Source of the DNA: Flavobacteriales bacterium UBA4466
GTDB lineage: Bacteria; Bacteroidota; Bacteroidia; Flavobacteriales_D; Sanyastnellaceae
Direction of reading: 5' to 3'
Length of the DNA: 64,000 bases
NCBI GenBank assembly: GCA_905182895.1
Contig: CAJJDD010000008.1
Span: 62,001 to 126,000 of the forward strand
Part shown: positions 1 through 64,000 of the stretch, piece by piece
Layout: every line of letters starts with the position of its first letter
Position numbering within the stretch: position 1 is the stretch's first letter
The notes under the pieces: generated by a model
What the model was told of the DNA's origin: nothing
Seen by the model: only the letters and a program-made list of their open reading frames with translations
Databases searched by the model: none
Position numbers and translations under genes: made by a program

Positions 1-658
1 AATCTCATCAGCAGACATATAATATGGCTGAAATCCACTATATGTAGAATGAGGGCTCATATCATTTGTACCAGGAATTAACATTACTGCAGTTGGATGA
101 ATAGGTGAGCAAAAGCCTAAATTATAATAACTATCTCTAAAAGCATCTACCATCATACTTCCTGAAACAGAAGCAAAAGCAGCTATTCTGTTATTAAGTC
201 TACACCCTAATTCATAAGAAAAAATACCTCCCTCTGAATAACCACAAGCATAAACTCTGTTTTCATCTACTAAATATTCATTTGCAAGTGTATCAATTAT
301 TGCAGCAATAAAATTAATATCATCATGAGTTGTAGGGGCTTTATGTATCCAGGAAGTTGAAGGATCTTGACCAGGTTCAGCTCCATCATAATCAATTGCA
401 CCTTGCGGATATATTGCAATAAATGCTGCTGTATCTGCTATGGGTCTCATATCATTTATGATAATATGTCCACCTGAGGTTCCGCCCCCACCATGGAAAC
501 TAAATAGTAAAGGATAGTCTGTGCTAGCATCATAACTTGCTGGTATATACACAATATACTCTCTTTCAATACCGTCATAAATCATGGTTTTATTAATTTG
601 CTGTTGAGCAGCACTAATTAATGGAAAGCATGAACTAAGGAGTAAGTAATTTTTTCAT
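1..658 (-). CDS. Secreted PHB-depolymerase-like / feruloyl-esterase-like hydrolase, C-terminus beyond window
   Basis: The minus strand reads an alpha/beta-hydrolase of the polyhydroxybutyrate depolymerase (LpqC) type. A signal peptide ending ISAAQQ leads into the YIVYIPASYD strand, an oxyanion-hole loop FHGGGG, and the nucleophile elbow ACGYSEGG at about residue 140. This is followed by the family-typical SVSGSMM and VMLIPGTND segments. The protein runs off the left edge before the catalytic histidine. The start at 658 needs one A fewer in the A6 run at 650-655 (minus strand AAAAAA); as written, the frame stops after seven codons, so the gene is probably intact with a homopolymer error. It would act on an ester polymer or phenolic ester outside the cell. 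The substrate cannot be told from sequence. Confidence 0.72.
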
Positions 659-754
659 AATTATTGGTTTAATTTAAAATAAAACTAGTAAAATAGAATT
701 TATTCGTTATCGAGTCCCTTTTCTTTAGCCTCTTTAAGATTTCTTAAGAATTAA

Positions 755-1912
755 TTAGCATCCTCCATAGTCATACTTAATATATATCTTTTCCTCATCT
801 TCCGAGATGCTAATCCATATAGAGGCTCCCATTTCGGAAAATGAAATGCTCCATGAATCTTTGCTAATATTTAAATTCCGAAAAGTATGTGAATTTAAAT
901 ATCTCAATAAGTTATTTGATAATACATAAAAATCATCTCTTGAAGCTATAGGTAATTCAATTGTGTTGGTTCGAGTGTATTTTCCATTAAAATCTTCAGT
1001 AATTCTAATATTATTTTCGTAAGTTTTAATTCTTGTCCAGGACATTTCCTCTCTAACAACACCTTCATAATATTCCTCTGAAATCATCATTGTTGTATCT
1101 TGATCTTTGAAAATTATACCTCCTTCTCCTGTAGTTTGGTCTGTTGAGACTTTAAAAAACATTGAAAAGTCAATAGGTTTTTTCTCAGACAATAACCCAA
1201 AATATACATATCCCTTCACTCCTTTATAATTGGCCTTCACATAGTATGATTTTATTGTATGCGTGTTATAACTAATATTTCTGCGGTTAGCTTTAAAGTG
1301 AGTAGAAAAATTAAATGTTAAATCATGTTTTGTTAATGGTCCGTCAGTTACAGTTAATTCATCACCATATTTAATTCTATTTAATACTTTACTATGAACA
1401 TTAGGTTCTTCTCTAAATAATAAGGGGGCAGATGAATTTGAGTAATACCTTGTATTTGTAGATCTTTGCCTACCTTCTTCGGGCATTAGTCGCGTCCGCT
1501 TAGTTACTCTAGGAGATTCATTATTTGTTACTTCAACTTGTACTAATTGATTCTCTTGTATATAAAAAGTATTCACTCTTAACTCACTATTTCCAAAGTC
1601 ATCTGTTGAGAAATGATCTACTATTAAAGAATCTTTAGTATCCAAAATAGATTTATAAGAGCACATACAACATTGGACTCTTACTGGATTTAACTCCTTA
1701 GTACTATAATTATCTTTATCTAAATCTATATAGAATATATACGAACTAGATGTTACTGCCTTGTAAGAATTTCCTTTAGTATCTAAAGACTCGAGAAAGC
1801 TAAGTGTATCTGACCCGTTTGCCCACTTAGAGTTATTAAATTGTTTGATAAAAGTATTTTGTCCTAACAAAAATAATGGTGCACACAGGAATACTAGTAA
1901 GAGTTTTCTCAT
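755..1912 (-). CDS. Secreted hypothetical protein with SH3-like segment
   Basis: A 385-residue protein with a clear signal peptide (residues 1-18, cleaved near LLGQN). Residues about 165-245 resemble a bacterial SH3 (SH3b) repeat: PLLFREEPNVHSKVL, then KYGDELTV, then VKGYVYFGLL. I do not recognise the N-terminal and C-terminal parts. A CMC cysteine cluster lies near residue 82 and the chain ends in a single cysteine (YDYGGC). It is intact and stands alone between the esterase and the UbiA gene, all on the minus strand. A periplasmic or surface protein of unknown role is the safest call. Confidence 0.6.
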   Translation of the reverse strand: MRKLLLVFLCAPLFLLGQNTFIKQFNNSKWANGSDTLSFLESLDTKGNSYKAVTSSSYIFYIDLDKDNYSTKELNPVRVQCCMCSYKSILDTKDSLIVDHFSTDDFGNSELRVNTFYIQENQLVQVEVTNNESPRVTKRTRLMPEEGRQRSTNTRYYSNSSAPLLFREEPNVHSKVLNRIKYGDELTVTDGPLTKHDLTFNFSTHFKANRRNISYNTHTIKSYYVKANYKGVKGYVYFGLLSEKKPIDFSMFFKVSTDQTTGEGGIIFKDQDTTMMISEEYYEGVVREEMSWTRIKTYENNIRITEDFNGKYTRTNTIELPIASRDDFYVLSNNLLRYLNSHTFRNLNISKDSWSISFSEMGASIWISISEDEEKIYIKYDYGGC

Positions 1913-1993
1913 ACGACAAAAATACTCAATAATTTTGGTGACGTTCTTAGCCTAAACGGTTTAAGGGCAAACTGTCTAAATTCTAACGAAGAG

Positions 1994-3016
1994 TTACTTG
2001 AAATATTGATAAAGGAAAGAACCCATCAATTCAGGTATGAATGCACTAAAAATGAGGCCACCGCCTAATGTGACCTTTAGCCAAAAGCTAGCCCTTGTGA
2101 AATGAGCTTTTTTTATGTCGGATTCCCTCAAACTCCATACGGATAATAAAAAAGGAACAGCCACTATAATTCCGAATAAAACACCCCAAATAGCGATGTA
2201 CTCAGTAGTTATATAGTGAGTGATTTTTAGTAATATGAGAAACCATAAACTCATAGAAACTAACAGTACTCTCCTTGTCCTATTCCATCCCCAGAGTATA
2301 GGGAGTGTTTTGTAGCCGAACGCTTTATCTCCTTTTATATCCTCGGCATCTTTTGCTATTTCTCTGAATAAAGAAATGATATAAGCTTGAATGGTATATG
2401 CCAAAACGATTAAGGCAAAGAAGATATAAAAATCGGATATGAGAGATGAGTTTTCATTAATACCTGCAGTGGTAATCAGAGGTTGAGTAATAATACCGTA
2501 AGTAGCCCAAATAGGAACAATACTTACCACTAAAGCCACGAGTACATTACCAAGTAAAAATGTTTTTTTTAAGTAGAAAGAATAAAGCCAAAGCGCACCA
2601 GCTATGAAAACAGGAGTGAAAGCATAAAACCAAATTTGTTCAACCCAGCCTAAATACAATCCTATAAGAACAGCTATTCCGTTCAGGGTATGATGGGCCG
2701 CCATAGCCACACGTCTTTTTAATCCGCGGTCTATAGTTATGCGGTTAGGTTTGTTTATGCGGTCTACCTTGACATCGAAGTAGTCATTGATAATGTTTCC
2801 AGAAGCCGCTAGAAAAACCATGACAAGAGTGAGTAGAAAGAAATGACCTTTAGACATATAGCTTATAGCTAAACCTCCTCCAGACTTAGAAGATAATTCT
2901 AAGGCCAATAAGATGAACGGGTCTTTTACGCAGCATTTCATAGCATACATAGTAACTGCTATGATCAATAGATTAACCGGTCTAGTGGTTTTTAAAAATG
3001 CCAGAATAGGTTTCAT
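1994..3016 (-). CDS. UbiA-family prenyltransferase
   Basis: A polytopic membrane enzyme of 340 residues. The first UbiA Asp-rich motif is present as NDYFDVKVDRINKPNR (about residues 76-91), and the second cytoplasmic Asp-rich loop as REIAKDAEDIKGD (about 218-230). About eight hydrophobic helices surround them. UbiA enzymes move a polyprenyl chain onto an acceptor. In Bacteroidota this shape is usually annotated as geranylgeranylglycerol-phosphate geranylgeranyltransferase-like, but ubiquinone- or menaquinone-type acceptors cannot be excluded. No menaquinone genes flank it. It diverges from the aminotransferase operon across about 70 bases. Confidence 0.85.
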   Translation of the reverse strand: MKPILAFLKTTRPVNLLIIAVTMYAMKCCVKDPFILLALELSSKSGGGLAISYMSKGHFFLLTLVMVFLAASGNIINDYFDVKVDRINKPNRITIDRGLKRRVAMAAHHTLNGIAVLIGLYLGWVEQIWFYAFTPVFIAGALWLYSFYLKKTFLLGNVLVALVVSIVPIWATYGIITQPLITTAGINENSSLISDFYIFFALIVLAYTIQAYIISLFREIAKDAEDIKGDKAFGYKTLPILWGWNRTRRVLLVSMSLWFLILLKITHYITTEYIAIWGVLFGIIVAVPFLLSVWSLRESDIKKAHFTRASFWLKVTLGGGLIFSAFIPELMGSFLYQYFK

Positions 3017-3037
3017 GTGCGTACGTATACTTTTTCA

Positions 3038-3068
3038 TTGGCTAAGATAACTCCAGAAGGTATATTTG
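3038..3068 (+). promoter_or_regulatory. Bacteroidota-type promoter of the aminotransferase-glycosyltransferase operon
   Basis: TTG at 3038-3040 is followed after 20 bases by TATATTTG at 3061-3068, matching the known Bacteroidota -33/-7 consensus (TTG, then TAnnTTTG). The ATG at 3090 lies 21 bases downstream, giving a short leader. This supports the 3090 start over the upstream TTG at 3066, which sits inside the -7 element. Confidence 0.75.
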
Positions 3069-3089
3069 CACTCTTTAATCGTAATCAAT

Positions 3090-4289
3090 ATGCCAAACAT
3101 TTCACAAAAAGGGCGCATCATGCCGGCCTCTCCAATAAGAAAATTAGGCCCTTATGCTGATAAAGCTAAGAGCGAAGGGAAAACTGTATTTCACCTAAAC
3201 ATAGGGCAGCCAGATATAAAAACCCCTGATGTAGCTCGAGAAAAGATTAAAAATCTAAAGATGGATGTGGTAGCTTACTCTGATAGTGCAGGTATTCTCT
3301 CATACAGAAAAGGATTAGTGAATTATTATGCATCTGTAGGAATTGAGATCCATGCTGAAAATGTAATGGTAACTACTGGAGGTTCAGAGGCTCTTACTTT
3401 TAGTATGATGAGTTGTATGGATGCTGGGGATGAAATCATTATCCCAGAACCATTTTATGCCAACTATAATGGGTTTGGAGTATCAGCTGGAGTGAATGTA
3501 GTCCCTGTTACTTCAAGCATAGATGATGGATTCGCACTTCCTCCGATCTCGGCATTCGAAGAAAAAATCACGGATAAAACCAAAGCCATTCTTATCTGTA
3601 ACCCTGGGAATCCGACAGGTTACATGTACTCTAAAGGAGAGCTAGAACAGTTAAGAGTATTGGTCTTAAAGCATGATTTATTTCTAATAGCTGATGAGGT
3701 TTATAGAGAGTTCGCTTATGACGGATTAGAGCATTACTCAGTAATGAGCTTAGACGGTCTAGAGAATAATGCTGTAATGATAGATTCTGTATCCAAGCGT
3801 TACAGTATGTGTGGAGCTAGAATAGGAGCGGTGGTTACTAGAAATAAGGAACTCTATGGCACTATCTTGAAATTTGCGCAAGCTAGACTTTCACCTCCTA
3901 CCTATGGTCAGGTAGCTGGAGAGGCAGCGCTGTCTACCCCTCAGTCATACTTCGATGAGGTAAAAGAAGAATATGTGAACAGGAGAAATACGCTTGTGAA
4001 TGGACTAAACGAAATTCCAGGTGTAAAATGTCCTATGCCTAAAGGAGCTTTTTATTGCATCGCAGAGCTTCCCGTAAAGAATACAGAGCATTTCTGTCAA
4101 TGGATGCTCGAAGAGTTCTCCCATAATAACCAAACCATAATGATGGCTCCTGCTGCTGGTTTTTATAGCACTAAGGATTTAGGGATGAATCAGGTGAGAA
4201 TTGCCTATGTGTTGAATGAAGCTGACCTTACATCAGCATTAGAATGTCTTAAAGTAGGGCTTCGTGAGTATGCTGCTGTACCAGCTTAA
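3090..4289 (+). CDS. Class I/II PLP-dependent aminotransferase (aspartate aminotransferase-like)
   Basis: A fold-type I aminotransferase of 399 residues from the ATG at 3090. Landmarks in order are the HLNIGQPDI substrate loop, TTGGSEAL phosphate binding, CNPGNPTGYMY (cofactor-contacting Asn), DEVYREFAYDG (Asp binding the pyridine nitrogen), SVSKRYSMCGARIG (Schiff-base Lys in SK), and the C-terminal Arg in NQVRIAY. It is probably a cytosolic enzyme of aspartate, alanine or aromatic amino acid metabolism; the exact amino donor is not decided by sequence. It is the first gene of a tight run with three glycosyltransferases (18 bases to the next), so it may share their promoter without sharing their pathway. 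Confidence 0.88.
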   Translation: MPNISQKGRIMPASPIRKLGPYADKAKSEGKTVFHLNIGQPDIKTPDVAREKIKNLKMDVVAYSDSAGILSYRKGLVNYYASVGIEIHAENVMVTTGGSEALTFSMMSCMDAGDEIIIPEPFYANYNGFGVSAGVNVVPVTSSIDDGFALPPISAFEEKITDKTKAILICNPGNPTGYMYSKGELEQLRVLVLKHDLFLIADEVYREFAYDGLEHYSVMSLDGLENNAVMIDSVSKRYSMCGARIGAVVTRNKELYGTILKFAQARLSPPTYGQVAGEAALSTPQSYFDEVKEEYVNRRNTLVNGLNEIPGVKCPMPKGAFYCIAELPVKNTEHFCQWMLEEFSHNNQTIMMAPAAGFYSTKDLGMNQVRIAYVLNEADLTSALECLKVGLREYAAVPA

Positions 4290-4306
4290 AAACAAAAAAA
4301 ACGCCC

Positions 4307-4990
4307 TTGGTTATAGATGTCGTAATTCCCGCTTTTAACGAACAAGATAGTATTCCATTAGTCTTAGCAGATTTAGATAGGAGTCTAGTTCGAAACGTGG
4401 TCGTAGTAAATAACAACTCTACAGATGGAACTGTGAGTGCTGCTTTAAAAGGTGGCGCTATAGTAGTAGACGAACCCCACCAGGGTTACGGAGCTGCCTG
4501 TTTGCGAGGGATTGAGTATGTCAATGAATCTATTCTACCTGCAGATGTCATAGTGTTTATGGATGCAGATTATTCAGATTATGGAGATGAGTTAGAGCAG
4601 TTGATACGCCCTATTGTAAATGGAGAGGTAGATTTCACTATTGGTTCTAGAGCCTTAGGGCAGAGAGAAAAGGGAGCTATGATGCCACAGCAGCTCTTCG
4701 GAAATTGGCTAGCTACTGGACTACTGAAGCTGTTCTACGGAGTTCGTTTTTCGGACCTTGGGCCATTCAGGGCCATTCGGTTAAGTACGTTGAATGCCTT
4801 GAAAATGAAGGATAAGGACTTCGGGTGGACAGTGGAGATGCAAATAAAAATAGCGAAACAAAAAGTACCATTCATAGAGTTTCCTGCGCGTTACAGAAAA
4901 AGAGTAGGAGTATCTAAAATCACAGGCACGCTTAAAGGAACTATTTTAGCGGGCTATAAAATTATTTACACCTTAATCAAGTATCGATAA
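4307..4990 (+). CDS. Family 2 glycosyltransferase, polyprenyl-phosphate mannosyl/glucosyltransferase-like
   Basis: A compact GT-A enzyme of 227 residues with the family start VVIPAFNEQDSIP, a nucleotide-binding NNNSTDGT, and the metal-binding acidic motif MDADYSD at about residue 86. It has no C-terminal membrane segments, as in single-domain DPM1-type enzymes that charge a lipid phosphate with one sugar. The frame opens at TTG (4307); no in-frame ATG lies between it and the preceding gene, so TTG is probably used, unless a base is missing in the A8 run just upstream. It ends two bases before the next gene. Confidence 0.82.
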   Translation: MVIDVVIPAFNEQDSIPLVLADLDRSLVRNVVVVNNNSTDGTVSAALKGGAIVVDEPHQGYGAACLRGIEYVNESILPADVIVFMDADYSDYGDELEQLIRPIVNGEVDFTIGSRALGQREKGAMMPQQLFGNWLATGLLKLFYGVRFSDLGPFRAIRLSTLNALKMKDKDFGWTVEMQIKIAKQKVPFIEFPARYRKRVGVSKITGTLKGTILAGYKIIYTLIKYR

Positions 4991-4991
4991 T

Positions 4992-6467
4992 ATGGAGATC
5001 ATCCTCATCATATTATATGCCTTTTTCCTACTGTTCATCTTTGCATATAGTATTATGCAGTTGAGCTTAGCATTAGCATATTCCAAACAGAAAAAAGCTA
5101 TCAAGAAGACTAGCTGCAGCATGGAAGGTAAGGAATGGCCTAGAGTCACTATTCAGCTTCCGGTGTATAATGAACTTTACGTAGTAGAGCGATTGCTGGC
5201 ATCTATAGCTAAGATCGACTACGATAAATCGAAGTTGGATATCCAGCTTTTAGATGATTCTACAGACGAATCATTTGAAGTAGCTGCCGTAAAAGTAAAA
5301 GAACTTCAGGCATTAGGATTTGATATTTCGCATATACAAAGGCCTGAAAGAAAAGGGTATAAAGCAGGGGCTTTGGCCTACGGAATGCAGAGGATTAAAG
5401 GCGAGTTTATAGCCATTTTTGATGCCGATTTTATTCCGGATCCTTTATTCCTTAGAAAAACCATTCCTCACTTTTATGCTTCAGATGAGATAGGAGTAGT
5501 GCAGACTAGATGGCAACATCTAAATAAGAATTATAGCTTTCTAACTAAACTACAGGCATTCGCATTAGATGCGCATTTTACGGTAGAGCAAGTAGGAAGA
5601 AACTCACTAGGACATTTCATAAACTTTAATGGAACAGCTGGTGTATGGAGAAAAACCTGCATAGAAGATGCAGGAGGATGGCAGAGTGATACTATTACAG
5701 AAGATTTAGACTTGAGTTATAGAGCTCAAATGAAAGGTTGGAAATTCACTTATTTAGAAGATGTACTTTCTCCGGCAGAACTTCCGGCAGAGATGAATTC
5801 TCTTAAAAATCAGCAGTTCCGTTGGACCAAAGGAGCTGCAGAATGCGCAGTAAAAAACCTCCCTAAAGTAATGAGAACAAAACAGCTCGGGTGGAAGACT
5901 AAAGTCCATGCTGCGTTTCATCTGCTGAATAGTTTTGTGTTTATCTGCATCTTTTGTACCTCCATATTAAGTGTGCCTGTTCTTTTGATTAAGCATAATT
6001 TTGAAGGATATGATTCGATCTTCAAACTAGCGAGTGTCTTTGTTTCTAGTTTTCTTGTTCTAAGCTATTTCTACTGGTTAAGCATGAGCCATTCGGAAAA
6101 AGGTGGGATAAAAAGCTTATTGAAGTTCATCGTAAGATTTCCTCTTTTCTTGTCAGTAAGTATGGGGCTTTCTCTTCATAACAGCATAGCAGTAATCGAA
6201 GGGTATGTCGGAAGGAAAACACCATTTGTAAGAACACCTAAATTTGCTCTAGAAGAAAAGTCGGGAACTTGGGCTAATAAGAAGTACAGAGCTTTTAAGG
6301 TGAATCCGCTCACCATTGTAGAAGTATTTATAACACTTTACTTTTTAGCAGCTATAGGATATGCTATTTATCTGGGAGATTACGGACTACTTCCTTTTCA
6401 TGTGATGCTCACAGTAGGTTTCGGTGTCGTAAGTTTCTACTCGGTAAAGCATACCCAAATGTCATAA
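4992..6467 (+). CDS. Processive family 2 glycosyltransferase, cellulose-synthase-like membrane protein
   Basis: 491 residues with one N-terminal membrane helix, a GT2 domain, and about four C-terminal helices. The complete processive set D, D, D, QxxRW is visible: LLDDSTDES, IFDADFIPDP, TEDLDLSYR, and QQFRWTKGAAE. Such enzymes extend a beta-linked chain and pass it through the membrane; some members make glucosylceramide-like lipids instead. No BcsB or PilZ partner is present, so classical cellulose export is unlikely. The DPM1-like gene upstream and the membrane transferase downstream suggest a short glycan or glycolipid pathway. Confidence 0.85.
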   Translation: MEIILIILYAFFLLFIFAYSIMQLSLALAYSKQKKAIKKTSCSMEGKEWPRVTIQLPVYNELYVVERLLASIAKIDYDKSKLDIQLLDDSTDESFEVAAVKVKELQALGFDISHIQRPERKGYKAGALAYGMQRIKGEFIAIFDADFIPDPLFLRKTIPHFYASDEIGVVQTRWQHLNKNYSFLTKLQAFALDAHFTVEQVGRNSLGHFINFNGTAGVWRKTCIEDAGGWQSDTITEDLDLSYRAQMKGWKFTYLEDVLSPAELPAEMNSLKNQQFRWTKGAAECAVKNLPKVMRTKQLGWKTKVHAAFHLLNSFVFICIFCTSILSVPVLLIKHNFEGYDSIFKLASVFVSSFLVLSYFYWLSMSHSEKGGIKSLLKFIVRFPLFLSVSMGLSLHNSIAVIEGYVGRKTPFVRTPKFALEEKSGTWANKKYRAFKVNPLTIVEVFITLYFLAAIGYAIYLGDYGLLPFHVMLTVGFGVVSFYSVKHTQMS

Positions 6468-6482
6468 ATCTGCATTGGAAGC

Positions 6483-7796
6483 ATGAGTTCATTTTGGCGT
6501 GTGGGCATTGTGTTTCTAACCTTTGCAGCGCACATTTTAGTATTTCTAACAGCCAGAGAAGATTTTTATATGCTTCTCGGATTCTTTACAGGAGCATTCT
6601 GGCTTTATCTATTAATCATAGATGAGTATGACATAACAGATGTCTTTTATATGGCTATTGCATTAAGAGTGTTTTGGCTTTTTTCTACGCCTACTTTATC
6701 CGATGATTATCATCGTTTTCTCTGGGATGGAGAGGTCACGCTGAGCGGTAAGAATGTATATGGGCATACGCCTTCAGACCTAATCGTTTTGAGTGAATTC
6801 GATACCTCATTAAATGGAGATTTGTATAAGCAGATGAATTCTCCAGATTATTTCTCGGTTTATCCACCAGTTAATCAGCTGTACTTTATAGCTTCAGGTT
6901 TATTCACAGATTCTGTTTATGGAAGACTATTAACTCTTAAAATCCTCTTTTTTCTTACTGAATTTATAGGGTTATTTACATTGTTTCGGCTAGCTCTCAG
7001 TAAGGGCGTTGCAATAGGTAAATTCTCACTCTGGGCATTAAATCCATTAGTAATAATAGAAGGAATGGGAAACCTTCATTTCGAAGTGGTTATGCTGACC
7101 TATGTAATATTGGCAGTTGTCTATTTTAAAAAGAGTTGGCTGCTGTCGGCCATCTTTTTCGGAATAGCTATTAGTACGAAGCTGCTTCCGTTGATGTTTT
7201 TGCCGCTACTTATTCCATATCTCGGATGGGGCAGAAGTATCAAATATGGAGTTATCGCTGGGCTAACATTTTTGATTACATTCCTTCCTTTTTTAAGTTT
7301 AGAAGTCCTCCTAAACATCTGGAGCAGCATCGATTTATATTTTCAAAGCTTCGAGTTCAATGCCAGTATATTTTACATCGTAAAATTGATAGGAGAATTA
7401 ACCGTAGGCTGGGATATAGTGGAAACAGCTGGGCCCATTATGGCAGGAATTACAGTGTTGGTGATCGCTTCGCTCAGTTTTTTCCCGCAGAAGACTTGGA
7501 AGTTAAGTCTGCCAGCAGCAGCATTAATTGTGAGTACGGTGTATCTGTTAATGAGTACCACGGTTCACCCATGGTATGCGCTTATTCCTTTCGGTATATC
7601 GTTATTTTCTAAGCACAAGTTCCCCTTCTGGTGGACAGGATTAATATTCCTCTCGTATTCCTTCTACATTAATGGAACTATAGAAGAAAAACCGTTATTT
7701 TTATTCATTCAGTATGGGGTATTATTCTTATTAATAGGGAGAGAGATGGTTAAAAAGAGCAGGATGAAAAAGGGAATGGGTGTGCAGGTTGAATGA
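6483..7796 (+). CDS. Polytopic membrane glycosyltransferase (GT87/DUF2029 or MptB-like)
   Basis: 437 residues, almost entirely hydrophobic helices, with the short catalytic-type loop SDDYHRFLWDGEVTLSG after the second or third helix and a conserved YPPVNQ further on. This layout (GT-C fold, acidic first loop) is that of polyprenol-phosphate-sugar dependent transferases such as MptB or GT87 proteins. It would be the natural user of the lipid-phosphate sugar made by the DPM1-like gene at 4307. It starts 15 bases after the cellulose-synthase-like gene and closes the operon. The exact sugar is unknown. Confidence 0.75.
   Translation: MSSFWRVGIVFLTFAAHILVFLTAREDFYMLLGFFTGAFWLYLLIIDEYDITDVFYMAIALRVFWLFSTPTLSDDYHRFLWDGEVTLSGKNVYGHTPSDLIVLSEFDTSLNGDLYKQMNSPDYFSVYPPVNQLYFIASGLFTDSVYGRLLTLKILFFLTEFIGLFTLFRLALSKGVAIGKFSLWALNPLVIIEGMGNLHFEVVMLTYVILAVVYFKKSWLLSAIFFGIAISTKLLPLMFLPLLIPYLGWGRSIKYGVIAGLTFLITFLPFLSLEVLLNIWSSIDLYFQSFEFNASIFYIVKLIGELTVGWDIVETAGPIMAGITVLVIASLSFFPQKTWKLSLPAAALIVSTVYLLMSTTVHPWYALIPFGISLFSKHKFPFWWTGLIFLSYSFYINGTIEEKPLFLFIQYGVLFLLIGREMVKKSRMKKGMGVQVE
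7006..7014 (+). repeat. GCGTTGCAA word, copy 1
   Basis: Inside the membrane glycosyltransferase gene, read as GGC GTT GCA (frame different from most other copies). Confidence 0.8.
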
Positions 7797-8026
7797 GCTT
7801 TTTATGATGTATGAGTAATTAAACGATAAGTTTTTTTACTTCAAGTGACCTTGAAGAAGCGTAAATGGGTGTCGTGAAAAGTCTAGCAGATTCAGTCGGA
7901 CTATCTCTTGATCTTAGAGTAATTATTAGAAGAATAAAGAATAAAACGAATCTTAAAACACCCATAATCATCCAGAATGAAGAGGTTTGATGCCGATTCA
8001 ATTGAAGAAATTCACGTGTTCAATTC

Positions 8027-8060
8027 TTGACTTTCAATTGCGTTATAGAAGCTATCTTTG
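8027..8060 (+). promoter_or_regulatory. uvrB promoter, nearly leaderless
   Basis: TTG (8027-8029), 23 bases, then TATCTTTG (8053-8060). The ATG at 8069 begins only eight bases after the -7 element, so transcription would start within a few bases of the start codon. No LexA-like box is apparent. Confidence 0.6.
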
Positions 8061-8068
8061 CTAAGCCA

Positions 8069-10086
8069 ATGAAATTCAAATTACATTCAGAATTTAAGCC
8101 CGCAGGAGATCAGCCAGAAGCTATAAGACAGCTAACAGAGGGGATAGAAAACGGAACCGAACACCAAACACTTTTAGGAGTTACTGGTTCTGGAAAAACA
8201 TTTACTATAGCTAATCTGATTGAGGAGACTCAACGTCCAACGCTTATTCTCTCTCATAATAAAACATTAGCAGCCCAGTTGTACTCTGAGTTTAAGCAGT
8301 TCTTTCCTGAGAATCAAGTGGAGTACTTCGTGAGTTATTATGATTATTATCAGCCAGAAGCATATATTCCAACTACAGGGACTTATATAGAAAAAGACCT
8401 GCAAATCAATCAGGAAATTGAAAAATTAAGGTTGGCCTGTTCATCTGCTTTATTAAGCGGAAGAAGAGATCTTATTATAGTGGCATCTGTATCGTGCATT
8501 TATGGGATAGGTAATCCAGTAGAGTTTCATAAGAGTGTGATTTCTGTGACTAAAGGAGAAACTATTTCTAGAAATAAATTTTTGTACAAGCTGGTTTCTA
8601 GTTTGTATAGCAGAACCAGAGATCTGTTTACCAGAGGAACTTTCCGCGTGGTAGGTGATCAGGTAGATGTGTTTTTAGCCTACGCAGATCACGCACTTAG
8701 AATTGTTTTTTGGGGAGATGAGATAGAAGAAGTATATACATTTGACCCTGAAAGTGGAAGCAAAATCCTAGACTTCGAAGAGACCAAAATCTATCCTGCC
8801 AATTTATTCGTGACCGGAAAAGACACCATGGAAAGCGCCATTTGGGAGATTCAGCAGGAAATGGTAAAACAAGTAGATTTTTTCAAATCTGAAGGAAAGT
8901 TTTTAGAAGCCAAAAGACTTCAAGAAAGAGTAGAGCATGATTTGGAAATGATGCGTGAGCTAGGTTTCTGTTCAGGAATAGAAAATTACTCGCGTTACTT
9001 CGATAAGCGTCAGCCTGGAGAGAGGCCATTCTGTTTGATAGATTATTTTCCAGACGATTTCCTTTTTGTTATAGATGAAAGCCATGTTACCATTCCTCAG
9101 ATAGGAGCCATGTATGGAGGGGATCGAGCTAGAAAAGTAAATTTAGTGGATTATGGATTTAGACTTCCCTCTGCCATAGATAACCGTCCCTTGAAATTTG
9201 AAGAATGGCAGGGCATGCTGAACCAAGTGGTTTATGTAAGCGCTACTCCTGCAGATTATGAGTTGGAAAAATCTGAAGGAGTAATAATTGAGCAGGTCGT
9301 TCGTCCTACGGGGTTATTAGACCCACCTATAGAGGTGCGCCCGAGCATTAATCAGATAGATGATTTACTCGATGAGATTCACCGAGTGATAGCTAAAAAT
9401 GAGAGAATTTTGGTTACTACGCTAACCAAAAGAATGGCTGAAGAATTTTCCAAATATTTAGATAAATTGGATATTGCCTGCAGATACATTCACTCCGAGG
9501 TGAAGACACTGGATAGAATAGAGATTCTAAGAGATTTAAGAGAGGGAGTGTTTGATGTCCTAGTTGGTATAAATCTTTTAAGAGAAGGGTTAGATTTACC
9601 CGAAGTATCACTCGTAGCAATTATGGATGCAGATAAAGAAGGTTTTCTGCGCTCGTGAAACGCTCCCTAACGCAAACCGCAGGGCGAGCAGCTAGGAATG
9701 TGAACGGAAAAGTAATCATGTATGCAGATAAGATTACGGGTTCTATGCAGACGACTATGGATGAAACGGACAGAAGAAGAGAAAAACAGGTGGCTCATAA
9801 CATCAAGCACGGAATAGTGCCACAGCAGATAAATAAAAAGAACGAAACTTTATTCGAAAACTCTGGTGTAGTATCTAGACCAGACAATTATAGTGATGTA
9901 GATACTTCCGCAGCCATAGCTGCGGACCCATTAGTTCAGTATATGAACTCAGATGATTTACAGAAAGCCATCCAAAAAACTCAGAAAGCCATGGAGAAAG
10001 CCGCTAAAGATATGGAGTTCATGGAAGCTGCTAGATTAAGAGATGAACTAATCGAACTTAAAAAGTTATACGAATCTAAAAAATAG
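8069..10086 (+). CDS. uvrB: Excinuclease ABC subunit B, frame broken near 9655
   Basis: UvrB is the damage-verifying helicase-like subunit of nucleotide excision repair. Visible are the Walker A GVTGSGKT (about residue 40), the beta-hairpin [10 protein letters not shown] that inserts into DNA, the motif II-like DESHVT, the C-terminal helicase motifs up to [10 protein letters not shown], and a UVR domain ([13 protein letters not shown]) that binds UvrC. The start is the ATG at 8069, giving the standard [19 protein letters not shown] opening. As written the frame ends at 9658 in the conserved FLRS|ERSL block and resumes in another frame with [13 protein letters not shown]. Total length, about 670 residues, is normal. 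Loss of this gene is unlikely, so I take the break as a sequence error. Confidence 0.95.
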
Positions 10087-10145
10087 AACTCCAGTAGCCA
10101 GTATCTTGGCATCGTTGTAGCATTGTAACACTAAATAGCAAACAA

Positions 10146-10623
10146 ATGAAAAGATTGAAAGTGGTTCTAATTTTAGTTGGAGCATTAATAATGATATCAT
10201 CCTCATGTAAGAAGAGGAAAGAGATAAAAAAATCTGCGGAAGATCAGACAGAAACGTTAAATACGAATGAAGGAAGAGGCGACCCTTGTTGTGGAAATAG
10301 ACCCCACATATAAGAATATCAAGACGGACAGCTTTACACTTTTAGAATCTAATGTAGAGGGGGATAATCTAATTTTACTTGTAGAGTATGGTGGAGGGTG
10401 TAGAGAACACGAATGGAAACTGAAAACGAATGGTGCTTATGCTAAGAGTCTTCCTCCTCAGATTACGCTAAATTTAGAACATAATGCCAATGGTGATATG
10501 TGTAGAGCTCTTTTAACGGACACCATAGAGTTTAATATAAAGCCGGTGAGATATCCAAGCACTATAGAGTTGGATGTGAGGATACTAGGGTACGAAAAAG
10601 AGGTTAATAGATATACGTATTAG
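10146..10623 (+). CDS. Small lipoprotein, one frame break
   Basis: Starts at the ATG at 10146 with a lipoprotein signal peptide (hydrophobic ILVGALIMISS, then cysteine at about residue 20). The frame stops soon after the A7 run at 10226-10232 and continues in a second frame through LVEYGGGCREHEWKL to the stop at 10623, giving about 158 residues. The GGGCREHEW element and a second cysteine (DMCRAL) may form a disulfide. I do not recognise a characterised family. The distance to the next gene is short (14 bases), so it may be co-transcribed with the protease. Confidence 0.55.
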
Positions 10624-10636
10624 AAAAACAAAAAAA

Positions 10637-12860
10637 ATGAATAGAATTTTAATTGGCCTAGCCGCTTTGATTTTTATGACGAGTAATGCCACAGGGCAGA
10701 TTTCTCAGGGAGGGGAGCCTTATAAGTGGGATATAAAAGATGTAGAAAGATTTAACATAGACTTCCTAGAGTTCGGAGAGTTAGATATGAATTTAATCAG
10801 TCTTCAAGATGCTATAGGAGATGCAGAAAAAGACACTCCTTTTAGATTTGGAATAGAGCACGATGTAGCTTCTTTCTAAGGTAAAATGGTTTTAGAGCTA
10901 GAGAATGGAGATAAAAAATCTTTTGATGTCAGTAAAGGCTGCAGATGCCAGTTCTTTTTCTTTCTTGTTTGACAGATTCGTTCTCCATAAGGGAGCTGAA
11001 TTGTTTATATGGAATTCAGAGCGAACTGAGTTCTTAGGTTCATTCAACTATAAGAATAATAAAAAGGCTGGAGTATTACCAGTAAGTCTCTTACACTCAG
11101 AGGCGGTGGTTATCGAATATTTGGTTCCAGCTGGGGTTGGTGAAGGGGAGTTAAGTCTTGGGTATGGTAGTTCAGGGTTATAGAGCTATAATTAACCAAT
11201 ACGACGATCCAGAAAGAGGGCCTTACGGTAATTCAGGAGCGTGTAACATAAACGTCAACTGTCCTGAAGGAGACAGATTGGCAGATTGAAAAGAAATCAG
11301 TAGCGCTTATTATTAATGGAGGTAACGCAGTTTGTACCGGAGCATTAGTCAACAACACTGCAAACGATGGAACACCTTACTTTCTTACGGCTAATCATTG
11401 CTTAGGAAACCCTAGTAACTGGGTTTATCTGTTTAACCATGAGTCTACAAGTTGTGCGGGGAGCAGTGGTCCTACACTTCAAACTATCTCTTCAGGGGAT
11501 TTAGTAGCAAGCAATGGTGGGAGTGATTTTGCTTTAATAGAATTAAGTTCATCTCCTCCTGCCAGTTACGACGTACAATATGCAGGTTGGGATAGGTCAG
11601 ATGATGAAAGTGTAACTGCAACTACAAGCATTCATCATCCATCGGGAGATGTAATGAAAATCTGTTTTGATGAAGATAATCCTTACCATGCTAACCAAGG
11701 AGGCGCTGCCGTTTGGTATATAGATGAGTGGGAGGATGGTGTTACGGAGGGAGGCTCTTCAGGTTCTCCCTTGTTTGATCAGAATCACCGAATTATAGGC
11801 CAGCTTTATGGAGGATATGCCGCATGCAGTGGGTCAGTAAATAATGGACAAGCTGACTGGTATGGAAGGTTTGGAGTCTCGTGGGATGGGAATAGTCCTC
11901 AAACTAGATTAAAGGACTGGTTAGATCCACAAAACAGCAGTCCATTATCTTTAGACGGATGGCCAGAAGGAGCTCTTAAATAATTATTTTCAGTATCAAT
12001 AAATAATGAAATAGAAGAAAGAGAGTCAAGCTACTATATATCCAACAGCCACTATCTTTAATAACGGTGAAGAAAATCTTACCGAGGCATTGGTAACTGT
12101 TCAATTAAACGGGAATACTTTAGAGCAAGTGAACTGGTACGGAAGTTTAGGGAGTAACCAGAGTGCAGTGGTGAATTTAAGTCCACAGGCATTACAAAAT
12201 GGTGAGAATACGCTCGAGGTATCAGTAGAAATTGAAGAGGATGAAGACGAATCAAATAATTCAAGCTCGTTTACTTTTAACGCCGTAATAATAGAAAATC
12301 CTTCTATTTTTCAGTTAAACTTAACTTTAGATGAGTACCCAGAAGAAACTACATGGGAAGTGAGTGATGGAGCCACTGTTATAGCTAGCGGAGGTCCTTA
12401 TACAGAAGAAAGTTCGTTGGTGATAGAGGAGTTTTGTCTTCCTGAAGGCTGTTTCGTTTTCACTATTTATGATGAGTATGAGGACGGTATCTGCTGTGTA
12501 TACGGTGAAGGAAGTTATACGATAGAGAATCAAGAAGTTGTAGAAGTAGCATCTTCTAATGGAGAGTTTACCTCTGAGGAATCTCAGGATTTCTGCGCGT
12601 CGATAACAGCTGTAGAAGAAGAAAAAGGCTTACAACTTCAATTTTTTCCTAACCCATCTTCAGTTAGATTAACTGTAATGTTAGACCAAGACAATTCTAT
12701 GATTACGGTTTATGATATTTCTGGAAGAACAGTAATACAAATAATGAATTCAGCTTCAGGAATTCTAGAGTTGGATACAGAACATTTAACTTCTGGAACT
12801 TATGTGCTAAGCGTAAGCTCGAATAAAGGAGATTCTAGAGGAGTATTCCTTAAAGAATAG
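10637..12860 (+). pseudogene. T9SS-exported trypsin-like (lysyl-endopeptidase type) serine protease, multiply broken as read
   Basis: Conceptual protein of about 740 residues. It has a signal peptide, a prodomain (LLFDRFVLHKGAELFIW), a chymotrypsin-fold domain with His in TANHCLG, Asp in GGSDFALIEL and Ser in GGSSGSPLFD, CARDB-like and beta-sandwich modules (about 12090-12600), and a type A T9SS sorting domain (FFPNPSSVRLTV to GVFLKE). The reading frame is interrupted by stop codons at 10877 and 11981, and by frame changes near 10910, 11163, 11270 and 12035. Homology resumes after each, and all three catalytic residues are kept. This is more lesions per kilobase than the neighbours, so true decay and poor sequence are both possible. 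If intact, it would be a secreted Lys/Arg-type endopeptidase. Confidence 0.75.
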
Positions 12861-12880
12861 AATGTTAAAAGTATTTATAG

Positions 12881-12913
12881 AAAGCCCCTGTGAGTTTAGT
12901 CATAGGGGCTTTT
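12881..12913 (+). terminator. Intrinsic terminator after the protease gene
   Basis: The inverted repeat AAAGCCCCTGTGA / TCATAGGGGCTTT has a short loop and is followed by a T run on the plus strand. Confidence 0.85.
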
Positions 12914-12953
12914 TTTGTATACTAGATTCTTAACTTATAAGTCTTTCTATATT

Positions 12954-14085
12954 ATGAACGAATTACTCTCTGAATTGTCTAATTACCAGCAGATACTTTG
13001 CGTTACGCTAATAGCAGCAGTAGCAGTTCAGTTGTTTTATCTATTGTTTTTTTACATCAGATTAGTAGTATACAAGCCTAAGAGTTCTCTTAGCAGCGAG
13101 CCACCTGTTAGCATAGTGATTTGTGCTAGAAATGAATCAGAGAACCTGATGAAATACATCCCTATGGTAATGGAGCAGAATTACCCCTTATTCGAGGTGG
13201 TAGTGGTGAATGATAGTAGCTGGGATGATTCAGAAGATATCTTAAAAGCACTGCAGATACGTTATCCTTCTCTTAAAGTAGTGAGGCTAAATGAAGACCT
13301 TCATAGAATGACAGGCAAAAAATTCGCATTAACTATGGGTATTAAAGCAACTTCTCATGAGAGGTTATTACTCACAGATGCTGACTGTAGCCCTCTGTCT
13401 AATGATTGGATAACCCATATGCTCACTGAGGTAAAAGAAGACGAGATAGTTCTTGGGGTCAGTTTAATGGCCAGAGAAAAAGGCGCTTGTAAAAACTTTT
13501 TTCCGATTCGAGTCCGTTCATACTGCAGTAAATTACTGCTCGCTAGCATTAGGCGGTTTGCCTTATATGGGCGTAGGAAGAAATTTATCATATACCAAGG
13601 AAAAGTTCTTTTCAGTAGGTGGGTTTAGAAAGCACATGCACATCACTGGAGGGGATGATGATTTATTTATTAATGAAATAGCTCCGAAATCTACATTTAT
13701 AGTAAGGCAAGATTTAGAAGCTCAAACAACTTCACGTAGCCCTGATAAATTAAGTAAATGGTGGGAGCAGAAGAGAAGACATTTAAACACCTCAGGTCTT
13801 TATAAATTCAAGCATAAACTGGCCTTAGGGATGGAGCCGCTTAGCTGGTGGTTCATGTGGGGAACCGCACTAGTCCTTTTAGTTTTACCCACACCTGCCT
13901 TGTTAGTAATTACTCCTATAGCGTTTAGATATTTGCTTCTATATGGTACATTTATAGCTATAGGTAGAAAATGGAAAGTGTTAGATGCAGTATGGGTTAT
14001 GCCAATATGGGAATTGGTGTTAAACATCGCTAAACCAGCTGTTCTTCTTTCTAATATGATTTCAAAACCGAAAAGATGGATGTAA
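12954..14085 (+). CDS. Membrane-anchored family 2 glycosyltransferase, one frame break
   Basis: About 377 residues from the ATG at 12954. One N-terminal membrane helix (LIAAVAVQLFYLLFFYIRLVVY region) is followed by a GT-A domain opening PVSIVICARNESENL, with VVNDSSWDDS and the acidic LLTDADCSP. Acceptor-side motifs are GGDDDLF and the WWEQKRRH segment (the QxxRW-like region). Two or three C-terminal helices follow. The frame breaks in the T6 run at 13497-13502: before it GACKNFF, after it FESVHTAVNYCSLALGG. The enzyme probably adds sugars at the cytoplasmic membrane; acceptor unknown. Its end overlaps the sigma factor start by ten bases. Confidence 0.8.
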
Positions 14086-14684
14086 CTAAAAATCTCTCAG
14101 ATAAAGGGAAACACGATTATGCTTTAGTTCAAAGAGCAATAAACGACCAAGATCAAAGAGCGTATGCAGAACTCATGGAACGTTACAGAGATTCTATTTA
14201 CTTCATGTTATTGAAGATGGTGAATAATACGGATGATGCCGATGACTTGACTATTGAGGCTTTTGGTAAAGCATTTAAAAGATTAAGCCAGTATACTCCA
14301 GCGTTTGCCTTTAGTACCTGGTTATTTAAAATAGCATCTAATAATGCTATTGATTACATCAGAAAGAAAAGAATTAAAGCCCTTTCTCTAGACCAAGGAT
14401 ATACAAATGATGATGGAGACAGTATAGGCTTCGAAGTAAAAGACGATAGTCTAGACCCAGAAGAAGCTTTCGAGAAAAAGCAGAGAATATTAAAGATGAG
14501 AGAAGTAGTGTCTAAGCTTAAGCCAAGGTATAGAGAGTTAGTAGAAATGCGCTACTTCCAAGAGCTAAGCTATGAAGAGATTTCTAAAGAATTAGATATT
14601 CCTTTGGGTACCGTAAAAGCTCAATTATTCAGAGCTAGAGAATTTCTGTATAACTTAATGAAGCATACTAAAGAAACCATTTAA
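14076..14684 (+). CDS. ECF-family RNA polymerase sigma factor
   Basis: 202 residues. Region 2 runs from about residue 30 (YAELMERYRDSIYFMLLKM to DADDLTIEAFGKAFKRL), with the -10 reading segment AFSTWLFKIASNNAIDYIRKKR. Region 4 is RYRELVEMRYFQELSYEEISKELDIP, with GTVKAQLFRARE as the DNA-reading helix. An acidic linker of about 35 residues separates them. No anti-sigma gene is adjacent; it sits translationally coupled between a glycosyltransferase and rsmG. Many Bacteroidota carry such a housekeeping-like ECF factor, so constitutive expression with that operon is plausible. Confidence 0.88.
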   Translation: MDVTKNLSDKGKHDYALVQRAINDQDQRAYAELMERYRDSIYFMLLKMVNNTDDADDLTIEAFGKAFKRLSQYTPAFAFSTWLFKIASNNAIDYIRKKRIKALSLDQGYTNDDGDSIGFEVKDDSLDPEEAFEKKQRILKMREVVSKLKPRYRELVEMRYFQELSYEEISKELDIPLGTVKAQLFRAREFLYNLMKHTKETI

Positions 14685-15317
14685 TGCCTTCTAATATCAG
14701 TTTAATAACTAAATACTTCCCTAATCTTAGTGAAGTTCAGATAGAACAGTTTTCAGCGTTGCAAGGCTTATACGAGGAATGGAACGCTCAGATAAATGTC
14801 ATCTCACGTAAAGATTTAGAAAATCTATATGAAAGGCATGTCCTTCATTAATGCTATAGCCAAAGTAAATGATTTTTCAGCGGGCAGTAAAGTACTTGAT
14901 GTAGGAACTGGAGGAGGTTTTCCAGGTGTTCCGCTAGCCATACTTTACCCAGAAGTTTCATTTCATCTAGTAGACTCTATAGGGAAGAAAATAAAGGTGG
15001 TAAACGCAGTCAGTGAACAGATAGGGCTAATGAATATAACGGCTGCTCATGGTAGGGCTGAGGATGTCTCTGGTAAGTTTGACTTCGTAGTGAGTAGAGC
15101 AGTAGCTAAATTGCCAGTTTTCATGACGTGGGTTCAAGGGAAATTCGAAAAGAGATTTCTAAATCCTAAACCCAATGGTGTTCTCTTTTTAAAAGGTGGT
15201 GATTTAAGACAAGAGATTAAAGAAGTGAATACTACAGTAGACGAGTATGAGCTATCTGCTCATTTCGAGGAAGAATTCTTCCAGACCAAAAAAGTGCTCT
15301 ATATCCGCGTTGTTTAG
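14684..15317 (+). CDS. rsmG: 16S rRNA (guanine-527-N7)-methyltransferase RsmG, one frame break
   Basis: RsmG makes m7G527 in 16S rRNA. The ATG at 14684 overlaps the sigma-factor stop (TAATG). The N-terminal helix region ends in QINVISRKDLENLYERHVLH, typical of the family. The frame then stops near 14850 and resumes with NAIAKVNDF, the SAM-binding VLDVGTGGGFPGVPLAILYP, the conserved HGRAED, and VVSRAVAKLP. One missing base near CTTCATTAATGC restores a protein of about 211 residues, the expected length. Loss of function is possible but a sequencing error is likelier. Confidence 0.88.
14756..14764 (+). repeat. GCGTTGCAA word, copy 2
   Basis: Inside rsmG as GCG TTG CAA (Ala-Leu-Gln). Together with its left flank, TTTTCAGCGTTGCAA is identical to the copy at 37447. 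Confidence 0.8.
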
Positions 15318-15325
15318 CGCATAAA

Positions 15326-15355
15326 AAAACCCTTTCAGGAAACTGAAAGGGTTTT
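15326..15355. terminator. Bidirectional intrinsic terminator between rsmG and rplI
   Basis: A perfect 13-base stem AAAACCCTTTCAG / CTGAAAGGGTTTT with a four-base loop lies between converging genes. An A run on the left and T run on the right allow use on both strands. Confidence 0.9.
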
Positions 15356-15379
15356 AAATCTTATTTTTAGTAGGTGGAA

Positions 15380-15826
15380 TTACTCAGCTACTACTTCGAA
15401 AGGAACTACTACAGATACTTCTTTATGAAGCTTTATTGTTACTTCGTACTTTCCTAATTCTTTGATAGTGTCTTCCTTTAAAGAGATGCTCTTTCTGTCT
15501 ACGCTGAATCCTTTAGCTGTTAAAGCTTCAGATAACTGAATGCTATTTACTGAACCGAAGATCTTTCCGTTCTCACTAGCTTTAGCTCCTATACTTAGAG
15601 TTACTTTCTCCATTTTGGTCGCTAACGCCTCAGCATTACCTTTTATCTTGAGTTCTTTATGAGCTCTCTGCTTAATGTTTTCAGAATGCATTTTTAGTGC
15701 AGACTTAGTAGCCATTTTACCAAACCCCTTAGGTATTAGGTAATTTCTAGCGAAACCTGGCTTTACATTCACCACGTCATTAGCACTTCCTACGTGATCT
15801 ACGTCTTGTAATAAAATTATTTCCAT
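15380..15826 (-). CDS. rplI: 50S ribosomal protein L9
   Basis: 148 residues, full length. The N-terminal domain carries the signature VDHVGSANDVVNVKPGFARN with NYLIPKGFG. A long connecting helix (about 40-75) is followed by the C-terminal rRNA-binding domain (LSIGAKASENGKIFGSV). It is the last gene of rpsF-rpsR-rplI. Confidence 0.97.
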   Translation of the reverse strand: MEIILLQDVDHVGSANDVVNVKPGFARNYLIPKGFGKMATKSALKMHSENIKQRAHKELKIKGNAEALATKMEKVTLSIGAKASENGKIFGSVNSIQLSEALTAKGFSVDRKSISLKEDTIKELGKYEVTIKLHKEVSVVVPFEVVAE

Positions 15827-15832
15827 GGTTTC

Positions 15833-16092
15833 TTATTTCATTAAATCAGTTACATATGGTAAAAGAGCTAAGTGACGAGCCTTCTTAATTGCCTGACCTA
15901 CTTTTCTCTGATACTTTAGAGTAGTTCCAGTTAATCTTCTTGGAAGAATCTTACCCTGCTCATTCACAAGCATAGATAAATAATCTGGATCTTTATAATC
16001 GATGTACTTTATTCCATTCTTCTTGAAGGTAACATTTTTTTATAGGTTTCAATATTAATAGGATTTAGATATCTAACGTTCTTATCTGCCAT
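15833..16092 (-). CDS. rpsR: 30S ribosomal protein S18, frame broken in an A7 run
   Basis: S18 binds the central platform of the 30S subunit with S6. The gene starts at the ATG at 16092 with [19 protein letters not shown]. The frame is lost in the seven-base A run at 16035-16041 (minus strand); adding one A gives [17 protein letters not shown]. The rest reads [35 protein letters not shown] and stops at 15833. The protein is about 86 residues, standard for the family. Because S18 is essential and single-copy in this context, this break is the clearest evidence for homopolymer errors in the sequence. Confidence 0.93.
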
Positions 16093-16107
16093 AATCTTAG
16101 GGTTTTA

Positions 16108-16467
16108 TTAAGCTTCTGTAGAGCTTTTAGAGTTAGACTTAATTTTAACTTTTCTTTTTTCAGCATAATCTACATGGTGCCTGTCCATTCTAGTAGTAAG
16201 GAATCTAAGCACACGCTCATCTCTCTTAAACTCTACCTCGAAAGGATTAATAATAGCTCCTGGTGCTTCAAACTCCATAAGGTAGTAGAATCCAGTAGAT
16301 TTTTTCTGAATAGGGTAAGCTAATTTCTTTAATCCCCAGTTCTCATTTTGGCTGACCTTACCACCGTTGCTTTTTACAAAGTCTTGATACTTCTTTACTG
16401 CTTCCTTTGCCTGGTCATCTGACAAAACGGGAGTTAAAATGAAAACAGTTTCGTATTTGTTTAACAT
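16108..16467 (-). CDS. rpsF: 30S ribosomal protein S6
   Basis: 119 residues, opening [19 protein letters not shown], with the conserved [24 protein letters not shown] core and [17 protein letters not shown] near the end. A basic and serine-rich tail follows. It is the first gene of the S6-S18-L9 operon; 15 bases separate it from rpsR. Confidence 0.97.
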
Positions 16468-16499
16468 ATGTTTAAAAAATTAAATTTTAAAAAGGAGCG

Positions 16500-16507
16500 C
16501 AAAAGTA
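16500..16507 (-). promoter_or_regulatory. Probable -7 element of the rpsF operon
   Basis: The minus strand reads TACTTTTG, a full match to TAnnTTTG, about 33 bases upstream of the rpsF ATG. No exact TTG lies at the right distance (a TTTCGG is nearby), so only the -7 half is supported. Confidence 0.5.
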
Positions 16508-16570
16508 GGGAATATCTGTGATTTACCGAAATTACTGGACCTGTAAATATCTCTACCAATTGCATTGAAT

Positions 16571-16603
16571 AAAAAAGAGCTACGAAAATCGTAGCTCTTT
16601 CTA
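16571..16603 (-). terminator. Intrinsic terminator downstream of secDF
   Basis: A perfect 12-base stem AAAGAGCTACGA / TCGTAGCTCTTT with a three-base loop lies just after the secDF stop and before the rpsF promoter. T residues follow on the minus strand. Confidence 0.88.
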
Positions 16604-16624
16604 AATATGCTGAGTAATTTTCGT

Positions 16625-19600
16625 CTAGTTTTTAACTGACTTACTGAAATCAATTACTGAAGGAGTAGCTATAAATATAGAACTATATGTTCCTACTACC
16701 ACACCCACCATCAAGGCAAAAGTAAATCCTCTAATAGAATCACTACCCAAAATAAAGATAGATAACAATACTACAAATGTACTAGCAGAAGTGTTTATAG
16801 TTCTACTTAACGTACTGTTAAGTGCTTTATTAATCACTTCTTTCTCATCTTCTTTCTTGTAGATTCCTAAGTACTCTCTAATTCTGTCGAATACTACAAC
16901 GGTATCATTTATAGAATAACCAATGACAGTTAGAATGGCGGCTATGAATGCTTGATCCACTTCTAGTGTAAACGGTAAGAATAAAGATCCTATTGAGTAT
17001 ATAGATAATACGATTATCACATCATGTAGCATAGCTAATAAGGCGCCTAATCCATACTGCCATTTTCTAAATCTTAAGAAGATATAGAAGAAGATAATCA
17101 GTAATGCTATAATAGTAGCGTTTCTAGCATCTCTTCTAAAGTCATCAGAGATAGATGAATCTACATCTCTAGTCTCAGGGTTAGTGAAGTTAGTAAGGTT
17201 CATTCCTTCTAAGGTAGAAGTGATGAGCGCTCTAGTTTTTTCAGAACCTGTGTCTTTATCTTCTAAAAGATAATCAGTAGTAATTCTGATTTTGTCTTTA
17301 GAAGTCCCTAAATCCTTTACAGTAATACTGTTTGGTTTGAAAGCCGTACTTAACTCCTTTCTTATCTCATCAGTATTGATAGCCGTTTCGAATTTGAAGG
17401 TGTTTTCTCTACCTCCGTTGAACTCTACACCGTAGTTAAGTCCACCGCTGAATAATGCAACTAATCCTAGCGTTACTACTACTCCAGATAAAATGTAGAA
17501 TTTCTTTCTGTTATCTACGAATCTGTAGTTGAGGTTAGTGAACCAGTTCTGAGTAGTAGGAGTAGAAAATGCGATATCTTTCTTCTTATCCATTCTATTC
17601 CAGAAAATTAATCTAGTAATAACAATAGCTGAGAATAAGGAAGTGAAAATACCTATGATTAGCGTAGTCGCGAATCCCTTGATAGCTCCTGAACCGAATA
17701 CGAATAGAACGATAGCTGTTAAAAGCGTAGTAATGTTAGCATCGAAAATAGCAGAGTAAGCTTTTTGGTAACCTTCAGTAAGAGCTACTTTTAGCCCTTT
17801 ACCCATTCTCATCTCTTCTCTAATTCTTTCGAAGATAAGAACGTTAGCATCCACGGCCATACCAACTGTTAGAACTATACCTGCTATTCCAGGCAAAGTA
17901 AGTGTTCCTCCTATAGCGGCTAAACCTCCTATTAATAAGAAGATGTTTAAGACCAGTGCGATATCAGATACCACACCTGCTCTACTGTAGTAGAATAACA
18001 TGTAAGCCATAATTACTAACAATGCGATTATGAATGACCAAGCACCAGCACTAATGTTTTCAGCTCCTAATGTAGGACCTACGATTTCTGTATTTACAAT
18101 CTTAGCAGGAGCAGGAAGTGATCCAGCTTCTAATAAGTTAGCTAAATCAGTACCTTCTTCTACTTGCTGAGAATAAGAACCTGTTCCCATAGAGATAGAA
18201 GAACTACCATTTAAGATAGGACTATTTACAGAAGGTGCACTGTAAACTAAACCATCTAAAGTGATCGCTATTGCTTTGTTTGGTCTAGAAGGATCTCCAT
18301 CGTAAGCTGCTTGAGTCATTTTACCCCAAGCTTGAGCTCCCTCACTATTCATTTGCATAGAAACTTCTACTCCACCGTATTGGTCGAATGTTTGTATTGC
18401 ATTGGTAATAGTTCCACCATTCAATTCAGATTTCTCTCTTCTGCTCACATCGTTTAATGCATAAAGCGAATAGAACTCAGTTCCATTATCACTCACACTA
18501 GGCTTAGCGTCCCATCTTAAAAGAATATTTTCTGGGATTATAGAAGAAGAAAACAATCGTCCTCCATTATCCTTAGCGTCTAGTACTTCAGAGATTCTGT
18601 CTTTTCCTTCTGAAGTAACTCTGAATAATACAGAAGATCTAGGAATTCCTTGACCATTACTTCCGTAGTTACCCGAATAGGAAGCTATTGGATATCTTCT
18701 TGTGTAGATGTCACTGTCAATAGTTCTGGTTACAGATATTGAGTCATTTCCATCGGCATCTTTTAAAGGCTCATTCGTACTTAAGTCTAAAGCAGGAATA
18801 CTATCTGTAGTGAATAGCTCAGCTGTGTAAGCTGAAGGGTCTTTGTACTTAGCTACCACTGAATCTAATTGCTCTAGGTATTGGAATGCTGCTTTTCCGC
18901 CTACTATCTCAGTGTTTTCAAACACAGGCCAGAATTCCAATTCAGCAGTTTCCTTAATAAGTTTTATAATTCTATCTGGATTATCTACACCTGCTAATTC
19001 TACTAAGATTCTTCCTGTAGAAGATTGTCTTTGTATGTTAGGCTGAGATACACCGAAACGGTCAATTCTCTGTCTTAAAATATTCTCAGTATTATCAATA
19101 GCTGATTCAGCTTCTAATCTAAGGATTTCTATGACATCGTCATCCGTTTTTGCTGTCTGAAATTTCTCTGTATAATCTCTATTGATAAAAATCTTAGGAA
19201 GTTTTTCTTCTCCAGCTACCTTATTATCTGACCAAGCGTTAGCAAATAAGGTGATAAAATCATCGTTAGAACTTGTCTGAGCTTCTCTAGCCTGAGCCAT
19301 AGTAGCCGTAAAAGCAGGGAACTTCGATTTCGCACTTAAATTTTCTACTAATTCTGGTACAGATACCTCTAAGGTAACACTCATTCCACCTTGAAGGTCA
19401 AGACCTAAATTTAACTCTTGGTCTTTTACCTCTCTGTAGCTATGCCCTAATACAGGGTAAGCTTGACTACCAGCACTGTCTATTAAGAATTTTCTCGTTC
19501 TTTCCTCCGCGGTCATCGTGCTTAACGAATCAGCATCCGAAGCTTCTATAGCAAACGCTGCCGCTTGGTCTTCGAATCTACTTGAGAAAAAGTTAAAAGA

Positions 19601-19666
19601 TAATTGGTACAGGCAAGCTAGAACTAGCAACACTGTAAAAATCCAAATCGCACTTCTATTTTCCAT
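16625..19666 (-). CDS. secDF: SecDF fusion, protein translocase subunit
   Basis: 1013 residues, intact. SecDF uses the proton gradient to help pull Sec substrates across the inner membrane. The SecD half has a first membrane helix, the large periplasmic P1 region, and the membrane block with [26 protein letters not shown]. The SecF half starts near residue 700 with [18 protein letters not shown] and ends with [18 protein letters not shown], the paired Asp/Arg motif. The fused form is usual in Bacteroidota. Long low-similarity stretches in P1 are normal for the phylum. It is transcribed alone, with its own promoter and terminator. Confidence 0.96.
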   Translation of the reverse strand: [1013 protein letters not shown]

Positions 19667-19693
19667 TGTTTATGGTTTAATTTTAAGGAGCCG

Positions 19694-19724
19694 CAAATAT
19701 AAAAATACACGGCTTAATAGCCAA
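19694..19724 (-). promoter_or_regulatory. secDF promoter
   Basis: On the minus strand TTG (19722-19724), 20 bases, then TATATTTG (19694-19701), a complete Bacteroidota-type promoter. The secDF ATG is 27 bases further on. Confidence 0.75.
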
Positions 19725-19997
19725 TATCAATTTTAATCTGATAATCAACGTTTTAGTTAAAATATTCCACTATTAGCAACCTCAATTAGACAGGTTTATA
19801 CTTATTGTGCGTAGGTTCCGTTACATTTTTGCGAGACTATTATTATAGTTCGTTAAAACCATTATTCGTTTTTATTAATAGAGGTGAAATCACGACTCGA
19901 GCATAAAAGAATGAGAGGGTTAATTATTTTGGAGTTTTAACTTAGAGTAAATAGATGTTTCTAGTACTTTTGAGATTCATCTTTACGCGTAGCAATA
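19725..19997. other. Intergenic region between secDF and the DUF4159 gene
   Basis: The whole gap (19667-19997) is AT-rich and non-coding. Besides the secDF promoter it holds TACTTTTG at 19965-19972, a -7 match for the plus-strand gene at 19998, without a convincing TTG partner. I see no RNA gene or repeat. Confidence 0.5.
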
Positions 19998-20672
19998 ATG
20001 AAGAATACCCCACTCTATAGTATAAGCTGTTTGTTAGTCATCCTGCTGACCTGCACATCGTTTAGTGATTTCACCTTTCAGGTAGGAGTGATGAAGTACA
20101 ACGGGGGAGGAGATTGGTACTCTAATCCTACTTCAGTTCCTAATTTAGTAAAGTTTTGCAACGCTAATTTAAACACCTCTATAGATGAAGAAGTCCCTTA
20201 TGTAGAAGTAGGTGGTCCAGACTTGTTTAATTATCCATTTATTCACATGACAGGCCATGGTAATGTGGTGTTCTCTTCTTCTGAGTCTGATAACCTTAGA
20301 ATGTACCTATTGGCTGGAGGTTTTCTTCATATAGATGATAATTATGGAATGGATGAATATGTTAGGATTCAAATGAAAAGAGTTTTCCCCGAATTGGACT
20401 TTATAGAACTCCCCTTTGATCATCCAATTTATCATCAGAAATACGATTTCTCCAATGGATTGCCTAAAGTTCATCAACATGATAAAAAAGCTCCACAGGG
20501 GTTTGGCTTAATCTTAGAAGGAAGGTTAATGTGCTTTTATACCTATGAATGTGATTTGGGTGATGGCTGGGAAGATTTCGAAGTGCATAAAGACTCTGAA
20601 GAAACTAGGACGAATGCGTTAAAGATGGGAGCTAATATTATGCAGTACGCCCTAATGGGGAGTCAGGATTAA
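19998..20672 (+). CDS. DUF4159-domain secreted protein
   Basis: 224 residues with an N-terminal signal peptide (hydrophobic SCLLVILLTCTSF). The body matches the DUF4159 pattern: KYNGGGDWYSNPTSVPNL at the start, PFIHMTGHGNV, then LLAGGFLHIDDNYGMDEYVR, and PFDHPIYH. The fold resembles class I glutamine-amidotransferase-like domains without a known activity. The gene ends overlapping the last four bases of the converging membrane protein gene. Function is unknown. Confidence 0.85.
   Translation: MKNTPLYSISCLLVILLTCTSFSDFTFQVGVMKYNGGGDWYSNPTSVPNLVKFCNANLNTSIDEEVPYVEVGGPDLFNYPFIHMTGHGNVVFSSSESDNLRMYLLAGGFLHIDDNYGMDEYVRIQMKRVFPELDFIELPFDHPIYHQKYDFSNGLPKVHQHDKKAPQGFGLILEGRLMCFYTYECDLGDGWEDFEVHKDSEETRTNALKMGANIMQYALMGSQD
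20156..20164 (-). repeat. GCGTTGCAA word, copy 3
   Basis: Inverted copy (TTGCAACGC) in the DUF4159 gene, read on the plus strand as TGC AAC GCT. Confidence 0.8.
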
Positions 20673-21139
20673 TCTTTTAATTTGTTGTAAAAGAGTTTCT
20701 TATAAAGTGTGATGAACAAGATAGACGTCGCTAGGGTAAGAGTAGCTGCTAGCAAAGACGCACTAGTAATCCCCAAAGCATACAGAAGAGCAAACACTGC
20801 GAGTAACTGTGCTGATAGATAAATCCAGAACCCTATTTTTTTTTGCATAAACATTAAACAAACGGCTAAAATGGTGAGGTAATAAACACCAGTCTTTAGA
20901 TCGTAATAAGTCATTCCGAAATTTTGAAAATTTCTGGCAGATTCGATTACTCCTATACCTATCCACTCAGGAATGTTCTCTAATAAGGGATTGTCACCTA
21001 GACTATGATAAAGGGTTTTTAGGGTGTGAGAAACTTCTTCTTCCCGCAGGTCTATATTCCTAGACAAACGAAAAAGTTGGGCAATACTACTTCCTAAGGA
21101 AAGTGCGAATAATATAATAAGAACTATGGAGCGTTTCAA
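20669..21139 (-). CDS. Small polytopic membrane protein
   Basis: 156 residues, with four predicted helices: residues about 4-20, 90-105, 108-124 and 130-150. A charged segment with DLREEEVSHTLKTLYHSLGDN lies between helix 1 and 2. I recognise no family. It is intact and lies just downstream of the M61 peptidase on the same strand, possibly read with it. Confidence 0.6.
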   Translation of the reverse strand: MKRSIVLIILFALSLGSSIAQLFRLSRNIDLREEEVSHTLKTLYHSLGDNPLLENIPEWIGIGVIESARNFQNFGMTYYDLKTGVYYLTILAVCLMFMQKKIGFWIYLSAQLLAVFALLYALGITSASLLAATLTLATSILFITLYKKLFYNKLKD

Positions 21140-21209
21140 TAATCTTCTTTTGTCTAAATCAGACGTGCTAAATTAGCACGATGATATCCCTAGTTTATAA
21201 AGAATCTTC

Positions 21210-22937
21210 TTATTTATCACCACTCCACTGATTAAATAAATTTAATTGGCTCTCAGAGCGGTTGGCGAGTTGTTCTAGCTGCACATTATCGAAGAATGTA
21301 ATAGCTGAACAGACGATGGTACATAAGGTGATGTTTCCCAAGTGATTTACCTTCAGTTCCACCTTGCCTTCATAATCAATAGCGGTTAAAAAATCGGAGG
21401 TTAATTCGGTAGTTTCATTAATAGCCGTGATGGTATCTCCTATGTGAATACCCGAAGTGTCGGCTGGTGATCCTTCTGCTATATCAATAATTTTAAACTC
21501 TCCAGAAGGCATTTCCCCTAATTTTATTCCCACGTTAGAAGTGAATTTATTCGAGTTTGGAGATTCGGTTAATTTCATTCCTACTGGTTCTAAAGCATCG
21601 TCTAGAAATGGTCTGAAATCTGAAATTCCATAAACGAGTTGCGCTCTTATTTCAGAAAAAGAGAGGTTACTTACAGATTCTAAACAATTGAAATAATCAT
21701 TAGAGGAGTAGCCTCCTCCTTTAGCTCCGAAATCATTCCAAAGCTTGAGCATGGCTGATGCTAAGTTCGCTTGCCCATTAGTAGCTGTCAGAATCATTAA
21801 ATCAGAAATCAAGGCGATTAAACATCCCTCAGTGTAAATACTGGTTTTTCTTCCTGGCGCCCCAGCTAAATAGCCATCTAGCCAGGTGTCGAACGAGCTT
21901 TCTGCTACACTATAATTAAATCTCCCTTGGTTTTGGAAATGTCTGTTTAAATAACTGCCTAAATGTTTAGCGTAAGTCTGAAAATTAAATACACCAGAGT
22001 TTAATAAGTACCAGTCTCCCATATAGGTAGTAACTCCCTCATAAACATAGCCCAGTTCGGAATAATTTTCCCTTTTATAGTCATAAGGGAGCATATCTTT
22101 GGGCCGAAGCGCTTTTACATTCCATGTATGGTATAGCTCGTGAGAACTTACTCCTAATAATTCTTCGTAAAATGCGCTGGTGAGAAGTTTCTCTGCAGGC
22201 CCTAGGGTAATCACCGTACATTTTTCGTGCTCTACTCCATGGTAAGATTGCTGAGCTAAAAAGTGAAACATAAAGAGATAATCATCTTGGGGAAATCCAT
22301 TAAAATCTCTGATTTGCGCGTTGCAAAAAGGGGTGAAATCTGCTTCTATTTTATTTAAATCTAGTGAGTGCTTGCCATTTACCCATATATGAAAGGTGGT
22401 TTTCTCTACGTTAAATGAATGATGGTCTAGAGATGCAGAGGCCATGAAAGGAGAGTCCATTAATTCATGAACATTTCTAGCTACAAAAGCCTTCTTTGTT
22501 TTTTCGGCTAGAGGTGAAGCCAAAATGTATTGATTGGGAAGGTTTAATTCTACTGAAAAACCATCGACCTCTTCAAATCCTGGCCTGTACAGAAAACAAT
22601 TCACGGGATTTACGTACATCATTTCCTCATTTAAAAATGTACTTCCGCCGTTTAATTCAGCGCTGTAGTAATTATAATTTACATGAATTACAGAATACCC
22701 TGTAGCCTCCACTTTCCAGCTGTCTTTAGTGTTTTTTGAAAATGGAATGGGTTTCCCCTTTTCATCAGTCACCTTAAAGTTTCTTATGTTTTTAGCGAAA
22801 TTTCCTAATTCATATCGCCCAGGCCTCCAGGAAGGTAATTGTACAGCGAACTGTTCAGTGCCATCATGTGGGAATTCGGCCTGAAACTGAATATACTGTC
22901 TCTGAGGATTTTCTTGGCTTAGTGAATATTTTATCAT
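21210..22937 (-). CDS. M61-family (glycyl aminopeptidase-type) metallopeptidase with PDZ domain
   Basis: 575 residues. The zinc site is HELYHTWN near residue 265 (HExxH), followed about 25 residues later by the third-ligand helix YVYEGVTTYMGD. The N-terminal domain is the beta-sandwich of M61 proteins (QLPSWRPGRYELGNFAKNI). A PDZ domain follows near 480-550 (IDIAEGSPADTSGIHIGDTITAIN). There is no signal peptide, so the enzyme is probably cytosolic. M61 enzymes remove N-terminal Gly or Ala residues in the characterised cases; the substrate here is unproven. The start at 22937 gives the expected beginning. Confidence 0.88.
   Translation of the reverse strand: MIKYSLSQENPQRQYIQFQAEFPHDGTEQFAVQLPSWRPGRYELGNFAKNIRNFKVTDEKGKPIPFSKNTKDSWKVEATGYSVIHVNYNYYSAELNGGSTFLNEEMMYVNPVNCFLYRPGFEEVDGFSVELNLPNQYILASPLAEKTKKAFVARNVHELMDSPFMASASLDHHSFNVEKTTFHIWVNGKHSLDLNKIEADFTPFCNAQIRDFNGFPQDDYLFMFHFLAQQSYHGVEHEKCTVITLGPAEKLLTSAFYEELLGVSSHELYHTWNVKALRPKDMLPYDYKRENYSELGYVYEGVTTYMGDWYLLNSGVFNFQTYAKHLGSYLNRHFQNQGRFNYSVAESSFDTWLDGYLAGAPGRKTSIYTEGCLIALISDLMILTATNGQANLASAMLKLWNDFGAKGGGYSSNDYFNCLESVSNLSFSEIRAQLVYGISDFRPFLDDALEPVGMKLTESPNSNKFTSNVGIKLGEMPSGEFKIIDIAEGSPADTSGIHIGDTITAINETTELTSDFLTAIDYEGKVELKVNHLGNITLCTIVCSAITFFDNVQLEQLANRSESQLNLFNQWSGDK
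22318..22326 (+). repeat. GCGTTGCAA word, copy 4
   Basis: In the M61 peptidase gene, against the reading direction; the gene strand reads TGC AAC GCG. Confidence 0.8.
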
Positions 22938-22949
22938 AAGAGTGAGTGA

Positions 22950-24625
22950 TTATTGACCGAGTACTTCTAGAATTGGGTCGCCTGTATTGGCATTAGGCAT
23001 TTGTATCCCTAAAAGCGAAGCTACCGTAGAAGCGATGTCTTTAATGTGTGTACGTTTGTCGGTGAAACCAGGGTTTATACCACTTCCGTAAAAAAGTAGT
23101 GGTACATGTGTGTCATAAGTAAAAGGAGAGCCATGACTAGTGCCTGTAGTGGGATAGCTCATCCAGCCTGGTCGAGGAAGACAAATTAAAAGAGCAAGCA
23201 CGATTAGTGCTAAAACCATTTTGTGAAAAACAAATTTAACCCTGAACTGAATTCAGTATTTACTAATTGAGTTCGGGTAAGCGCAGTATATACGCCTTCA
23301 TAGCCCAATGCAGCATTGCTAGCTACCTCTTCTAATCTTGTTTTGTTAAGTTTATGGGTAGTTATTAGAGAATCATTAAAGAATAGCTGGTCGTTAGAAT
23401 ATGATTCTATTAATCCTTCAAGATTAAAAGCATTTTTTAGTGCTGACTCTACCCTTGAGTTAACTTCATCCAGCTTAAAATATCCTGCAGGCATTCCTAG
23501 TTTTTTGAGGTAATTGGGATTGTGAACTGCACCATGATCTGATGTGAGAAAAACAGTGTAGTTGCCCTCTCCTAACGTAGCATTTAACTCGTTAAGTAAC
23601 CTAGCTATTTCTAAATCTAATCTTAAGTAGCAGTCTTGTGTTTCTCTAGCAGCTGGAGCAAATCTGTGACCTACATAATCAGTCGAGGAGAAAGATACCG
23701 CTAGAAAATCAGTGAATTCATCTTGCCCTAAGGCTTCATTTTTAATGCAGTTTATAGCCATTTCTGTAACTATAGAGTTTCCGAGTGGGGAGCCTTTTAT
23801 TAAATCATATCCACCATTGCTATCTGCTAATTGAGTGAAGTTATAAGGAAAAGCAGGTTGTAGTTTCCCTGTGAATGGCGCTTCATATTGATTGTTGTCT
23901 ATAATACTTTCATTATAATCTTTTTCAGGCTTTAACATGTTCCAGCCAGAAGCCATAAGAGAGTCCTTGTACCCAGAAGCATTAAATGAATTTACCCAAT
24001 CTGGTAATTCATTCATGTAATAGGTAGAAGAAATAAAATCTCCTTCATCTCCTCCCACGAACCAGTAAGCCGCATCTGCTAAATGTCCTGCAGGAAGTAT
24101 AGCTCCTCGGTCTTTTATGCTTACGCCTATGGTCTTAGATCTGCCGTTAAAGTGTAATTTAAGTTCATCGGTTATCGTACTAGAAAGCATATTTCTTGGC
24201 GACATCTGGCCGGCCAGGGTGGTGTTTCCGACACCAAGCACGGTAGAATCTCCAGTACAATATTTACCGCTTTTTTCATACCTGTCGTACCAGCTGTTTC
24301 CAATTATTCCATGATATGCAGGTGTAGTTCCTGTATATATAGAGGCATGTCCTGGGCCGGTGTATGTAGGGGCATAAGAAAAATGATGATTTTTACACGA
24401 GTAGCCCTCTCGCATTAGTTTTTTAAATCCTTCATCAGAGTAGTCCTTCCAATACTTAGTAAGGTAATCATAGCGCATTTGGTCTACGGTAATCCCTACC
24501 ATTAGCTTGGGAGGATTTAAATCGAAAGTGGGGTCGCTGTATCCTATATCCTCAATGGTTTCTTGAACACTACATCTACTTAATAATACGCAGAGTAGGA
24601 TTGAAACGAAAAAAATGTTCTTCAT
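22950..24625 (-). CDS. PafA-like alkaline phosphatase / nucleotide pyrophosphatase-type protein, frame broken near 23200
   Basis: A secreted member of the alkaline phosphatase superfamily. It has a lipoprotein-type signal (LLCVLLSRC), then MVGITVDQMRYDYLTKYW (metal Asp), the Thr nucleophile in YAPTYTGPGHASIYTG, the family DYVGHRFAPAA, and TSDHGAVHNPNYL (Asp and His metal ligands). After the break the chain continues through LPRPGWMSY, GTSHGSPFTYDTHVPLLFYG (last His ligand) and IASTVASLLGI. At least two frame changes lie between about 23170 and 23225. The protein is about 557 residues, the normal PafA size. It probably releases phosphate from organic phosphomonoesters in the periplasm. Confidence 0.85.
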
Positions 24626-24698
24626 TAACGAGCTGATTTTAGCTCACAAATTTACTCTGTTTTGTGCCATGAAATGAAGAAGTTATTTTGCTCTTCGG

Positions 24699-25055
24699 TT
24701 AAGACTTTCCGAGTATGAAATAGATGGCAGCGCCACAGACAACAATGGAAAGAACTGCGTTTAAGATGGCTATTCCTATGAATCCATCTTGAATGAGTTT
24801 TATGTTTTCTAAGCTGAAAGTAGAAAACGTACTAAACCCGCCACAAAATCCTGTAGCAGCTAAAAGGAAAAGGGGCCCTTCTGTTTTAGTGTTAATCCCA
24901 TACTTTATTAATAGCCCTAGTAGTATGCTTGCGGCTAGATTAGTAATAAAAGTGGCCAGTGGAAAATTGGAGATTTGATGAGGAAATAAACTGCTTATGG
25001 CATATCTCAGTACGCTCCCTAATCCTCCACCTATAAATACTGCTAGAAAATTCAT
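24699..25055 (-). CDS. crcB: Fluoride channel CrcB/Fluc
   Basis: 118 residues from the ATG at 25055; a longer frame upstream lies inside the PAP2 gene. Fluc channels are small four-helix dual-topology proteins that let fluoride leave the cell. The family marks GGGLGSVLRYAIS, TFITNLAASILLG (the conserved Asn) and GFCGGFSTFSTFS (Phe-box) are all present. The start overlaps the PAP2 stop by four bases (ATGA type), so translation is coupled. No fluoride riboswitch is visible upstream. Confidence 0.92.
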   Translation of the reverse strand: MNFLAVFIGGGLGSVLRYAISSLFPHQISNFPLATFITNLAASILLGLLIKYGINTKTEGPLFLLAATGFCGGFSTFSTFSLENIKLIQDGFIGIAILNAVLSIVVCGAAIYFILGKS

Positions 25056-25648
25056 CTGACTTTGTCTTTGATTAAGAACCTCTTCACTAAATAGTTTGCT
25101 AGGAAACCCACCGCTATTCCTAAAAGTGTTCCTCCTAAGATATCTCCAGGATAGTGCACTCCTAGATATATTCTGCTGAATGAAATAAGTGCTGCCCAGC
25201 ATAGAATCAATATAGTCCAGGTTCTATTTAATTTTAAAAAGGAAAGAACAAAGATGGCTATTCCAGTGAAATTAGCAGCATGCCCACTGATGAATCCGTA
25301 TTTCCCGCCTTTATAAAAGTCTTCTTTACCAGGCGGTGTAACTAAATGGACTAGTTCATCGAGTTCTGAATTTCTGCTGGGTCTTAAACGTTGAAAGACC
25401 TCTTTGAAACATTCTCTATGAATATTGTCGGCTAGTAGAACTACGACTCCTATTCCTATCAGCAGCCATAGAATGCCCATGACACCATATTTTTTTCGGG
25501 CGGCTAGAATGAATATGATATATACCGGAAGCCAATAAACGGGGTGGCTGATATACCACATCACAGAATCCAATGCAGGTGTATTCCAGCTGTTCATTTG
25601 CAAAAACAGTGTGCGGTCTAAGTTGTCTAAGCGGTCTATTAAATTCAA
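25052..25648 (-). CDS. PAP2-family membrane phosphatase
   Basis: 198 residues with six hydrophobic segments. The three PAP2 motifs are visible: KEVFQRLRPSRN (KxxxxxxRP), KYGFISGHAANFTG (the SGH triad) and SRIYLGVHYPGDILGG (SRxxxxxHxxxD). Such enzymes dephosphorylate undecaprenyl diphosphate, phosphatidylglycerol phosphate or lipid A; the substrate cannot be named. It is downstream of an anchored hypothetical gene (23 bases) and coupled to crcB. Confidence 0.9.
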   Translation of the reverse strand: MNLIDRLDNLDRTLFLQMNSWNTPALDSVMWYISHPVYWLPVYIIFILAARKKYGVMGILWLLIGIGVVVLLADNIHRECFKEVFQRLRPSRNSELDELVHLVTPPGKEDFYKGGKYGFISGHAANFTGIAIFVLSFLKLNRTWTILILCWAALISFSRIYLGVHYPGDILGGTLLGIAVGFLANYLVKRFLIKDKVR

Positions 25649-25671
25649 TCGGAAAGGTTCATGTAGAATGG

Positions 25672-26199
25672 TTAAATCATCGTTTTAACTTCTGCTTTTA
25701 GCAAGTCAACAGCTAACTCTAAGTGAATGTTTTTAGTTTCAGCTTCTAGGGCTAAAATAGCCTTGGCTAAATCGATGCCGCTGGCTCCAGGAGTTACTTT
25801 AGAACCGGCTATTTTCACTAATTCTAACGTTTCTTCCTTAGCAGCTTTTACGTGACGCCAAGTACTTTCACTTATATACATCTGCATGCTTAAGTTGTGC
25901 TCGAACTCGTCTCTAATGGCTTTTAAGCACTCTAACTGAAGTTGACCAGAGTTTAAGCTAGTCGCGTTTAGCCTCATGATCATGCTATTAGGCTTCATTC
26001 TTTCCATAAAGATAATCAGTCTTTCGTAAGCTTTTAATTTAAGGGGGAGAACTATCTTGGTAATTTCATCCTTGTTTGGGGCAGGAGCAGTAGCAGGGGT
26101 AGTTTGTTTTTTTTGCGCTTTTTCAAAGAAAATAAAGGCGGTAAAAAACACTAAAATAGCTGGAAGAAAAATCTTCATTAACTCTATAAATGATTCCAT
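25672..26199 (-). CDS. Conserved Bacteroidota-type hypothetical protein, single membrane anchor
   Basis: 175 residues with one N-terminal helix (about 8-25), then a Pro/Ala/Thr-rich spacer (TTPATAPAPN) and a mostly helical soluble domain. The segments LKLKAYERLIIFMERMKP and SLNSGQLQLECLKAIRDEFEHNL are the recognisable part. I have seen this pattern only in unnamed Bacteroidota proteins. It opens the minus-strand run that continues with PAP2 and crcB. Intact, role unknown. Confidence 0.65.
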   Translation of the reverse strand: MESFIELMKIFLPAILVFFTAFIFFEKAQKKQTTPATAPAPNKDEITKIVLPLKLKAYERLIIFMERMKPNSMIMRLNATSLNSGQLQLECLKAIRDEFEHNLSMQMYISESTWRHVKAAKEETLELVKIAGSKVTPGASGIDLAKAILALEAETKNIHLELAVDLLKAEVKTMI

Positions 26200-26380
26200 G
26201 CAGGGGGTCTTTGTGATTTCAAATGTATTATGTAATTACTTAAGTATTGTTCTGAAGGAACTAAAGTTTGAATTTATTAGTCATTCTTTCCATTTCTTGC
26301 CAAGCTTTTGTGGTTGATTTCGTATTTATAACAGATACCTTTGATAGTTTTATTTATTTTTGTTCAAATTAATTTTCTAG

Positions 26381-28633
26381 ATGAGATTTAGATTTCTTCT
26401 TTAGCTTTTGTTTTCTGCGTTGCAACGCTTAATCTCCAATCTCAAGAGCTTATGAGAGATCTTAGTATTTCTGTAAGCGAATTAGGGGAGGAACTATCTA
26501 ATGCTTGGGCCGGTGGGTTAAATTATGCTCAGTACAGTAAGATAGATTTAAATGCGGATGGTAAAGAAGATTTATTCATTTTCGATAGGAGTACTTATAA
26601 GATTCTTACGTTTTTAAACATCTCTGATGAGGGAGAAATAGCATACGATTATGCTCCAGAATATGAGGGTATTTTTCCTGAAGGGTTAAAGAATTGGATT
26701 CTATTGAGAGATTATAATTGTGACGGACTGAAAGATATTTTTAGCGGAGGTCAGGGAGGCATAAAATTGTACGAACAAGAAAATGTAGGAGGCGAAATTT
26801 CCTTTAATGCTGTTTACAGTTCATTAATTCCGGCTATTTATGATTTTGGAGCTCCGTTCCAAGCACCAGTGTATAACATTAGCGTGGACTTACCGCATAT
26901 AGGTGATATCGATAATGATGGAGATTTGGACATTCTGAATTTTTCTGACGGTAGCTTAAATGTTTTTTACTACAAAAACATGCCTCTGATTTAGGTAGGT
27001 GTGATACCATGGCCATGGAACTCGTAAATAGATGCTATGGTTCTGTAGCTGAAAGTGCCGAGAATAACACCGTTTTTTTAGAGCACGAGTGCGACTTTAA
27101 TGTTGTCAATGTAAAAAATCTGTTAGACAAGGCGGAGAAATTTGATGCTGCAGCATTCGAGAAAGACGGTCTGCATACTGGAGGAACACTTCTAAGTTTA
27201 GAGACAAACGGTGATGGCTACCCAGAGTTGGTGATAGGAGATATTACCAATGACAGCTTAATATTACTTACCAATAGTCCGAGCGTTTTAGGGCCGGATA
27301 GTATGATTATGCAGAACAGTAATTTCCCTGCTAGTTTCTCTGGTGAGTGAGAAGATTAATTTTTATGAATTTCCAGGACGCTTATCATGAAGATGTAAAT
27401 AATGATGGAGTGAGAGATTTAATATCCAGTCCTTTCAGCAGATTTAGCTCAATAGATGATTTTAGTTCATGGCTTTATTTGAATGAGGGCACAGATGAAA
27501 ATCCGAATTTTATTTTGGAAAAAAAAGATTGGCTTCAGGATGAAATGCTAGAGCATGGGACAAATGCAATGCCTGTAATTTTTGATTACAATTCTGATGG
27601 ATTAGGAGATTTGGTGATAGGAAATAAGGAGACCATCTATACGGCTACTGAATCTGAGGCCTCTCTTAGGTTATATGAAAACATAGGGACCGCCGATGTC
27701 TAATTTAGAACTTATAAAATTACCTTTATATCGCTGCTTTAAACCTCACTCCTACATTTGGAGATTTAGATGGAGATGGAGATATGGATATGATCTTAGG
27801 TGAAAGTCTGAGGGACAGTGCATTACTTTGAGAATTCTGCAGGTGCAGGAAATCCAGTAGATCTTTCTATAGCTGAGCTTTCAGTTGTGGATGCCTTCGG
27901 AGAAGATATAGACCCTGGTCAAGATGTTATTCCTCAATTATTAGATTTAGACGAAGATGGGCTATTAGATTTAGTACTTGGAGAACAATGGGGAAATCTA
28001 AATTTCTATAAGAATGTAGGGACTGCTGAAGAATTTTCATTTGAACTTGTCAATGAGGAGTTAGGGGGTGTCTGGGTAGATAATATTTTAGGAATTCAAG
28101 GAAATAATGTGCCTCACTTTTATAAGAATAATTCGGATGAGTGGGTTCTGCTTACCGGAAATGAAATAGGAACCATTCATAGGTGGAATGAAATATCAGG
28201 AAATTTAGATGGAGTGTGGAATAAACAAGATTCGGCATTTGTAGATATTAATGATGGCCAGTTTTCTGCTCCATTTATATATGATATTAATGGTGATGCT
28301 TTTCCAGACTTATTCTTAGGAAATCTTAGAGGAGGAGTTACATTTTATAAAGGACAGTTCTTTGATGGGATAGAAGAAGCACAAAATTTTTCTCCAGCAG
28401 TTAATATTTACCCAAACCCATCTAATGGCTTGTTTTCTGTTGAATTCAGTCAGAATGAAAAACTGCCAAGGGAAGTGAAAGTGCTCAATGTGCTGGGAGT
28501 AGAAGTTTACAGAGCGGGAGTCAGTGGATTAAAACAGCTACTAAGCTTAGAAGGATATTCCTCCGGCATGTACTATTTACTCGGTGAATATGAGCTAGGA
28601 GTTTTTGAACTAGGAAAGCTGATTATTGAGTAA
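26381..28633 (+). CDS. FG-GAP/VCBS-repeat surface protein with type A T9SS sorting domain, multiple frame breaks
   Basis: Conceptual protein of about 750 residues from the ATG at 26381. A signal peptide (after a frame change at CTTCTTTAG near 26400) ends LNLQSQ. Calcium-loop repeats of the FG-GAP type follow: DLNADGKEDLFIFD, DYNCDGLKDIFSGG, DIDNDGDLDILNFS, ETNGDGYPELVIGD, DVNNDGVRDLISSP, DGDGDMDMILGE and DLDEDGLLDLVLGE. The end is VNIYPNPSNGLFSVEF to GKLIIE, a type A sorting domain. Frame changes lie near 26400, 26980, 27345, 27700 and 27815. These repeats build a beta-propeller used in adhesion or ligand binding. A secreted surface role is inferred. Confidence 0.78.
26417..26428. repeat. GCGTTGCAACGC palindrome, copy 5
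   Basis: Perfect 12-base palindrome in the signal-peptide region of the FG-GAP gene; it contains the word on both strands. Confidence 0.85.
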
Positions 28634-28669
28634 GAGGGTATCAGTTTAGTATAAAAAAAGCCGCTTTTA

Positions 28670-29125
28670 TCATTTACGTTCTTTATGTCGAGGAGTAGAG
28701 AATACGCGACTAATTTCTGTCATTAACTCATCGTAACGGCCGATTTGATTAGGTTTGCACAGGGCTTTTATGTCTTTAAAATGATTGTATTGTAATATCT
28801 CTATCTGGCGTTGTAATGTTCCTATTTCATTACTTAAAACCTCTGGTGCAGATTCTTCTGCTGTGCCTTGAAGAAGCATGTAAAGTTGATTTTCTTTCTC
28901 GTGAAGAAGCATCTTTTTCTCCTTAAATAAAGGCTTGTGAGACGCTATAAGAATCTCATATTCTTCTATCTGATTTTCCGTTAAATCTAATTTTTCAATA
29001 ATGAAATTTCGGGGGTTATTCCTTTCGTGCTTTCCTGGTTTGTGCCAAAGAATAAAACCGATTAGAAAAAGATTGCATACGAGAAGCGCGATAACAGAGA
29101 TAGTTAAAAATTTGGATTTATTCAT
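28670..29125 (-). CDS. Spy/CpxP-like periplasmic protein, possible metal or envelope stress sensor
   Basis: 151 residues: one N-terminal helix (about 7-27), then a helical domain in which DLTENQIEEYEILIASHKPLF resembles the LTxxQ motif of the Spy/CpxP/heavy-metal sensor family. It lacks the second clear LTxxQ. It is the third gene of a compact minus-strand set: ECF sigma, a small membrane protein, then this one. The context suggests a part in sensing envelope stress for the sigma factor, but this is inference. Confidence 0.65.
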   Translation of the reverse strand: MNKSKFLTISVIALLVCNLFLIGFILWHKPGKHERNNPRNFIIEKLDLTENQIEEYEILIASHKPLFKEKKMLLHEKENQLYMLLQGTAEESAPEVLSNEIGTLQRQIEILQYNHFKDIKALCKPNQIGRYDELMTEISRVFSTPRHKERK

Positions 29126-29367
29126 AATCTAAGTAAGTATTTCCCTCGGTTATTAGGCTCGCTGAAATTTGATTCTGAGTTGTAGAATTTACCTGAGACG
29201 TAATAAATACTTCTAAAGAAACCAAACATAAAAATACCGCTCCAGCAGCTCTTATGTAGTGCGCAGGAATAATAGTTCCCTGCTCTAATTTAGCGGTGAT
29301 TTCATTAAAAAGAGAGTCTCGTACTTGCTAATTTTTTAATTCTAGTAAATAAATCTAATTCTTGCAT
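29118..29367 (-). CDS. Small single-pass membrane protein, anti-sigma candidate, one frame break
   Basis: Starts at the ATG at 29367 (MQELDLFTRIKK). After a frame change near 29315 (minus strand ACGAGACTCTC) it reads RDSLFNEITAKLEQGTI, a single helix AAGAVFLCLVSLEVFI, and a short outer tail ending NTYLDYE. The total is about 83 residues, too short for the usual track. Its stop overlaps the Spy-like start by eight bases. The position between an ECF sigma gene and a periplasmic sensor, plus one membrane pass with a cytoplasmic N-terminus, is that of a minimal anti-sigma factor. No RseA or FecR domain is recognisable. Confidence 0.5.
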
Positions 29368-29393
29368 AGTTATTTGTTTGACGATTTTCAGCC

Positions 29394-29909
29394 TTAAAGT
29401 CCTTCGGTCTGCTCTATGAATTTCTTCAAGTTTGTCTTAGCCCTAGAAAAAAGTGACTCCACTGCTTTAGGAGTTAGCTTCATAATCTTCGCTACTTCAG
29501 CTGTTTTCTCCTGTTCTATTTTTAGTAGTATTAACGCTGTTTTTTGATTTTCAGGCAGGCGATTTATTTGTTGGAATAGTCTTTCTAGATCTTCTTTGTC
29601 CTCTAGTTGAACTCCAGGGTGATCGAAATTAGCGACTTGAATAGTTGTTGAGTCTATGCTTCTCGCTTGAAAAAGTACTTTCCTTTTATTTCTCTTTTGA
29701 GCCTTTAGAAAATCTAGTGAGGTGTTAATGGTGATTCTATAAACCCAGGTTTTTAAAGAAGATTGATACTTAAATTTAGTTATGTTTTTATGAACGGAGA
29801 TGAAAACATCTTGTGTTATTTCTTCAGCATCCTGTGTGTTTTGAACATAGGAAAGCGCCAAGTTAAAAACGGCATGTTTATGGAGAGTATAGATTTCCTC
29901 TAGCTTCAT
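29394..29909 (-). CDS. ECF-family RNA polymerase sigma factor
   Basis: 171 residues. Region 2 is AVFNLALSYVQNTQDAEEITQDVFISVHKNI, with SLKTWVYRITINTSLDFLKAQKRNKR. Region 4 includes RLPENQKTALILLKIEQEKTAEVAKIMKL, then TPKAVESLFSRAKTNLK. This is a typical Bacteroidota ECF factor. It heads a three-gene operon with a short membrane protein and a Spy-like protein, so it is likely held at the membrane until a signal arrives. It is intact. Confidence 0.88.
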   Translation of the reverse strand: MKLEEIYTLHKHAVFNLALSYVQNTQDAEEITQDVFISVHKNITKFKYQSSLKTWVYRITINTSLDFLKAQKRNKRKVLFQARSIDSTTIQVANFDHPGVQLEDKEDLERLFQQINRLPENQKTALILLKIEQEKTAEVAKIMKLTPKAVESLFSRAKTNLKKFIEQTEGL

Positions 29910-30308
29910 ATAAAGTTCGAAAGTTTGGTGCTAAGGTGAGAAGAATTAAAATACTTTCGAAGCTTTTTGTTATTCATGTAAGACAAGCGTTTTCTAGTGT
30001 CAGGTGCAGATAGAGATTTATTTCTTATTTGAAGTTATTGTTCGTGCTTCTAATCATAGAGGGAAGCTGATACCAGTGGGTGGTTAGATTATTCGTCTGT
30101 ATGCTTAATTGCTTAACTCAAGGAGAGTCTCGATTAACCGGCTTTTTACTATTGGCACCTTTTATGGAAGTAGCATGATTGTGCTGGTTAAAAGGTGGGT
30201 GAAATAACTTGAACAGAACCGCGTTAAGAATTTTACTGTAAAAAGGTATTACCACAGCCAGCCCGAACTAAATTTAAAAGATTAAAACCGCTTAAAATCT
30301 ATAATTAA
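29910..30308. other. Intergenic region between the ECF operon and the TPR gene
   Basis: About 400 bases between diverging genes. I find no open frame of interest and no complete TTG/TAnnTTTG pair on either strand. Promoters for both genes should lie here, perhaps including one read by the ECF factor itself, but I cannot place them. Confidence 0.4.
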
Positions 30309-33300
30309 ATGGGGATTAGAATAGGAGTAATTTTATTAGTGTTATCTGCTTGGGCAAATTCAATGTTAGCTCAGAAGACAGCCATAGACTATTCGGAATA
30401 TTACGATTACAATGAAGCGCTTAACTTTTTTGAAAAAGAAAAATTTGCTTCAGCGTTGCAAAATTTTGAAGCGACTATCTTATCCATCTCAGATCCGCAT
30501 CAAGAGGTACGAGTAAATGCGGAGTATTACAGAGGGGTCTGCGCATTATACCTTCAGCATAAAGATGCTGAATTCCTTCTAGAGCGTTTCACTATAGAGC
30601 ATCCAGATAGTCCGTGGGTTCAGAAGATTTACATTCAAATAGGAGATTATAATTTTAAGAAGAGGAAATATAAAAAGGCGACTTACTGGTATAAGAAAGT
30701 AAAAGAACACAAGCTAAAAGGACAGGAGAAATAGCATACAAGTACAAGAGAGCATATTCATATTTCTACGTAAATAACTACACCAAGGCTAAACCAGGGT
30801 TCTTCGAAATAAAGGATTTAGATTCTGAATACAAAGATGCGGCAACCTATTATTATTCTCATATAGCTTATGAAGAGGCTAATTACCAAACCGCTCTTGA
30901 TGGATTTTCTATATTAACGAACAACCCATCCTTTGAACCTATTACGCCATATTACATAGCTCAAATATATTTCCTTCAAGAAAAACATGATTTGGTTTTA
31001 GAGTTCGCTCCGCCACTTATAGATGGAGATGCAAGTGAGTGTGAGAGCGTGTGCCTGAAATAGCTAGAATCGTGGGAGAGTCTTACTTTGTTAAAGACCA
31101 GTTTGATGAAGCGTTGCCTTATCTCGAGTTATACCACAAAGAAACTCCTGAAAAGCATAAGGTGCGCGCTGATTATTATCAGTTGGGATATGTTTACTAT
31201 AGAAATAAATCCTATGAAAAAGCCCTTGAGTTATTTTCGGAAGTTACAGATGAAGAAGATGAAATGAGTCAGTTAGCCAATTATCACATGGCTGATTGTT
31301 ATCTTAAGATAGAAAAAACCTTATGCTAGATCTGCTTTCAAGCAGGCTTTTGAGATGGACTTTGATGCAGAAATAAAAGAAGATGCGTTATTTAATTATG
31401 CCAAGCTTGCTTTTGAATTAAGCTATAATCCATTCCATGAAGCCATAGTCGCTTTCGAGGGGTACATTGAAGATTATCCAGAGTCAGAGAGAAGTGAAGA
31501 GGCGTATGAATTTCTGTTGAATGTGTATATGAAGTCCAAAAACTATGAAGCAGCGTTAAAAAGTTTAGATAAGATTTCCAATAAAGATCAGCGAACTAAA
31601 GAAGCTTACCAGGTAGTTACTTTTAATCGTGCTGTAGAGCTTTTTAATCAGAAAAAGTATGATGAGAGTGCCACTTATTTTAACAAAGTAAACACCTATT
31701 CTGTAAATCAAGATTTAATAGCAGAGGCTATTTACTGGAAAGCTGAGTTAGCTTATAAGCAAGGGGATTATCAGAGAGCAGCCAACATGTTCACTGACTT
31801 CTTGCTTGAGCCTGGTGGCTTTAATTCAGACTGGTATGATGATGCTTATTACAATGCGGGTTATTCTTATTTCAAACAGAAGAATTATGGACAAGCATTA
31901 AGCATGTTCAGGAAATTCTCGGATAACTATAGCGGAGATGATTCTAGAAAATTAAATGACGCTTACCTAAGAATTGGAGATTGTTTTTACGTAGATAAGA
32001 AATACACACAAGCCATAGATTTTTATAATAGAGCTATCAGCTTAAATGAACTAGGTAGCGATTATGCGATGTACCAAAAAGCGATTTGTCAAGGTCTGTC
32101 TGGTGATACGAGATTCTAAAATCAGTACGCTAAATCGAATTATCAATAGTGATAGTAAAGGCAGGTATGTGCTAGATTCGAAATTCGAAATAGCTGAAAC
32201 TTATAGAATCATTGATAATGACTCTAAGGCTTTAGGAAACTTACTTGGGTATAATTGAAACTAATCCAAGCAGTCAGTACGCTAAAAGATCATTGAAAAA
32301 CATTGTGTTTTTGCACCGCAGACAGGGAAATAACACAGAGGCTTTAGCTGCGTTTGACCAGATAGTAGAGAAGTATTCTTCAGACAAAGTGATGAATGAG
32401 GCGCTCCAGCTGGTAAAAGACATCTATATCCAGGAAAGAGGCCTTTCAGCATATAATTTATTGGTGACAGGAAACCCAATATTAGATATCACTACCGCTA
32501 GTATAGATAGTACGGCTTATCAGGTAGCGCTAGATAGCTATTTCGATATGAGCTATTCTAAGGCTAAAGATTCATTTGAAGAATACATTGGCCAGTTCGC
32601 CCCAGGTTTATTCTCAGTAGAAGCACATTATTATTTAGCTGAAATTTATTTCGAAGAAGGAGCGAAGAGCAAAGCTCTAGCCAACTATAATTTTGTGATA
32701 ACACAGCCTGTTTCCGAGTATTCAGAAGGTTCACTAAAAACTGCAGCTACCATTAACTTTAATAATAAATACTATGATGCGGCATTAAATAATTATATAG
32801 AATTAGAGGGAGTAGCGGTGCAAAAGATGAATCTGCTAGAAGCAGAAATTGGTCAAATGAGATGCTACTATGAGTTGATGAGGTTTGATTACGCGCTAGA
32901 CTATGCCCAGCGAGTTTTGGATAATGGGGACACTCCTGTGGAGATAAAGAATCAAGCTTATATGATCAGAGGAAAAATAAGGTATGACAAGGGGAACTAT
33001 GATGAGGCTTACTACGATTTTAAAGAAGTTCAAAAGGCCGTGTCACTTTTAGGAGCAGAGGCTAAGTATTATATGGCTCAAATAGCCTTTGATAAGGGAG
33101 CTTATAAGAATTGTGAGAAAGAAGTGTTTGAGCTAATAGAAAACTTTAGCGCTTATAGTAAATATAAGTTTGAAGGGTTTCTTCTTTTAGTAGAAGCTTA
33201 TGTAGCGCTAGAGGACATATTCCAGGCTAAAGCTACCCTCAATGCACTTATCGAAAACGCCAATGAAGACTGGGTAAAAGAACGCTCAAGAGCGAGGTTA

Positions 33301-33384
33301 GATGAGCTTGAAGCCATAGAAAAAGCGGCATTAGAACAGGGAGAGGATAATGAAGTGGAAATAGAATTATTTGATGAGGAATAA
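30309..33384 (+). CDS. Large secreted TPR-repeat protein, several frame breaks
   Basis: About 1025 conceptual residues with a signal peptide (cleaved after LAQ). Nearly the whole length is tetratricopeptide repeats, with motifs such as YYRGVCALYLQHKDAEFLLE, DYYQLGYVYYRNKSYEKALE, YYNAGYSYFKQKNYGQALSM and YYLAEIYFEEGAKSKALANY. Pieces occupy all three frames, with changes near 30735, 31050, 31320, 32105 and 32240. The stretch 30735-31050 codes in a frame with no in-frame ATG (YSYFYVNNYTKAKPGFFE). TPR arrays bind partner proteins. Its place next to an outer-membrane barrel protein suggests periplasmic support of that protein. Resembles BamD/YbgF-like helical proteins only in general. Confidence 0.75.
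30453..30461 (+). repeat. GCGTTGCAA word, copy 6
   Basis: In the TPR gene, codons GCG TTG CAA, with CA on its left as in five of the nine copies. Confidence 0.8.
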
Positions 33385-33397
33385 AAATAACAGAACT

Positions 33398-35200
33398 ATG
33401 ATAGTAAACAATATACATACGAAGTTCCTGGTGGTTTTAGGAGCTTGTTTTTTCTTCTTCAGTTCTATGCTGTTAGCCCAGCAGGATACAGAACAGGATA
33501 TAGATCTTAACGTGGTAATTCAAGGAAACGCAGAGCTATTCCTAAATGATGCCAATAAAGTGTCTAAAGTTCCTAAAGTAATAGAGTCTTCAGTAGAGTT
33601 GACTCCTATGGTATACAGTTTGATTCCAAGAAAGCCAACCCAGAAAATAGATTTAAAGCCTGTGCCCGCAGCTAAAGTAACCATAGATAAGCCATTGCCT
33701 AAGCTGTTTAGGGCTTACGCTAAAGGAGCTGTAGGGACTAAGTTTACCGGGCTGGGAGAGCTTAGGTTTATGGATGGGTATAATAGAAACGGAACGTTTG
33801 ATTCACACATAAAGTACTTTACGAGTGATGGTTTCGTGAGTCAGGCTGACTCTATAGCCGATTCATTCTCAGACCTATCTATTGGTTTAACAGGGAAGAG
33901 GTTTCTTAAAAAACACTCCATGGGAATAGCGGTGGATTATGACCGTGAAAAAATTCACTATTACGGATATGATCCAGATATATTCCCGGAAAACTTCGAC
34001 GCAGATGATGGAAATAAAAGAATCTATAACACTTTTAGTGTTGGAGCAAATATGAGAAGCTATCAGCGAGACACTACTAAAATGAACTACCGAGGAACGT
34101 TTGACTTTAAGCAGTTTTCAGATAATGTGCAAGGAGTAGAGAATAACTTCATCGTAGGAAGTAAATCTAAATAAATTTGTAGAATCGGAGAATTACGCAT
34201 TAGGTGTAGATTTAGATTATAATCAGTTCAAGCATGGCGTTTTTCGCTCTGAACTAGAGTTAAAGCATACGAATACGGTCTTCACATTAAACCCTACAGT
34301 TACTACGCACAGAAACGGGTTAATAGTAAAAGTAGGGGCTAAATTAACCGCCAATGGTGCTGATGGAACTCAGCTAAAAGTATACCCAGATTTAGAAGCT
34401 AGATACAGCCTCTTCGACGGTATATTTATTCCTTACGCTGGTTTAGGCGGAGAGCTTCATAAAAACAGATATAGAACCATTTCTAGAGAAAATCCTTTTG
34501 TTCAGAGTTTTTTAGTGGATGATTTGGTAAATAGTGATGTGCTCAGAAATACCAATGAGAAGATTAATATTTACGGAGGAATCAGAGGGAACATATCGTC
34601 TGACATGAGTTTCAATGCTAAAATTTCTAGAGCATCGTTCGATAATTTTATTTATTATGCCAATGATTCACTAGTCACTTACGGGAATAGATTTAGAACT
34701 GAGTATGGGGATTTAACGCGAACGACCATTACGGGAGAGTTGACTTACAACGCAGGTGACAAGATTAAGTTTTTCGGAAGAGGCGACTTTTTCATCTATG
34801 ATGAAAGAAAGGCAGTCGAGACAATCGAGAGCCAGAAGAGGCTTGGAACCAGCCTAATAATAAGATAGCCGTAAGCGCTAGTTATAACATAGAGAAGAAG
34901 TTGATAGCTGAGCTAGAAATAGCCGCGCTAGGAAAAAGAAGAGCCAAGTCTTTAGTGGAGATTGTAGAGCTTACTTCCGAGGAGTCGGGTGGAGAGCTCG
35001 TTACGGACGGCAGTAATAGCTACTTCGCGTATACTTTAGACCCATTTGTAGATGTTACTCTAAAAGGGGAATATAGATATACTAAAAGGCTATCTGTTTT
35101 TGTTCAGATTAATAACATGATAGCGGGAAAGTATCAGCGATTTAATGCTTATCCTGTTCAGCGGTTTAATCTAATGGGAGGAGCCACGTATAGCTTTTAA
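33398..35200 (+). CDS. Outer-membrane beta-barrel protein, two frame breaks
   Basis: About 600 residues from the ATG at 33398, 13 bases after the TPR gene. A signal peptide ends near LLAQQ. There is no TonB plug domain, and the body alternates short beta strands with loops (GAVGTKFTGLGELRFMDGY, LSIGLTGKRFLKKHSMGIAVDYD). The C-terminus ends in aromatic residues, GGATYSF, as barrels do. Frames change near 34165 and 34850. The short gap and shared strand suggest it pairs with the TPR protein. Ligand unknown; the TonB-dependent receptor label would overstate the evidence. Confidence 0.7.
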
Positions 35201-35312
35201 CGTAGCTTTCTAGGTCTTGAGTTCTAGCCCTTTTGGCGCGCCATTATTCGGTAGAAATTTTCATTGTGAATAACTGCGAAATTATGTGGAAAAGGTGATT
35301 TATTTACTGGCA

Positions 35313-35321
35313 TTGCAACGC
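35313..35321 (-). repeat. GCGTTGCAA word, copy 7
   Basis: Inverted, in the non-coding region 100 bases before gyrB, so not explained by codon choice. Confidence 0.85.
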
Positions 35322-35422
35322 TGCTTTACCCCCTGAATTCCGTATCTTTACCCTATAGAACATACCGCTGTGAGCGCTGCGGTTTTTCACGTTAATTCGA
35401 TTAAGATTTTAAGACATATATA

Positions 35423-37375
<1,953 letters not shown>

Positions 37376-37400
37376 TTAGCGAGCACATAAAATAGTTGGA

Positions 37401-37428
37401 GCCAGTTCTTTTAGAGCTGGCTTTTTTG
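37401..37428 (+). terminator. Intrinsic terminator after gyrB
   Basis: The stem GCCAGTTCT / AGAGCTGGC (one G-T pair) with a three-base loop is followed by a T run, 25 bases past the gyrB stop. Confidence 0.85.
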
Positions 37429-37901
37429 TTTTAAAGTGTGTTTTCAGCGTTGCAATAAGACAATAAATGACCAAAACTCAGACCTTCTTTTAAGATTTTT
37501 TTTCTGTTCTACGGTTAGGATTGGGTCCTTTTTTTAACAGCAGTTCTTTTGCGCGACTATTTTGCTGGTGTTGGGCATGGGCATGATGTTGAAATGGAAT
37601 CAGTAATGCCTTAGCTGAGCTATTTTAATCTGCACCAGGCCAGAAGTGTTCTAGTCGTATTTTGTGGAGTTTCTCCAGTCAGCTTTGGTGCCCAGTTAAT
37701 TAAACAGATAAAAAGAGTTGGATATTCATTCCCTATATTCTGGCTAATTAGTGCAGCTAAAGTAGTCAAGAGCTCTGTTAATTCAGAGACCTATAAATAT
37801 TTTGCTTAAGATTTTAATCGGCAAGAGTCTATAAGAAATCTCATGAAAAAGACGCTTCAGTATTTTCTAGCTTATTAGAATAGGTGATAGCCGAGATCTT
37901 C
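37429..37901. other. Intergenic region with unassigned short open frames
   Basis: About 470 bases. One copy of the GCGTTGCAA word lies at 37447. On the minus strand two adjacent frames stay open: one from about 37785 to 37625 (NEYPTLFICLINWAP) and one from about 37620 to 37490 (FQHHAHAQHQQNSRAKELL), which could be one small gene of about 95 residues with a frame change near 37620. No start codon is present in the first frame. The plus strand is also open at 37609-37809. I cannot decide whether any is real. Confidence 0.3.
37447..37455 (+). repeat. GCGTTGCAA word, copy 8
   Basis: Non-coding, about 20 bases past the gyrB terminator. Confidence 0.85.
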
Positions 37902-38657
37902 TTACCACCTTCCCTCCACTTTCAGTAGACTCGTTTTTTTCTTAAGCGTTCTAAGTGTAATGAAAATAACAAATGAACCTAAGGTTAGCCATATCCACCA
38001 TGGATTTACTAGAAATTCGAGGCTAAGAGTTTTGTAAAGCAAATAGTTCTTTAATACGTTCAGTAAAAGAAACGAGATAAACACAGCAAAGAAGCCGTTG
38101 TATTCTCTCTTTAGAACATTCTTTATTGAAAAAGACATGCTAGCGTTCGACCATTTACTTAGTTTAGGGATGAATGCTGGAGTTTTCTCAGCCCAATTAA
38201 GATAGGTATGTCCAAATTTCTTTCTTAAGAAAAACTCTTCAGCAAACATGATTCTCTCATAATACAACCAGAATAATAACACAGTAAATGCGCTAAACCA
38301 CCAGCTTCCTACGTAAATAACTATTCCTATCCACATAAAAAAGTTTCCTACATATAAAGGGTGTCTTACTGTGCTGTATATTCCTTTGGTATTTAATACC
38401 TCGGCCACTTGTCCGGCTTTAGTATTCCTGCCCGAGGTAGACTTAGGAGTGAAGCCTACAGTGATAGCTCTAATTAACTGACCAAATAAACTAATTCCTA
38501 GACATATCATACTCCAGTTAAAGCTATCATGGGGCACATCTGTAGTCTCTGTCAGTAAAATCACAGCTACAGCCATGGCGTAAAGAGCCAATGGAAGAAA
38601 ACTTCGCCATCTAAAAAGCCAGTTACCAGACTTATCAAATTCTTCTATTAATGCCAT
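37902..38657 (-). CDS. Isoprenylcysteine carboxyl methyltransferase (ICMT/PEMT)-like membrane protein
   Basis: 251 residues with about six helices. The C-terminal half carries the ICMT/PEMT signature GIYSTVRHPLYVGNFF, with the later acidic pair RIMFAEEFFLRKKFG and YLNWAEKTPAFIP. These residues bind S-adenosylmethionine and the lipid side in the family. In bacteria such proteins are usually of unknown substrate (lipid or quinone-type methylation). It is transcribed alone on the minus strand, opposite gyrB. Confidence in the family is high, in the reaction low. Confidence 0.8.
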   Translation of the reverse strand: MALIEEFDKSGNWLFRWRSFLPLALYAMAVAVILLTETTDVPHDSFNWSMICLGISLFGQLIRAITVGFTPKSTSGRNTKAGQVAEVLNTKGIYSTVRHPLYVGNFFMWIGIVIYVGSWWFSAFTVLLFWLYYERIMFAEEFFLRKKFGHTYLNWAEKTPAFIPKLSKWSNASMSFSIKNVLKREYNGFFAVFISFLLLNVLKNYLLYKTLSLEFLVNPWWIWLTLGSFVIFITLRTLKKKTSLLKVEGRW

Positions 38658-38818
38658 AAGGATGAAATTTATTTTGACGACAAATGTATTAAACTAATGC
38701 CGTACTATTTTACTTAGGTGTGCTGCTGTCATAATCATCGATTAATTAAATTAAAACTCAGACGAAGGGAGTGTGTGGTTATATTAACTACATTTGATTT
38801 ACATAAGTAAATTATAAA

Positions 38819-39940
38819 TTGTTCAGGCTTACCGTCTATATTTTTCTATGCATTTTTATGCATTGTGCTTTCTCTAGTTTAGGGCAAGAGGAAGAAAGAT
38901 ACACTTTAGTGGTTAATCTATACCAGCCCGTTTCCTCCTCAGAAAGTCAACTTTTAGAAGAAATATTATTATCTCAAATCGAGTATTATATTATAGAAAA
39001 CACTTCATGGCAAGATGGGAAAATAACATTTCCGCTTAGCTCGAGAAAGATGGTAAGTAAATTGAATGAGTTGGTGAAAAATGACATTCAGTTTTATGAC
39101 TATGAAGCGAAATATAATTCAACGTAAAAGCAAAAGGCGTGAAAAAGAAAATAGAGAACATTACTGCCGCAGAATTTAACGCTAACCTGAGAGGCTCTCT
39201 TGGTCAAAAACAATTCACGCAGAATGAATTAAATCATCAGTTAAATGAGTTGATTTCTATTATAAAAACAGAGTTGTATGTTTTTGGAGAAAAAGACGTA
39301 CTGGTAAATTCTACAGAAATTTATCCAAACCTAACCAGCCTAGAAAAGGAAGAGTTAATAAAGCAAATAGAAGAATTTAAGGATGGCGAGTTACTGAAGT
39401 TCTATAGAGCTTTCTTATACTGAAATGAAGGCTGAAGATGAATCTGGAATATTTATAGGCTCGCCAAGGAAAGAGGATCTGGCAGATAAAATATTAAATA
39501 TGCTGGCAGCTAATGCACAGCGGTTAGAGCGGTTAGAGTCGGAATTAATTCAGATACAGATGGGTGGGGTAAGTGCAAGTCCTGCTGTCAATTATGAGAA
39601 TGATTTGAAGCTGTTAAGTCAGCTTCCCGAGTCTATGGATTTCTACTTTAATTCGGGTAGTACATGGTTATCTTCAGGATCCTTACTCCAGTTAAATGAG
39701 ATAGTAGAAATTCTAGCCAAGGCACCTTCTATAAAAGTCGTTATAACAGGTTATGCGGATAAGACAGGAGCAGAGCAAACGAATCTGAAATTATCTAAAA
39801 AGCGTGCTCAGGCTGTTAAATACTTTATGAAAGAGAGCGGAATGTCTAAAGATAGATTCATTATTAATTATTATGGAGCTTCAAAATCTGAAGGTTTTAG
39901 TAATGAAGATAGGCGCGTGGAAATCAAATTTTTCATTTAG
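38819..39940 (+). CDS. OmpA-family outer-membrane protein with coiled-coil, two frame breaks
   Basis: About 370 residues. A signal peptide (FLCIFMHCAFSSLGQ) starts at TTG 38819; no better ATG is in frame. An unassigned N-terminal domain is followed by a heptad stretch NAQRLERLESELIQIQ and a C-terminal OmpA-like peptidoglycan-binding domain (FNSGSTWLSSGSL, ITGYADKTGAEQTNLKLSKKRA, RRVEIKFFI). Frame changes lie near 39125 and 39422. The OmpA domain anchors the protein to peptidoglycan. A TACATTTG (-7 match) sits about 25 bases upstream. Its position alone does not tell its partner. Confidence 0.75.
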
Positions 39941-39975
39941 AAATTTGAGCTAATATCATCCCGAGATTAGCTCTG

Positions 39976-40590
39976 ATGAAAATAATTTGTATAGGAAGAA
40001 ATTATTTAGAACATGCTAAGGAATTGAATAACCCAGTTCCTAGTGAGCCTATTTTTTTTTTAAAACCAGATTCTTCTATTCTGCCTAGTCGCACAGCTTT
40101 TTACATCCCCGATTTTTCTGATGATGTGCAATCTGAGGTGGAGTTGGTGTATAAAATCTGCAAACTTGGAAAGCATATATCAGTAAAACACGCAGAACGT
40201 TACTATGATGAGATTGGTCTGGGAATTGACTTTACTGCTAGAGATGTCCAGTCTGAGCTAAAGTCAAAAGGCCATCCATGGGAAAAGGCCAAGGCCTTTG
40301 ATGGGTCAGCTGTGATTTCTCGTCATTTTTTTCCGAAGAGTCATTTTGACGATTTAAAAAACATTAAGTTTTCTCTAAACCAGAACAGGGAAACAGTACA
40401 AACTGGTAATAATAGGGATATGATGTTCGATATAGATACCATTATCAGCCATGTTTCTCAGTACATGACTCTAAAGATGGGAGATCTTATTTTTACGGGT
40501 ACGCCAGCGGGTGTTGGACGCGTGGAACGTGAAGATGTTCTTAAAGGGTTTATCGCTGACAAAGAAATGTTTAAGGTGAACATAAAGTAA
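39976..40590 (+). CDS. Fumarylacetoacetate hydrolase (FAH)-family enzyme
   Basis: 204 residues, a little short for the family but complete. Visible are the opening KIICIGRNYLEHAKEL, the metal-binding SEVELVYKICKLGKHI, IGLGIDFTARDVQ and the C-terminal TGTPAGVGRV. Family members hydrolyse C-C bonds or decarboxylate (fumarylpyruvate, oxaloacetate) using Mg or Mn. A cytosolic carboxylate enzyme of broad assignment is all that can be said. It is isolated, read in the same direction as the OmpA gene 35 bases upstream. Confidence 0.85.
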   Translation: MKIICIGRNYLEHAKELNNPVPSEPIFFLKPDSSILPSRTAFYIPDFSDDVQSEVELVYKICKLGKHISVKHAERYYDEIGLGIDFTARDVQSELKSKGHPWEKAKAFDGSAVISRHFFPKSHFDDLKNIKFSLNQNRETVQTGNNRDMMFDIDTIISHVSQYMTLKMGDLIFTGTPAGVGRVEREDVLKGFIADKEMFKVNIK

Positions 40591-40621
40591 TGCGCAATCC
40601 GTCTCGGAAACTGAAGACAAA

Positions 40622-40650
40622 AAAAGCGACTCCATGCTGAAGTCGCTTTT
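40622..40650. terminator. Bidirectional intrinsic terminator
   Basis: The stem AAAAGCGACT / AGTCGCTTTT with a nine-base loop lies between converging genes, with A and T runs on the outer sides. Confidence 0.85.
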
Positions 40651-40673
40651 CATTTATACTCTTATGGCGAAGC

Positions 40674-42718
40674 TTACTCCTTCACGAACTGAACTTGGTG
40701 ATAAGTGCCATTTGCATTTATTCTGGCTAAATAAGTTCCAGTAGAAATGTCTTCGAGTTTTACTCTATTATCCTTAATCAGAGTACTTAAAACGATTTTA
40801 CCGCTTAAGTCCAGAATTTCAATAGGGAAACTATTAAAGTTCATGTCTGATGATATGTTTAGGAAGTCTGATGTAGGGTTAGGGTATACATTAAACTTTT
40901 CTTCTAACATTTCTTGAACACTAACGACATCACCTTCTATTTCTACTATGTTTAGGGTGTTATTAGCATACACATCATATAGAGTAGTAACGATTCCTGA
41001 TGGCCAGTTAATAGTAATCGACTCCACGATTTCATCTTGTCCTATTCCGAAATGAGCTGTAAGCATGCTCATATTTCCGAATCCGTCTCCACTCTTAATG
41101 TCTCTAATCTGAGCACCCATACTACTTTCTATAGTAACTCTAGCTCCAATTCCATTTTTATTACTTTCTACTCCGATTGGATTTATTTTTAGATAGTTAT
41201 TTCCTTCACTTTGATTAAAATAAACCTGTCCTCCGAAAGGGCTAACGACATCTAAATAACCATCATTGTTAAGGTCTCCTACTGGACCATTGCTTACAGC
41301 TGTGTTAGAGTGAGTGAATGTCATGTCTCCATTATTAAGAAGCATTGTTGTTCCACTGATATCTATATCTACAAAACCATCATTATTATAATCGTGACAG
41401 ACATGTTCTATTCCAGTAGGCATAGAAGCTAAAATTCCACTTTGGGCAGTTATGTCTACGAATATTCCATCATCATTTCTCATCATTTTATGGCTTCCGT
41501 TACTTGTAGAACTGGCCCCTATAAATACGTCCATGTCACCATCGTTGTCATAATCTGACCATGCACTAGACCAAGTCTGAACATTATCAGCTAAACCGAC
41601 TTCTTCACCTACTTCAGTAAACGTTCCGTCACCGTTATTTCTATGGAGTTGGTTAATGTTTTCAGGAACATCGCCTCCTCTACACTTAGCTATGAACATG
41701 TCAATAAGGCCATCATTATTATAATCTATCCAAACAGATCCATAATTACCACCGTTTGGAGTTTCTCCTAATCCTCCTTGGATGTATTCAAATCCGCCAG
41801 CTCCATCACTAAGCATATAAACATTTCATCTAAATCTCCGTCATCATCTAGGATTCCATCATTATTAATATCTACCATATTTCCTCTTTGAGAGAAAACA
41901 TATTCATCTGTAGCCCATTCTGTGAATGTACTTCCGTCATCTGATCTGAGCATTAACGAAACTCCACCACCACCTCCGTACATAAGGTCGTTCATTCCAT
42001 TATTGTCTAAATCTCCAGCAGCTATGCTCCATGAAGGACTGTTTTCAGGACTTGGTCCTGTTATAATTCCTGAAAAGTATGTTCCATTTTCTTGCTGGTA
42101 TGATACCGTGGCAGTAGATCCTGACACACTTACGATATCGTCTAAGAAATCACCATTCATATCTACCACACAATCCCCTGCAATAACGTTAGGTAGAGTA
42201 GTAGCTTCGAATATTATGAGCGTTTCGGGAGTTTCATCACCACCGCCACCGGTATTTCCTGGGTCTACATAATTCTCTACGTCATCTTCGCTTCCTATAT
42301 AGAACTCACCGGGATTAGTTGTCCACTGATCATCAAATACGATGAAATAAGTAACTCCAGCTTCCGCCTCAAAAGTAAGATCAGAGGTATATCCTGATCC
42401 TCCGTCATCATCACTAGCTAGGCATGTTAAAGTACCGCATGGCCCGGTAAGGATGTTTAATCTAGAATCCCAATTACCGTTTTGGCTAAGACTGGAAGTA
42501 ACTAATAAAGTTTCATCTTCCTCTGCTGTGTAGTAGTACCAGTTAACATATTCACCAATGAGGAGACCGGCACATTCCAGATCATCAGATACTTCACCTA
42601 TAAGTGTCGCACATTCATGTGTGCCTTGAGAGACCTCTAAGGCTTCTTCGCAAGAGTTTTGAGCTAGCATAAGTCCATGTGAGAGGACCAATGTAAATAT
42701 TAGCAAAATTGTTTTCAT
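40674..42718 (-). CDS. T9SS type A surface protein with FG-GAP repeats and ASPIC/UnbV domain, one frame break
   Basis: About 680 residues. A signal peptide (LVLSHGLMLAQN) leads into a jelly-roll-like N-terminal domain (NWYYYTAEEDETLLVTSSL, WDSRLNILTGPCGTLTC) and a GGGGDE linker. FG-GAP calcium loops follow (DMNGDFLDDIVS, DLDNNGMNDLMYG, DYDNDGDMDVFIG, DLNNDGYLDVVS), then an ASPIC/UnbV domain (GIGARVTIESSMGAQIRDI, then INWPSGIVTTLYDV). It ends FNVYPNPTSDFLNISS to VQFVKE. The frame changes near 41815, after NNDGILDDDGD. It is secreted to the surface; the adhesive function is inferred from the repeats. Confidence 0.85.
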
Positions 42719-42739
42719 TTGGTTTAAGATTTGTGATTA

Positions 42740-43818
42740 TTACTCGCAGTTTATTTCTAATTCATCTATCCACTCACCAAGCAGGTCTATACTTTCTTGA
42801 TGAATAATAGTTCTTCCCATTAAAGGCATTCTCTGTGATGCTTCTGTAGTGTTCATTCTAAAATACATCATAGATCTGGCCGCATTTCCTGGTGCTACTA
42901 CATAAGTTTGAAATGGATCTATAGGCTCTGCAGGTTCTATGCACAGACCTAAGTTTTCCATTAAAACAGTTTCATTCCATGCAAAACGCATAGGTCTGTA
43001 GCTGCAGTGACTATCTTCTCTATGGCAGTGTGCACAGTTCATATCTAAATAAGAAGTTACTCTATCTAATTTTGGTAGACTTTCATCAGTCCAGTCGGCT
43101 ACTGTTTCTATGCTGGCAGGAAGATCATCTTCTAGGAGACCGAAGTCTACCCATTTTTCAAGTTGGTTCAAAGCACCGTCAGAATAAGAGTATGTTTTAT
43201 TCAAATTTTGTGGTTTGGGTCCTATTGGGAGAGCGTCATTGGTTACTTTATGACAGGTGAAGCACTCTGTTTCAGAAGGGATTCTGTAAGTGAGTGAGAT
43301 AAGTTCACCATCATCATTAATAAACTCTAAATCTTTATTCTGTAAGTTTAAGTCAAACACAGCTTCTTCATATTCAGGGCCTTTCTCAGCGTATTGCTTA
43401 CCTAATTCCATTAAAGCACTTTTAAGTGCTAAAACAGCCGCGCCGCCAATACCTAATCCTTTAAGCTGCGAATCAATCATACCGTTTGCTACTCTAGAAA
43501 TCTTTTCATTTTTCTTACATTGTAAGTAGCTTTAGCGTCTTCAGGCATCCAAATAAATCTTTTTTTATGAGCGTAATCTGAGAAAAGAGGAGTGATTACA
43601 TCATAAGGTAGAATGTCATCTGTTACATTTTGCTCTTTCATATCTCCTATGAAAAAGTCATAATCAGATAAGTTTGGTAGAGGGAATTGGTTGAAATTGA
43701 ATTTACCTGTAACCGTTGTGCTGCAGTCTTCAGGAGATATGTCGTCATCGCGCTTACATTGCGTAAGCGTAAAGATAACGGCCAATACGGCTGCCAAAAC
43801 TATCTCGATTCGGTTCAT
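42740..43818 (-). CDS. Diheme-type c cytochrome, SO2930-like, one frame break
   Basis: About 359 residues. A lipoprotein-type signal peptide (VIFTLTQC) is followed by a domain with the SO2930-type opening FPLPNLSDYDFF. Two CxxCH heme motifs are ECFTCHKV and NCAHCHRE, and GPKPQNLNK separates them as in that family. The frame changes near 43490. Between the start and the first heme, the segment DSQLKGLGIGGAAVLALKSA is not what I expect from the family. It ends CEPAEPIDPF-type and RMPLMGRTIIH. It is probably exported and electron-carrying; the partner is unknown. It lies 22 bases upstream of the ASPIC gene on the same strand. Confidence 0.75.
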
Positions 43819-43997
43819 TATTACAGGTGTGTCTATTTAAGAGAACTACTCCTAAATGATAAGACTACGTGAGAAGTGTAATAGTTGCTTGGGTCTTTTC
43901 TGACAAATTAATTTAAAAAAATGATCATGTTCGAGCCTATAAAACGCAAGACAACGCAAAGTTACTTAGTTGTAATAGGGAAGGATTGAAGAGAATA

Positions 43998-44024
43998 AAA
44001 AAGCCGTTCCTAAAGAACGGCTTT
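43998..44024 (-). terminator. Terminator after tRNA-Leu
   Basis: The stem AAAGCCGTTC / GAACGGCTTT with a five-base loop lies next to the tRNA 3' end, with T residues on the minus strand. Confidence 0.8.
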
Positions 44025-44025
44025 G

Positions 44026-44110
44026 TGCCCAGAGCGGGACTCGAACCCGCACGTCCATAAGAACACATGGCCCTCAACCATGCCTGTCTACCAATTTCAG
44101 CACCTGGGCA
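44026..44110 (-). tRNA. tRNA-Leu (GAG)
   Basis: 85 bases on the minus strand. The seven-base acceptor stem TGCCCAG / CTGGGCA pairs fully, the T arm is GCGGG-TTCGAGT-CCCGC, and a long variable arm marks a type II tRNA. The anticodon loop TTGAGGG gives GAG. No CCA is encoded. Confidence 0.93.
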
Positions 44111-44162
44111 AAGTGTTATGCAATAATACCCTAACCAGAGTTTTACAGTAATGCAAAGTATA

Positions 44163-44192
44163 AAAAAAGCTCCAACTAATGTTGAAGGCTTT
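44163..44192 (-). terminator. Probable terminator after tRNA-Lys
   Basis: The minus strand forms an imperfect hairpin (AAGCCTTCAAC / GTTGGAGCTT) followed by seven T residues, just after the tRNA 3' end. Confidence 0.6.
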
Positions 44193-44194
44193 AG

Positions 44195-44267
44195 TGATTC
44201 GTCTGGGGTTCGAACCCAGGACCCTCTCCTTAAAAGGGATATGCTCTACCAGCTGAGCTAAGAGATC
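44195..44267 (-). tRNA. tRNA-Lys (TTT) with mispaired acceptor stem
   Basis: 73 bases on the minus strand. The D stem GCTC/GAGC, T arm (CTGGG / CCCAG around TTCGAAC), variable loop GGGTC and anticodon loop CTTTTAA are normal. The acceptor stem GATCTCT against ACGAATC has two mismatches (C4-A69, C6-C67) and one wobble. The anticodon stem has A28-G42. Repairs of the 5' half would restore pairing, so sequence errors on that side are possible, as is a defective copy. Not enough data to tell whether another Lys gene exists. Confidence 0.8.
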
Positions 44268-44347
44268 AGTCTCTTTTTTTGAGAGTGCAAATATAATAGG
44301 GTAACCTTGAATAAAAAAAGGAAAAGTCCAACTATTTATTTAATTTT

Positions 44348-45520
44348 TTAAACAAGTCTTTTGGCGTTTGGAGCTCTTTTAAATTCTTTTTCTCTATCAA
44401 ACAAATATCGGTATGTGGCTAGAGTTCGATAAACAGTTGCCTCCGTATTTTCGCAGACTTTTATCATTTTCGGGTTAAAGTCCCCTATCCAAGTCATAAC
44501 CGTTTGGTTGTATCTCCCTTGTGGTACTATGTTTTCTACAGCAAACATAATTAGTGCAGACTCTATTCCTTTTCCATGATAATCTCTATCTACACCGAAA
44601 ACGATTCCTACCATCGTGCTAGGCGTTTTTTTCCACTTATGATATAAGAATTTAAGCTTTCCTATAAGGTTTAAGTTTCCGTTGATGTATTTAAAAATAT
44701 CATTTAGCTCAGGAATGTTAATGTGGAATCCTATTGGTTTTTCACCGTCATAAGCGAAAATCAGGATATCTCTGTCCATAATTGGTTTTAGGGCCTTCAT
44801 TGTTCTCTGAGCTTGTGCTCTTTTCATAGGAGAGAACCCATGATGGCCGCCCCATGCGTTATTGTAAACGGTCAGAAAATCATCGCCAATTTTTTCTAGT
44901 GACTTTCCTCTGCAATTACTCACTAAGTAGTTTTTTTCGGGGTCTATAGAGTTTCGTTTTTTGTGAAATATTTCTTGCATAGGAATATGCATGTCTCTAT
45001 AGTATACGAGCTGCTTATAATATATTCGGAAGCCGTACTCCTCGAGAAATGTTTTGTAATATTCTGGATGGTGATTCATTCCATACGTATTCTGGTCAGT
45101 GAAATTTTCTATCAAAGTCCCCCAGAACATATTTTTCTCACCGAAGTTCACTATTCCATCCATAGCCTCTACTCCATGAGATGCGAGCCATTCTTTGGCC
45201 GCATCTAAGAGTTTAAAAGCGACTTCCTTATTATTTATGGACTCGAAAAATCCTACTCCTCCCGTGGGCTGTTCCATTCCTTTGGAGTACTTGTTTTCTA
45301 TAAAACAGGCTATTCTGCCAGAAATAACATTATCCTTTCTAATTATCCATCGGATGGCCTTTCCTGCTTCAAAAGCTTTGTTTTTAGCAGGGTTAAACAC
45401 TTTAGCAATGTCTTGTTTCACATATGGAACAAAGGATGGTAGATTTTTATAGATTTCGGAACCGAATTCTAACCAAGCTTTTGCTGTCTTTTTATCAGAT
45501 ACTTTTATTAATTCTAGCAT
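44348..45520 (-). CDS. GNAT-like N-acetyltransferase-family protein of Bacteroidota
   Basis: 390 residues from the ATG at 45520, which gives MLELIKVSDKKTAKAWL; the longer frame upstream runs into the foreign TonB fragment and is not used. The recognised pieces are the N-terminal EIYKNLPSFVPYVKQDIAKVF and, at the C-terminus, VFGVDRDYHGKGIESALIMFAVE, which resembles the GNAT acetyl-CoA loop, and WIGDFNPKMIKVCENTEATVYRT. This is a Bacteroidota-specific family commonly labelled GNAT; the substrate is unknown. It has no obvious operon partner. Confidence 0.75.
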   Translation of the reverse strand: MLELIKVSDKKTAKAWLEFGSEIYKNLPSFVPYVKQDIAKVFNPAKNKAFEAGKAIRWIIRKDNVISGRIACFIENKYSKGMEQPTGGVGFFESINNKEVAFKLLDAAKEWLASHGVEAMDGIVNFGEKNMFWGTLIENFTDQNTYGMNHHPEYYKTFLEEYGFRIYYKQLVYYRDMHIPMQEIFHKKRNSIDPEKNYLVSNCRGKSLEKIGDDFLTVYNNAWGGHHGFSPMKRAQAQRTMKALKPIMDRDILIFAYDGEKPIGFHINIPELNDIFKYINGNLNLIGKLKFLYHKWKKTPSTMVGIVFGVDRDYHGKGIESALIMFAVENIVPQGRYNQTVMTWIGDFNPKMIKVCENTEATVYRTLATYRYLFDREKEFKRAPNAKRLV

Positions 45521-45527
45521 AAAATGA

Positions 45528-45700
45528 GTTTCTCTCACGGCTAATACTAACCGTGCCGTTCATCTCATCGCCTACGACCGCAGAAGCGGAGGTTACGTTA
45601 ATTGCGCCAGCCAATGTGTTTTTACCAAACAGGATGCCCTGTGGCCCTCGAAGTACTTCAACCTGCGCTAAGTCAAACAGACCAGTTCGGACCTGACGAC
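45528..45700 (-). other. Fragment of a TonB-dependent receptor plug domain, foreign-looking
   Basis: On the minus strand the frame reads SRQVRTGLFDLAQVEVLRGP then QGILFGKNTLAGAINVTSAS and GDEMNGTVSISRERNS, the plug-domain hallmark of TonB-dependent receptors (VEVLRGPQGxLFGKNTxAGAINVT). No other part of a receptor is nearby; the frame ends against the GNAT start on one side and near 45700 on the other. By my count 45541-45660 is about 51% GC, well above its surroundings, and the wording resembles proteobacterial receptors rather than SusC-type proteins. It is either a relic of transferred DNA or a chimeric join in the assembly. The edges are approximate. Confidence 0.8.
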
Positions 45701-45997
45701 TCTCCTTTATACATGGAGTGGGTTTCTGAAAATGGATTTAGATTTATTTCTGATTTTAAGCAAGGTGAAATTACATTAGATGCCTCAGAGGTTATAGACG
45801 CAGAGGGAAATGCCATTTCAGAAGAGGTGAGTAAAATCACTTTCGATATTACTATGTATGACTTTAACTTAATCGTAGCGCCTGAGAAGAATACGATGAT
45901 TAAAATAACTGAGAATAAAGCTATTTTTATAAAAGCTAAGCATCGTCAAGAGGTGTTATTCAAAAGACATCTAATAAACACATCTGCAAATAACTAA
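45690..45997 (+). CDS. Short conserved-looking hypothetical protein, 5' end lost
   Basis: About 100 residues from DDSPLYMEW, then GEITLDASEVIDAEGNAISE and KITFDITMYDFNLIVAP, ending KRHLINTSANN. No start codon can be assigned, because the upstream sequence is the TonB receptor fragment on the other strand. A second, decayed copy lies at 48314-48453. It ends two bases before the T9SS type B gene, so the two probably formed one transcript. Family unknown. The residues read through the TonB fragment (MRQPMCFYQ onwards) should not be counted as part of this protein. Confidence 0.55.
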
Positions 45998-45999
45998 GC

Positions 46000-48246
46000 A
46001 TGAATAAATTACTGCTGTTGATAAGCTTGCTATGCGCGAGCTTTTGTTCGTTAGGTCAGGAGATAGCTATAGCTAACGGCTCTGTTCAAGGGTGTGGAGG
46101 ATTCCTCTTAGATACAGGAGTAGCTTTTAGTGATTATCAAAATAACGAGAATTTCACCATGACTCTGTGTGCTGAAGCTCCAGAGACTATATTAAATCTT
46201 TACTGGAATTCATTTAATCTAGGAACAGGTGACTCTATGACTATTTATGATGGAGACGACACAAGTGCACCAGAAATAGGAGTTTTTATAGGAACCGATC
46301 TGCAAACAACGGATGTGACGAGTTCTATAAATGGATGTCTGACACTGGTATGGAATAGTGATGCGGCAGATACAGGTAACTTCAGCGCAGAAATTGCTTG
46401 CGGTACTCCATGCATTAGACCTGTAGTAGGCGTGAACATAGATTCAGAATTACCATGGAGGATATGTGTAGATGAAGAAATCACCTTAGACGGTTCTCCT
46501 ACTGTTTTTGCCGATGGAACGTCTATCGCTACTCACACTTGGGACTTTGGAGATAATACTACAGATATCGAGAGTTGGCCTTCAGTTACTCATTCATATT
46601 CAGTAGCTGGAGCGTATGTTATTCAGTTATTTGTGGTAGATGATAACAACTGTAATAGTGGGAATACTATAGATGTGCTAGTAGAAGTGAGCACGACTCC
46701 GTCTTTTGCAGGTACATCGGGTGATGTTTTATCCTGTTTAGGAAGTGAAGTCTCTCTAGAGGGAATGGTCACTCCGGTAGAGTGGAGTACTGCGCCTAGC
46801 GCTAACTTTGGAGGGGCGTTATTTATCCCAGATGATCAGAGTCAATGCTTTACCTCGGAAATTTTAGTGACGGGTTTTTTAGCAGGTCAAGAAATCATCC
46901 AAGAATCGGACTTAATTAATTTCTTTATCAATTTTGAACACTCATATATGGGAGATTTGACGCTAACTTTTCTCTGTCCTAACGGTCAATCCTTATTAGT
47001 TCATGCTAACCAAGGAGCAGGAACATTTTTAGGGGAACCAGTAGATGATGATGGCTCTCCAGATTTAGAGGGTGTTGGGTATGATTATTACTGGGCTCCT
47101 GATGCTACTTTAGGCACATGGGGAGAAGAATCTGGAGGAACATTAGCGTCTGGGACTTATTCTAGTGAGAGCCCGTGGTCTAATTTAATAGGATGTCCAT
47201 TAAATGGAATATGGGCTGTGGAGATATGCGATAATTTAGGGTCAGATAATGGATTTATCTTTGACTGGTCGCTGGCTTTCGATCCGTCATTGTATCCAGA
47301 GAACTTATCCTTTACTCCTAGCATAGGTGCTGATTGCGATAGTACATTCTGGACGGTGAATGATGGTCCTATTGCTACGCTAGAAGACTGTAACGATATG
47401 GTGACAGAATTTACAGAAGCTGGAGAGTATCTTTATACTTTTCATGCAATGGATAACCATGGATGTGAATATACCACTGATGTTAATGTGGAAGTTTCAG
47501 AATTAGCAGTCTCGGCTGATGGTGATTTCACAATCTGTCCAGGACAGTCAGTAAGCATGAATAGTTCAGTTGGCTTTAACAATAGTGTTCTACCTAATAT
47601 AGTCTATGAATGGACACCTGGGGTTTTTTTAACAGCTGATGATAATGTGAATCCTGATGTTTCTGATGTTACTGGTGTCACGACATATACATTCATGGCA
47701 TATCCAGCTGGTTTTCCTGAGTGTGCTAGCTCCACAGAGATTACTGTTATTCCTATAGATAGTCCGGTGGCAGATATAGCTGCTACAGAGTGGTGCCCCG
47801 GTGATCAGTCTATTCTTTCTGCGGTCAATACTAACCTTTTAGATTCAGTTAATTGGACATTACTAGACCCCCTAGAAGGGCTAGGGAATGAGCCTATCCT
47901 GATAGCTACAGAGGGTGGTACATTCGTTCTTACTGCATTTGGATGTGGTATTCAAGTTACGGACACTCTGGTCGTTCAGGAAGTGCCATGCGATGTATTC
48001 ATTCCTAATATTTTCACACCTAACGGTGATGAATTCAATAATACTTTTCAAATAGAAGGAATAGAGTTTCAGAATAATGCTCACTTAGTAGTCTATAATA
48101 GATGGGGAGGAATTGTATTTGAGGACACCAAATATGATGGTTTATGGGATCCTAAAGGAGGAGAAGTTTCTGATGGCACGTATTTTTATGTGCTCACATT
48201 GGAATCAGGAGAGGCATTTGATGGAACCATTACCATTTTGAGATAA
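46000..48246 (+). CDS. T9SS type B surface protein with CUB-like, PKD and P domains
   Basis: 748 residues, intact. Signal peptide to about residue 19 (SFCSLGQ); CUB-like domain about 24-130 (VQGCGGFLLDTG, CLTLVWNSDA); PKD domain about 140-230 (THTWDFGDNTTDIESWP); a proprotein-convertase P domain about 270-430 (HSYMGDLTLTFLCPNGQSL, NGIWAVEICDNLGSDNGFI); further PKD-like modules; and a gliding-motility (CHU_C) type B sorting domain about 665-748 (NIFTPNGDEFNNTFQIEG, YNRWGGIVFEDTKYDG). It would be exported by the T9SS and fixed to the surface. Close paralogue of the gene at 48562. It is preceded by a terminator-free junction with the hypothetical gene and followed by its own terminator. Confidence 0.9.
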   Translation: MNKLLLLISLLCASFCSLGQEIAIANGSVQGCGGFLLDTGVAFSDYQNNENFTMTLCAEAPETILNLYWNSFNLGTGDSMTIYDGDDTSAPEIGVFIGTDLQTTDVTSSINGCLTLVWNSDAADTGNFSAEIACGTPCIRPVVGVNIDSELPWRICVDEEITLDGSPTVFADGTSIATHTWDFGDNTTDIESWPSVTHSYSVAGAYVIQLFVVDDNNCNSGNTIDVLVEVSTTPSFAGTSGDVLSCLGSEVSLEGMVTPVEWSTAPSANFGGALFIPDDQSQCFTSEILVTGFLAGQEIIQESDLINFFINFEHSYMGDLTLTFLCPNGQSLLVHANQGAGTFLGEPVDDDGSPDLEGVGYDYYWAPDATLGTWGEESGGTLASGTYSSESPWSNLIGCPLNGIWAVEICDNLGSDNGFIFDWSLAFDPSLYPENLSFTPSIGADCDSTFWTVNDGPIATLEDCNDMVTEFTEAGEYLYTFHAMDNHGCEYTTDVNVEVSELAVSADGDFTICPGQSVSMNSSVGFNNSVLPNIVYEWTPGVFLTADDNVNPDVSDVTGVTTYTFMAYPAGFPECASSTEITVIPIDSPVADIAATEWCPGDQSILSAVNTNLLDSVNWTLLDPLEGLGNEPILIATEGGTFVLTAFGCGIQVTDTLVVQEVPCDVFIPNIFTPNGDEFNNTFQIEGIEFQNNAHLVVYNRWGGIVFEDTKYDGLWDPKGGEVSDGTYFYVLTLESGEAFDGTITILR

Positions 48247-48271
48247 TACAAAAACTTTTAATAAAAAACTG

Positions 48272-48305
48272 AAGGGAGTCGAGCTTAGCTTGACTCCCTT
48301 TTTAA
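48272..48305 (+). terminator. Intrinsic terminator of the first type B gene
   Basis: The stem AAGGGAGTCGAGC / GCTTGACTCCCTT with loop TTA is followed by a T run. A nearly identical terminator follows the second copy. Confidence 0.88.
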
Positions 48306-48313
48306 TTTGTAAT

Positions 48314-48453
48314 ATGAGTGTTTTAGGTGCCAAATAACATTGGATACCTCAGACGGCAGTGCTAATTTTGGAGATATAAACAAAATCAATTTCGATGTTG
48401 CTCAGTATGATTTTAATCATATCAACTATGGTTCTTCCTGTATTGTGCCTTGA
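48314..48453 (+). pseudogene. Decayed copy of the hypothetical gene at 45690
   Basis: From the ATG at 48314 (MSVLGA), then after a frame change QITLDTSDGSANFGDINKIN and FDVAQYDFNHINYGSSC. It aligns with GEITLDASEV, KITFDITMYDFN of the gene at 45690 but lacks its ends. The copy sits between two paralogous T9SS genes, showing that the hypothetical gene was part of the duplicated unit. One internal frame break and missing termini mark it as a remnant. Confidence 0.65.
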
Positions 48454-48561
48454 TTTTGAATATCAATTCAATTATCAACGTAAACAAAGTGATATTGGTT
48501 CATTAGCTGTTTTTTTCGTAATTTCCACCTAGTATTATAAACCATAATTAAAAGTACTCAA

Positions 48562-51332
48562 ATGCAATCGAATTTTTCTCTCTTGAAAGTTCTGCTAGGG
48601 TTTAGCAGTATACTAATCACATGTTTATTCGACTTAAATGTGAACATTTTAAATGCTCAATGTTGTTCATATAGCATTTTAATGTCTGATTCTTTTGGGG
48701 ATGGATGGGATGGGTCTGCAGTAAGCGCTCAAGTAAATGGAGTAACGATAGCAACAGGAACTGTAGTAGCTTCTAGCGCAGCATATACATTTGAAGCATG
48801 TACGGGGGATAACATAACAATTTTTTACACCAGTGGTGGTGGAATTTGGGAAGGGGAGATCTCTTATTTTCTTACCTACAACGGTACACAGCTGTTCAAT
48901 TCAGGAACGAATCCTCTTATAGGCATAAGCTATAGTGGTATTTCAGATTGTGACTTAGAGTTTGAACCATCTCCGACATCGTGTTTAGGCATGGATCCTA
49001 TTTGCACAGCTGATGGCCTTTTCTTTACAGCGAGTTCTAATGGAGGTTTTGCATCTAACTCAATCCCGGTAATAATTATGGTTGTTTATTTTCTTACTCC
49101 TAATCCGACATGGTATTATCTGGAAATAGAAGATTCTGGAAATATTGACATGAACCTTAATGCTCCGCAAGATATAGATTATGCTATATGGGGCCCTTTT
49201 GATGATCTAGATGATGCTTCAGGGGGCATGTGGTAGCTTAGGTCAAGCACCTACTTCTGCCAATGGAAGCCTTATTGATTGTAGTTTTTCCGCCACAGCA
49301 GATGAGTATCCTAGCATACCAAATGGACAAGATGGAGAGGTCTACGTTATGTTAATTACTAATTACGCAAGTGTAATTCAAAATATTACTTTAGACCAAA
49401 TCGGAGGAACCGGATTTACCAATTGTGATATTGTATGTGAACAAGAGCCCGAATATGAAGTTGTCGAGATTTCATGCTTTAACGAATGTGATGGGGGAAT
49501 AATCATTGAGGGTACCGGTTTAGCTCCGTTTGATTACTCACTAGAAAATTCAATTGATAATTCTGTAATAGCTGCAGTTACTGATAGTTCAATAGAACAA
49601 ACTTTTAGTGACCTGTGTGCCGGTCAATACATTATTTATGTTACAGATTCAGATGATTGTACTTCTGAAGTTTCTTTCCAGCTAGACAATCCTGAAGATC
49701 TAACAATTTTAACCGAAGAGTTAATGGGTTGTGATTCTGTGGATTATATGGGTGTCACTTACATTTATAGTCAAACAGTGGTAAGTAGCTTTCTTTCTGT
49801 AAATGGCTGCGATTCTATAATAACAGCAGAAATCACTGTGATTCCTGTGGTGACAAATGTTGTAAATGTGAGTATTTGTAATGGAGAAACCTATACAGAT
49901 GGAACTAGTAATTATACTGCTACTGGTATCTATGAAGATTTTTATACTTCAGCTCTTGATTGTGATTCTATAGTAGAAGCAGCATTAAAAGTAATGCGAA
50001 CCAATAGTGGATGTGAGCATAGATTCAGAATTACCATGGAGGATATGTGTTGATGAAGAAATTACATTGGACAGTTCTCCTACTTTTTTTACCGAAGGAA
50101 CTTCTTTAGCTAACTTTACTTGGGATTTTGGAGATAATACGACAGACGTTTTAAGTTGGCCGGTAGTTACTCATTCATATTCAGATGCTGGAGCATATTT
50201 TATTCAGCTGTTTGTGGTAGATGATAACGGCTGCAATAGTGGTAACGCTATAGATGTGTTAGTAGAAGTGAGTACGGCTCCATCTTTTGAGGGCACGTCA
50301 GTCGATCTTTTATCCTGTTTAGGTAGTGAAGTTTCTCTAATGGGAATCGTTAGTCCGGTAGAGTGGATCACTTCACCTAGTTCTTCATTCACGCCTAGTA
50401 TAGGTGCTGACTGTGATAGTACATTCTGGACGGTGAATGATGGTCCTATTTTTACACTAGAAGATTGTAACGATATGGTTACAGAGTTTACAGAAGTTGG
50501 AGAATATCTTTATACTTTTCATGCTGTGGATAACCATGGATGTGAATATACCACTGATGTCAATGTGGAAATTTCAGAATTAATAGCCTCGGTAGAAGGA
50601 GATTTTAGCATCTGCCCAGAACAGTCAATAAGTATGAATAGTTCAGCAGAATTTAATAATAGTGCTTTGCCGAACATAATCTATGAATGGACACCGGGAG
50701 CTTTTTTAACAGCTGATGATGATGTGAATCCTGATGTTTTTGATGTTACTGAAACTACTGAATATACATTCACTGCATATCCAGCTGGTTTTCCTGAGTG
50801 CGCTAGCTCTGCAGATATTACTATTTCTCTTCTAGATGGTCCGGTGGCAGGTATAAATGCTACCGAATGGTGTCCTGGTGATCAGTCTCTTCTTTCCGCT
50901 GTGAATTTTAACCTTTTAGATTCAGTTAATTGGGCTCTAGAGAACCCAGATGGGTCCCTTCTAGGTCTAGGGAATGAGCCTATCCTGATAGCTACAGAGG
51001 GTGGTACATTCGTTCTTACTGCATTTGGATGTGGAATTCAAGATACTGCTACCCTGCCTGTTCAGGAAATATCGTGTGATGTTTTTATTCCTAATATTTT
51101 CACTCCTAATGGCGATGAATTCAATAATACTTTTCAAATAGAAGGAATTGAGTTTCAAGATAATGCTCACTTAGTGGTCTATAATAGATGGGGAGGAATT
51201 GTATTTGAGGACACCAAATATGATGGTTTATGGGATCCTGAAGGAGGAGAAGTTTCTGGTGGTACGTATTTTTATGTGCTCACATTGGAATCAGGAGAGG
51301 CATTTGATGGAACCATTACCATTTTGAGATAA
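48562..51332 (+). CDS. T9SS type B surface protein, second copy, with different N-terminus and no P domain, two frame breaks
   Basis: About 920 conceptual residues. The N-terminal part (signal peptide, then CCSYSILMSDSFGDGWDGSA, FTASSNGGFASN, SprB-like repeat YEVVEISCFNECDGGIIIEG, and the CDSI/CDSV repeats) is unrelated to the first copy. From about 50003 on, the sequence matches it closely: SIDSELPWRICVDEEITLD, PKD, and the CHU_C sorting domain to the last codon. The P domain (about 170 residues) is missing. Frame changes lie near 49220 and 50000. The second lies exactly where the homology begins, so it could mark a real fusion point or a read error. Confidence 0.82.
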
Positions 51333-51354
51333 TACAAAAACTTTTAATAAAATT

Positions 51355-51387
51355 AAAGGGAGTCGAGCTTAGCTTGACTCCCTTTTT
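51355..51387 (+). terminator. Intrinsic terminator of the second type B gene
   Basis: Same sequence as the terminator at 48272: AAAGGGAGTC then GACTCCCTTT around the TTA loop, with a T run. It is part of the duplicated segment. Confidence 0.88.
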
Positions 51388-51398
51388 AATTTTGTAAC

Positions 51399-53270
51399 AT
51401 GAAATATTTTGATGGATTAGTAGAGCTCTCTAAGCTATTGGCAGAAGAGAAGGCTTACGAGGTGAAGAAATTAGAGGAGCTGCTAACGAATAAGAGCATT
51501 CATGAAAGGAAAACGTTAGGCAAGTGTTTATTTCCATTAAAGATGAGTGATAATTCTTATGGCCTAGGAGGGAATTTAGAGATCACATTTGACTTAGATG
51601 CGGAATTAGACAATTATAGATTTAATGTTGGAGGAGTAGTCTCTGTTTTCTATTCTGAAGATAACATAAAGAGTAATCATGTGCTTTCTGCCACGATTAG
51701 GAATGTGAAGAAAGGAAAGCTTGTCTTACTTACTAATTCAGATGAATATCCTGATGAATTAGATAAAGGAAGAATAGGAATAGATCTAACAGTAGATGAC
51801 AGAACCTATAAAGTTATGGAGCACACTTTAAATGTTCTGATAAACTCAGAGGATAATCATCTGATCAGCTTTTATTCGAAAAATAGAATAAACTAGATGA
51901 CTTAATTCTTAAAGGTAAATTTGAAAGCCCTAAGCTAAACGAATGGCAAAATGCTGCGGTAACTGCCAGTATGCATTCTAAAGACTTTACTATAATTCAT
52001 GGTCCTCCAGGAACAGGTAAAACCACCACGCTAGTTCAGTGTGTGAAGCAAGCAGTAAAGAGAGAAGGAAGAACCTTAGTTACTGCTAGCAGCAATGCTG
52101 CTGTAGATCATTTAGTCAAATGTATGATGAAAGAAGGGCTAGATGTGGTAAGGATAGGAAATATAGCCAGGGTAGATGAGGAAGTACAGAAGGCTCAAAT
52201 AGATTTAAAGATTCAGGAGCAGCCTGAATATAAGTTCATCAAAGACTTGAAAAAGCGAGCTAAAGATGCTAGAAAAAAGGCGGAGAAATATAAACGTTCG
52301 TTTAACGCTGAAGATAGAGAGAATAGAAAGATGTGGTATAAAGAAAGCAGAGATCTTAATTCAGGATGCGCGAAAAACCGAGAAATATCTCATCCAAAAA
52401 ACAATAGAGTCTGCCCAAGTAATAGCCACTACTCTAATAGGGAGTGATAGTGAAGTTTTACGTGAGTTTAAATTTAAAACAGCGTTTATCGATGAGGCTG
52501 CTCAGGCGCTAATCCCGGCTGCTCTTACTCCATTTAAAAGAGCAGAGAAGTTAGTTTTAGCAGGAGACCCTTTTCAGCTTCCGCCATTGGTTAAGAATAA
52601 TCAAGTGGCAAAAAAAGGACTGAGCACTTCGTTATTAGAGCTCATTATGAATAAGACAATTGGCAGGACTCAAAAATTAAAAACTCAATACAGAATGGAT
52701 AAGTCTATTATGGCTTTCAGTAATTCTCAGTTTTATGAAAATGAATTAGAAGCACATCCATCAGTAAAAGAGCATGGATTTAAATCTGACGGTTTTATGC
52801 CTGTAGAATTCATAGATACTGCTGGATGTGGATATAATGAGACTTTTTCCAAAAGCGGGAAAAGTCTAAGAAATGAGAAAGAGGCCGAATTAATTAAAGA
52901 AAGATTGGGTGAGCTTTCTCAGTACATAGACGGTCTTTCTCTAGGGATCATATCACCATATAGAGGTCAAGTAAATTACTTGAAGGACTCTCTTCCTGAA
53001 TTTGAAAATAATATAAACACTATAGATGCATTTCAGGGGCAGGAGAGGGATGTGATAATAGTTTCTCTGGTGCGTAGCAATGATGAGTTAATTATAGGCT
53101 TTCTTAAAGACTACAGAAGGATGAACGTAGCTATGACGAGAGCACGAAAGAAATTAATTTTAATCGGAGATAGCGCTACTGTAGGTGCAGATAGATTTTT
53201 TAGCGAGTTTTTAGATTTCGTAGAGAAAAGCGGTTCATACAGAACTGCCTGGGATTTCCCTTCTTTTTAA
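51399..53270 (+). CDS. SF1B (UPF1/IGHMBP2-like) helicase, two frame breaks
   Basis: About 624 residues, cytosolic. An N-terminal nucleic acid-binding barrel (SYGLGGNLEITFDLDAEL) is followed by the helicase core: Walker A HGPPGTGKTTTLVQ, Ia TASSNAAVDHL, II AFIDEAAQALIP, III LAGDPFQLPPLV, IV TQYRMDKSIMAFSN, V NTIDAFQGQERDVIIVSLVR, and VI NVAMTRARKKLILIGD. The frame changes near 51890 and 52360. UPF1-like proteins unwind RNA or DNA with 5'-to-3' polarity. This class is common in Bacteroidota and its role is unknown. It lies alone between the duplicated T9SS genes and the converging sugar transferase. Confidence 0.87.
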
Positions 53271-53273
53271 ATT

Positions 53274-54667
53274 CTATTTACCGTCTCCTTTTAAAACCGT
53301 AAGAATAGTGTAAAAGAGAATTTTGAAATCTACAGATAAAGACATGTTCTCGATGTAAATGACATCATATTTAAGTCTCTGAATCATTTGCTCTACATTC
53401 TCGGCATACCCATACTTTACCTGACCCCAGCTAGTTATTCCTGGCCTTACTTTTTGAAGATGTCTGTAGTGAGGCGCCTGTTCCATTATTAAATCTATAT
53501 AATGCTGTCTTTCAGGTCTAGGACCAACTAAGGCCATGTCCCCTTTAATCACATTGAAGAATTGAGGGAATTCATCCAGTCTAGTCTTTCTGAGAAATTT
53601 ACCAAGCTTTGTTATCCTGGAGTCATTACTGCTGCTTAGCTGAGGTCCTTTAGCTTCAGCGTTTTCTACCATAGTTCTGTACTTATAAATGGTGAAAGGT
53701 TTGCCGTGTAGTCCTATTCTTTGTTGTTTAAAGAAGATAGTTCCAGGGGAGCTTAGTTTCACCAATACGGCTATTAAGATATAGGCAGGAGAAAGGAGAA
53801 GGATGGCCAAGGTAGAGAAAGAAAAATCCATTAATCGCTTTAGCGTAAACTGCCACTGAGGCATTATTGAACGGTTTACCTGAATAAGAGGCAGTCCAAA
53901 TATACTAGTCATGCGCACAGATCCACTCATAATATCATACATATCAGGCACTATTTTAAGCCGTACATCTAACCCTTCTAACTGGTTAAGTATTTCCCCT
54001 ATTTTTTTATGGTCACTAGATTCTAAGGCTATAATTACCTCGCGAATTTGGTTTTTCATAACAATATTAGAAAGGTCTGAATAGGCTCCTAGTTTAGGAA
54101 GATGCTTTTCTAAAACATTATCTACTCCGTTAACTTTAACAAACCCTATAAATTTAAATCCTGGAGATTTTTTGAGATGAAGAATCTCTTCATACATAGC
54201 TAGAGCTCTATCATTACCGCCTAAAATAAGCGTTTTAAACCCGATTTTTCCCGAATGTACTCTCTTTACTGTTTGTGATGTTAGAATAATTCTAAATAAA
54301 AAAGTAAAGAAAAAATGACTTAAGAATAGAACTAGAATGGACGCATAATAATTTTTATAATTAGAAATTTGATCATCTAGAATAAAAGCAAAGAATAATA
54401 CGATTACTCCTAAGCCTGAGACAGAAATAATCTGGCCTAATTCCTTTAATCTATGCCTTCTGTAAATGTCAGCGTATAAACCCAACAATACATAAAGCGA
54501 GATCCAGAAAATGGGAATTAGTAAAACTATTAAGAAAACATCGGATTAAACTCTATTGGAGCATACTCGATGTATAGCTTTCTATATGTGAATAGCGAAA
54601 ACCAGGCAAGAGCGGCTGCAAAAGCATCGAGTAGAACATATTTTATGGTCTGTAATTTTACATTCAT
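53274..54667 (-). CDS. Undecaprenyl-phosphate sugar phosphotransferase (WcaJ/CpsE-like), one frame break
   Basis: About 464 residues from the ATG at 54667. Four or five N-terminal helices, a Rossmann-like CoA-binding middle domain (LILGGNDRALAMYEEIL), and a C-terminal bacterial sugar transferase domain (QQRIGLHGKPFTIYKYRTM, RLDEFPQFFNVIKGDMALVGPRPE). The frame changes near 54542, in the second helix. These enzymes load the first sugar-1-phosphate onto undecaprenyl phosphate, starting O-antigen or capsule synthesis. It overlaps no neighbour but sits one base from the lipoprotein gene, so they are likely co-transcribed. Confidence 0.85.
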
Positions 54668-54668
54668 A

Positions 54669-55544
54669 TCAGTAGATAACCTTTACATTATCTAAGTATA
54701 CTTCAGGATCCGGATATGAATCGGAGCGATTTAGCTTTATGTAAATTTCAAACTCGGTAGCTCCTGAGTTTTCAGCGACAAAGTTGGTGACATTAATGTA
54801 TATTTTTTTCCATACCTGCTCAGTTTGGGAGGAAGGTAAGATAATAACCAAGTCATCAATAGCTTCTGCAGTTTGTACAGAAGCTCTGGCTCCTAAAGTA
54901 AAAGGGTGATTGCTGGCATAGTCTAACTCTACAAATACAGGTTGACCGAAAGGTAACTCGAAGCTTTCTTCTGTCTCTGCGAAGAAATAATTTTCTTCAG
55001 AATCCAACTCTATAAATGCACTAGAAGGATTTCCTGAAATCCCAGGAGTAGGGTCGTCAAAGGCCAATTCTTCAGAAACTAGAATAAGTCTTCCTTCACT
55101 CGCCTCAGACTCCTCGAAATCAATAGAACTTGTAAACTCTTCAGTCCAAAACTCCAGTCCTTCAAAATAAGTTGTCGTAGGGACTATGAGTGTAGTATCT
55201 AAAGGTGTAAAGTTCACTTCTGTGGTGAAAGAACGGTAAAGCGGATAAGATACTCTGTCCGTACTAACTCCGTTTTGTTTTATAATAGCAGAGAATAGGA
55301 CTTCTTTGGTTCCGTTAGCCAAAACAGGGATAGTAGCAGGTAATTCAAATAAGCCGAGCGTATTTCCATCTATAGAAACCATCACTTCGGTAATGTTAGA
55401 GCTAGAGCTGCCCTGAAATGGTCCCACTTCTAAGTCAAACTCACTAATAGTTAAAAAAGCAGGTAACTCTTCATTTCTGTCAAACAAGGAACAGCTATTA
55501 ACTAAAAAAGCAGTTAAAAGGATAAAAAGGAAAGGATTATTCAT
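54669..55544 (-). CDS. Lipoprotein with beta-sandwich domain
   Basis: 291 residues from the ATG at 55544. The lipobox is VNSC (about residue 18). The mature part is rich in acidic residues and beta strands and ends with a galactose-binding-like pattern (VFVELDYASNHPFTLGA, IYINVTNFVAENSGATEFE, DPEVYLDNVKVIY). It is probably outer-membrane attached. The stop comes one base before the sugar transferase ATG, so they are likely one operon. Family not recognised beyond the fold. Confidence 0.65.
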   Translation of the reverse strand: MNNPFLFILLTAFLVNSCSLFDRNEELPAFLTISEFDLEVGPFQGSSSSNITEVMVSIDGNTLGLFELPATIPVLANGTKEVLFSAIIKQNGVSTDRVSYPLYRSFTTEVNFTPLDTTLIVPTTTYFEGLEFWTEEFTSSIDFEESEASEGRLILVSEELAFDDPTPGISGNPSSAFIELDSEENYFFAETEESFELPFGQPVFVELDYASNHPFTLGARASVQTAEAIDDLVIILPSSQTEQVWKKIYINVTNFVAENSGATEFEIYIKLNRSDSYPDPEVYLDNVKVIY

Positions 55545-55682
55545 CTCGGACATTCTTTAAAGAATCCGCGAAAATAGAGATTTGCGGCATTCGTTTAAGC
55601 TATTTTGGGTTTAAAGGTTTTACATGAAGAATAAAAAGCTCTTCATTTAAAATAACGAGGAGGTTACTTGCTTAGTATAAAG

Positions 55683-56664
55683 CTAAGAAGAAATTTTATC
55701 CAAAATCATGTAAGCCACTTTTAATGCTTTTAATCCATCATTTATAGTTACCTGAGGTTCAGTGTTGTTTATAATACTTTCAGAGAACGAAAAGAGCTCA
55801 TCTCTAATGGGATTACTTTCAGCAGGTGTTGTCGGTTTTTCGAATGATATTTCCTTGTTCGTTTTGCCCTCGCCTAAATTCATTACTACGCTAAAAGGGT
55901 CTGGCTCTCCCTGGATATCTTTCATTTTCAGAATCTCGGTCTGCTTCTTTAAGAAGTCTACAGTTATATAAGCGTCCTTTTGAAAGAATCTAGTTTTCCT
56001 CATGTTTTTCAGAGATATTCTGCTTGCAGTTAGATTAGCCACGCATCCGTTTTCGAATTCTATTCTAGCGTTACAAATGTCGGGTGTCTCACTAACTACA
56101 GCTACTCCGCTGGCACGGATTTCTTTTATTTCGGAATCCACCGTATGAAGAATAATATCTAAATCGTGAATCATTAAATCTAGTACTACAGGCACATCTG
56201 TACCTCTGGGGTTGAATTCAGCTAATCTGTGAGCCTCTATGAAAACAGGCTTAGATAAATGTGATGAAGCAGAAGTATAAGCTGGATTGAATCTTTCTAC
56301 ATGACCTACTTGTAATTTTAAGCCTGAAGAAGTTACCAGATTAGCCAACTCTTCTGCCTCAGCCACAGTATGCGAGATAGGCTTTTCTATAAAAACATGT
56401 TTACCAGCATTCAAAGCTAATACGGCACAGTCAAAATGTGCCAAAGTGGGAGTTACTATGTCTATTACGTCAGAATCAGAGATTAACTCTTCAATACTAT
56501 TGTAGGATTTAATTCCCGTATTTATAGATGTTTCGGATGATTTTTTCGGGTCTAAGTCGAAAAAGCCCACTATCTCGAAACGTTCAGGAATTAATAGAAG
56601 ACACTTTAAATGAATTTTCCCTAAATGACCAGCACCTTATTAATCCAAGTTTTAATGGCTTCAC
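55683..56664 (-). CDS. Gfo/Idh/MocA-family NAD(P)-dependent oxidoreductase, one frame break near the start
   Basis: About 327 residues. The N-terminal Rossmann motif GAGHLGKIHL lies upstream of the first in-frame start found later (GTG at 56570), so the gene must begin earlier. A GTG at 56664 (MKPLKLGLI) is in line once one extra base near 56638 is removed. The catalytic EKPISHTVAEAEELA and HDLDIILHTVDSEIKE follow. Such enzymes oxidise sugars or inositols, often in sugar-nucleotide pathways, which fits the sugar transferase cluster. Substrate unknown. Confidence 0.82.
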
Positions 56665-56776
56665 CTGCTTTTTTTTTACGAAAATAACCTAAAGTCTTTT
56701 TGACAATCAAAAGTTGATGGAATTCATTTTAGAGTCAAAGACTCTAAAAGATAAAAGTTACTTTTCTTCTCAGGAA

Positions 56777-57430
56777 ATGGAAGATTCATATAGACATAAA
56801 GGACTCAGGAGGAATTTATTAGCCCAGCTGAGATTAAAAGGAATAAAAAATGAAGATGTGCTAGAGGCCATGGAGGCTGTGCCTAGACATTTTTTCATGA
56901 GTAGTGCTTTTTTAAAGTTCGCATATGAAGACAAGGCATTTCCAATAGGAGCTGACCAAACTATTTCTCAGCCTTACACCGTAGCTTTTCAGACATCCAT
57001 TCTAAACGTTAGTGCAGGGATGAAGGTCTTGGAGATAGGAACTGGAAGCGGTTATCAAACATCGGTATTGGCTAAGCTTGGCGCGAAAGTATTTTCTATT
57101 GAAAGGCAGAAGTCTTTGTTTTTAAAAACAGATAGCCTGCTAACTAAAATGCGTGTAAAGGCCCAGCGATATTATGGTGATGGGTATAAAGGTAAGCCAG
57201 GTTTCGCTCCGTATGATAGAGTTTTAGTTACCTGTGGAGCTCCCGAAGTTCCAGATGCTCTGCTAAAGCAGCTTAAGGTCGGGGGCCTGTTAGTTATTCC
57301 TGTAGGGCAAGGGAGCTCACAAGAAATGCTGAGACTCACCAAAAACTCAGAAACAGATTTTAGTTTAGAAAGGTTCGGAGAATTCAGTTTCGTGCCTATG
57401 CTTGAAGATAGAGAAATGCGCACTAATTAA
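56777..57430 (+). CDS. pcm: Protein-L-isoaspartate O-methyltransferase
   Basis: 217 residues from the ATG at 56777, with AGGA nine bases upstream; an earlier in-frame ATG (56714) gives a longer version without matching sequence. Motifs are AVPRHFFMSSAFLKFAYEDKAFPIGADQTISQPYT, the SAM site VLEIGTGSGYQTSVLA, and DRVLVTCGAPEVP. Pcm repairs isoaspartyl residues in damaged proteins. Family length is normal. Confidence 0.93.
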   Translation: MEDSYRHKGLRRNLLAQLRLKGIKNEDVLEAMEAVPRHFFMSSAFLKFAYEDKAFPIGADQTISQPYTVAFQTSILNVSAGMKVLEIGTGSGYQTSVLAKLGAKVFSIERQKSLFLKTDSLLTKMRVKAQRYYGDGYKGKPGFAPYDRVLVTCGAPEVPDALLKQLKVGGLLVIPVGQGSSQEMLRLTKNSETDFSLERFGEFSFVPMLEDREMRTN

Positions 57431-57674
57431 TCCCACTCCATCCTGTCTTATTAAATCTAACGTCAAATTAGAATTCGGGCTGTTTCAATTATGATTAGTG
57501 TTTTCAAAAACTGAACTATTATATGCTAAAGTCTATTTAGTAATTCCCTAGGGGTCATTTTTGTGTATTTTTCGTAAAAGTCAAAACCGGATTGGTCTAA
57601 TGAGTCGCTTAAAGTTTCTTCTCTTGTGCGCGTGGAATATTTTGATAGGATAATGACAGACTAATTTGTTTGTT

Positions 57675-57682
57675 TACTTTTG
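57675..57682 (+). promoter_or_regulatory. Probable -7 element of the PNGase F-like gene
   Basis: TACTTTTG matches TAnnTTTG 21 bases before the ATG. No correctly spaced TTG is evident. Confidence 0.5.
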
Positions 57683-57703
57683 GTTAAGATAAAACCTTAA
57701 ACC

Positions 57704-60700
57704 ATGCAGAAATTACTACTGATTATCTCGTTGTTCATTTTATTCTCTTTTGATGCTAGCGCAGACCCTGGAGACACATTGGTTGTTCAGACATACACTT
57801 TTGATGCACAGAATAACCCGGAAACTAATTATGATTCTCCTGGCAGAAGATATTTTGATTTCCCTGAAAATGATGGAACATCATATCAGAAGATTTTAAT
57901 GCATTATACATTGAAGTGTTTCGAGGATGGGACAGCCGGTGGTTTAGGTTTTGATTGCGGAGAATGGGATTATACGTCACATACTTTTTTATATCAGCAT
58001 ACAGGGGAGTTAGATTCTAACGCACTTTCTCATCCGCGTTATTTGGCTAACAATTTAGAGTTTGATGAGATGTCTTTTTCATCAATTCCTCTTGTTAATA
58101 CATTCACTTACCAGTTTTTACAGACAGATATAAATAATGTAATTTCCGAAGAAGAGTTCTCAGTAAATAGCGAGATGGAGGATGGTATTGCAATCTCGTC
58201 AGACACACCTACGAGAATTCAGTTCTATTATCCTAATGAGGACTTAGCGGCAGCAGAATTAGATGGCTTGATTCAGAAGATGTCATTAATTTTTGAAGGT
58301 GAATCTACTTTAAGCAATCTAAAAATAAGAACTTCATGGCTTAATGAGGTTCCTGATGAAATGGTCAATGAAGGCCTCGAAGATAATTTCACGCATCCCT
58401 CGTTTTCCTTTTTTACAGGAGTGACAGACTTTTTCTTAGACAGTCCTATTGAGTGGGATGGAGCGTCAGGGTTGTTGGTCGATTTTTCTTTCGATTCTAG
58501 TGAGGGTCAGTTTAGCATTTTGGGGAGTGCGGGCAATTCATTAATGTCAGCCTCAACAGAAGAAAAGTACATCGTTTTTGATGGTGGAGATCAGGTAAGT
58601 ATTCCTCCCTCGGTTTTTGATACCATAGATGAAGAGGTAACCATAGGTTATTGGTTGTATGGTAACCCAGAATTTCAACCTGAAGTCAATTCAACCTTCG
58701 AAGGGGTTAATTCAGATAGCCAACGAGTTTTAAACTGTCATAATCCATGGAGTAATGGCCAGGTGTATTGGGATGCTGGTCAAGATGGGGGTTACGACAG
58801 AATAAACGCTCAAGCTGATTCAGAGGAATATGAAGGAGAATGGAATCATTGGGCTTTTACGAAGAACACGAACACTGGCCAAATGAGAATTTTTCTGAAT
58901 GGTGAAGAGTGGCTAATGGGAGAGGACAAGGATAATTCTATGTCAGGAATCGCCAAGTTCAATATCGCCTCTTCTGCTGGCGGGACTAATTACTATAGAG
59001 GAGCCATGGATGACTTTTTTGTTTTAGATAAAGAGTTGACATCAGAAGAAATTCAGTCTTATATGAATGATGGCTATTCTTTGGATTTGCCGCAAGTAGA
59101 AAATTTGGTAGCATTTTTTGGATTTAACCATACTTATGGAGAGCCGGTAAATAATGAGGTTTCAGGTTCAGACGGTTTGTCTGTAGGTAATGCAGCGTTG
59201 CAAAATCATCCTGGTTCTGTACTAACTGCTTTAAACAATGAAGTGACTATAAGGCCAGCACTCTCTCTCTTTTCTGGAGACTATGAAACAATCGAATCAT
59301 CTATACTTTATGAAGTGGAAGAAGAGCTTCCTCCTATTTCTTTAATTGAATATGGGATAAATGGAAATGAAATAGAGGTATTAAATAGTCAGGTTTTATA
59401 TCCATTAGGTTTTTCAAGCCTATACGGTTTAGATGGAGAGATAGTGGAGTCTATTTACACTCCGGCTGGCACTCTTGTAGAATTTACTAATGAAACCTTG
59501 AATTATTTCTCTCCTCCTTTTGAGGTGGTTAATCGGATCGAGTTAGGTAGATTTATTACACCTTATGGAATCGGCTTGGATTTAGAGGAAGGTTGGACTT
59601 GGATATATGATGTGACAGATTTTGAGCCATTGCTACGCGGAGAAGTGGAATTAGAAGCAGGGAACTGGCAGGAGTTATTAGATCTAAAATTTCTATTTAT
59701 AGAAGGAACACCGCCTCGAGATGTGAAGAGAGTAGAGAATATCTGGGCCGGGAATTGGGGTCTGGGAGCTTGGGATGAAAATGTTTTAGAGAAGACAGTG
59801 CAGGTTCAGTCAGGGGAGGAGATGTTCAAAATGAGAACGACCACCTCAGGTCATGGTTTCGGTAGCGGAAATAACTGTGGCGAGTTTTGTTTTAATAACC
59901 ACAAGTTAAAGGTGAATGGAAATACAGAATATAACTGGGAGGTGATGCAGGAGTGTGCAGATAATCCTTTGTATCCGCAGGGAGGAACTTGGATTTATGA
60001 CAGAGCGGGATGGTGTCCTGGAGCTCCAGTAAGAATGAGGGAGCATGAGCTGACTGAATTTGTGTTAGGTGATGAATTTACATTAGAGTACGATATAGAT
60101 AATGACCCTGATGGTAATTACTGGTTTATGGGGCAGCTATTCTCTTATGGAGAAATTAATCATGAATTAGATGTAGAGATAGATCAGATATTAGCACCGT
60201 CTGATTTTAGGGTAAATAGCAGAATGAATCCTATATGCGATGATCCGGTAATTCGAATTACCAATAAAGGTTCTCAGCCATTGACTTCATGTCAAATCGA
60301 ATTTGGTATAAATGGTCAACTTCAAACTTCTACATGGAATGGTGATCTTGGGTTTATGGAAAGTGAAGATATTACGCTAACTTATAATCAGTCTGAGGAG
60401 TTTTATAATGGTGAAGAGGATGACATGATGACCTTTCAAGCTAGAATTATAAACCCTAATAATGGTATTGATCAAAATGAAAGTAACAACGCCGCTAGTT
60501 CGCATTTTTTCAGACCTCCCACATATAGTTATGATGAGGATGAAGACGACAACAGAATTATAATAGAAACCAGAACTAATGCGTCTCCAGGAGAAACGAT
60601 GGTTCAGTTGAAGAATATCTTCGGAGCAACACATTGGACCAGTAATTATACGCAGGCTAACACGGTTTATAGAGATACACTTACTTTAAATGCGGGGTGC

Positions 60701-61141
60701 TACCTATTGGATATTACTGATTCAGGAGAAGATGGTCTAAATTTCTTTAATAATAATGATGGAGTAGGTTATGTGAGAATTAGAGAAGTGGACGGATGGT
60801 ATTTTGAATCATTTCAAAATAACTTCGGGAAAGAACTCAAGCATTATTTTAATTTCGAGACTAATATTTATGACAATGTGCCTGAACTTGATAAGGCAGA
60901 TGTTAGAATTTATCCTAACCCTTCTACAGGTAAGTTTTACCTTCAGGGTATCGAACTAAAAGGAGAGATTTCAGTAGCGGTCTATGATGTGTCGGGAAAA
61001 GCAGTGAAGCTAATAAGCGCTAGGTTGAAGGATTCCGCATCAAGAATAGAAATTGACTTAGAAAACCAGTCTACAGGCTTGTATAACGCAGTAATTACTC
61101 ATGGTGATCAGACGTTCTCTAAAAGACTAGTGAAGGAGTAG
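57704..61141 (+). CDS. T9SS type A peptide-N-glycosidase F-like protein with inserted LamG-type domain
   Basis: 1145 residues, intact. Signal peptide 1-21. The PNGase F N-terminal domain is recognised from VVQTYTFDAQNNPETNYD, FQKILMHYTLKC and DCGEWDYTSHTFLYQH. A concanavalin/LamG-like domain follows at about 275-460 (EKYIVFDGGDQVSIP, WNHWAFTKNTNTGQMRIFLN). The PNGase F C-terminal domain is at about 600-840 (GSGNNCGEFCFNNHKLKVNG, GGTWIYDRAGWCPGAPV). A carbohydrate or CARDB-like module and a type A sorting domain (VRIYPNPSTGKFYLQG to KRLVKE) end the protein. PNGase F removes N-glycans from glycoproteins; here the reaction is inferred from family only. Confidence 0.88.
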   Translation: MQKLLLIISLFILFSFDASADPGDTLVVQTYTFDAQNNPETNYDSPGRRYFDFPENDGTSYQKILMHYTLKCFEDGTAGGLGFDCGEWDYTSHTFLYQHTGELDSNALSHPRYLANNLEFDEMSFSSIPLVNTFTYQFLQTDINNVISEEEFSVNSEMEDGIAISSDTPTRIQFYYPNEDLAAAELDGLIQKMSLIFEGESTLSNLKIRTSWLNEVPDEMVNEGLEDNFTHPSFSFFTGVTDFFLDSPIEWDGASGLLVDFSFDSSEGQFSILGSAGNSLMSASTEEKYIVFDGGDQVSIPPSVFDTIDEEVTIGYWLYGNPEFQPEVNSTFEGVNSDSQRVLNCHNPWSNGQVYWDAGQDGGYDRINAQADSEEYEGEWNHWAFTKNTNTGQMRIFLNGEEWLMGEDKDNSMSGIAKFNIASSAGGTNYYRGAMDDFFVLDKELTSEEIQSYMNDGYSLDLPQVENLVAFFGFNHTYGEPVNNEVSGSDGLSVGNAALQNHPGSVLTALNNEVTIRPALSLFSGDYETIESSILYEVEEELPPISLIEYGINGNEIEVLNSQVLYPLGFSSLYGLDGEIVESIYTPAGTLVEFTNETLNYFSPPFEVVNRIELGRFITPYGIGLDLEEGWTWIYDVTDFEPLLRGEVELEAGNWQELLDLKFLFIEGTPPRDVKRVENIWAGNWGLGAWDENVLEKTVQVQSGEEMFKMRTTTSGHGFGSGNNCGEFCFNNHKLKVNGNTEYNWEVMQECADNPLYPQGGTWIYDRAGWCPGAPVRMREHELTEFVLGDEFTLEYDIDNDPDGNYWFMGQLFSYGEINHELDVEIDQILAPSDFRVNSRMNPICDDPVIRITNKGSQPLTSCQIEFGINGQLQTSTWNGDLGFMESEDITLTYNQSEEFYNGEEDDMMTFQARIINPNNGIDQNESNNAASSHFFRPPTYSYDEDEDDNRIIIETRTNASPGETMVQLKNIFGATHWTSNYTQANTVYRDTLTLNAGCYLLDITDSGEDGLNFFNNNDGVGYVRIREVDGWYFESFQNNFGKELKHYFNFETNIYDNVPELDKADVRIYPNPSTGKFYLQGIELKGEISVAVYDVSGKAVKLISARLKDSASRIEIDLENQSTGLYNAVITHGDQTFSKRLVKE
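59195..59203 (+). repeat. GCGTTGCAA word, copy 9
   Basis: In the PNGase F-like gene as GCG TTG CAA. It is more than 21 kb from copy 8, the largest gap. Confidence 0.8.
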
Positions 61142-61172
61142 TTTTTCGTTTTATCCGATATCTTTGATTTAT

Positions 61173-61249
61173 GATAGGGGGTGTTGATAACAAATATTAG
61201 TTTTTCTATGACTGACCCCCTATTATTTTAGGGGTAGTTTGTATTTTTG
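61173..61249 (+). promoter_or_regulatory. glnN promoter region with G5/C5 inverted repeats
   Basis: TATTTTTG (61242-61249, a -7 match) lies 16 bases before the glnN ATG. Upstream are GATAGGGGGT (61173-61182) and ACCCCCTAT (61215-61223), inverted to one another, plus AGGGGT (61230-61235), which forms CCCCTA..TAGGGG with the second. This arrangement suggests an operator or a hairpin. Confidence 0.4.
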
Positions 61250-61265
61250 TTGAAAATTAAAAAAA

Positions 61266-63449
61266 ATGCCAACGTTTCGAACTACTGCGCTTGAAGATGT
61301 GTTTCATCGAAAACCATTAGAGGTAAAAGCTCCTTCAGGAAAAGTCTCTGATTATTATGGACAGAATGTCTTTAATCAGTCTACTATGAGAGAATACCTC
61401 ACTGATGAGGCATACGATTCAGTAATGGATTCTATGATTAATGGTTCTAGGATTGATAGAGGAATAGCAGACCAGGTGGGTTCATCTATGAAGGATTGGG
61501 CTATGTCTAGGGGTGCAACTCATTACACTCACTGGTTTCAGCCATTAACAGGAAGTACAGCAGAGAAGCATGATTCTTTTTTCACTCCTTCTTCCGAGGG
61601 CAGAGCTATAGAAAAGTTTGATGGCTCTATGTTAGTTCAGCAGGAGCCAGATGCGAGTTCTTTTCCTAATGGAGGAATTAGAAACACTTTTGAAGCTAGA
61701 GGTTATACATTGTGGGATCCTACATCTCCGGCATTCGTAATAGGAACTACATTATGTATTCCTACTATATTTATCTCTTATACAGGGTTTGCTTTAGACT
61801 ATAAAATGCCATTGTTAAAGGCCCTTAAAGCAGTCGATGATGCTTCAGTTAAAGTTTGTCAGTATTTCGATAAAAACGTAAGTAAGGTAAACGCGACACT
61901 TGGTTGGGAGCAGGAGTATTTCCTTATTGATAAAGCGCTTTACAATGCTAGGCCAGATATAGCGTTAACTGGTAGAGCCCTTTTCGGTTACGCTTCGGCA
62001 AAAGGACAGCAGCTTGATGATCATTACTTCGGCTCTATTCCAGACAGAGTGATGGCATTTATGCAAGAGTATGAAATTGAATGCCATAAGCATGATTTTG
62101 ATAACTACTAGACATAATGAGGTGGCTCCTAATCAGTTTGAGCTGGCTCCTATGTTTGAAGAAGCTAATTTAGCCAATGACCATAACCTCCTTCTTATGG
62201 ATGTAATGGAGAAAGTGGCTAAAAAGCATGATTTCAGAATTTTGTTTCATGAAAAGCCTTTTGCAGGATTAAACGGAAGTGGAAAACATAATAACTGGTC
62301 ATTAAGTACAAACACTGGAGTTAATCTGCTAAGACCAGGAAAAAATCCAAAATCAAACCTACAATTTTTTTGTTCCTTGTAAATACTATTAAAGCTATTC
62401 ATGACAATGCAGATGTGATTAGGGCAAGTATTGCAGGAGCAGGAAACGACCATAGGTTGGGTGGTAATGAAGCTCCTCCGGCTATAGTTTCTGTGTTTAT
62501 AGGTTCTCAGCTTAGTCAGCTTCTCGATGATTTAGAGAAAAACATAAAAGTGGGAAAAATGACTCCAGAAGATAAAACGGAGTTGAAATTAGAGATAGGT
62601 AAAATTCCTCAAATCTTATTGGATAATACGGATAGAAATAGAACTTCACCTTTTGCTTTCACAGGAAATAAATTTGAGTTTAGAGCCGTAGGCTCTACAG
62701 CTAACTGTGCCAATGCTATGATTGTTGTAAATACAATAGTAGCTAATCAGTTGAATAAATTTAAAGTAGAGGTAGATAAGAGAATCTCTACTGGAGTAAA
62801 AAAAGATGAAGCTATTCTAAAAGAAATCCAAAAGTTAATTAAAGAGTCTAAGGCCATCCGTTTCGAAGGTAATGGGTATGGAGAAGAGTGGGTTAAAGAA
62901 GCTAAGAAAAGAGGCCTTTCTAATTTGAAAGACACACCATCAGCATTAAAAGTGTGGAAAAATAAAAAGGTACAAGAAATATTTGCCGCGCTAAATGTAC
63001 TAAGTAATGAAGAGGTTGATGCTAGGTATGAAGTTCAACTTGAGAATTATGTAATGAAACTGCAGATTGAAGCTAGAATTTGTGGTGATATGGCTCAAAA
63101 TCATATTATCCCAGCAGCCATTAATTATCAAAATAAATTACTTGAAAATGTAACTGGCTTAAAAGCAGTTCTTGGAGCTTCTTATAAAAAATCAGCGACA
63201 ACTCAAATAAAGCTAATTGAAGACATTAGTACTCATCTTACTGGAATTAAAGTAGCTATTGATGAGTTAAAGGCGGTTCGTAAGAAGGTCGAAGGAATGA
63301 ATGATTTAGAAAAACAAGCAGTTGAATTTTCTGAGAAAGTTAAGCCCCTCATGGATGTAGTGAGAGAGCACGCTGATAGGCTAGAAATGTTAGTTGATGA
63401 TGAGATTTGGCCATTGCCTAAGCTTAGAGAGATTCTCTTTACTAGATAG
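61266..63449 (+). CDS. glnN: Type III glutamine synthetase, two frame breaks
   Basis: GSIII makes glutamine from glutamate and ammonia. About 727 conceptual residues, the normal length. Marks include [17 protein letters not shown] at the start, the [20 protein letters not shown] and [21 protein letters not shown] blocks, [40 protein letters not shown] and [20 protein letters not shown]. Frames break near 62100 (HKHDF, then TRHNEVAP) and in the T7 run at 62365-62371. GSIII is single-copy and needed for nitrogen assimilation, so I regard both as sequence errors. Confidence 0.95.
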
Positions 63450-63466
63450 TTGTTACTGAAATTTTA

Positions 63467-63496
63467 AAATCCCACTGTATCTTTCAGTGGGATTTT
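63467..63496 (+). terminator. Intrinsic terminator after glnN
   Basis: A perfect 12-base stem AAAATCCCACTG / CAGTGGGATTTT with a six-base loop. The right arm ends in four T. Confidence 0.85.
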
Positions 63497-63658
63497 ATGT
63501 TATATTTAATCGGTGATTAGAGATGAATCATGTGCTAGGAAGAGTCAAATTGTAGACCACAAATGAGCCGAAATACAGGAAGGCTGAAAATTCTTTTTGC
63601 TTAACTAGTATTAAATTCTTTATTTTCGCCTTTAGTAAACAAAAAAAACTGCAAGCGG

Positions 63659-64000
63659 ATGAAACTTATACGTATAATTACTTTAACGATTTCTTTATTG
63701 GCTTTTACGTTAGTTCAGGCTCAATCTGAATACCTTGTCAAGGCTAACTTAGAATATGATAATGGAGGTTATGATGAAGCTGCTATTAAGTATAAAGTAG
63801 CTTACAAAAAAGAAAAGGAAATAGAAACGAAGGCTATGATCCTCTACAGGACAGGCGAGTGTTATAAATTTGCTCACAGATATTCTGAAGCTGATGAGTA
63901 TTTCAAAAAATCTATTACTGCTAAGTATCATAAGCAAGACCCTATAGTATTTTTCTCTTATGGAGAGTCTTTGCTAGAACAAGGTAAGTATGACGAAGCT
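63659..64000 (+). CDS. TPR-containing exported protein, start of gene only (PorE/OmpA-type possible)
   Basis: The first 114 residues from the ATG at 63659, cut by the window edge. A signal peptide (LLAFTLVQAQS) is followed by TPR pairs (ANLEYDNGGYDEAAIKYKVA, YRTGECYKFAHRYSEADEYF, FSYGESLLEQGKYDEA). In Bacteroidota this start matches the TPR-WD40-OmpA proteins related to PorE, which join the T9SS to peptidoglycan, but the defining domains are outside the window. A TTG, 21 bases, TATTTTCG pair upstream resembles a promoter with one mismatch. Confidence 0.6.
   Translation, partial: MKLIRIITLTISLLAFTLVQAQSEYLVKANLEYDNGGYDEAAIKYKVAYKKEKEIETKAMILYRTGECYKFAHRYSEADEYFKKSITAKYHKQDPIVFFSYGESLLEQGKYDEA

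Follow-up and report, generated by a model that had tools for sequence, protein, structure and literature searches.

Two neighboring genes in the window, which is the whole stretch of 64,000 nucleotides analyzed here, are best read as two old forms of an exported surface protein, a type B substrate of the type IX secretion system, that would belong to one conserved slot. The slot is made up of a GNAT gene, a small gene, an adhesin gene, and a helicase gene, and its ancestral occupant would be a form with CUB, PKD, and P domains, represented by copy 1. Within the genus, the unit of small gene and adhesin may have been duplicated in tandem, and in the second copy the front would have given way to DNA from a giant Cys-Asp-Ser repeat adhesin, comprising its N-terminal module and the region upstream of it, which produced the fusion form represented by copy 2. 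Sorting of this pair would have left the CUB form in strain ASP10-05a, the fusion form in UBA1958, and both in the window genome. In the lineage of the window genome, the fusion form would then have undergone an in-frame deletion of 504 bp that removed the P domain, probably nested in a domain that closes without it, and gene conversion would have recopied the gene end; the two proteins would probably use the same export machinery and carry different binding modules. As one account of the locus, this combination of old tandem, front replacement, differential sorting, P-domain loss, and end conversion has, by our estimate, roughly two chances in three of being correct. The features on which it rests are listed in Table 1.

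Table 1. Features of the adhesin slot, with positions counted from the first nucleotide of the window.
Feature	Position	Strand	Basis or remark
Small gene upstream of copy 1; 5' part (to about 45664) replaced by foreign-looking DNA	45602..45997	+	Comparison with ASP10-05a
Copy 1: CUB, PKD, PKD-like domain (likely interrupted by P domain), Ig-like, type B signal	46000..48246	+	748 aa, intact
CUB domain of copy 1, residues 23-136	46066..46407	+	VIA-align Z 14.0, rmsd 1.9 over 108 residues to PCPE-1
504-bp segment carrying the P domain, missing from copy 2	46804..47307	+	Alignment; PF01483 28.7 bits (cut-off 21), residues 310-427
Second gene-conversion tract, copy 1 side	47881-47926	+	Partner about 50967-51012 by offset; copy 1 equals copy 2 at 12 sites
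Type IX secretion type B signal domain of copy 1, residues 667-744	47998..48231	+	PF13585 73.4 bits, TIGR04131 49.6 bits
Gene-conversion tract, copy 1 side	48180..48267	+	Partner about 51266-51351 by offset; copy 1 equals copy 2 at 17 variable sites
Terminator-like inverted repeat and T run after copy 1	48265..48308; second copy 51349-51392	+	Repeat family; judged by eye
Decayed second small-gene copy, between the adhesins	48325..48416	+	Local alignment to the ASP10-05a (L032) small gene
Copy 2 upstream region and N-terminal module	48459..50012	+	Homologous to giant adhesin 5' end, G000:C8 18137-19983, minus strand
Copy 2 coding region, three frames in this assembly	48562..51332	+	ORF list
Copy 2 part homologous to copy 1: PKD, PKD-like domain (likely closed), Ig-like, type B signal	50005..51332	+	Alignment, Pfam
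Junction lacking the P domain	50384..50385	+	Alignment
Type IX secretion type B signal domain of copy 2	51084..51317	+	PF13585 72.9 bits, TIGR04131 49.9 bits
Conserved helicase closing the slot, frame-broken here	51399..53270	+	Single ORF in L032 and L033

Contig C8, which contains the window, is one of 27 in a genome bin of 1.65 Mb that is 63% complete. Reading frames were evaluated by comparing C8 with the syntenic contig of a relative, from which 88 ORFs of 150 aa or more were taken; 10 have no match, and the 78 with a match comprise 43 that are intact in one frame, 29 that are frame-broken, and six that are only partly covered (within the window, 22 are intact and 14 broken). The helicase (SMUBP-2-like) falls into three ORFs here and is one 625-aa ORF in both relatives. 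Copy 2 itself is spread over three frames (48562-49236, 49211-50053, and 50007-51332), a point absent from the earlier note on this DNA; given the frequency of broken ORFs, these breaks are no proof of a pseudogene. Besides the P-domain loss, internal gaps of more than 40 aa were found in one of the 78 matched ORFs (a 53-aa patch), with the six partial ORFs not examined further. Two further irregularities were observed upstream of the adhesins. The 5' end of the small gene is replaced by about 125 bp (45540-45664) with 51% GC, compared with 37.5% for the window, and without homology to the ASP10-05a locus, in which the small gene is an intact 128-aa ORF (L032 6612-6998). The minus strand of this segment reads like the plug of a TonB-dependent receptor (QVEVLRGPQGILFGKNTLAGAINV), and the segment is probably a foreign patch in the assembly. 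At 43377-43515, about 130 bp without clear homology to the relative interrupt a gene that is one ORF in L032 and in which cytochrome-c-like CxxCH motifs were recognized by eye.

The direct repeat that the earlier note placed at 46420-48305 and 50003-51387 is real, and nucleotide alignment of the window sets its limits at about 46419-48317 for copy 1 and about 50000-51393 for copy 2. It was said to be almost without change, which is wrong. Identity between 46424-48308 and 50005-51392 is 82-87%, with 298 of 360 positions identical before the gap in copy 2 (82.8%) and 479 of 573 after it (83.6%), and the copies are near-identical in two short tracts only (on the copy 1 side, 47881-47950 with 69/70 identical positions and 48101-48246 with 143/146). 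Both copies do share the CHU_C end (PF13585 above its cut-off in each) and the terminator-like repeat behind it (95% identity), as had been noticed.

The N-terminal parts of the two proteins differ, also in agreement with the earlier reading: copy 1 begins with a CUB fold and copy 2 with a module shared with a giant repeat adhesin. Hydrophobic N-terminal starts were recognized by eye in both. The description of the copy 1 front as CUB-like is justified by its fold, placed on a predicted model with a mean pLDDT of 59.5, but not by the Pfam CUB family (PF00431), for which it scores 15.9 bits against a cut-off of 21.4. Farther along copy 1 are a PKD domain (residues 154-225) and the P domain, which belongs to PF01483 by its profile score and whose model aligns with furin and Kex2 (Z 10.0-10.2), the alignments ending at residue 431. 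In copy 2, the Pfam profile search found no P domain. The type B signal domains of both copies exceed the curated cut-offs of TIGR04131 (35 bits) and CHU_C (27 bits). On another contig of the window genome (G000:C4 103000-115000, L071), a further cluster of proteins shares about 40% identity with the region of copy 1 that contains the PKD and P domains, and one of these matches has internal stops. For the copy 2 front, the label SprB-like is backed by no Pfam match. Pfam includes a SprB repeat family, and neither of the two front proteins (P0003 and P0004) matched it at E up to 0.01, or at E up to 10, a range in which the HMMER filters remove most matches above about 0.1; there was only a weak match to SdrD_B, below the cut-off. 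P0003, the first part of the front, has matches at E 1e-5 or better, mostly weak, in 25 of 60 relatives, so this module is not confined to the genus.

Alignment and Pfam agree with the earlier observation that copy 2 lacks the P domain. The missing piece, with the exact breakpoints given in Table 1, is in frame and near the proposed size of about 510 bases. Its proposed origin, a deletion between CCTAG ends, is ruled out, since the sequence of copy 2 retains both motifs (50376-50380 and 50394-50398). In the UBA1958 gene, where the P domain is present, the edges of the P segment encode SSSF and DSSF, an imperfect repeat, and a single SSSF remains at this site in copy 2; a loss between such short imperfect repeats would fit these sequences.

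The P domain of copy 1 likely sits inside a PKD/Ig-like domain, which its removal would close. The first PKD domain of the same protein aligns over both halves flanking the P domain when these are joined (hhalign P-value 1.5e-4, probability 51.5%), although joining them raises the score only slightly above that of the first half by itself (27.9 versus 26.6), a point that was counted against nesting. In copy 2, a Pfam PKD-like match crosses the junction at 18.1 bits, below the cut-off of 27, and residues 91-192 of the model, with the junction at residue 128, are placed on one Ig domain (Z 8.7, rmsd 2.5, 84 aligned residues). The AlphaFold models are weak, with a mean pLDDT of 58.9 for copy 2 and a similar value for copy 1, and the nested arrangement is therefore likely, short of proven. 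Structural use of these models was confined to the placement of the CUB domain, the P domain, and one Ig domain. Their Foldseek ranking, mostly Ig-domain arrays with low TM-scores, was set aside.

Two congeners have the two architectures separately in the same slot, an outcome that the earlier note had named as refuting its reading. In Cryomorphaceae bacterium ASP10-05a (LAQC01000008.1, locus L032), the order is GNAT, small gene, CUB form, and helicase, with nothing between the last two. UBA1958 (DDEI01000006.1, locus L033, and contigs C38 and C24 of genome G003, listed as 99% complete) has the copy 2 form with the P domain, split over two contigs with a gap between them: the gene starts at the end of C38 after the GNAT and small genes, and the remainder, including the P domain, stands at the start of C70 and is followed by the helicase. 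No close CUB front was found in this genome, the best match having 33% identity. In a fourth congener (G001, 80% complete), there is no close adhesin copy (best match E 2.5e-71, 37% identity) and neither a GNAT nor a helicase match, absences from which no conclusion is drawn at this completeness. Among 22 more distant Flavobacteriales loci, 10 have the order GNAT, CUB-form adhesin, helicase (L034, L037, L038, L039 (at contig ends), L040, L041, L043, L044, L047, and L048), and the other 12 are without one or both neighbors, in some cases because contigs end. The P region is present in all 13 loci that were aligned (of 24) and in copy 1, and is missing from copy 2 only. These patterns suggest that the CUB-PKD-P form is an old, probably ancestral resident of the slot, and that the fusion form, as far as it is known at this slot, is particular to this genus. 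Of the genomes compared, only that of the window shows the loss of the P domain, which may also be a misassembly.

Divergence values suggest that the two forms are older than the genomes that carry them. Flank genes differ by 6.4-9.6% among the three genomes and the small gene by 8.0-11.9%. Before position 47862, copy 1 differs from the ASP10-05a gene by 6.5-7.0%, within the flank range, and from the UBA1958 gene by 17-21%, indicating that the forms predate the species split; the duplication and fusion would thus also predate these species. Copy 2 differs from the UBA1958 gene by 11.4% after the P site (47308-47862) and by 20.4% in the PKD segment before it. In this PKD segment, copy 2 is nearer to copy 1 (17.4%) than to UBA1958, which was counted against our account. 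In a tree with outgroups, copy 2 and the UBA1958 gene group together with a support of 99/100; they also share the fusion junction and a 9-bp difference. Copy 1 and ASP10-05a are not recovered as a group, which was counted against our account; ASP10-05a instead falls nearer to the pair of copy 2 and UBA1958, with values (88/71) short of the mark for support. Over two backbone segments, 62 sites pair copy 1 with ASP10-05a and copy 2 with UBA1958, and four and four sites favor the other pairings; this count is unrooted and gives no clade of copy 2 and UBA1958 by itself, which the outgroup tree does. The P segment of UBA1958 differs from that of copy 1 by 16.8%, the same as the rest of the gene, so a recent copying of this P domain from the CUB form is unsupported.

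The DNA between the two adhesins speaks for an old tandem of the whole unit, small gene plus adhesin, followed by differential loss. The remnant of a second small gene found there aligns with the L032 small gene at a score of 28.5, which none of 300 dinucleotide shuffles reached (best 18.0). A decayed small gene in this position suggests that the whole unit was once present twice and that the front of the second adhesin was replaced. In UBA1958, the score of the spacer before the fusion form against the small gene was reached by 12 of 300 shuffles; an ancestral tandem thus rests mainly on the window, and replacement of the CUB form remains a rival. The source of the new front appears to be related to a giant adhesin on the same contig, about 90 kb away and outside the window (G000:C8 about 5623-19983, minus strand), in which tens of Cys-Asp-Ser repeats of about 51 aa were observed and which is split into many frames here. 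Its 5' end and upstream DNA resemble those of copy 2 (two blastn matches, 74.7% and 72.6%). The upstream DNA alone (48459-48551) scores 34.0, compared with 19.5 for the best of 300 shuffles, and identity over the initial 284 bp of the mature region is 65.5%. In UBA1958, the front of the fusion form (end of C38, L067) and that of the genome's own giant adhesin (end of C24, L101) are identical at 271 of 284 positions (95.4%), starting about at the beginning of the mature protein, whereas the other five pairs among the four fronts reach 65-77%; the exchange in UBA1958 is therefore recent. Upstream of this edge, only 182 of 355 positions agree and the signal peptides are unlike. C38 and C24 thus show the pattern taken as a sign of domain exchange, in which one genome has nearly the same module at two loci and the similarity ends sharply. 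Both contigs stop at the same point, as would be expected where two sequences become identical.

Gene conversion between the copies is recorded in two runs of sites that are shared by copy 1 and copy 2. The 17-site run was reached in 0.0002 of 20000 permutations and the 12-site run in 0.008. The longer tract spans the end of the secretion signal and extends into the terminator region; judged from these runs, gene conversion keeps the secretion-signal ends of both copies alike. A gene for PorP/SprF (PF11751) is matched 15 times in the genome and not once on contig C8, which makes both copies orphan type B substrates. Most likely, the type IX system exports both proteins, which then remain attached to the cell surface as putative adhesins that differ in their tips. 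In F. johnsoniae, three of 12 type B substrates are without a downstream porP/sprF, adjacency being common and not defining, and the three orphans use one shuttle; signals of high identity can cross-talk (PMC12618676, in the part available). In the present locus, conversion recopies the secretion and shuttle-recognition signal, and both proteins therefore probably leave through the same machinery. We infer that conversion of the ends keeps the two copies on one shuttle.

The process is domain shuffling of a known type, and the case is well resolved. The earlier note was right about the kind of process (duplication, deletion, and fusion of surface adhesins) but not about the implied order, namely a recent local duplication in the window genome followed by deletion and a new fusion. 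The two near-identical tracts between the copies would agree with that order, but the fusion in UBA1958 is the same and still includes the P domain, and copy 2 groups with the UBA1958 gene, by which a recent local duplication is ruled out; we give this order almost no credence. An unlikely but more serious alternative dispenses with the ancestral tandem. In this view, the fusion form had a single origin within the genus and was carried into the slot by recombination, where it took the place of the CUB form in UBA1958 and was inserted beside it in the window genome. Cassette exchange is clear from the near-identical UBA1958 fronts and the conversion tracts, and the spacer of UBA1958 has no significant small-gene remnant, both of which agree with such a spread. 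However, the divergence of copy 2 from UBA1958 is not below that of the flank genes, unlike what a recent transfer would give, and the remnant in the window implies that a second small gene was once present.

Two other explanations concern the state of the sequence itself. The contig may join CUB-form and fusion-form strains of one population, or may have dropped the P domain of copy 2. Such a misassembly agrees with the noise of this assembly, with its many frame-broken and partly covered ORFs and foreign-looking patches such as 45540-45664. Yet a difference of about 17% outside the tracts shows that the copies are not a single locus read twice, a separate decayed small gene is present in the spacer, and the conversion tracts link both copies. 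Moreover, a clean in-frame internal loss of 168 aa is unlike the usual error of this assembly, and misassembly is accordingly considered improbable, more so than spread by recombination. It is somewhat less far-fetched, and compatible with the other accounts, that copy 2 is a dead gene, its three frames and P-domain loss being decay. The reading frame changes near 49211-49236 and again where the fusion was made (49992-50007); these changes, together with probable compensating shifts near 49070-49095 that were recognized by eye against the giant adhesin, are in line with decay, but the downstream part of 441 aa is fully open, the P domain was lost in frame, and neighbors such as the helicase are equally broken here and intact in both relatives. 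Copy 2 would probably make a protein.

The locus provides a step-by-step, relatively dated case, from uncultured marine Flavobacteriales, of how Bacteroidota surface proteins may change their binding ends and keep their export signal. It also suggests a rule by which tandem orphan type B substrates keep their signal ends alike through gene conversion because the shuttle protein is shared. More speculatively, the slot may be a site of module exchange, at which fronts would be traded with those of a giant adhesin located far away, the edge of the exchange lying where the mature protein begins, the nested P domain would be a removable insert that leaves a closed domain, and gene conversion would tie the signal ends together, with one shuttle for two differently tipped adhesins; this wider picture is possible, with the odds against it. 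A literature search found no title on this locus.

Several known systems resemble parts of this locus. The giant Cys-Asp-Ser repeat adhesin of the same contig shares its 5' end and upstream DNA with copy 2 (73-75% identity) but continues into tens of repeats and a C-terminus of its own, whereas the tail of copy 2 is that of the CUB form. In the GhpA grappling-hook protein of Aureispira, for which structures have been solved, residues 5607-5885 are matched by the family profile of the CUB form (479-751, E 2.2e-51); this best stretch covers only the Ig-like and C-terminal regions of a protein of 5898 residues. The type B substrates of Flavobacterium johnsoniae, including the orphans, have the same C-terminal signal (TIGR04131, CHU_C) in the available parts of PMC12618676 and PMC9143113, and neither copy has porP/sprF beside it, like those orphans. 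Here, the two genes form an adjacent pair with ends homogenized by gene conversion and unlike fronts, an arrangement not described in the portion of PMC12618676 at hand. Surface proteins of Porphyromonas gingivalis are likewise mosaics with alternative domain forms among relatives, and gene conversion has been proposed for them (PMC5266723, as far as its accessible part goes). That case concerns gingipain, fimbrial, and other surface genes in strains of one species, whereas the present one extends over three congeneric genomes and includes tandem retention and the loss of a probably nested domain.
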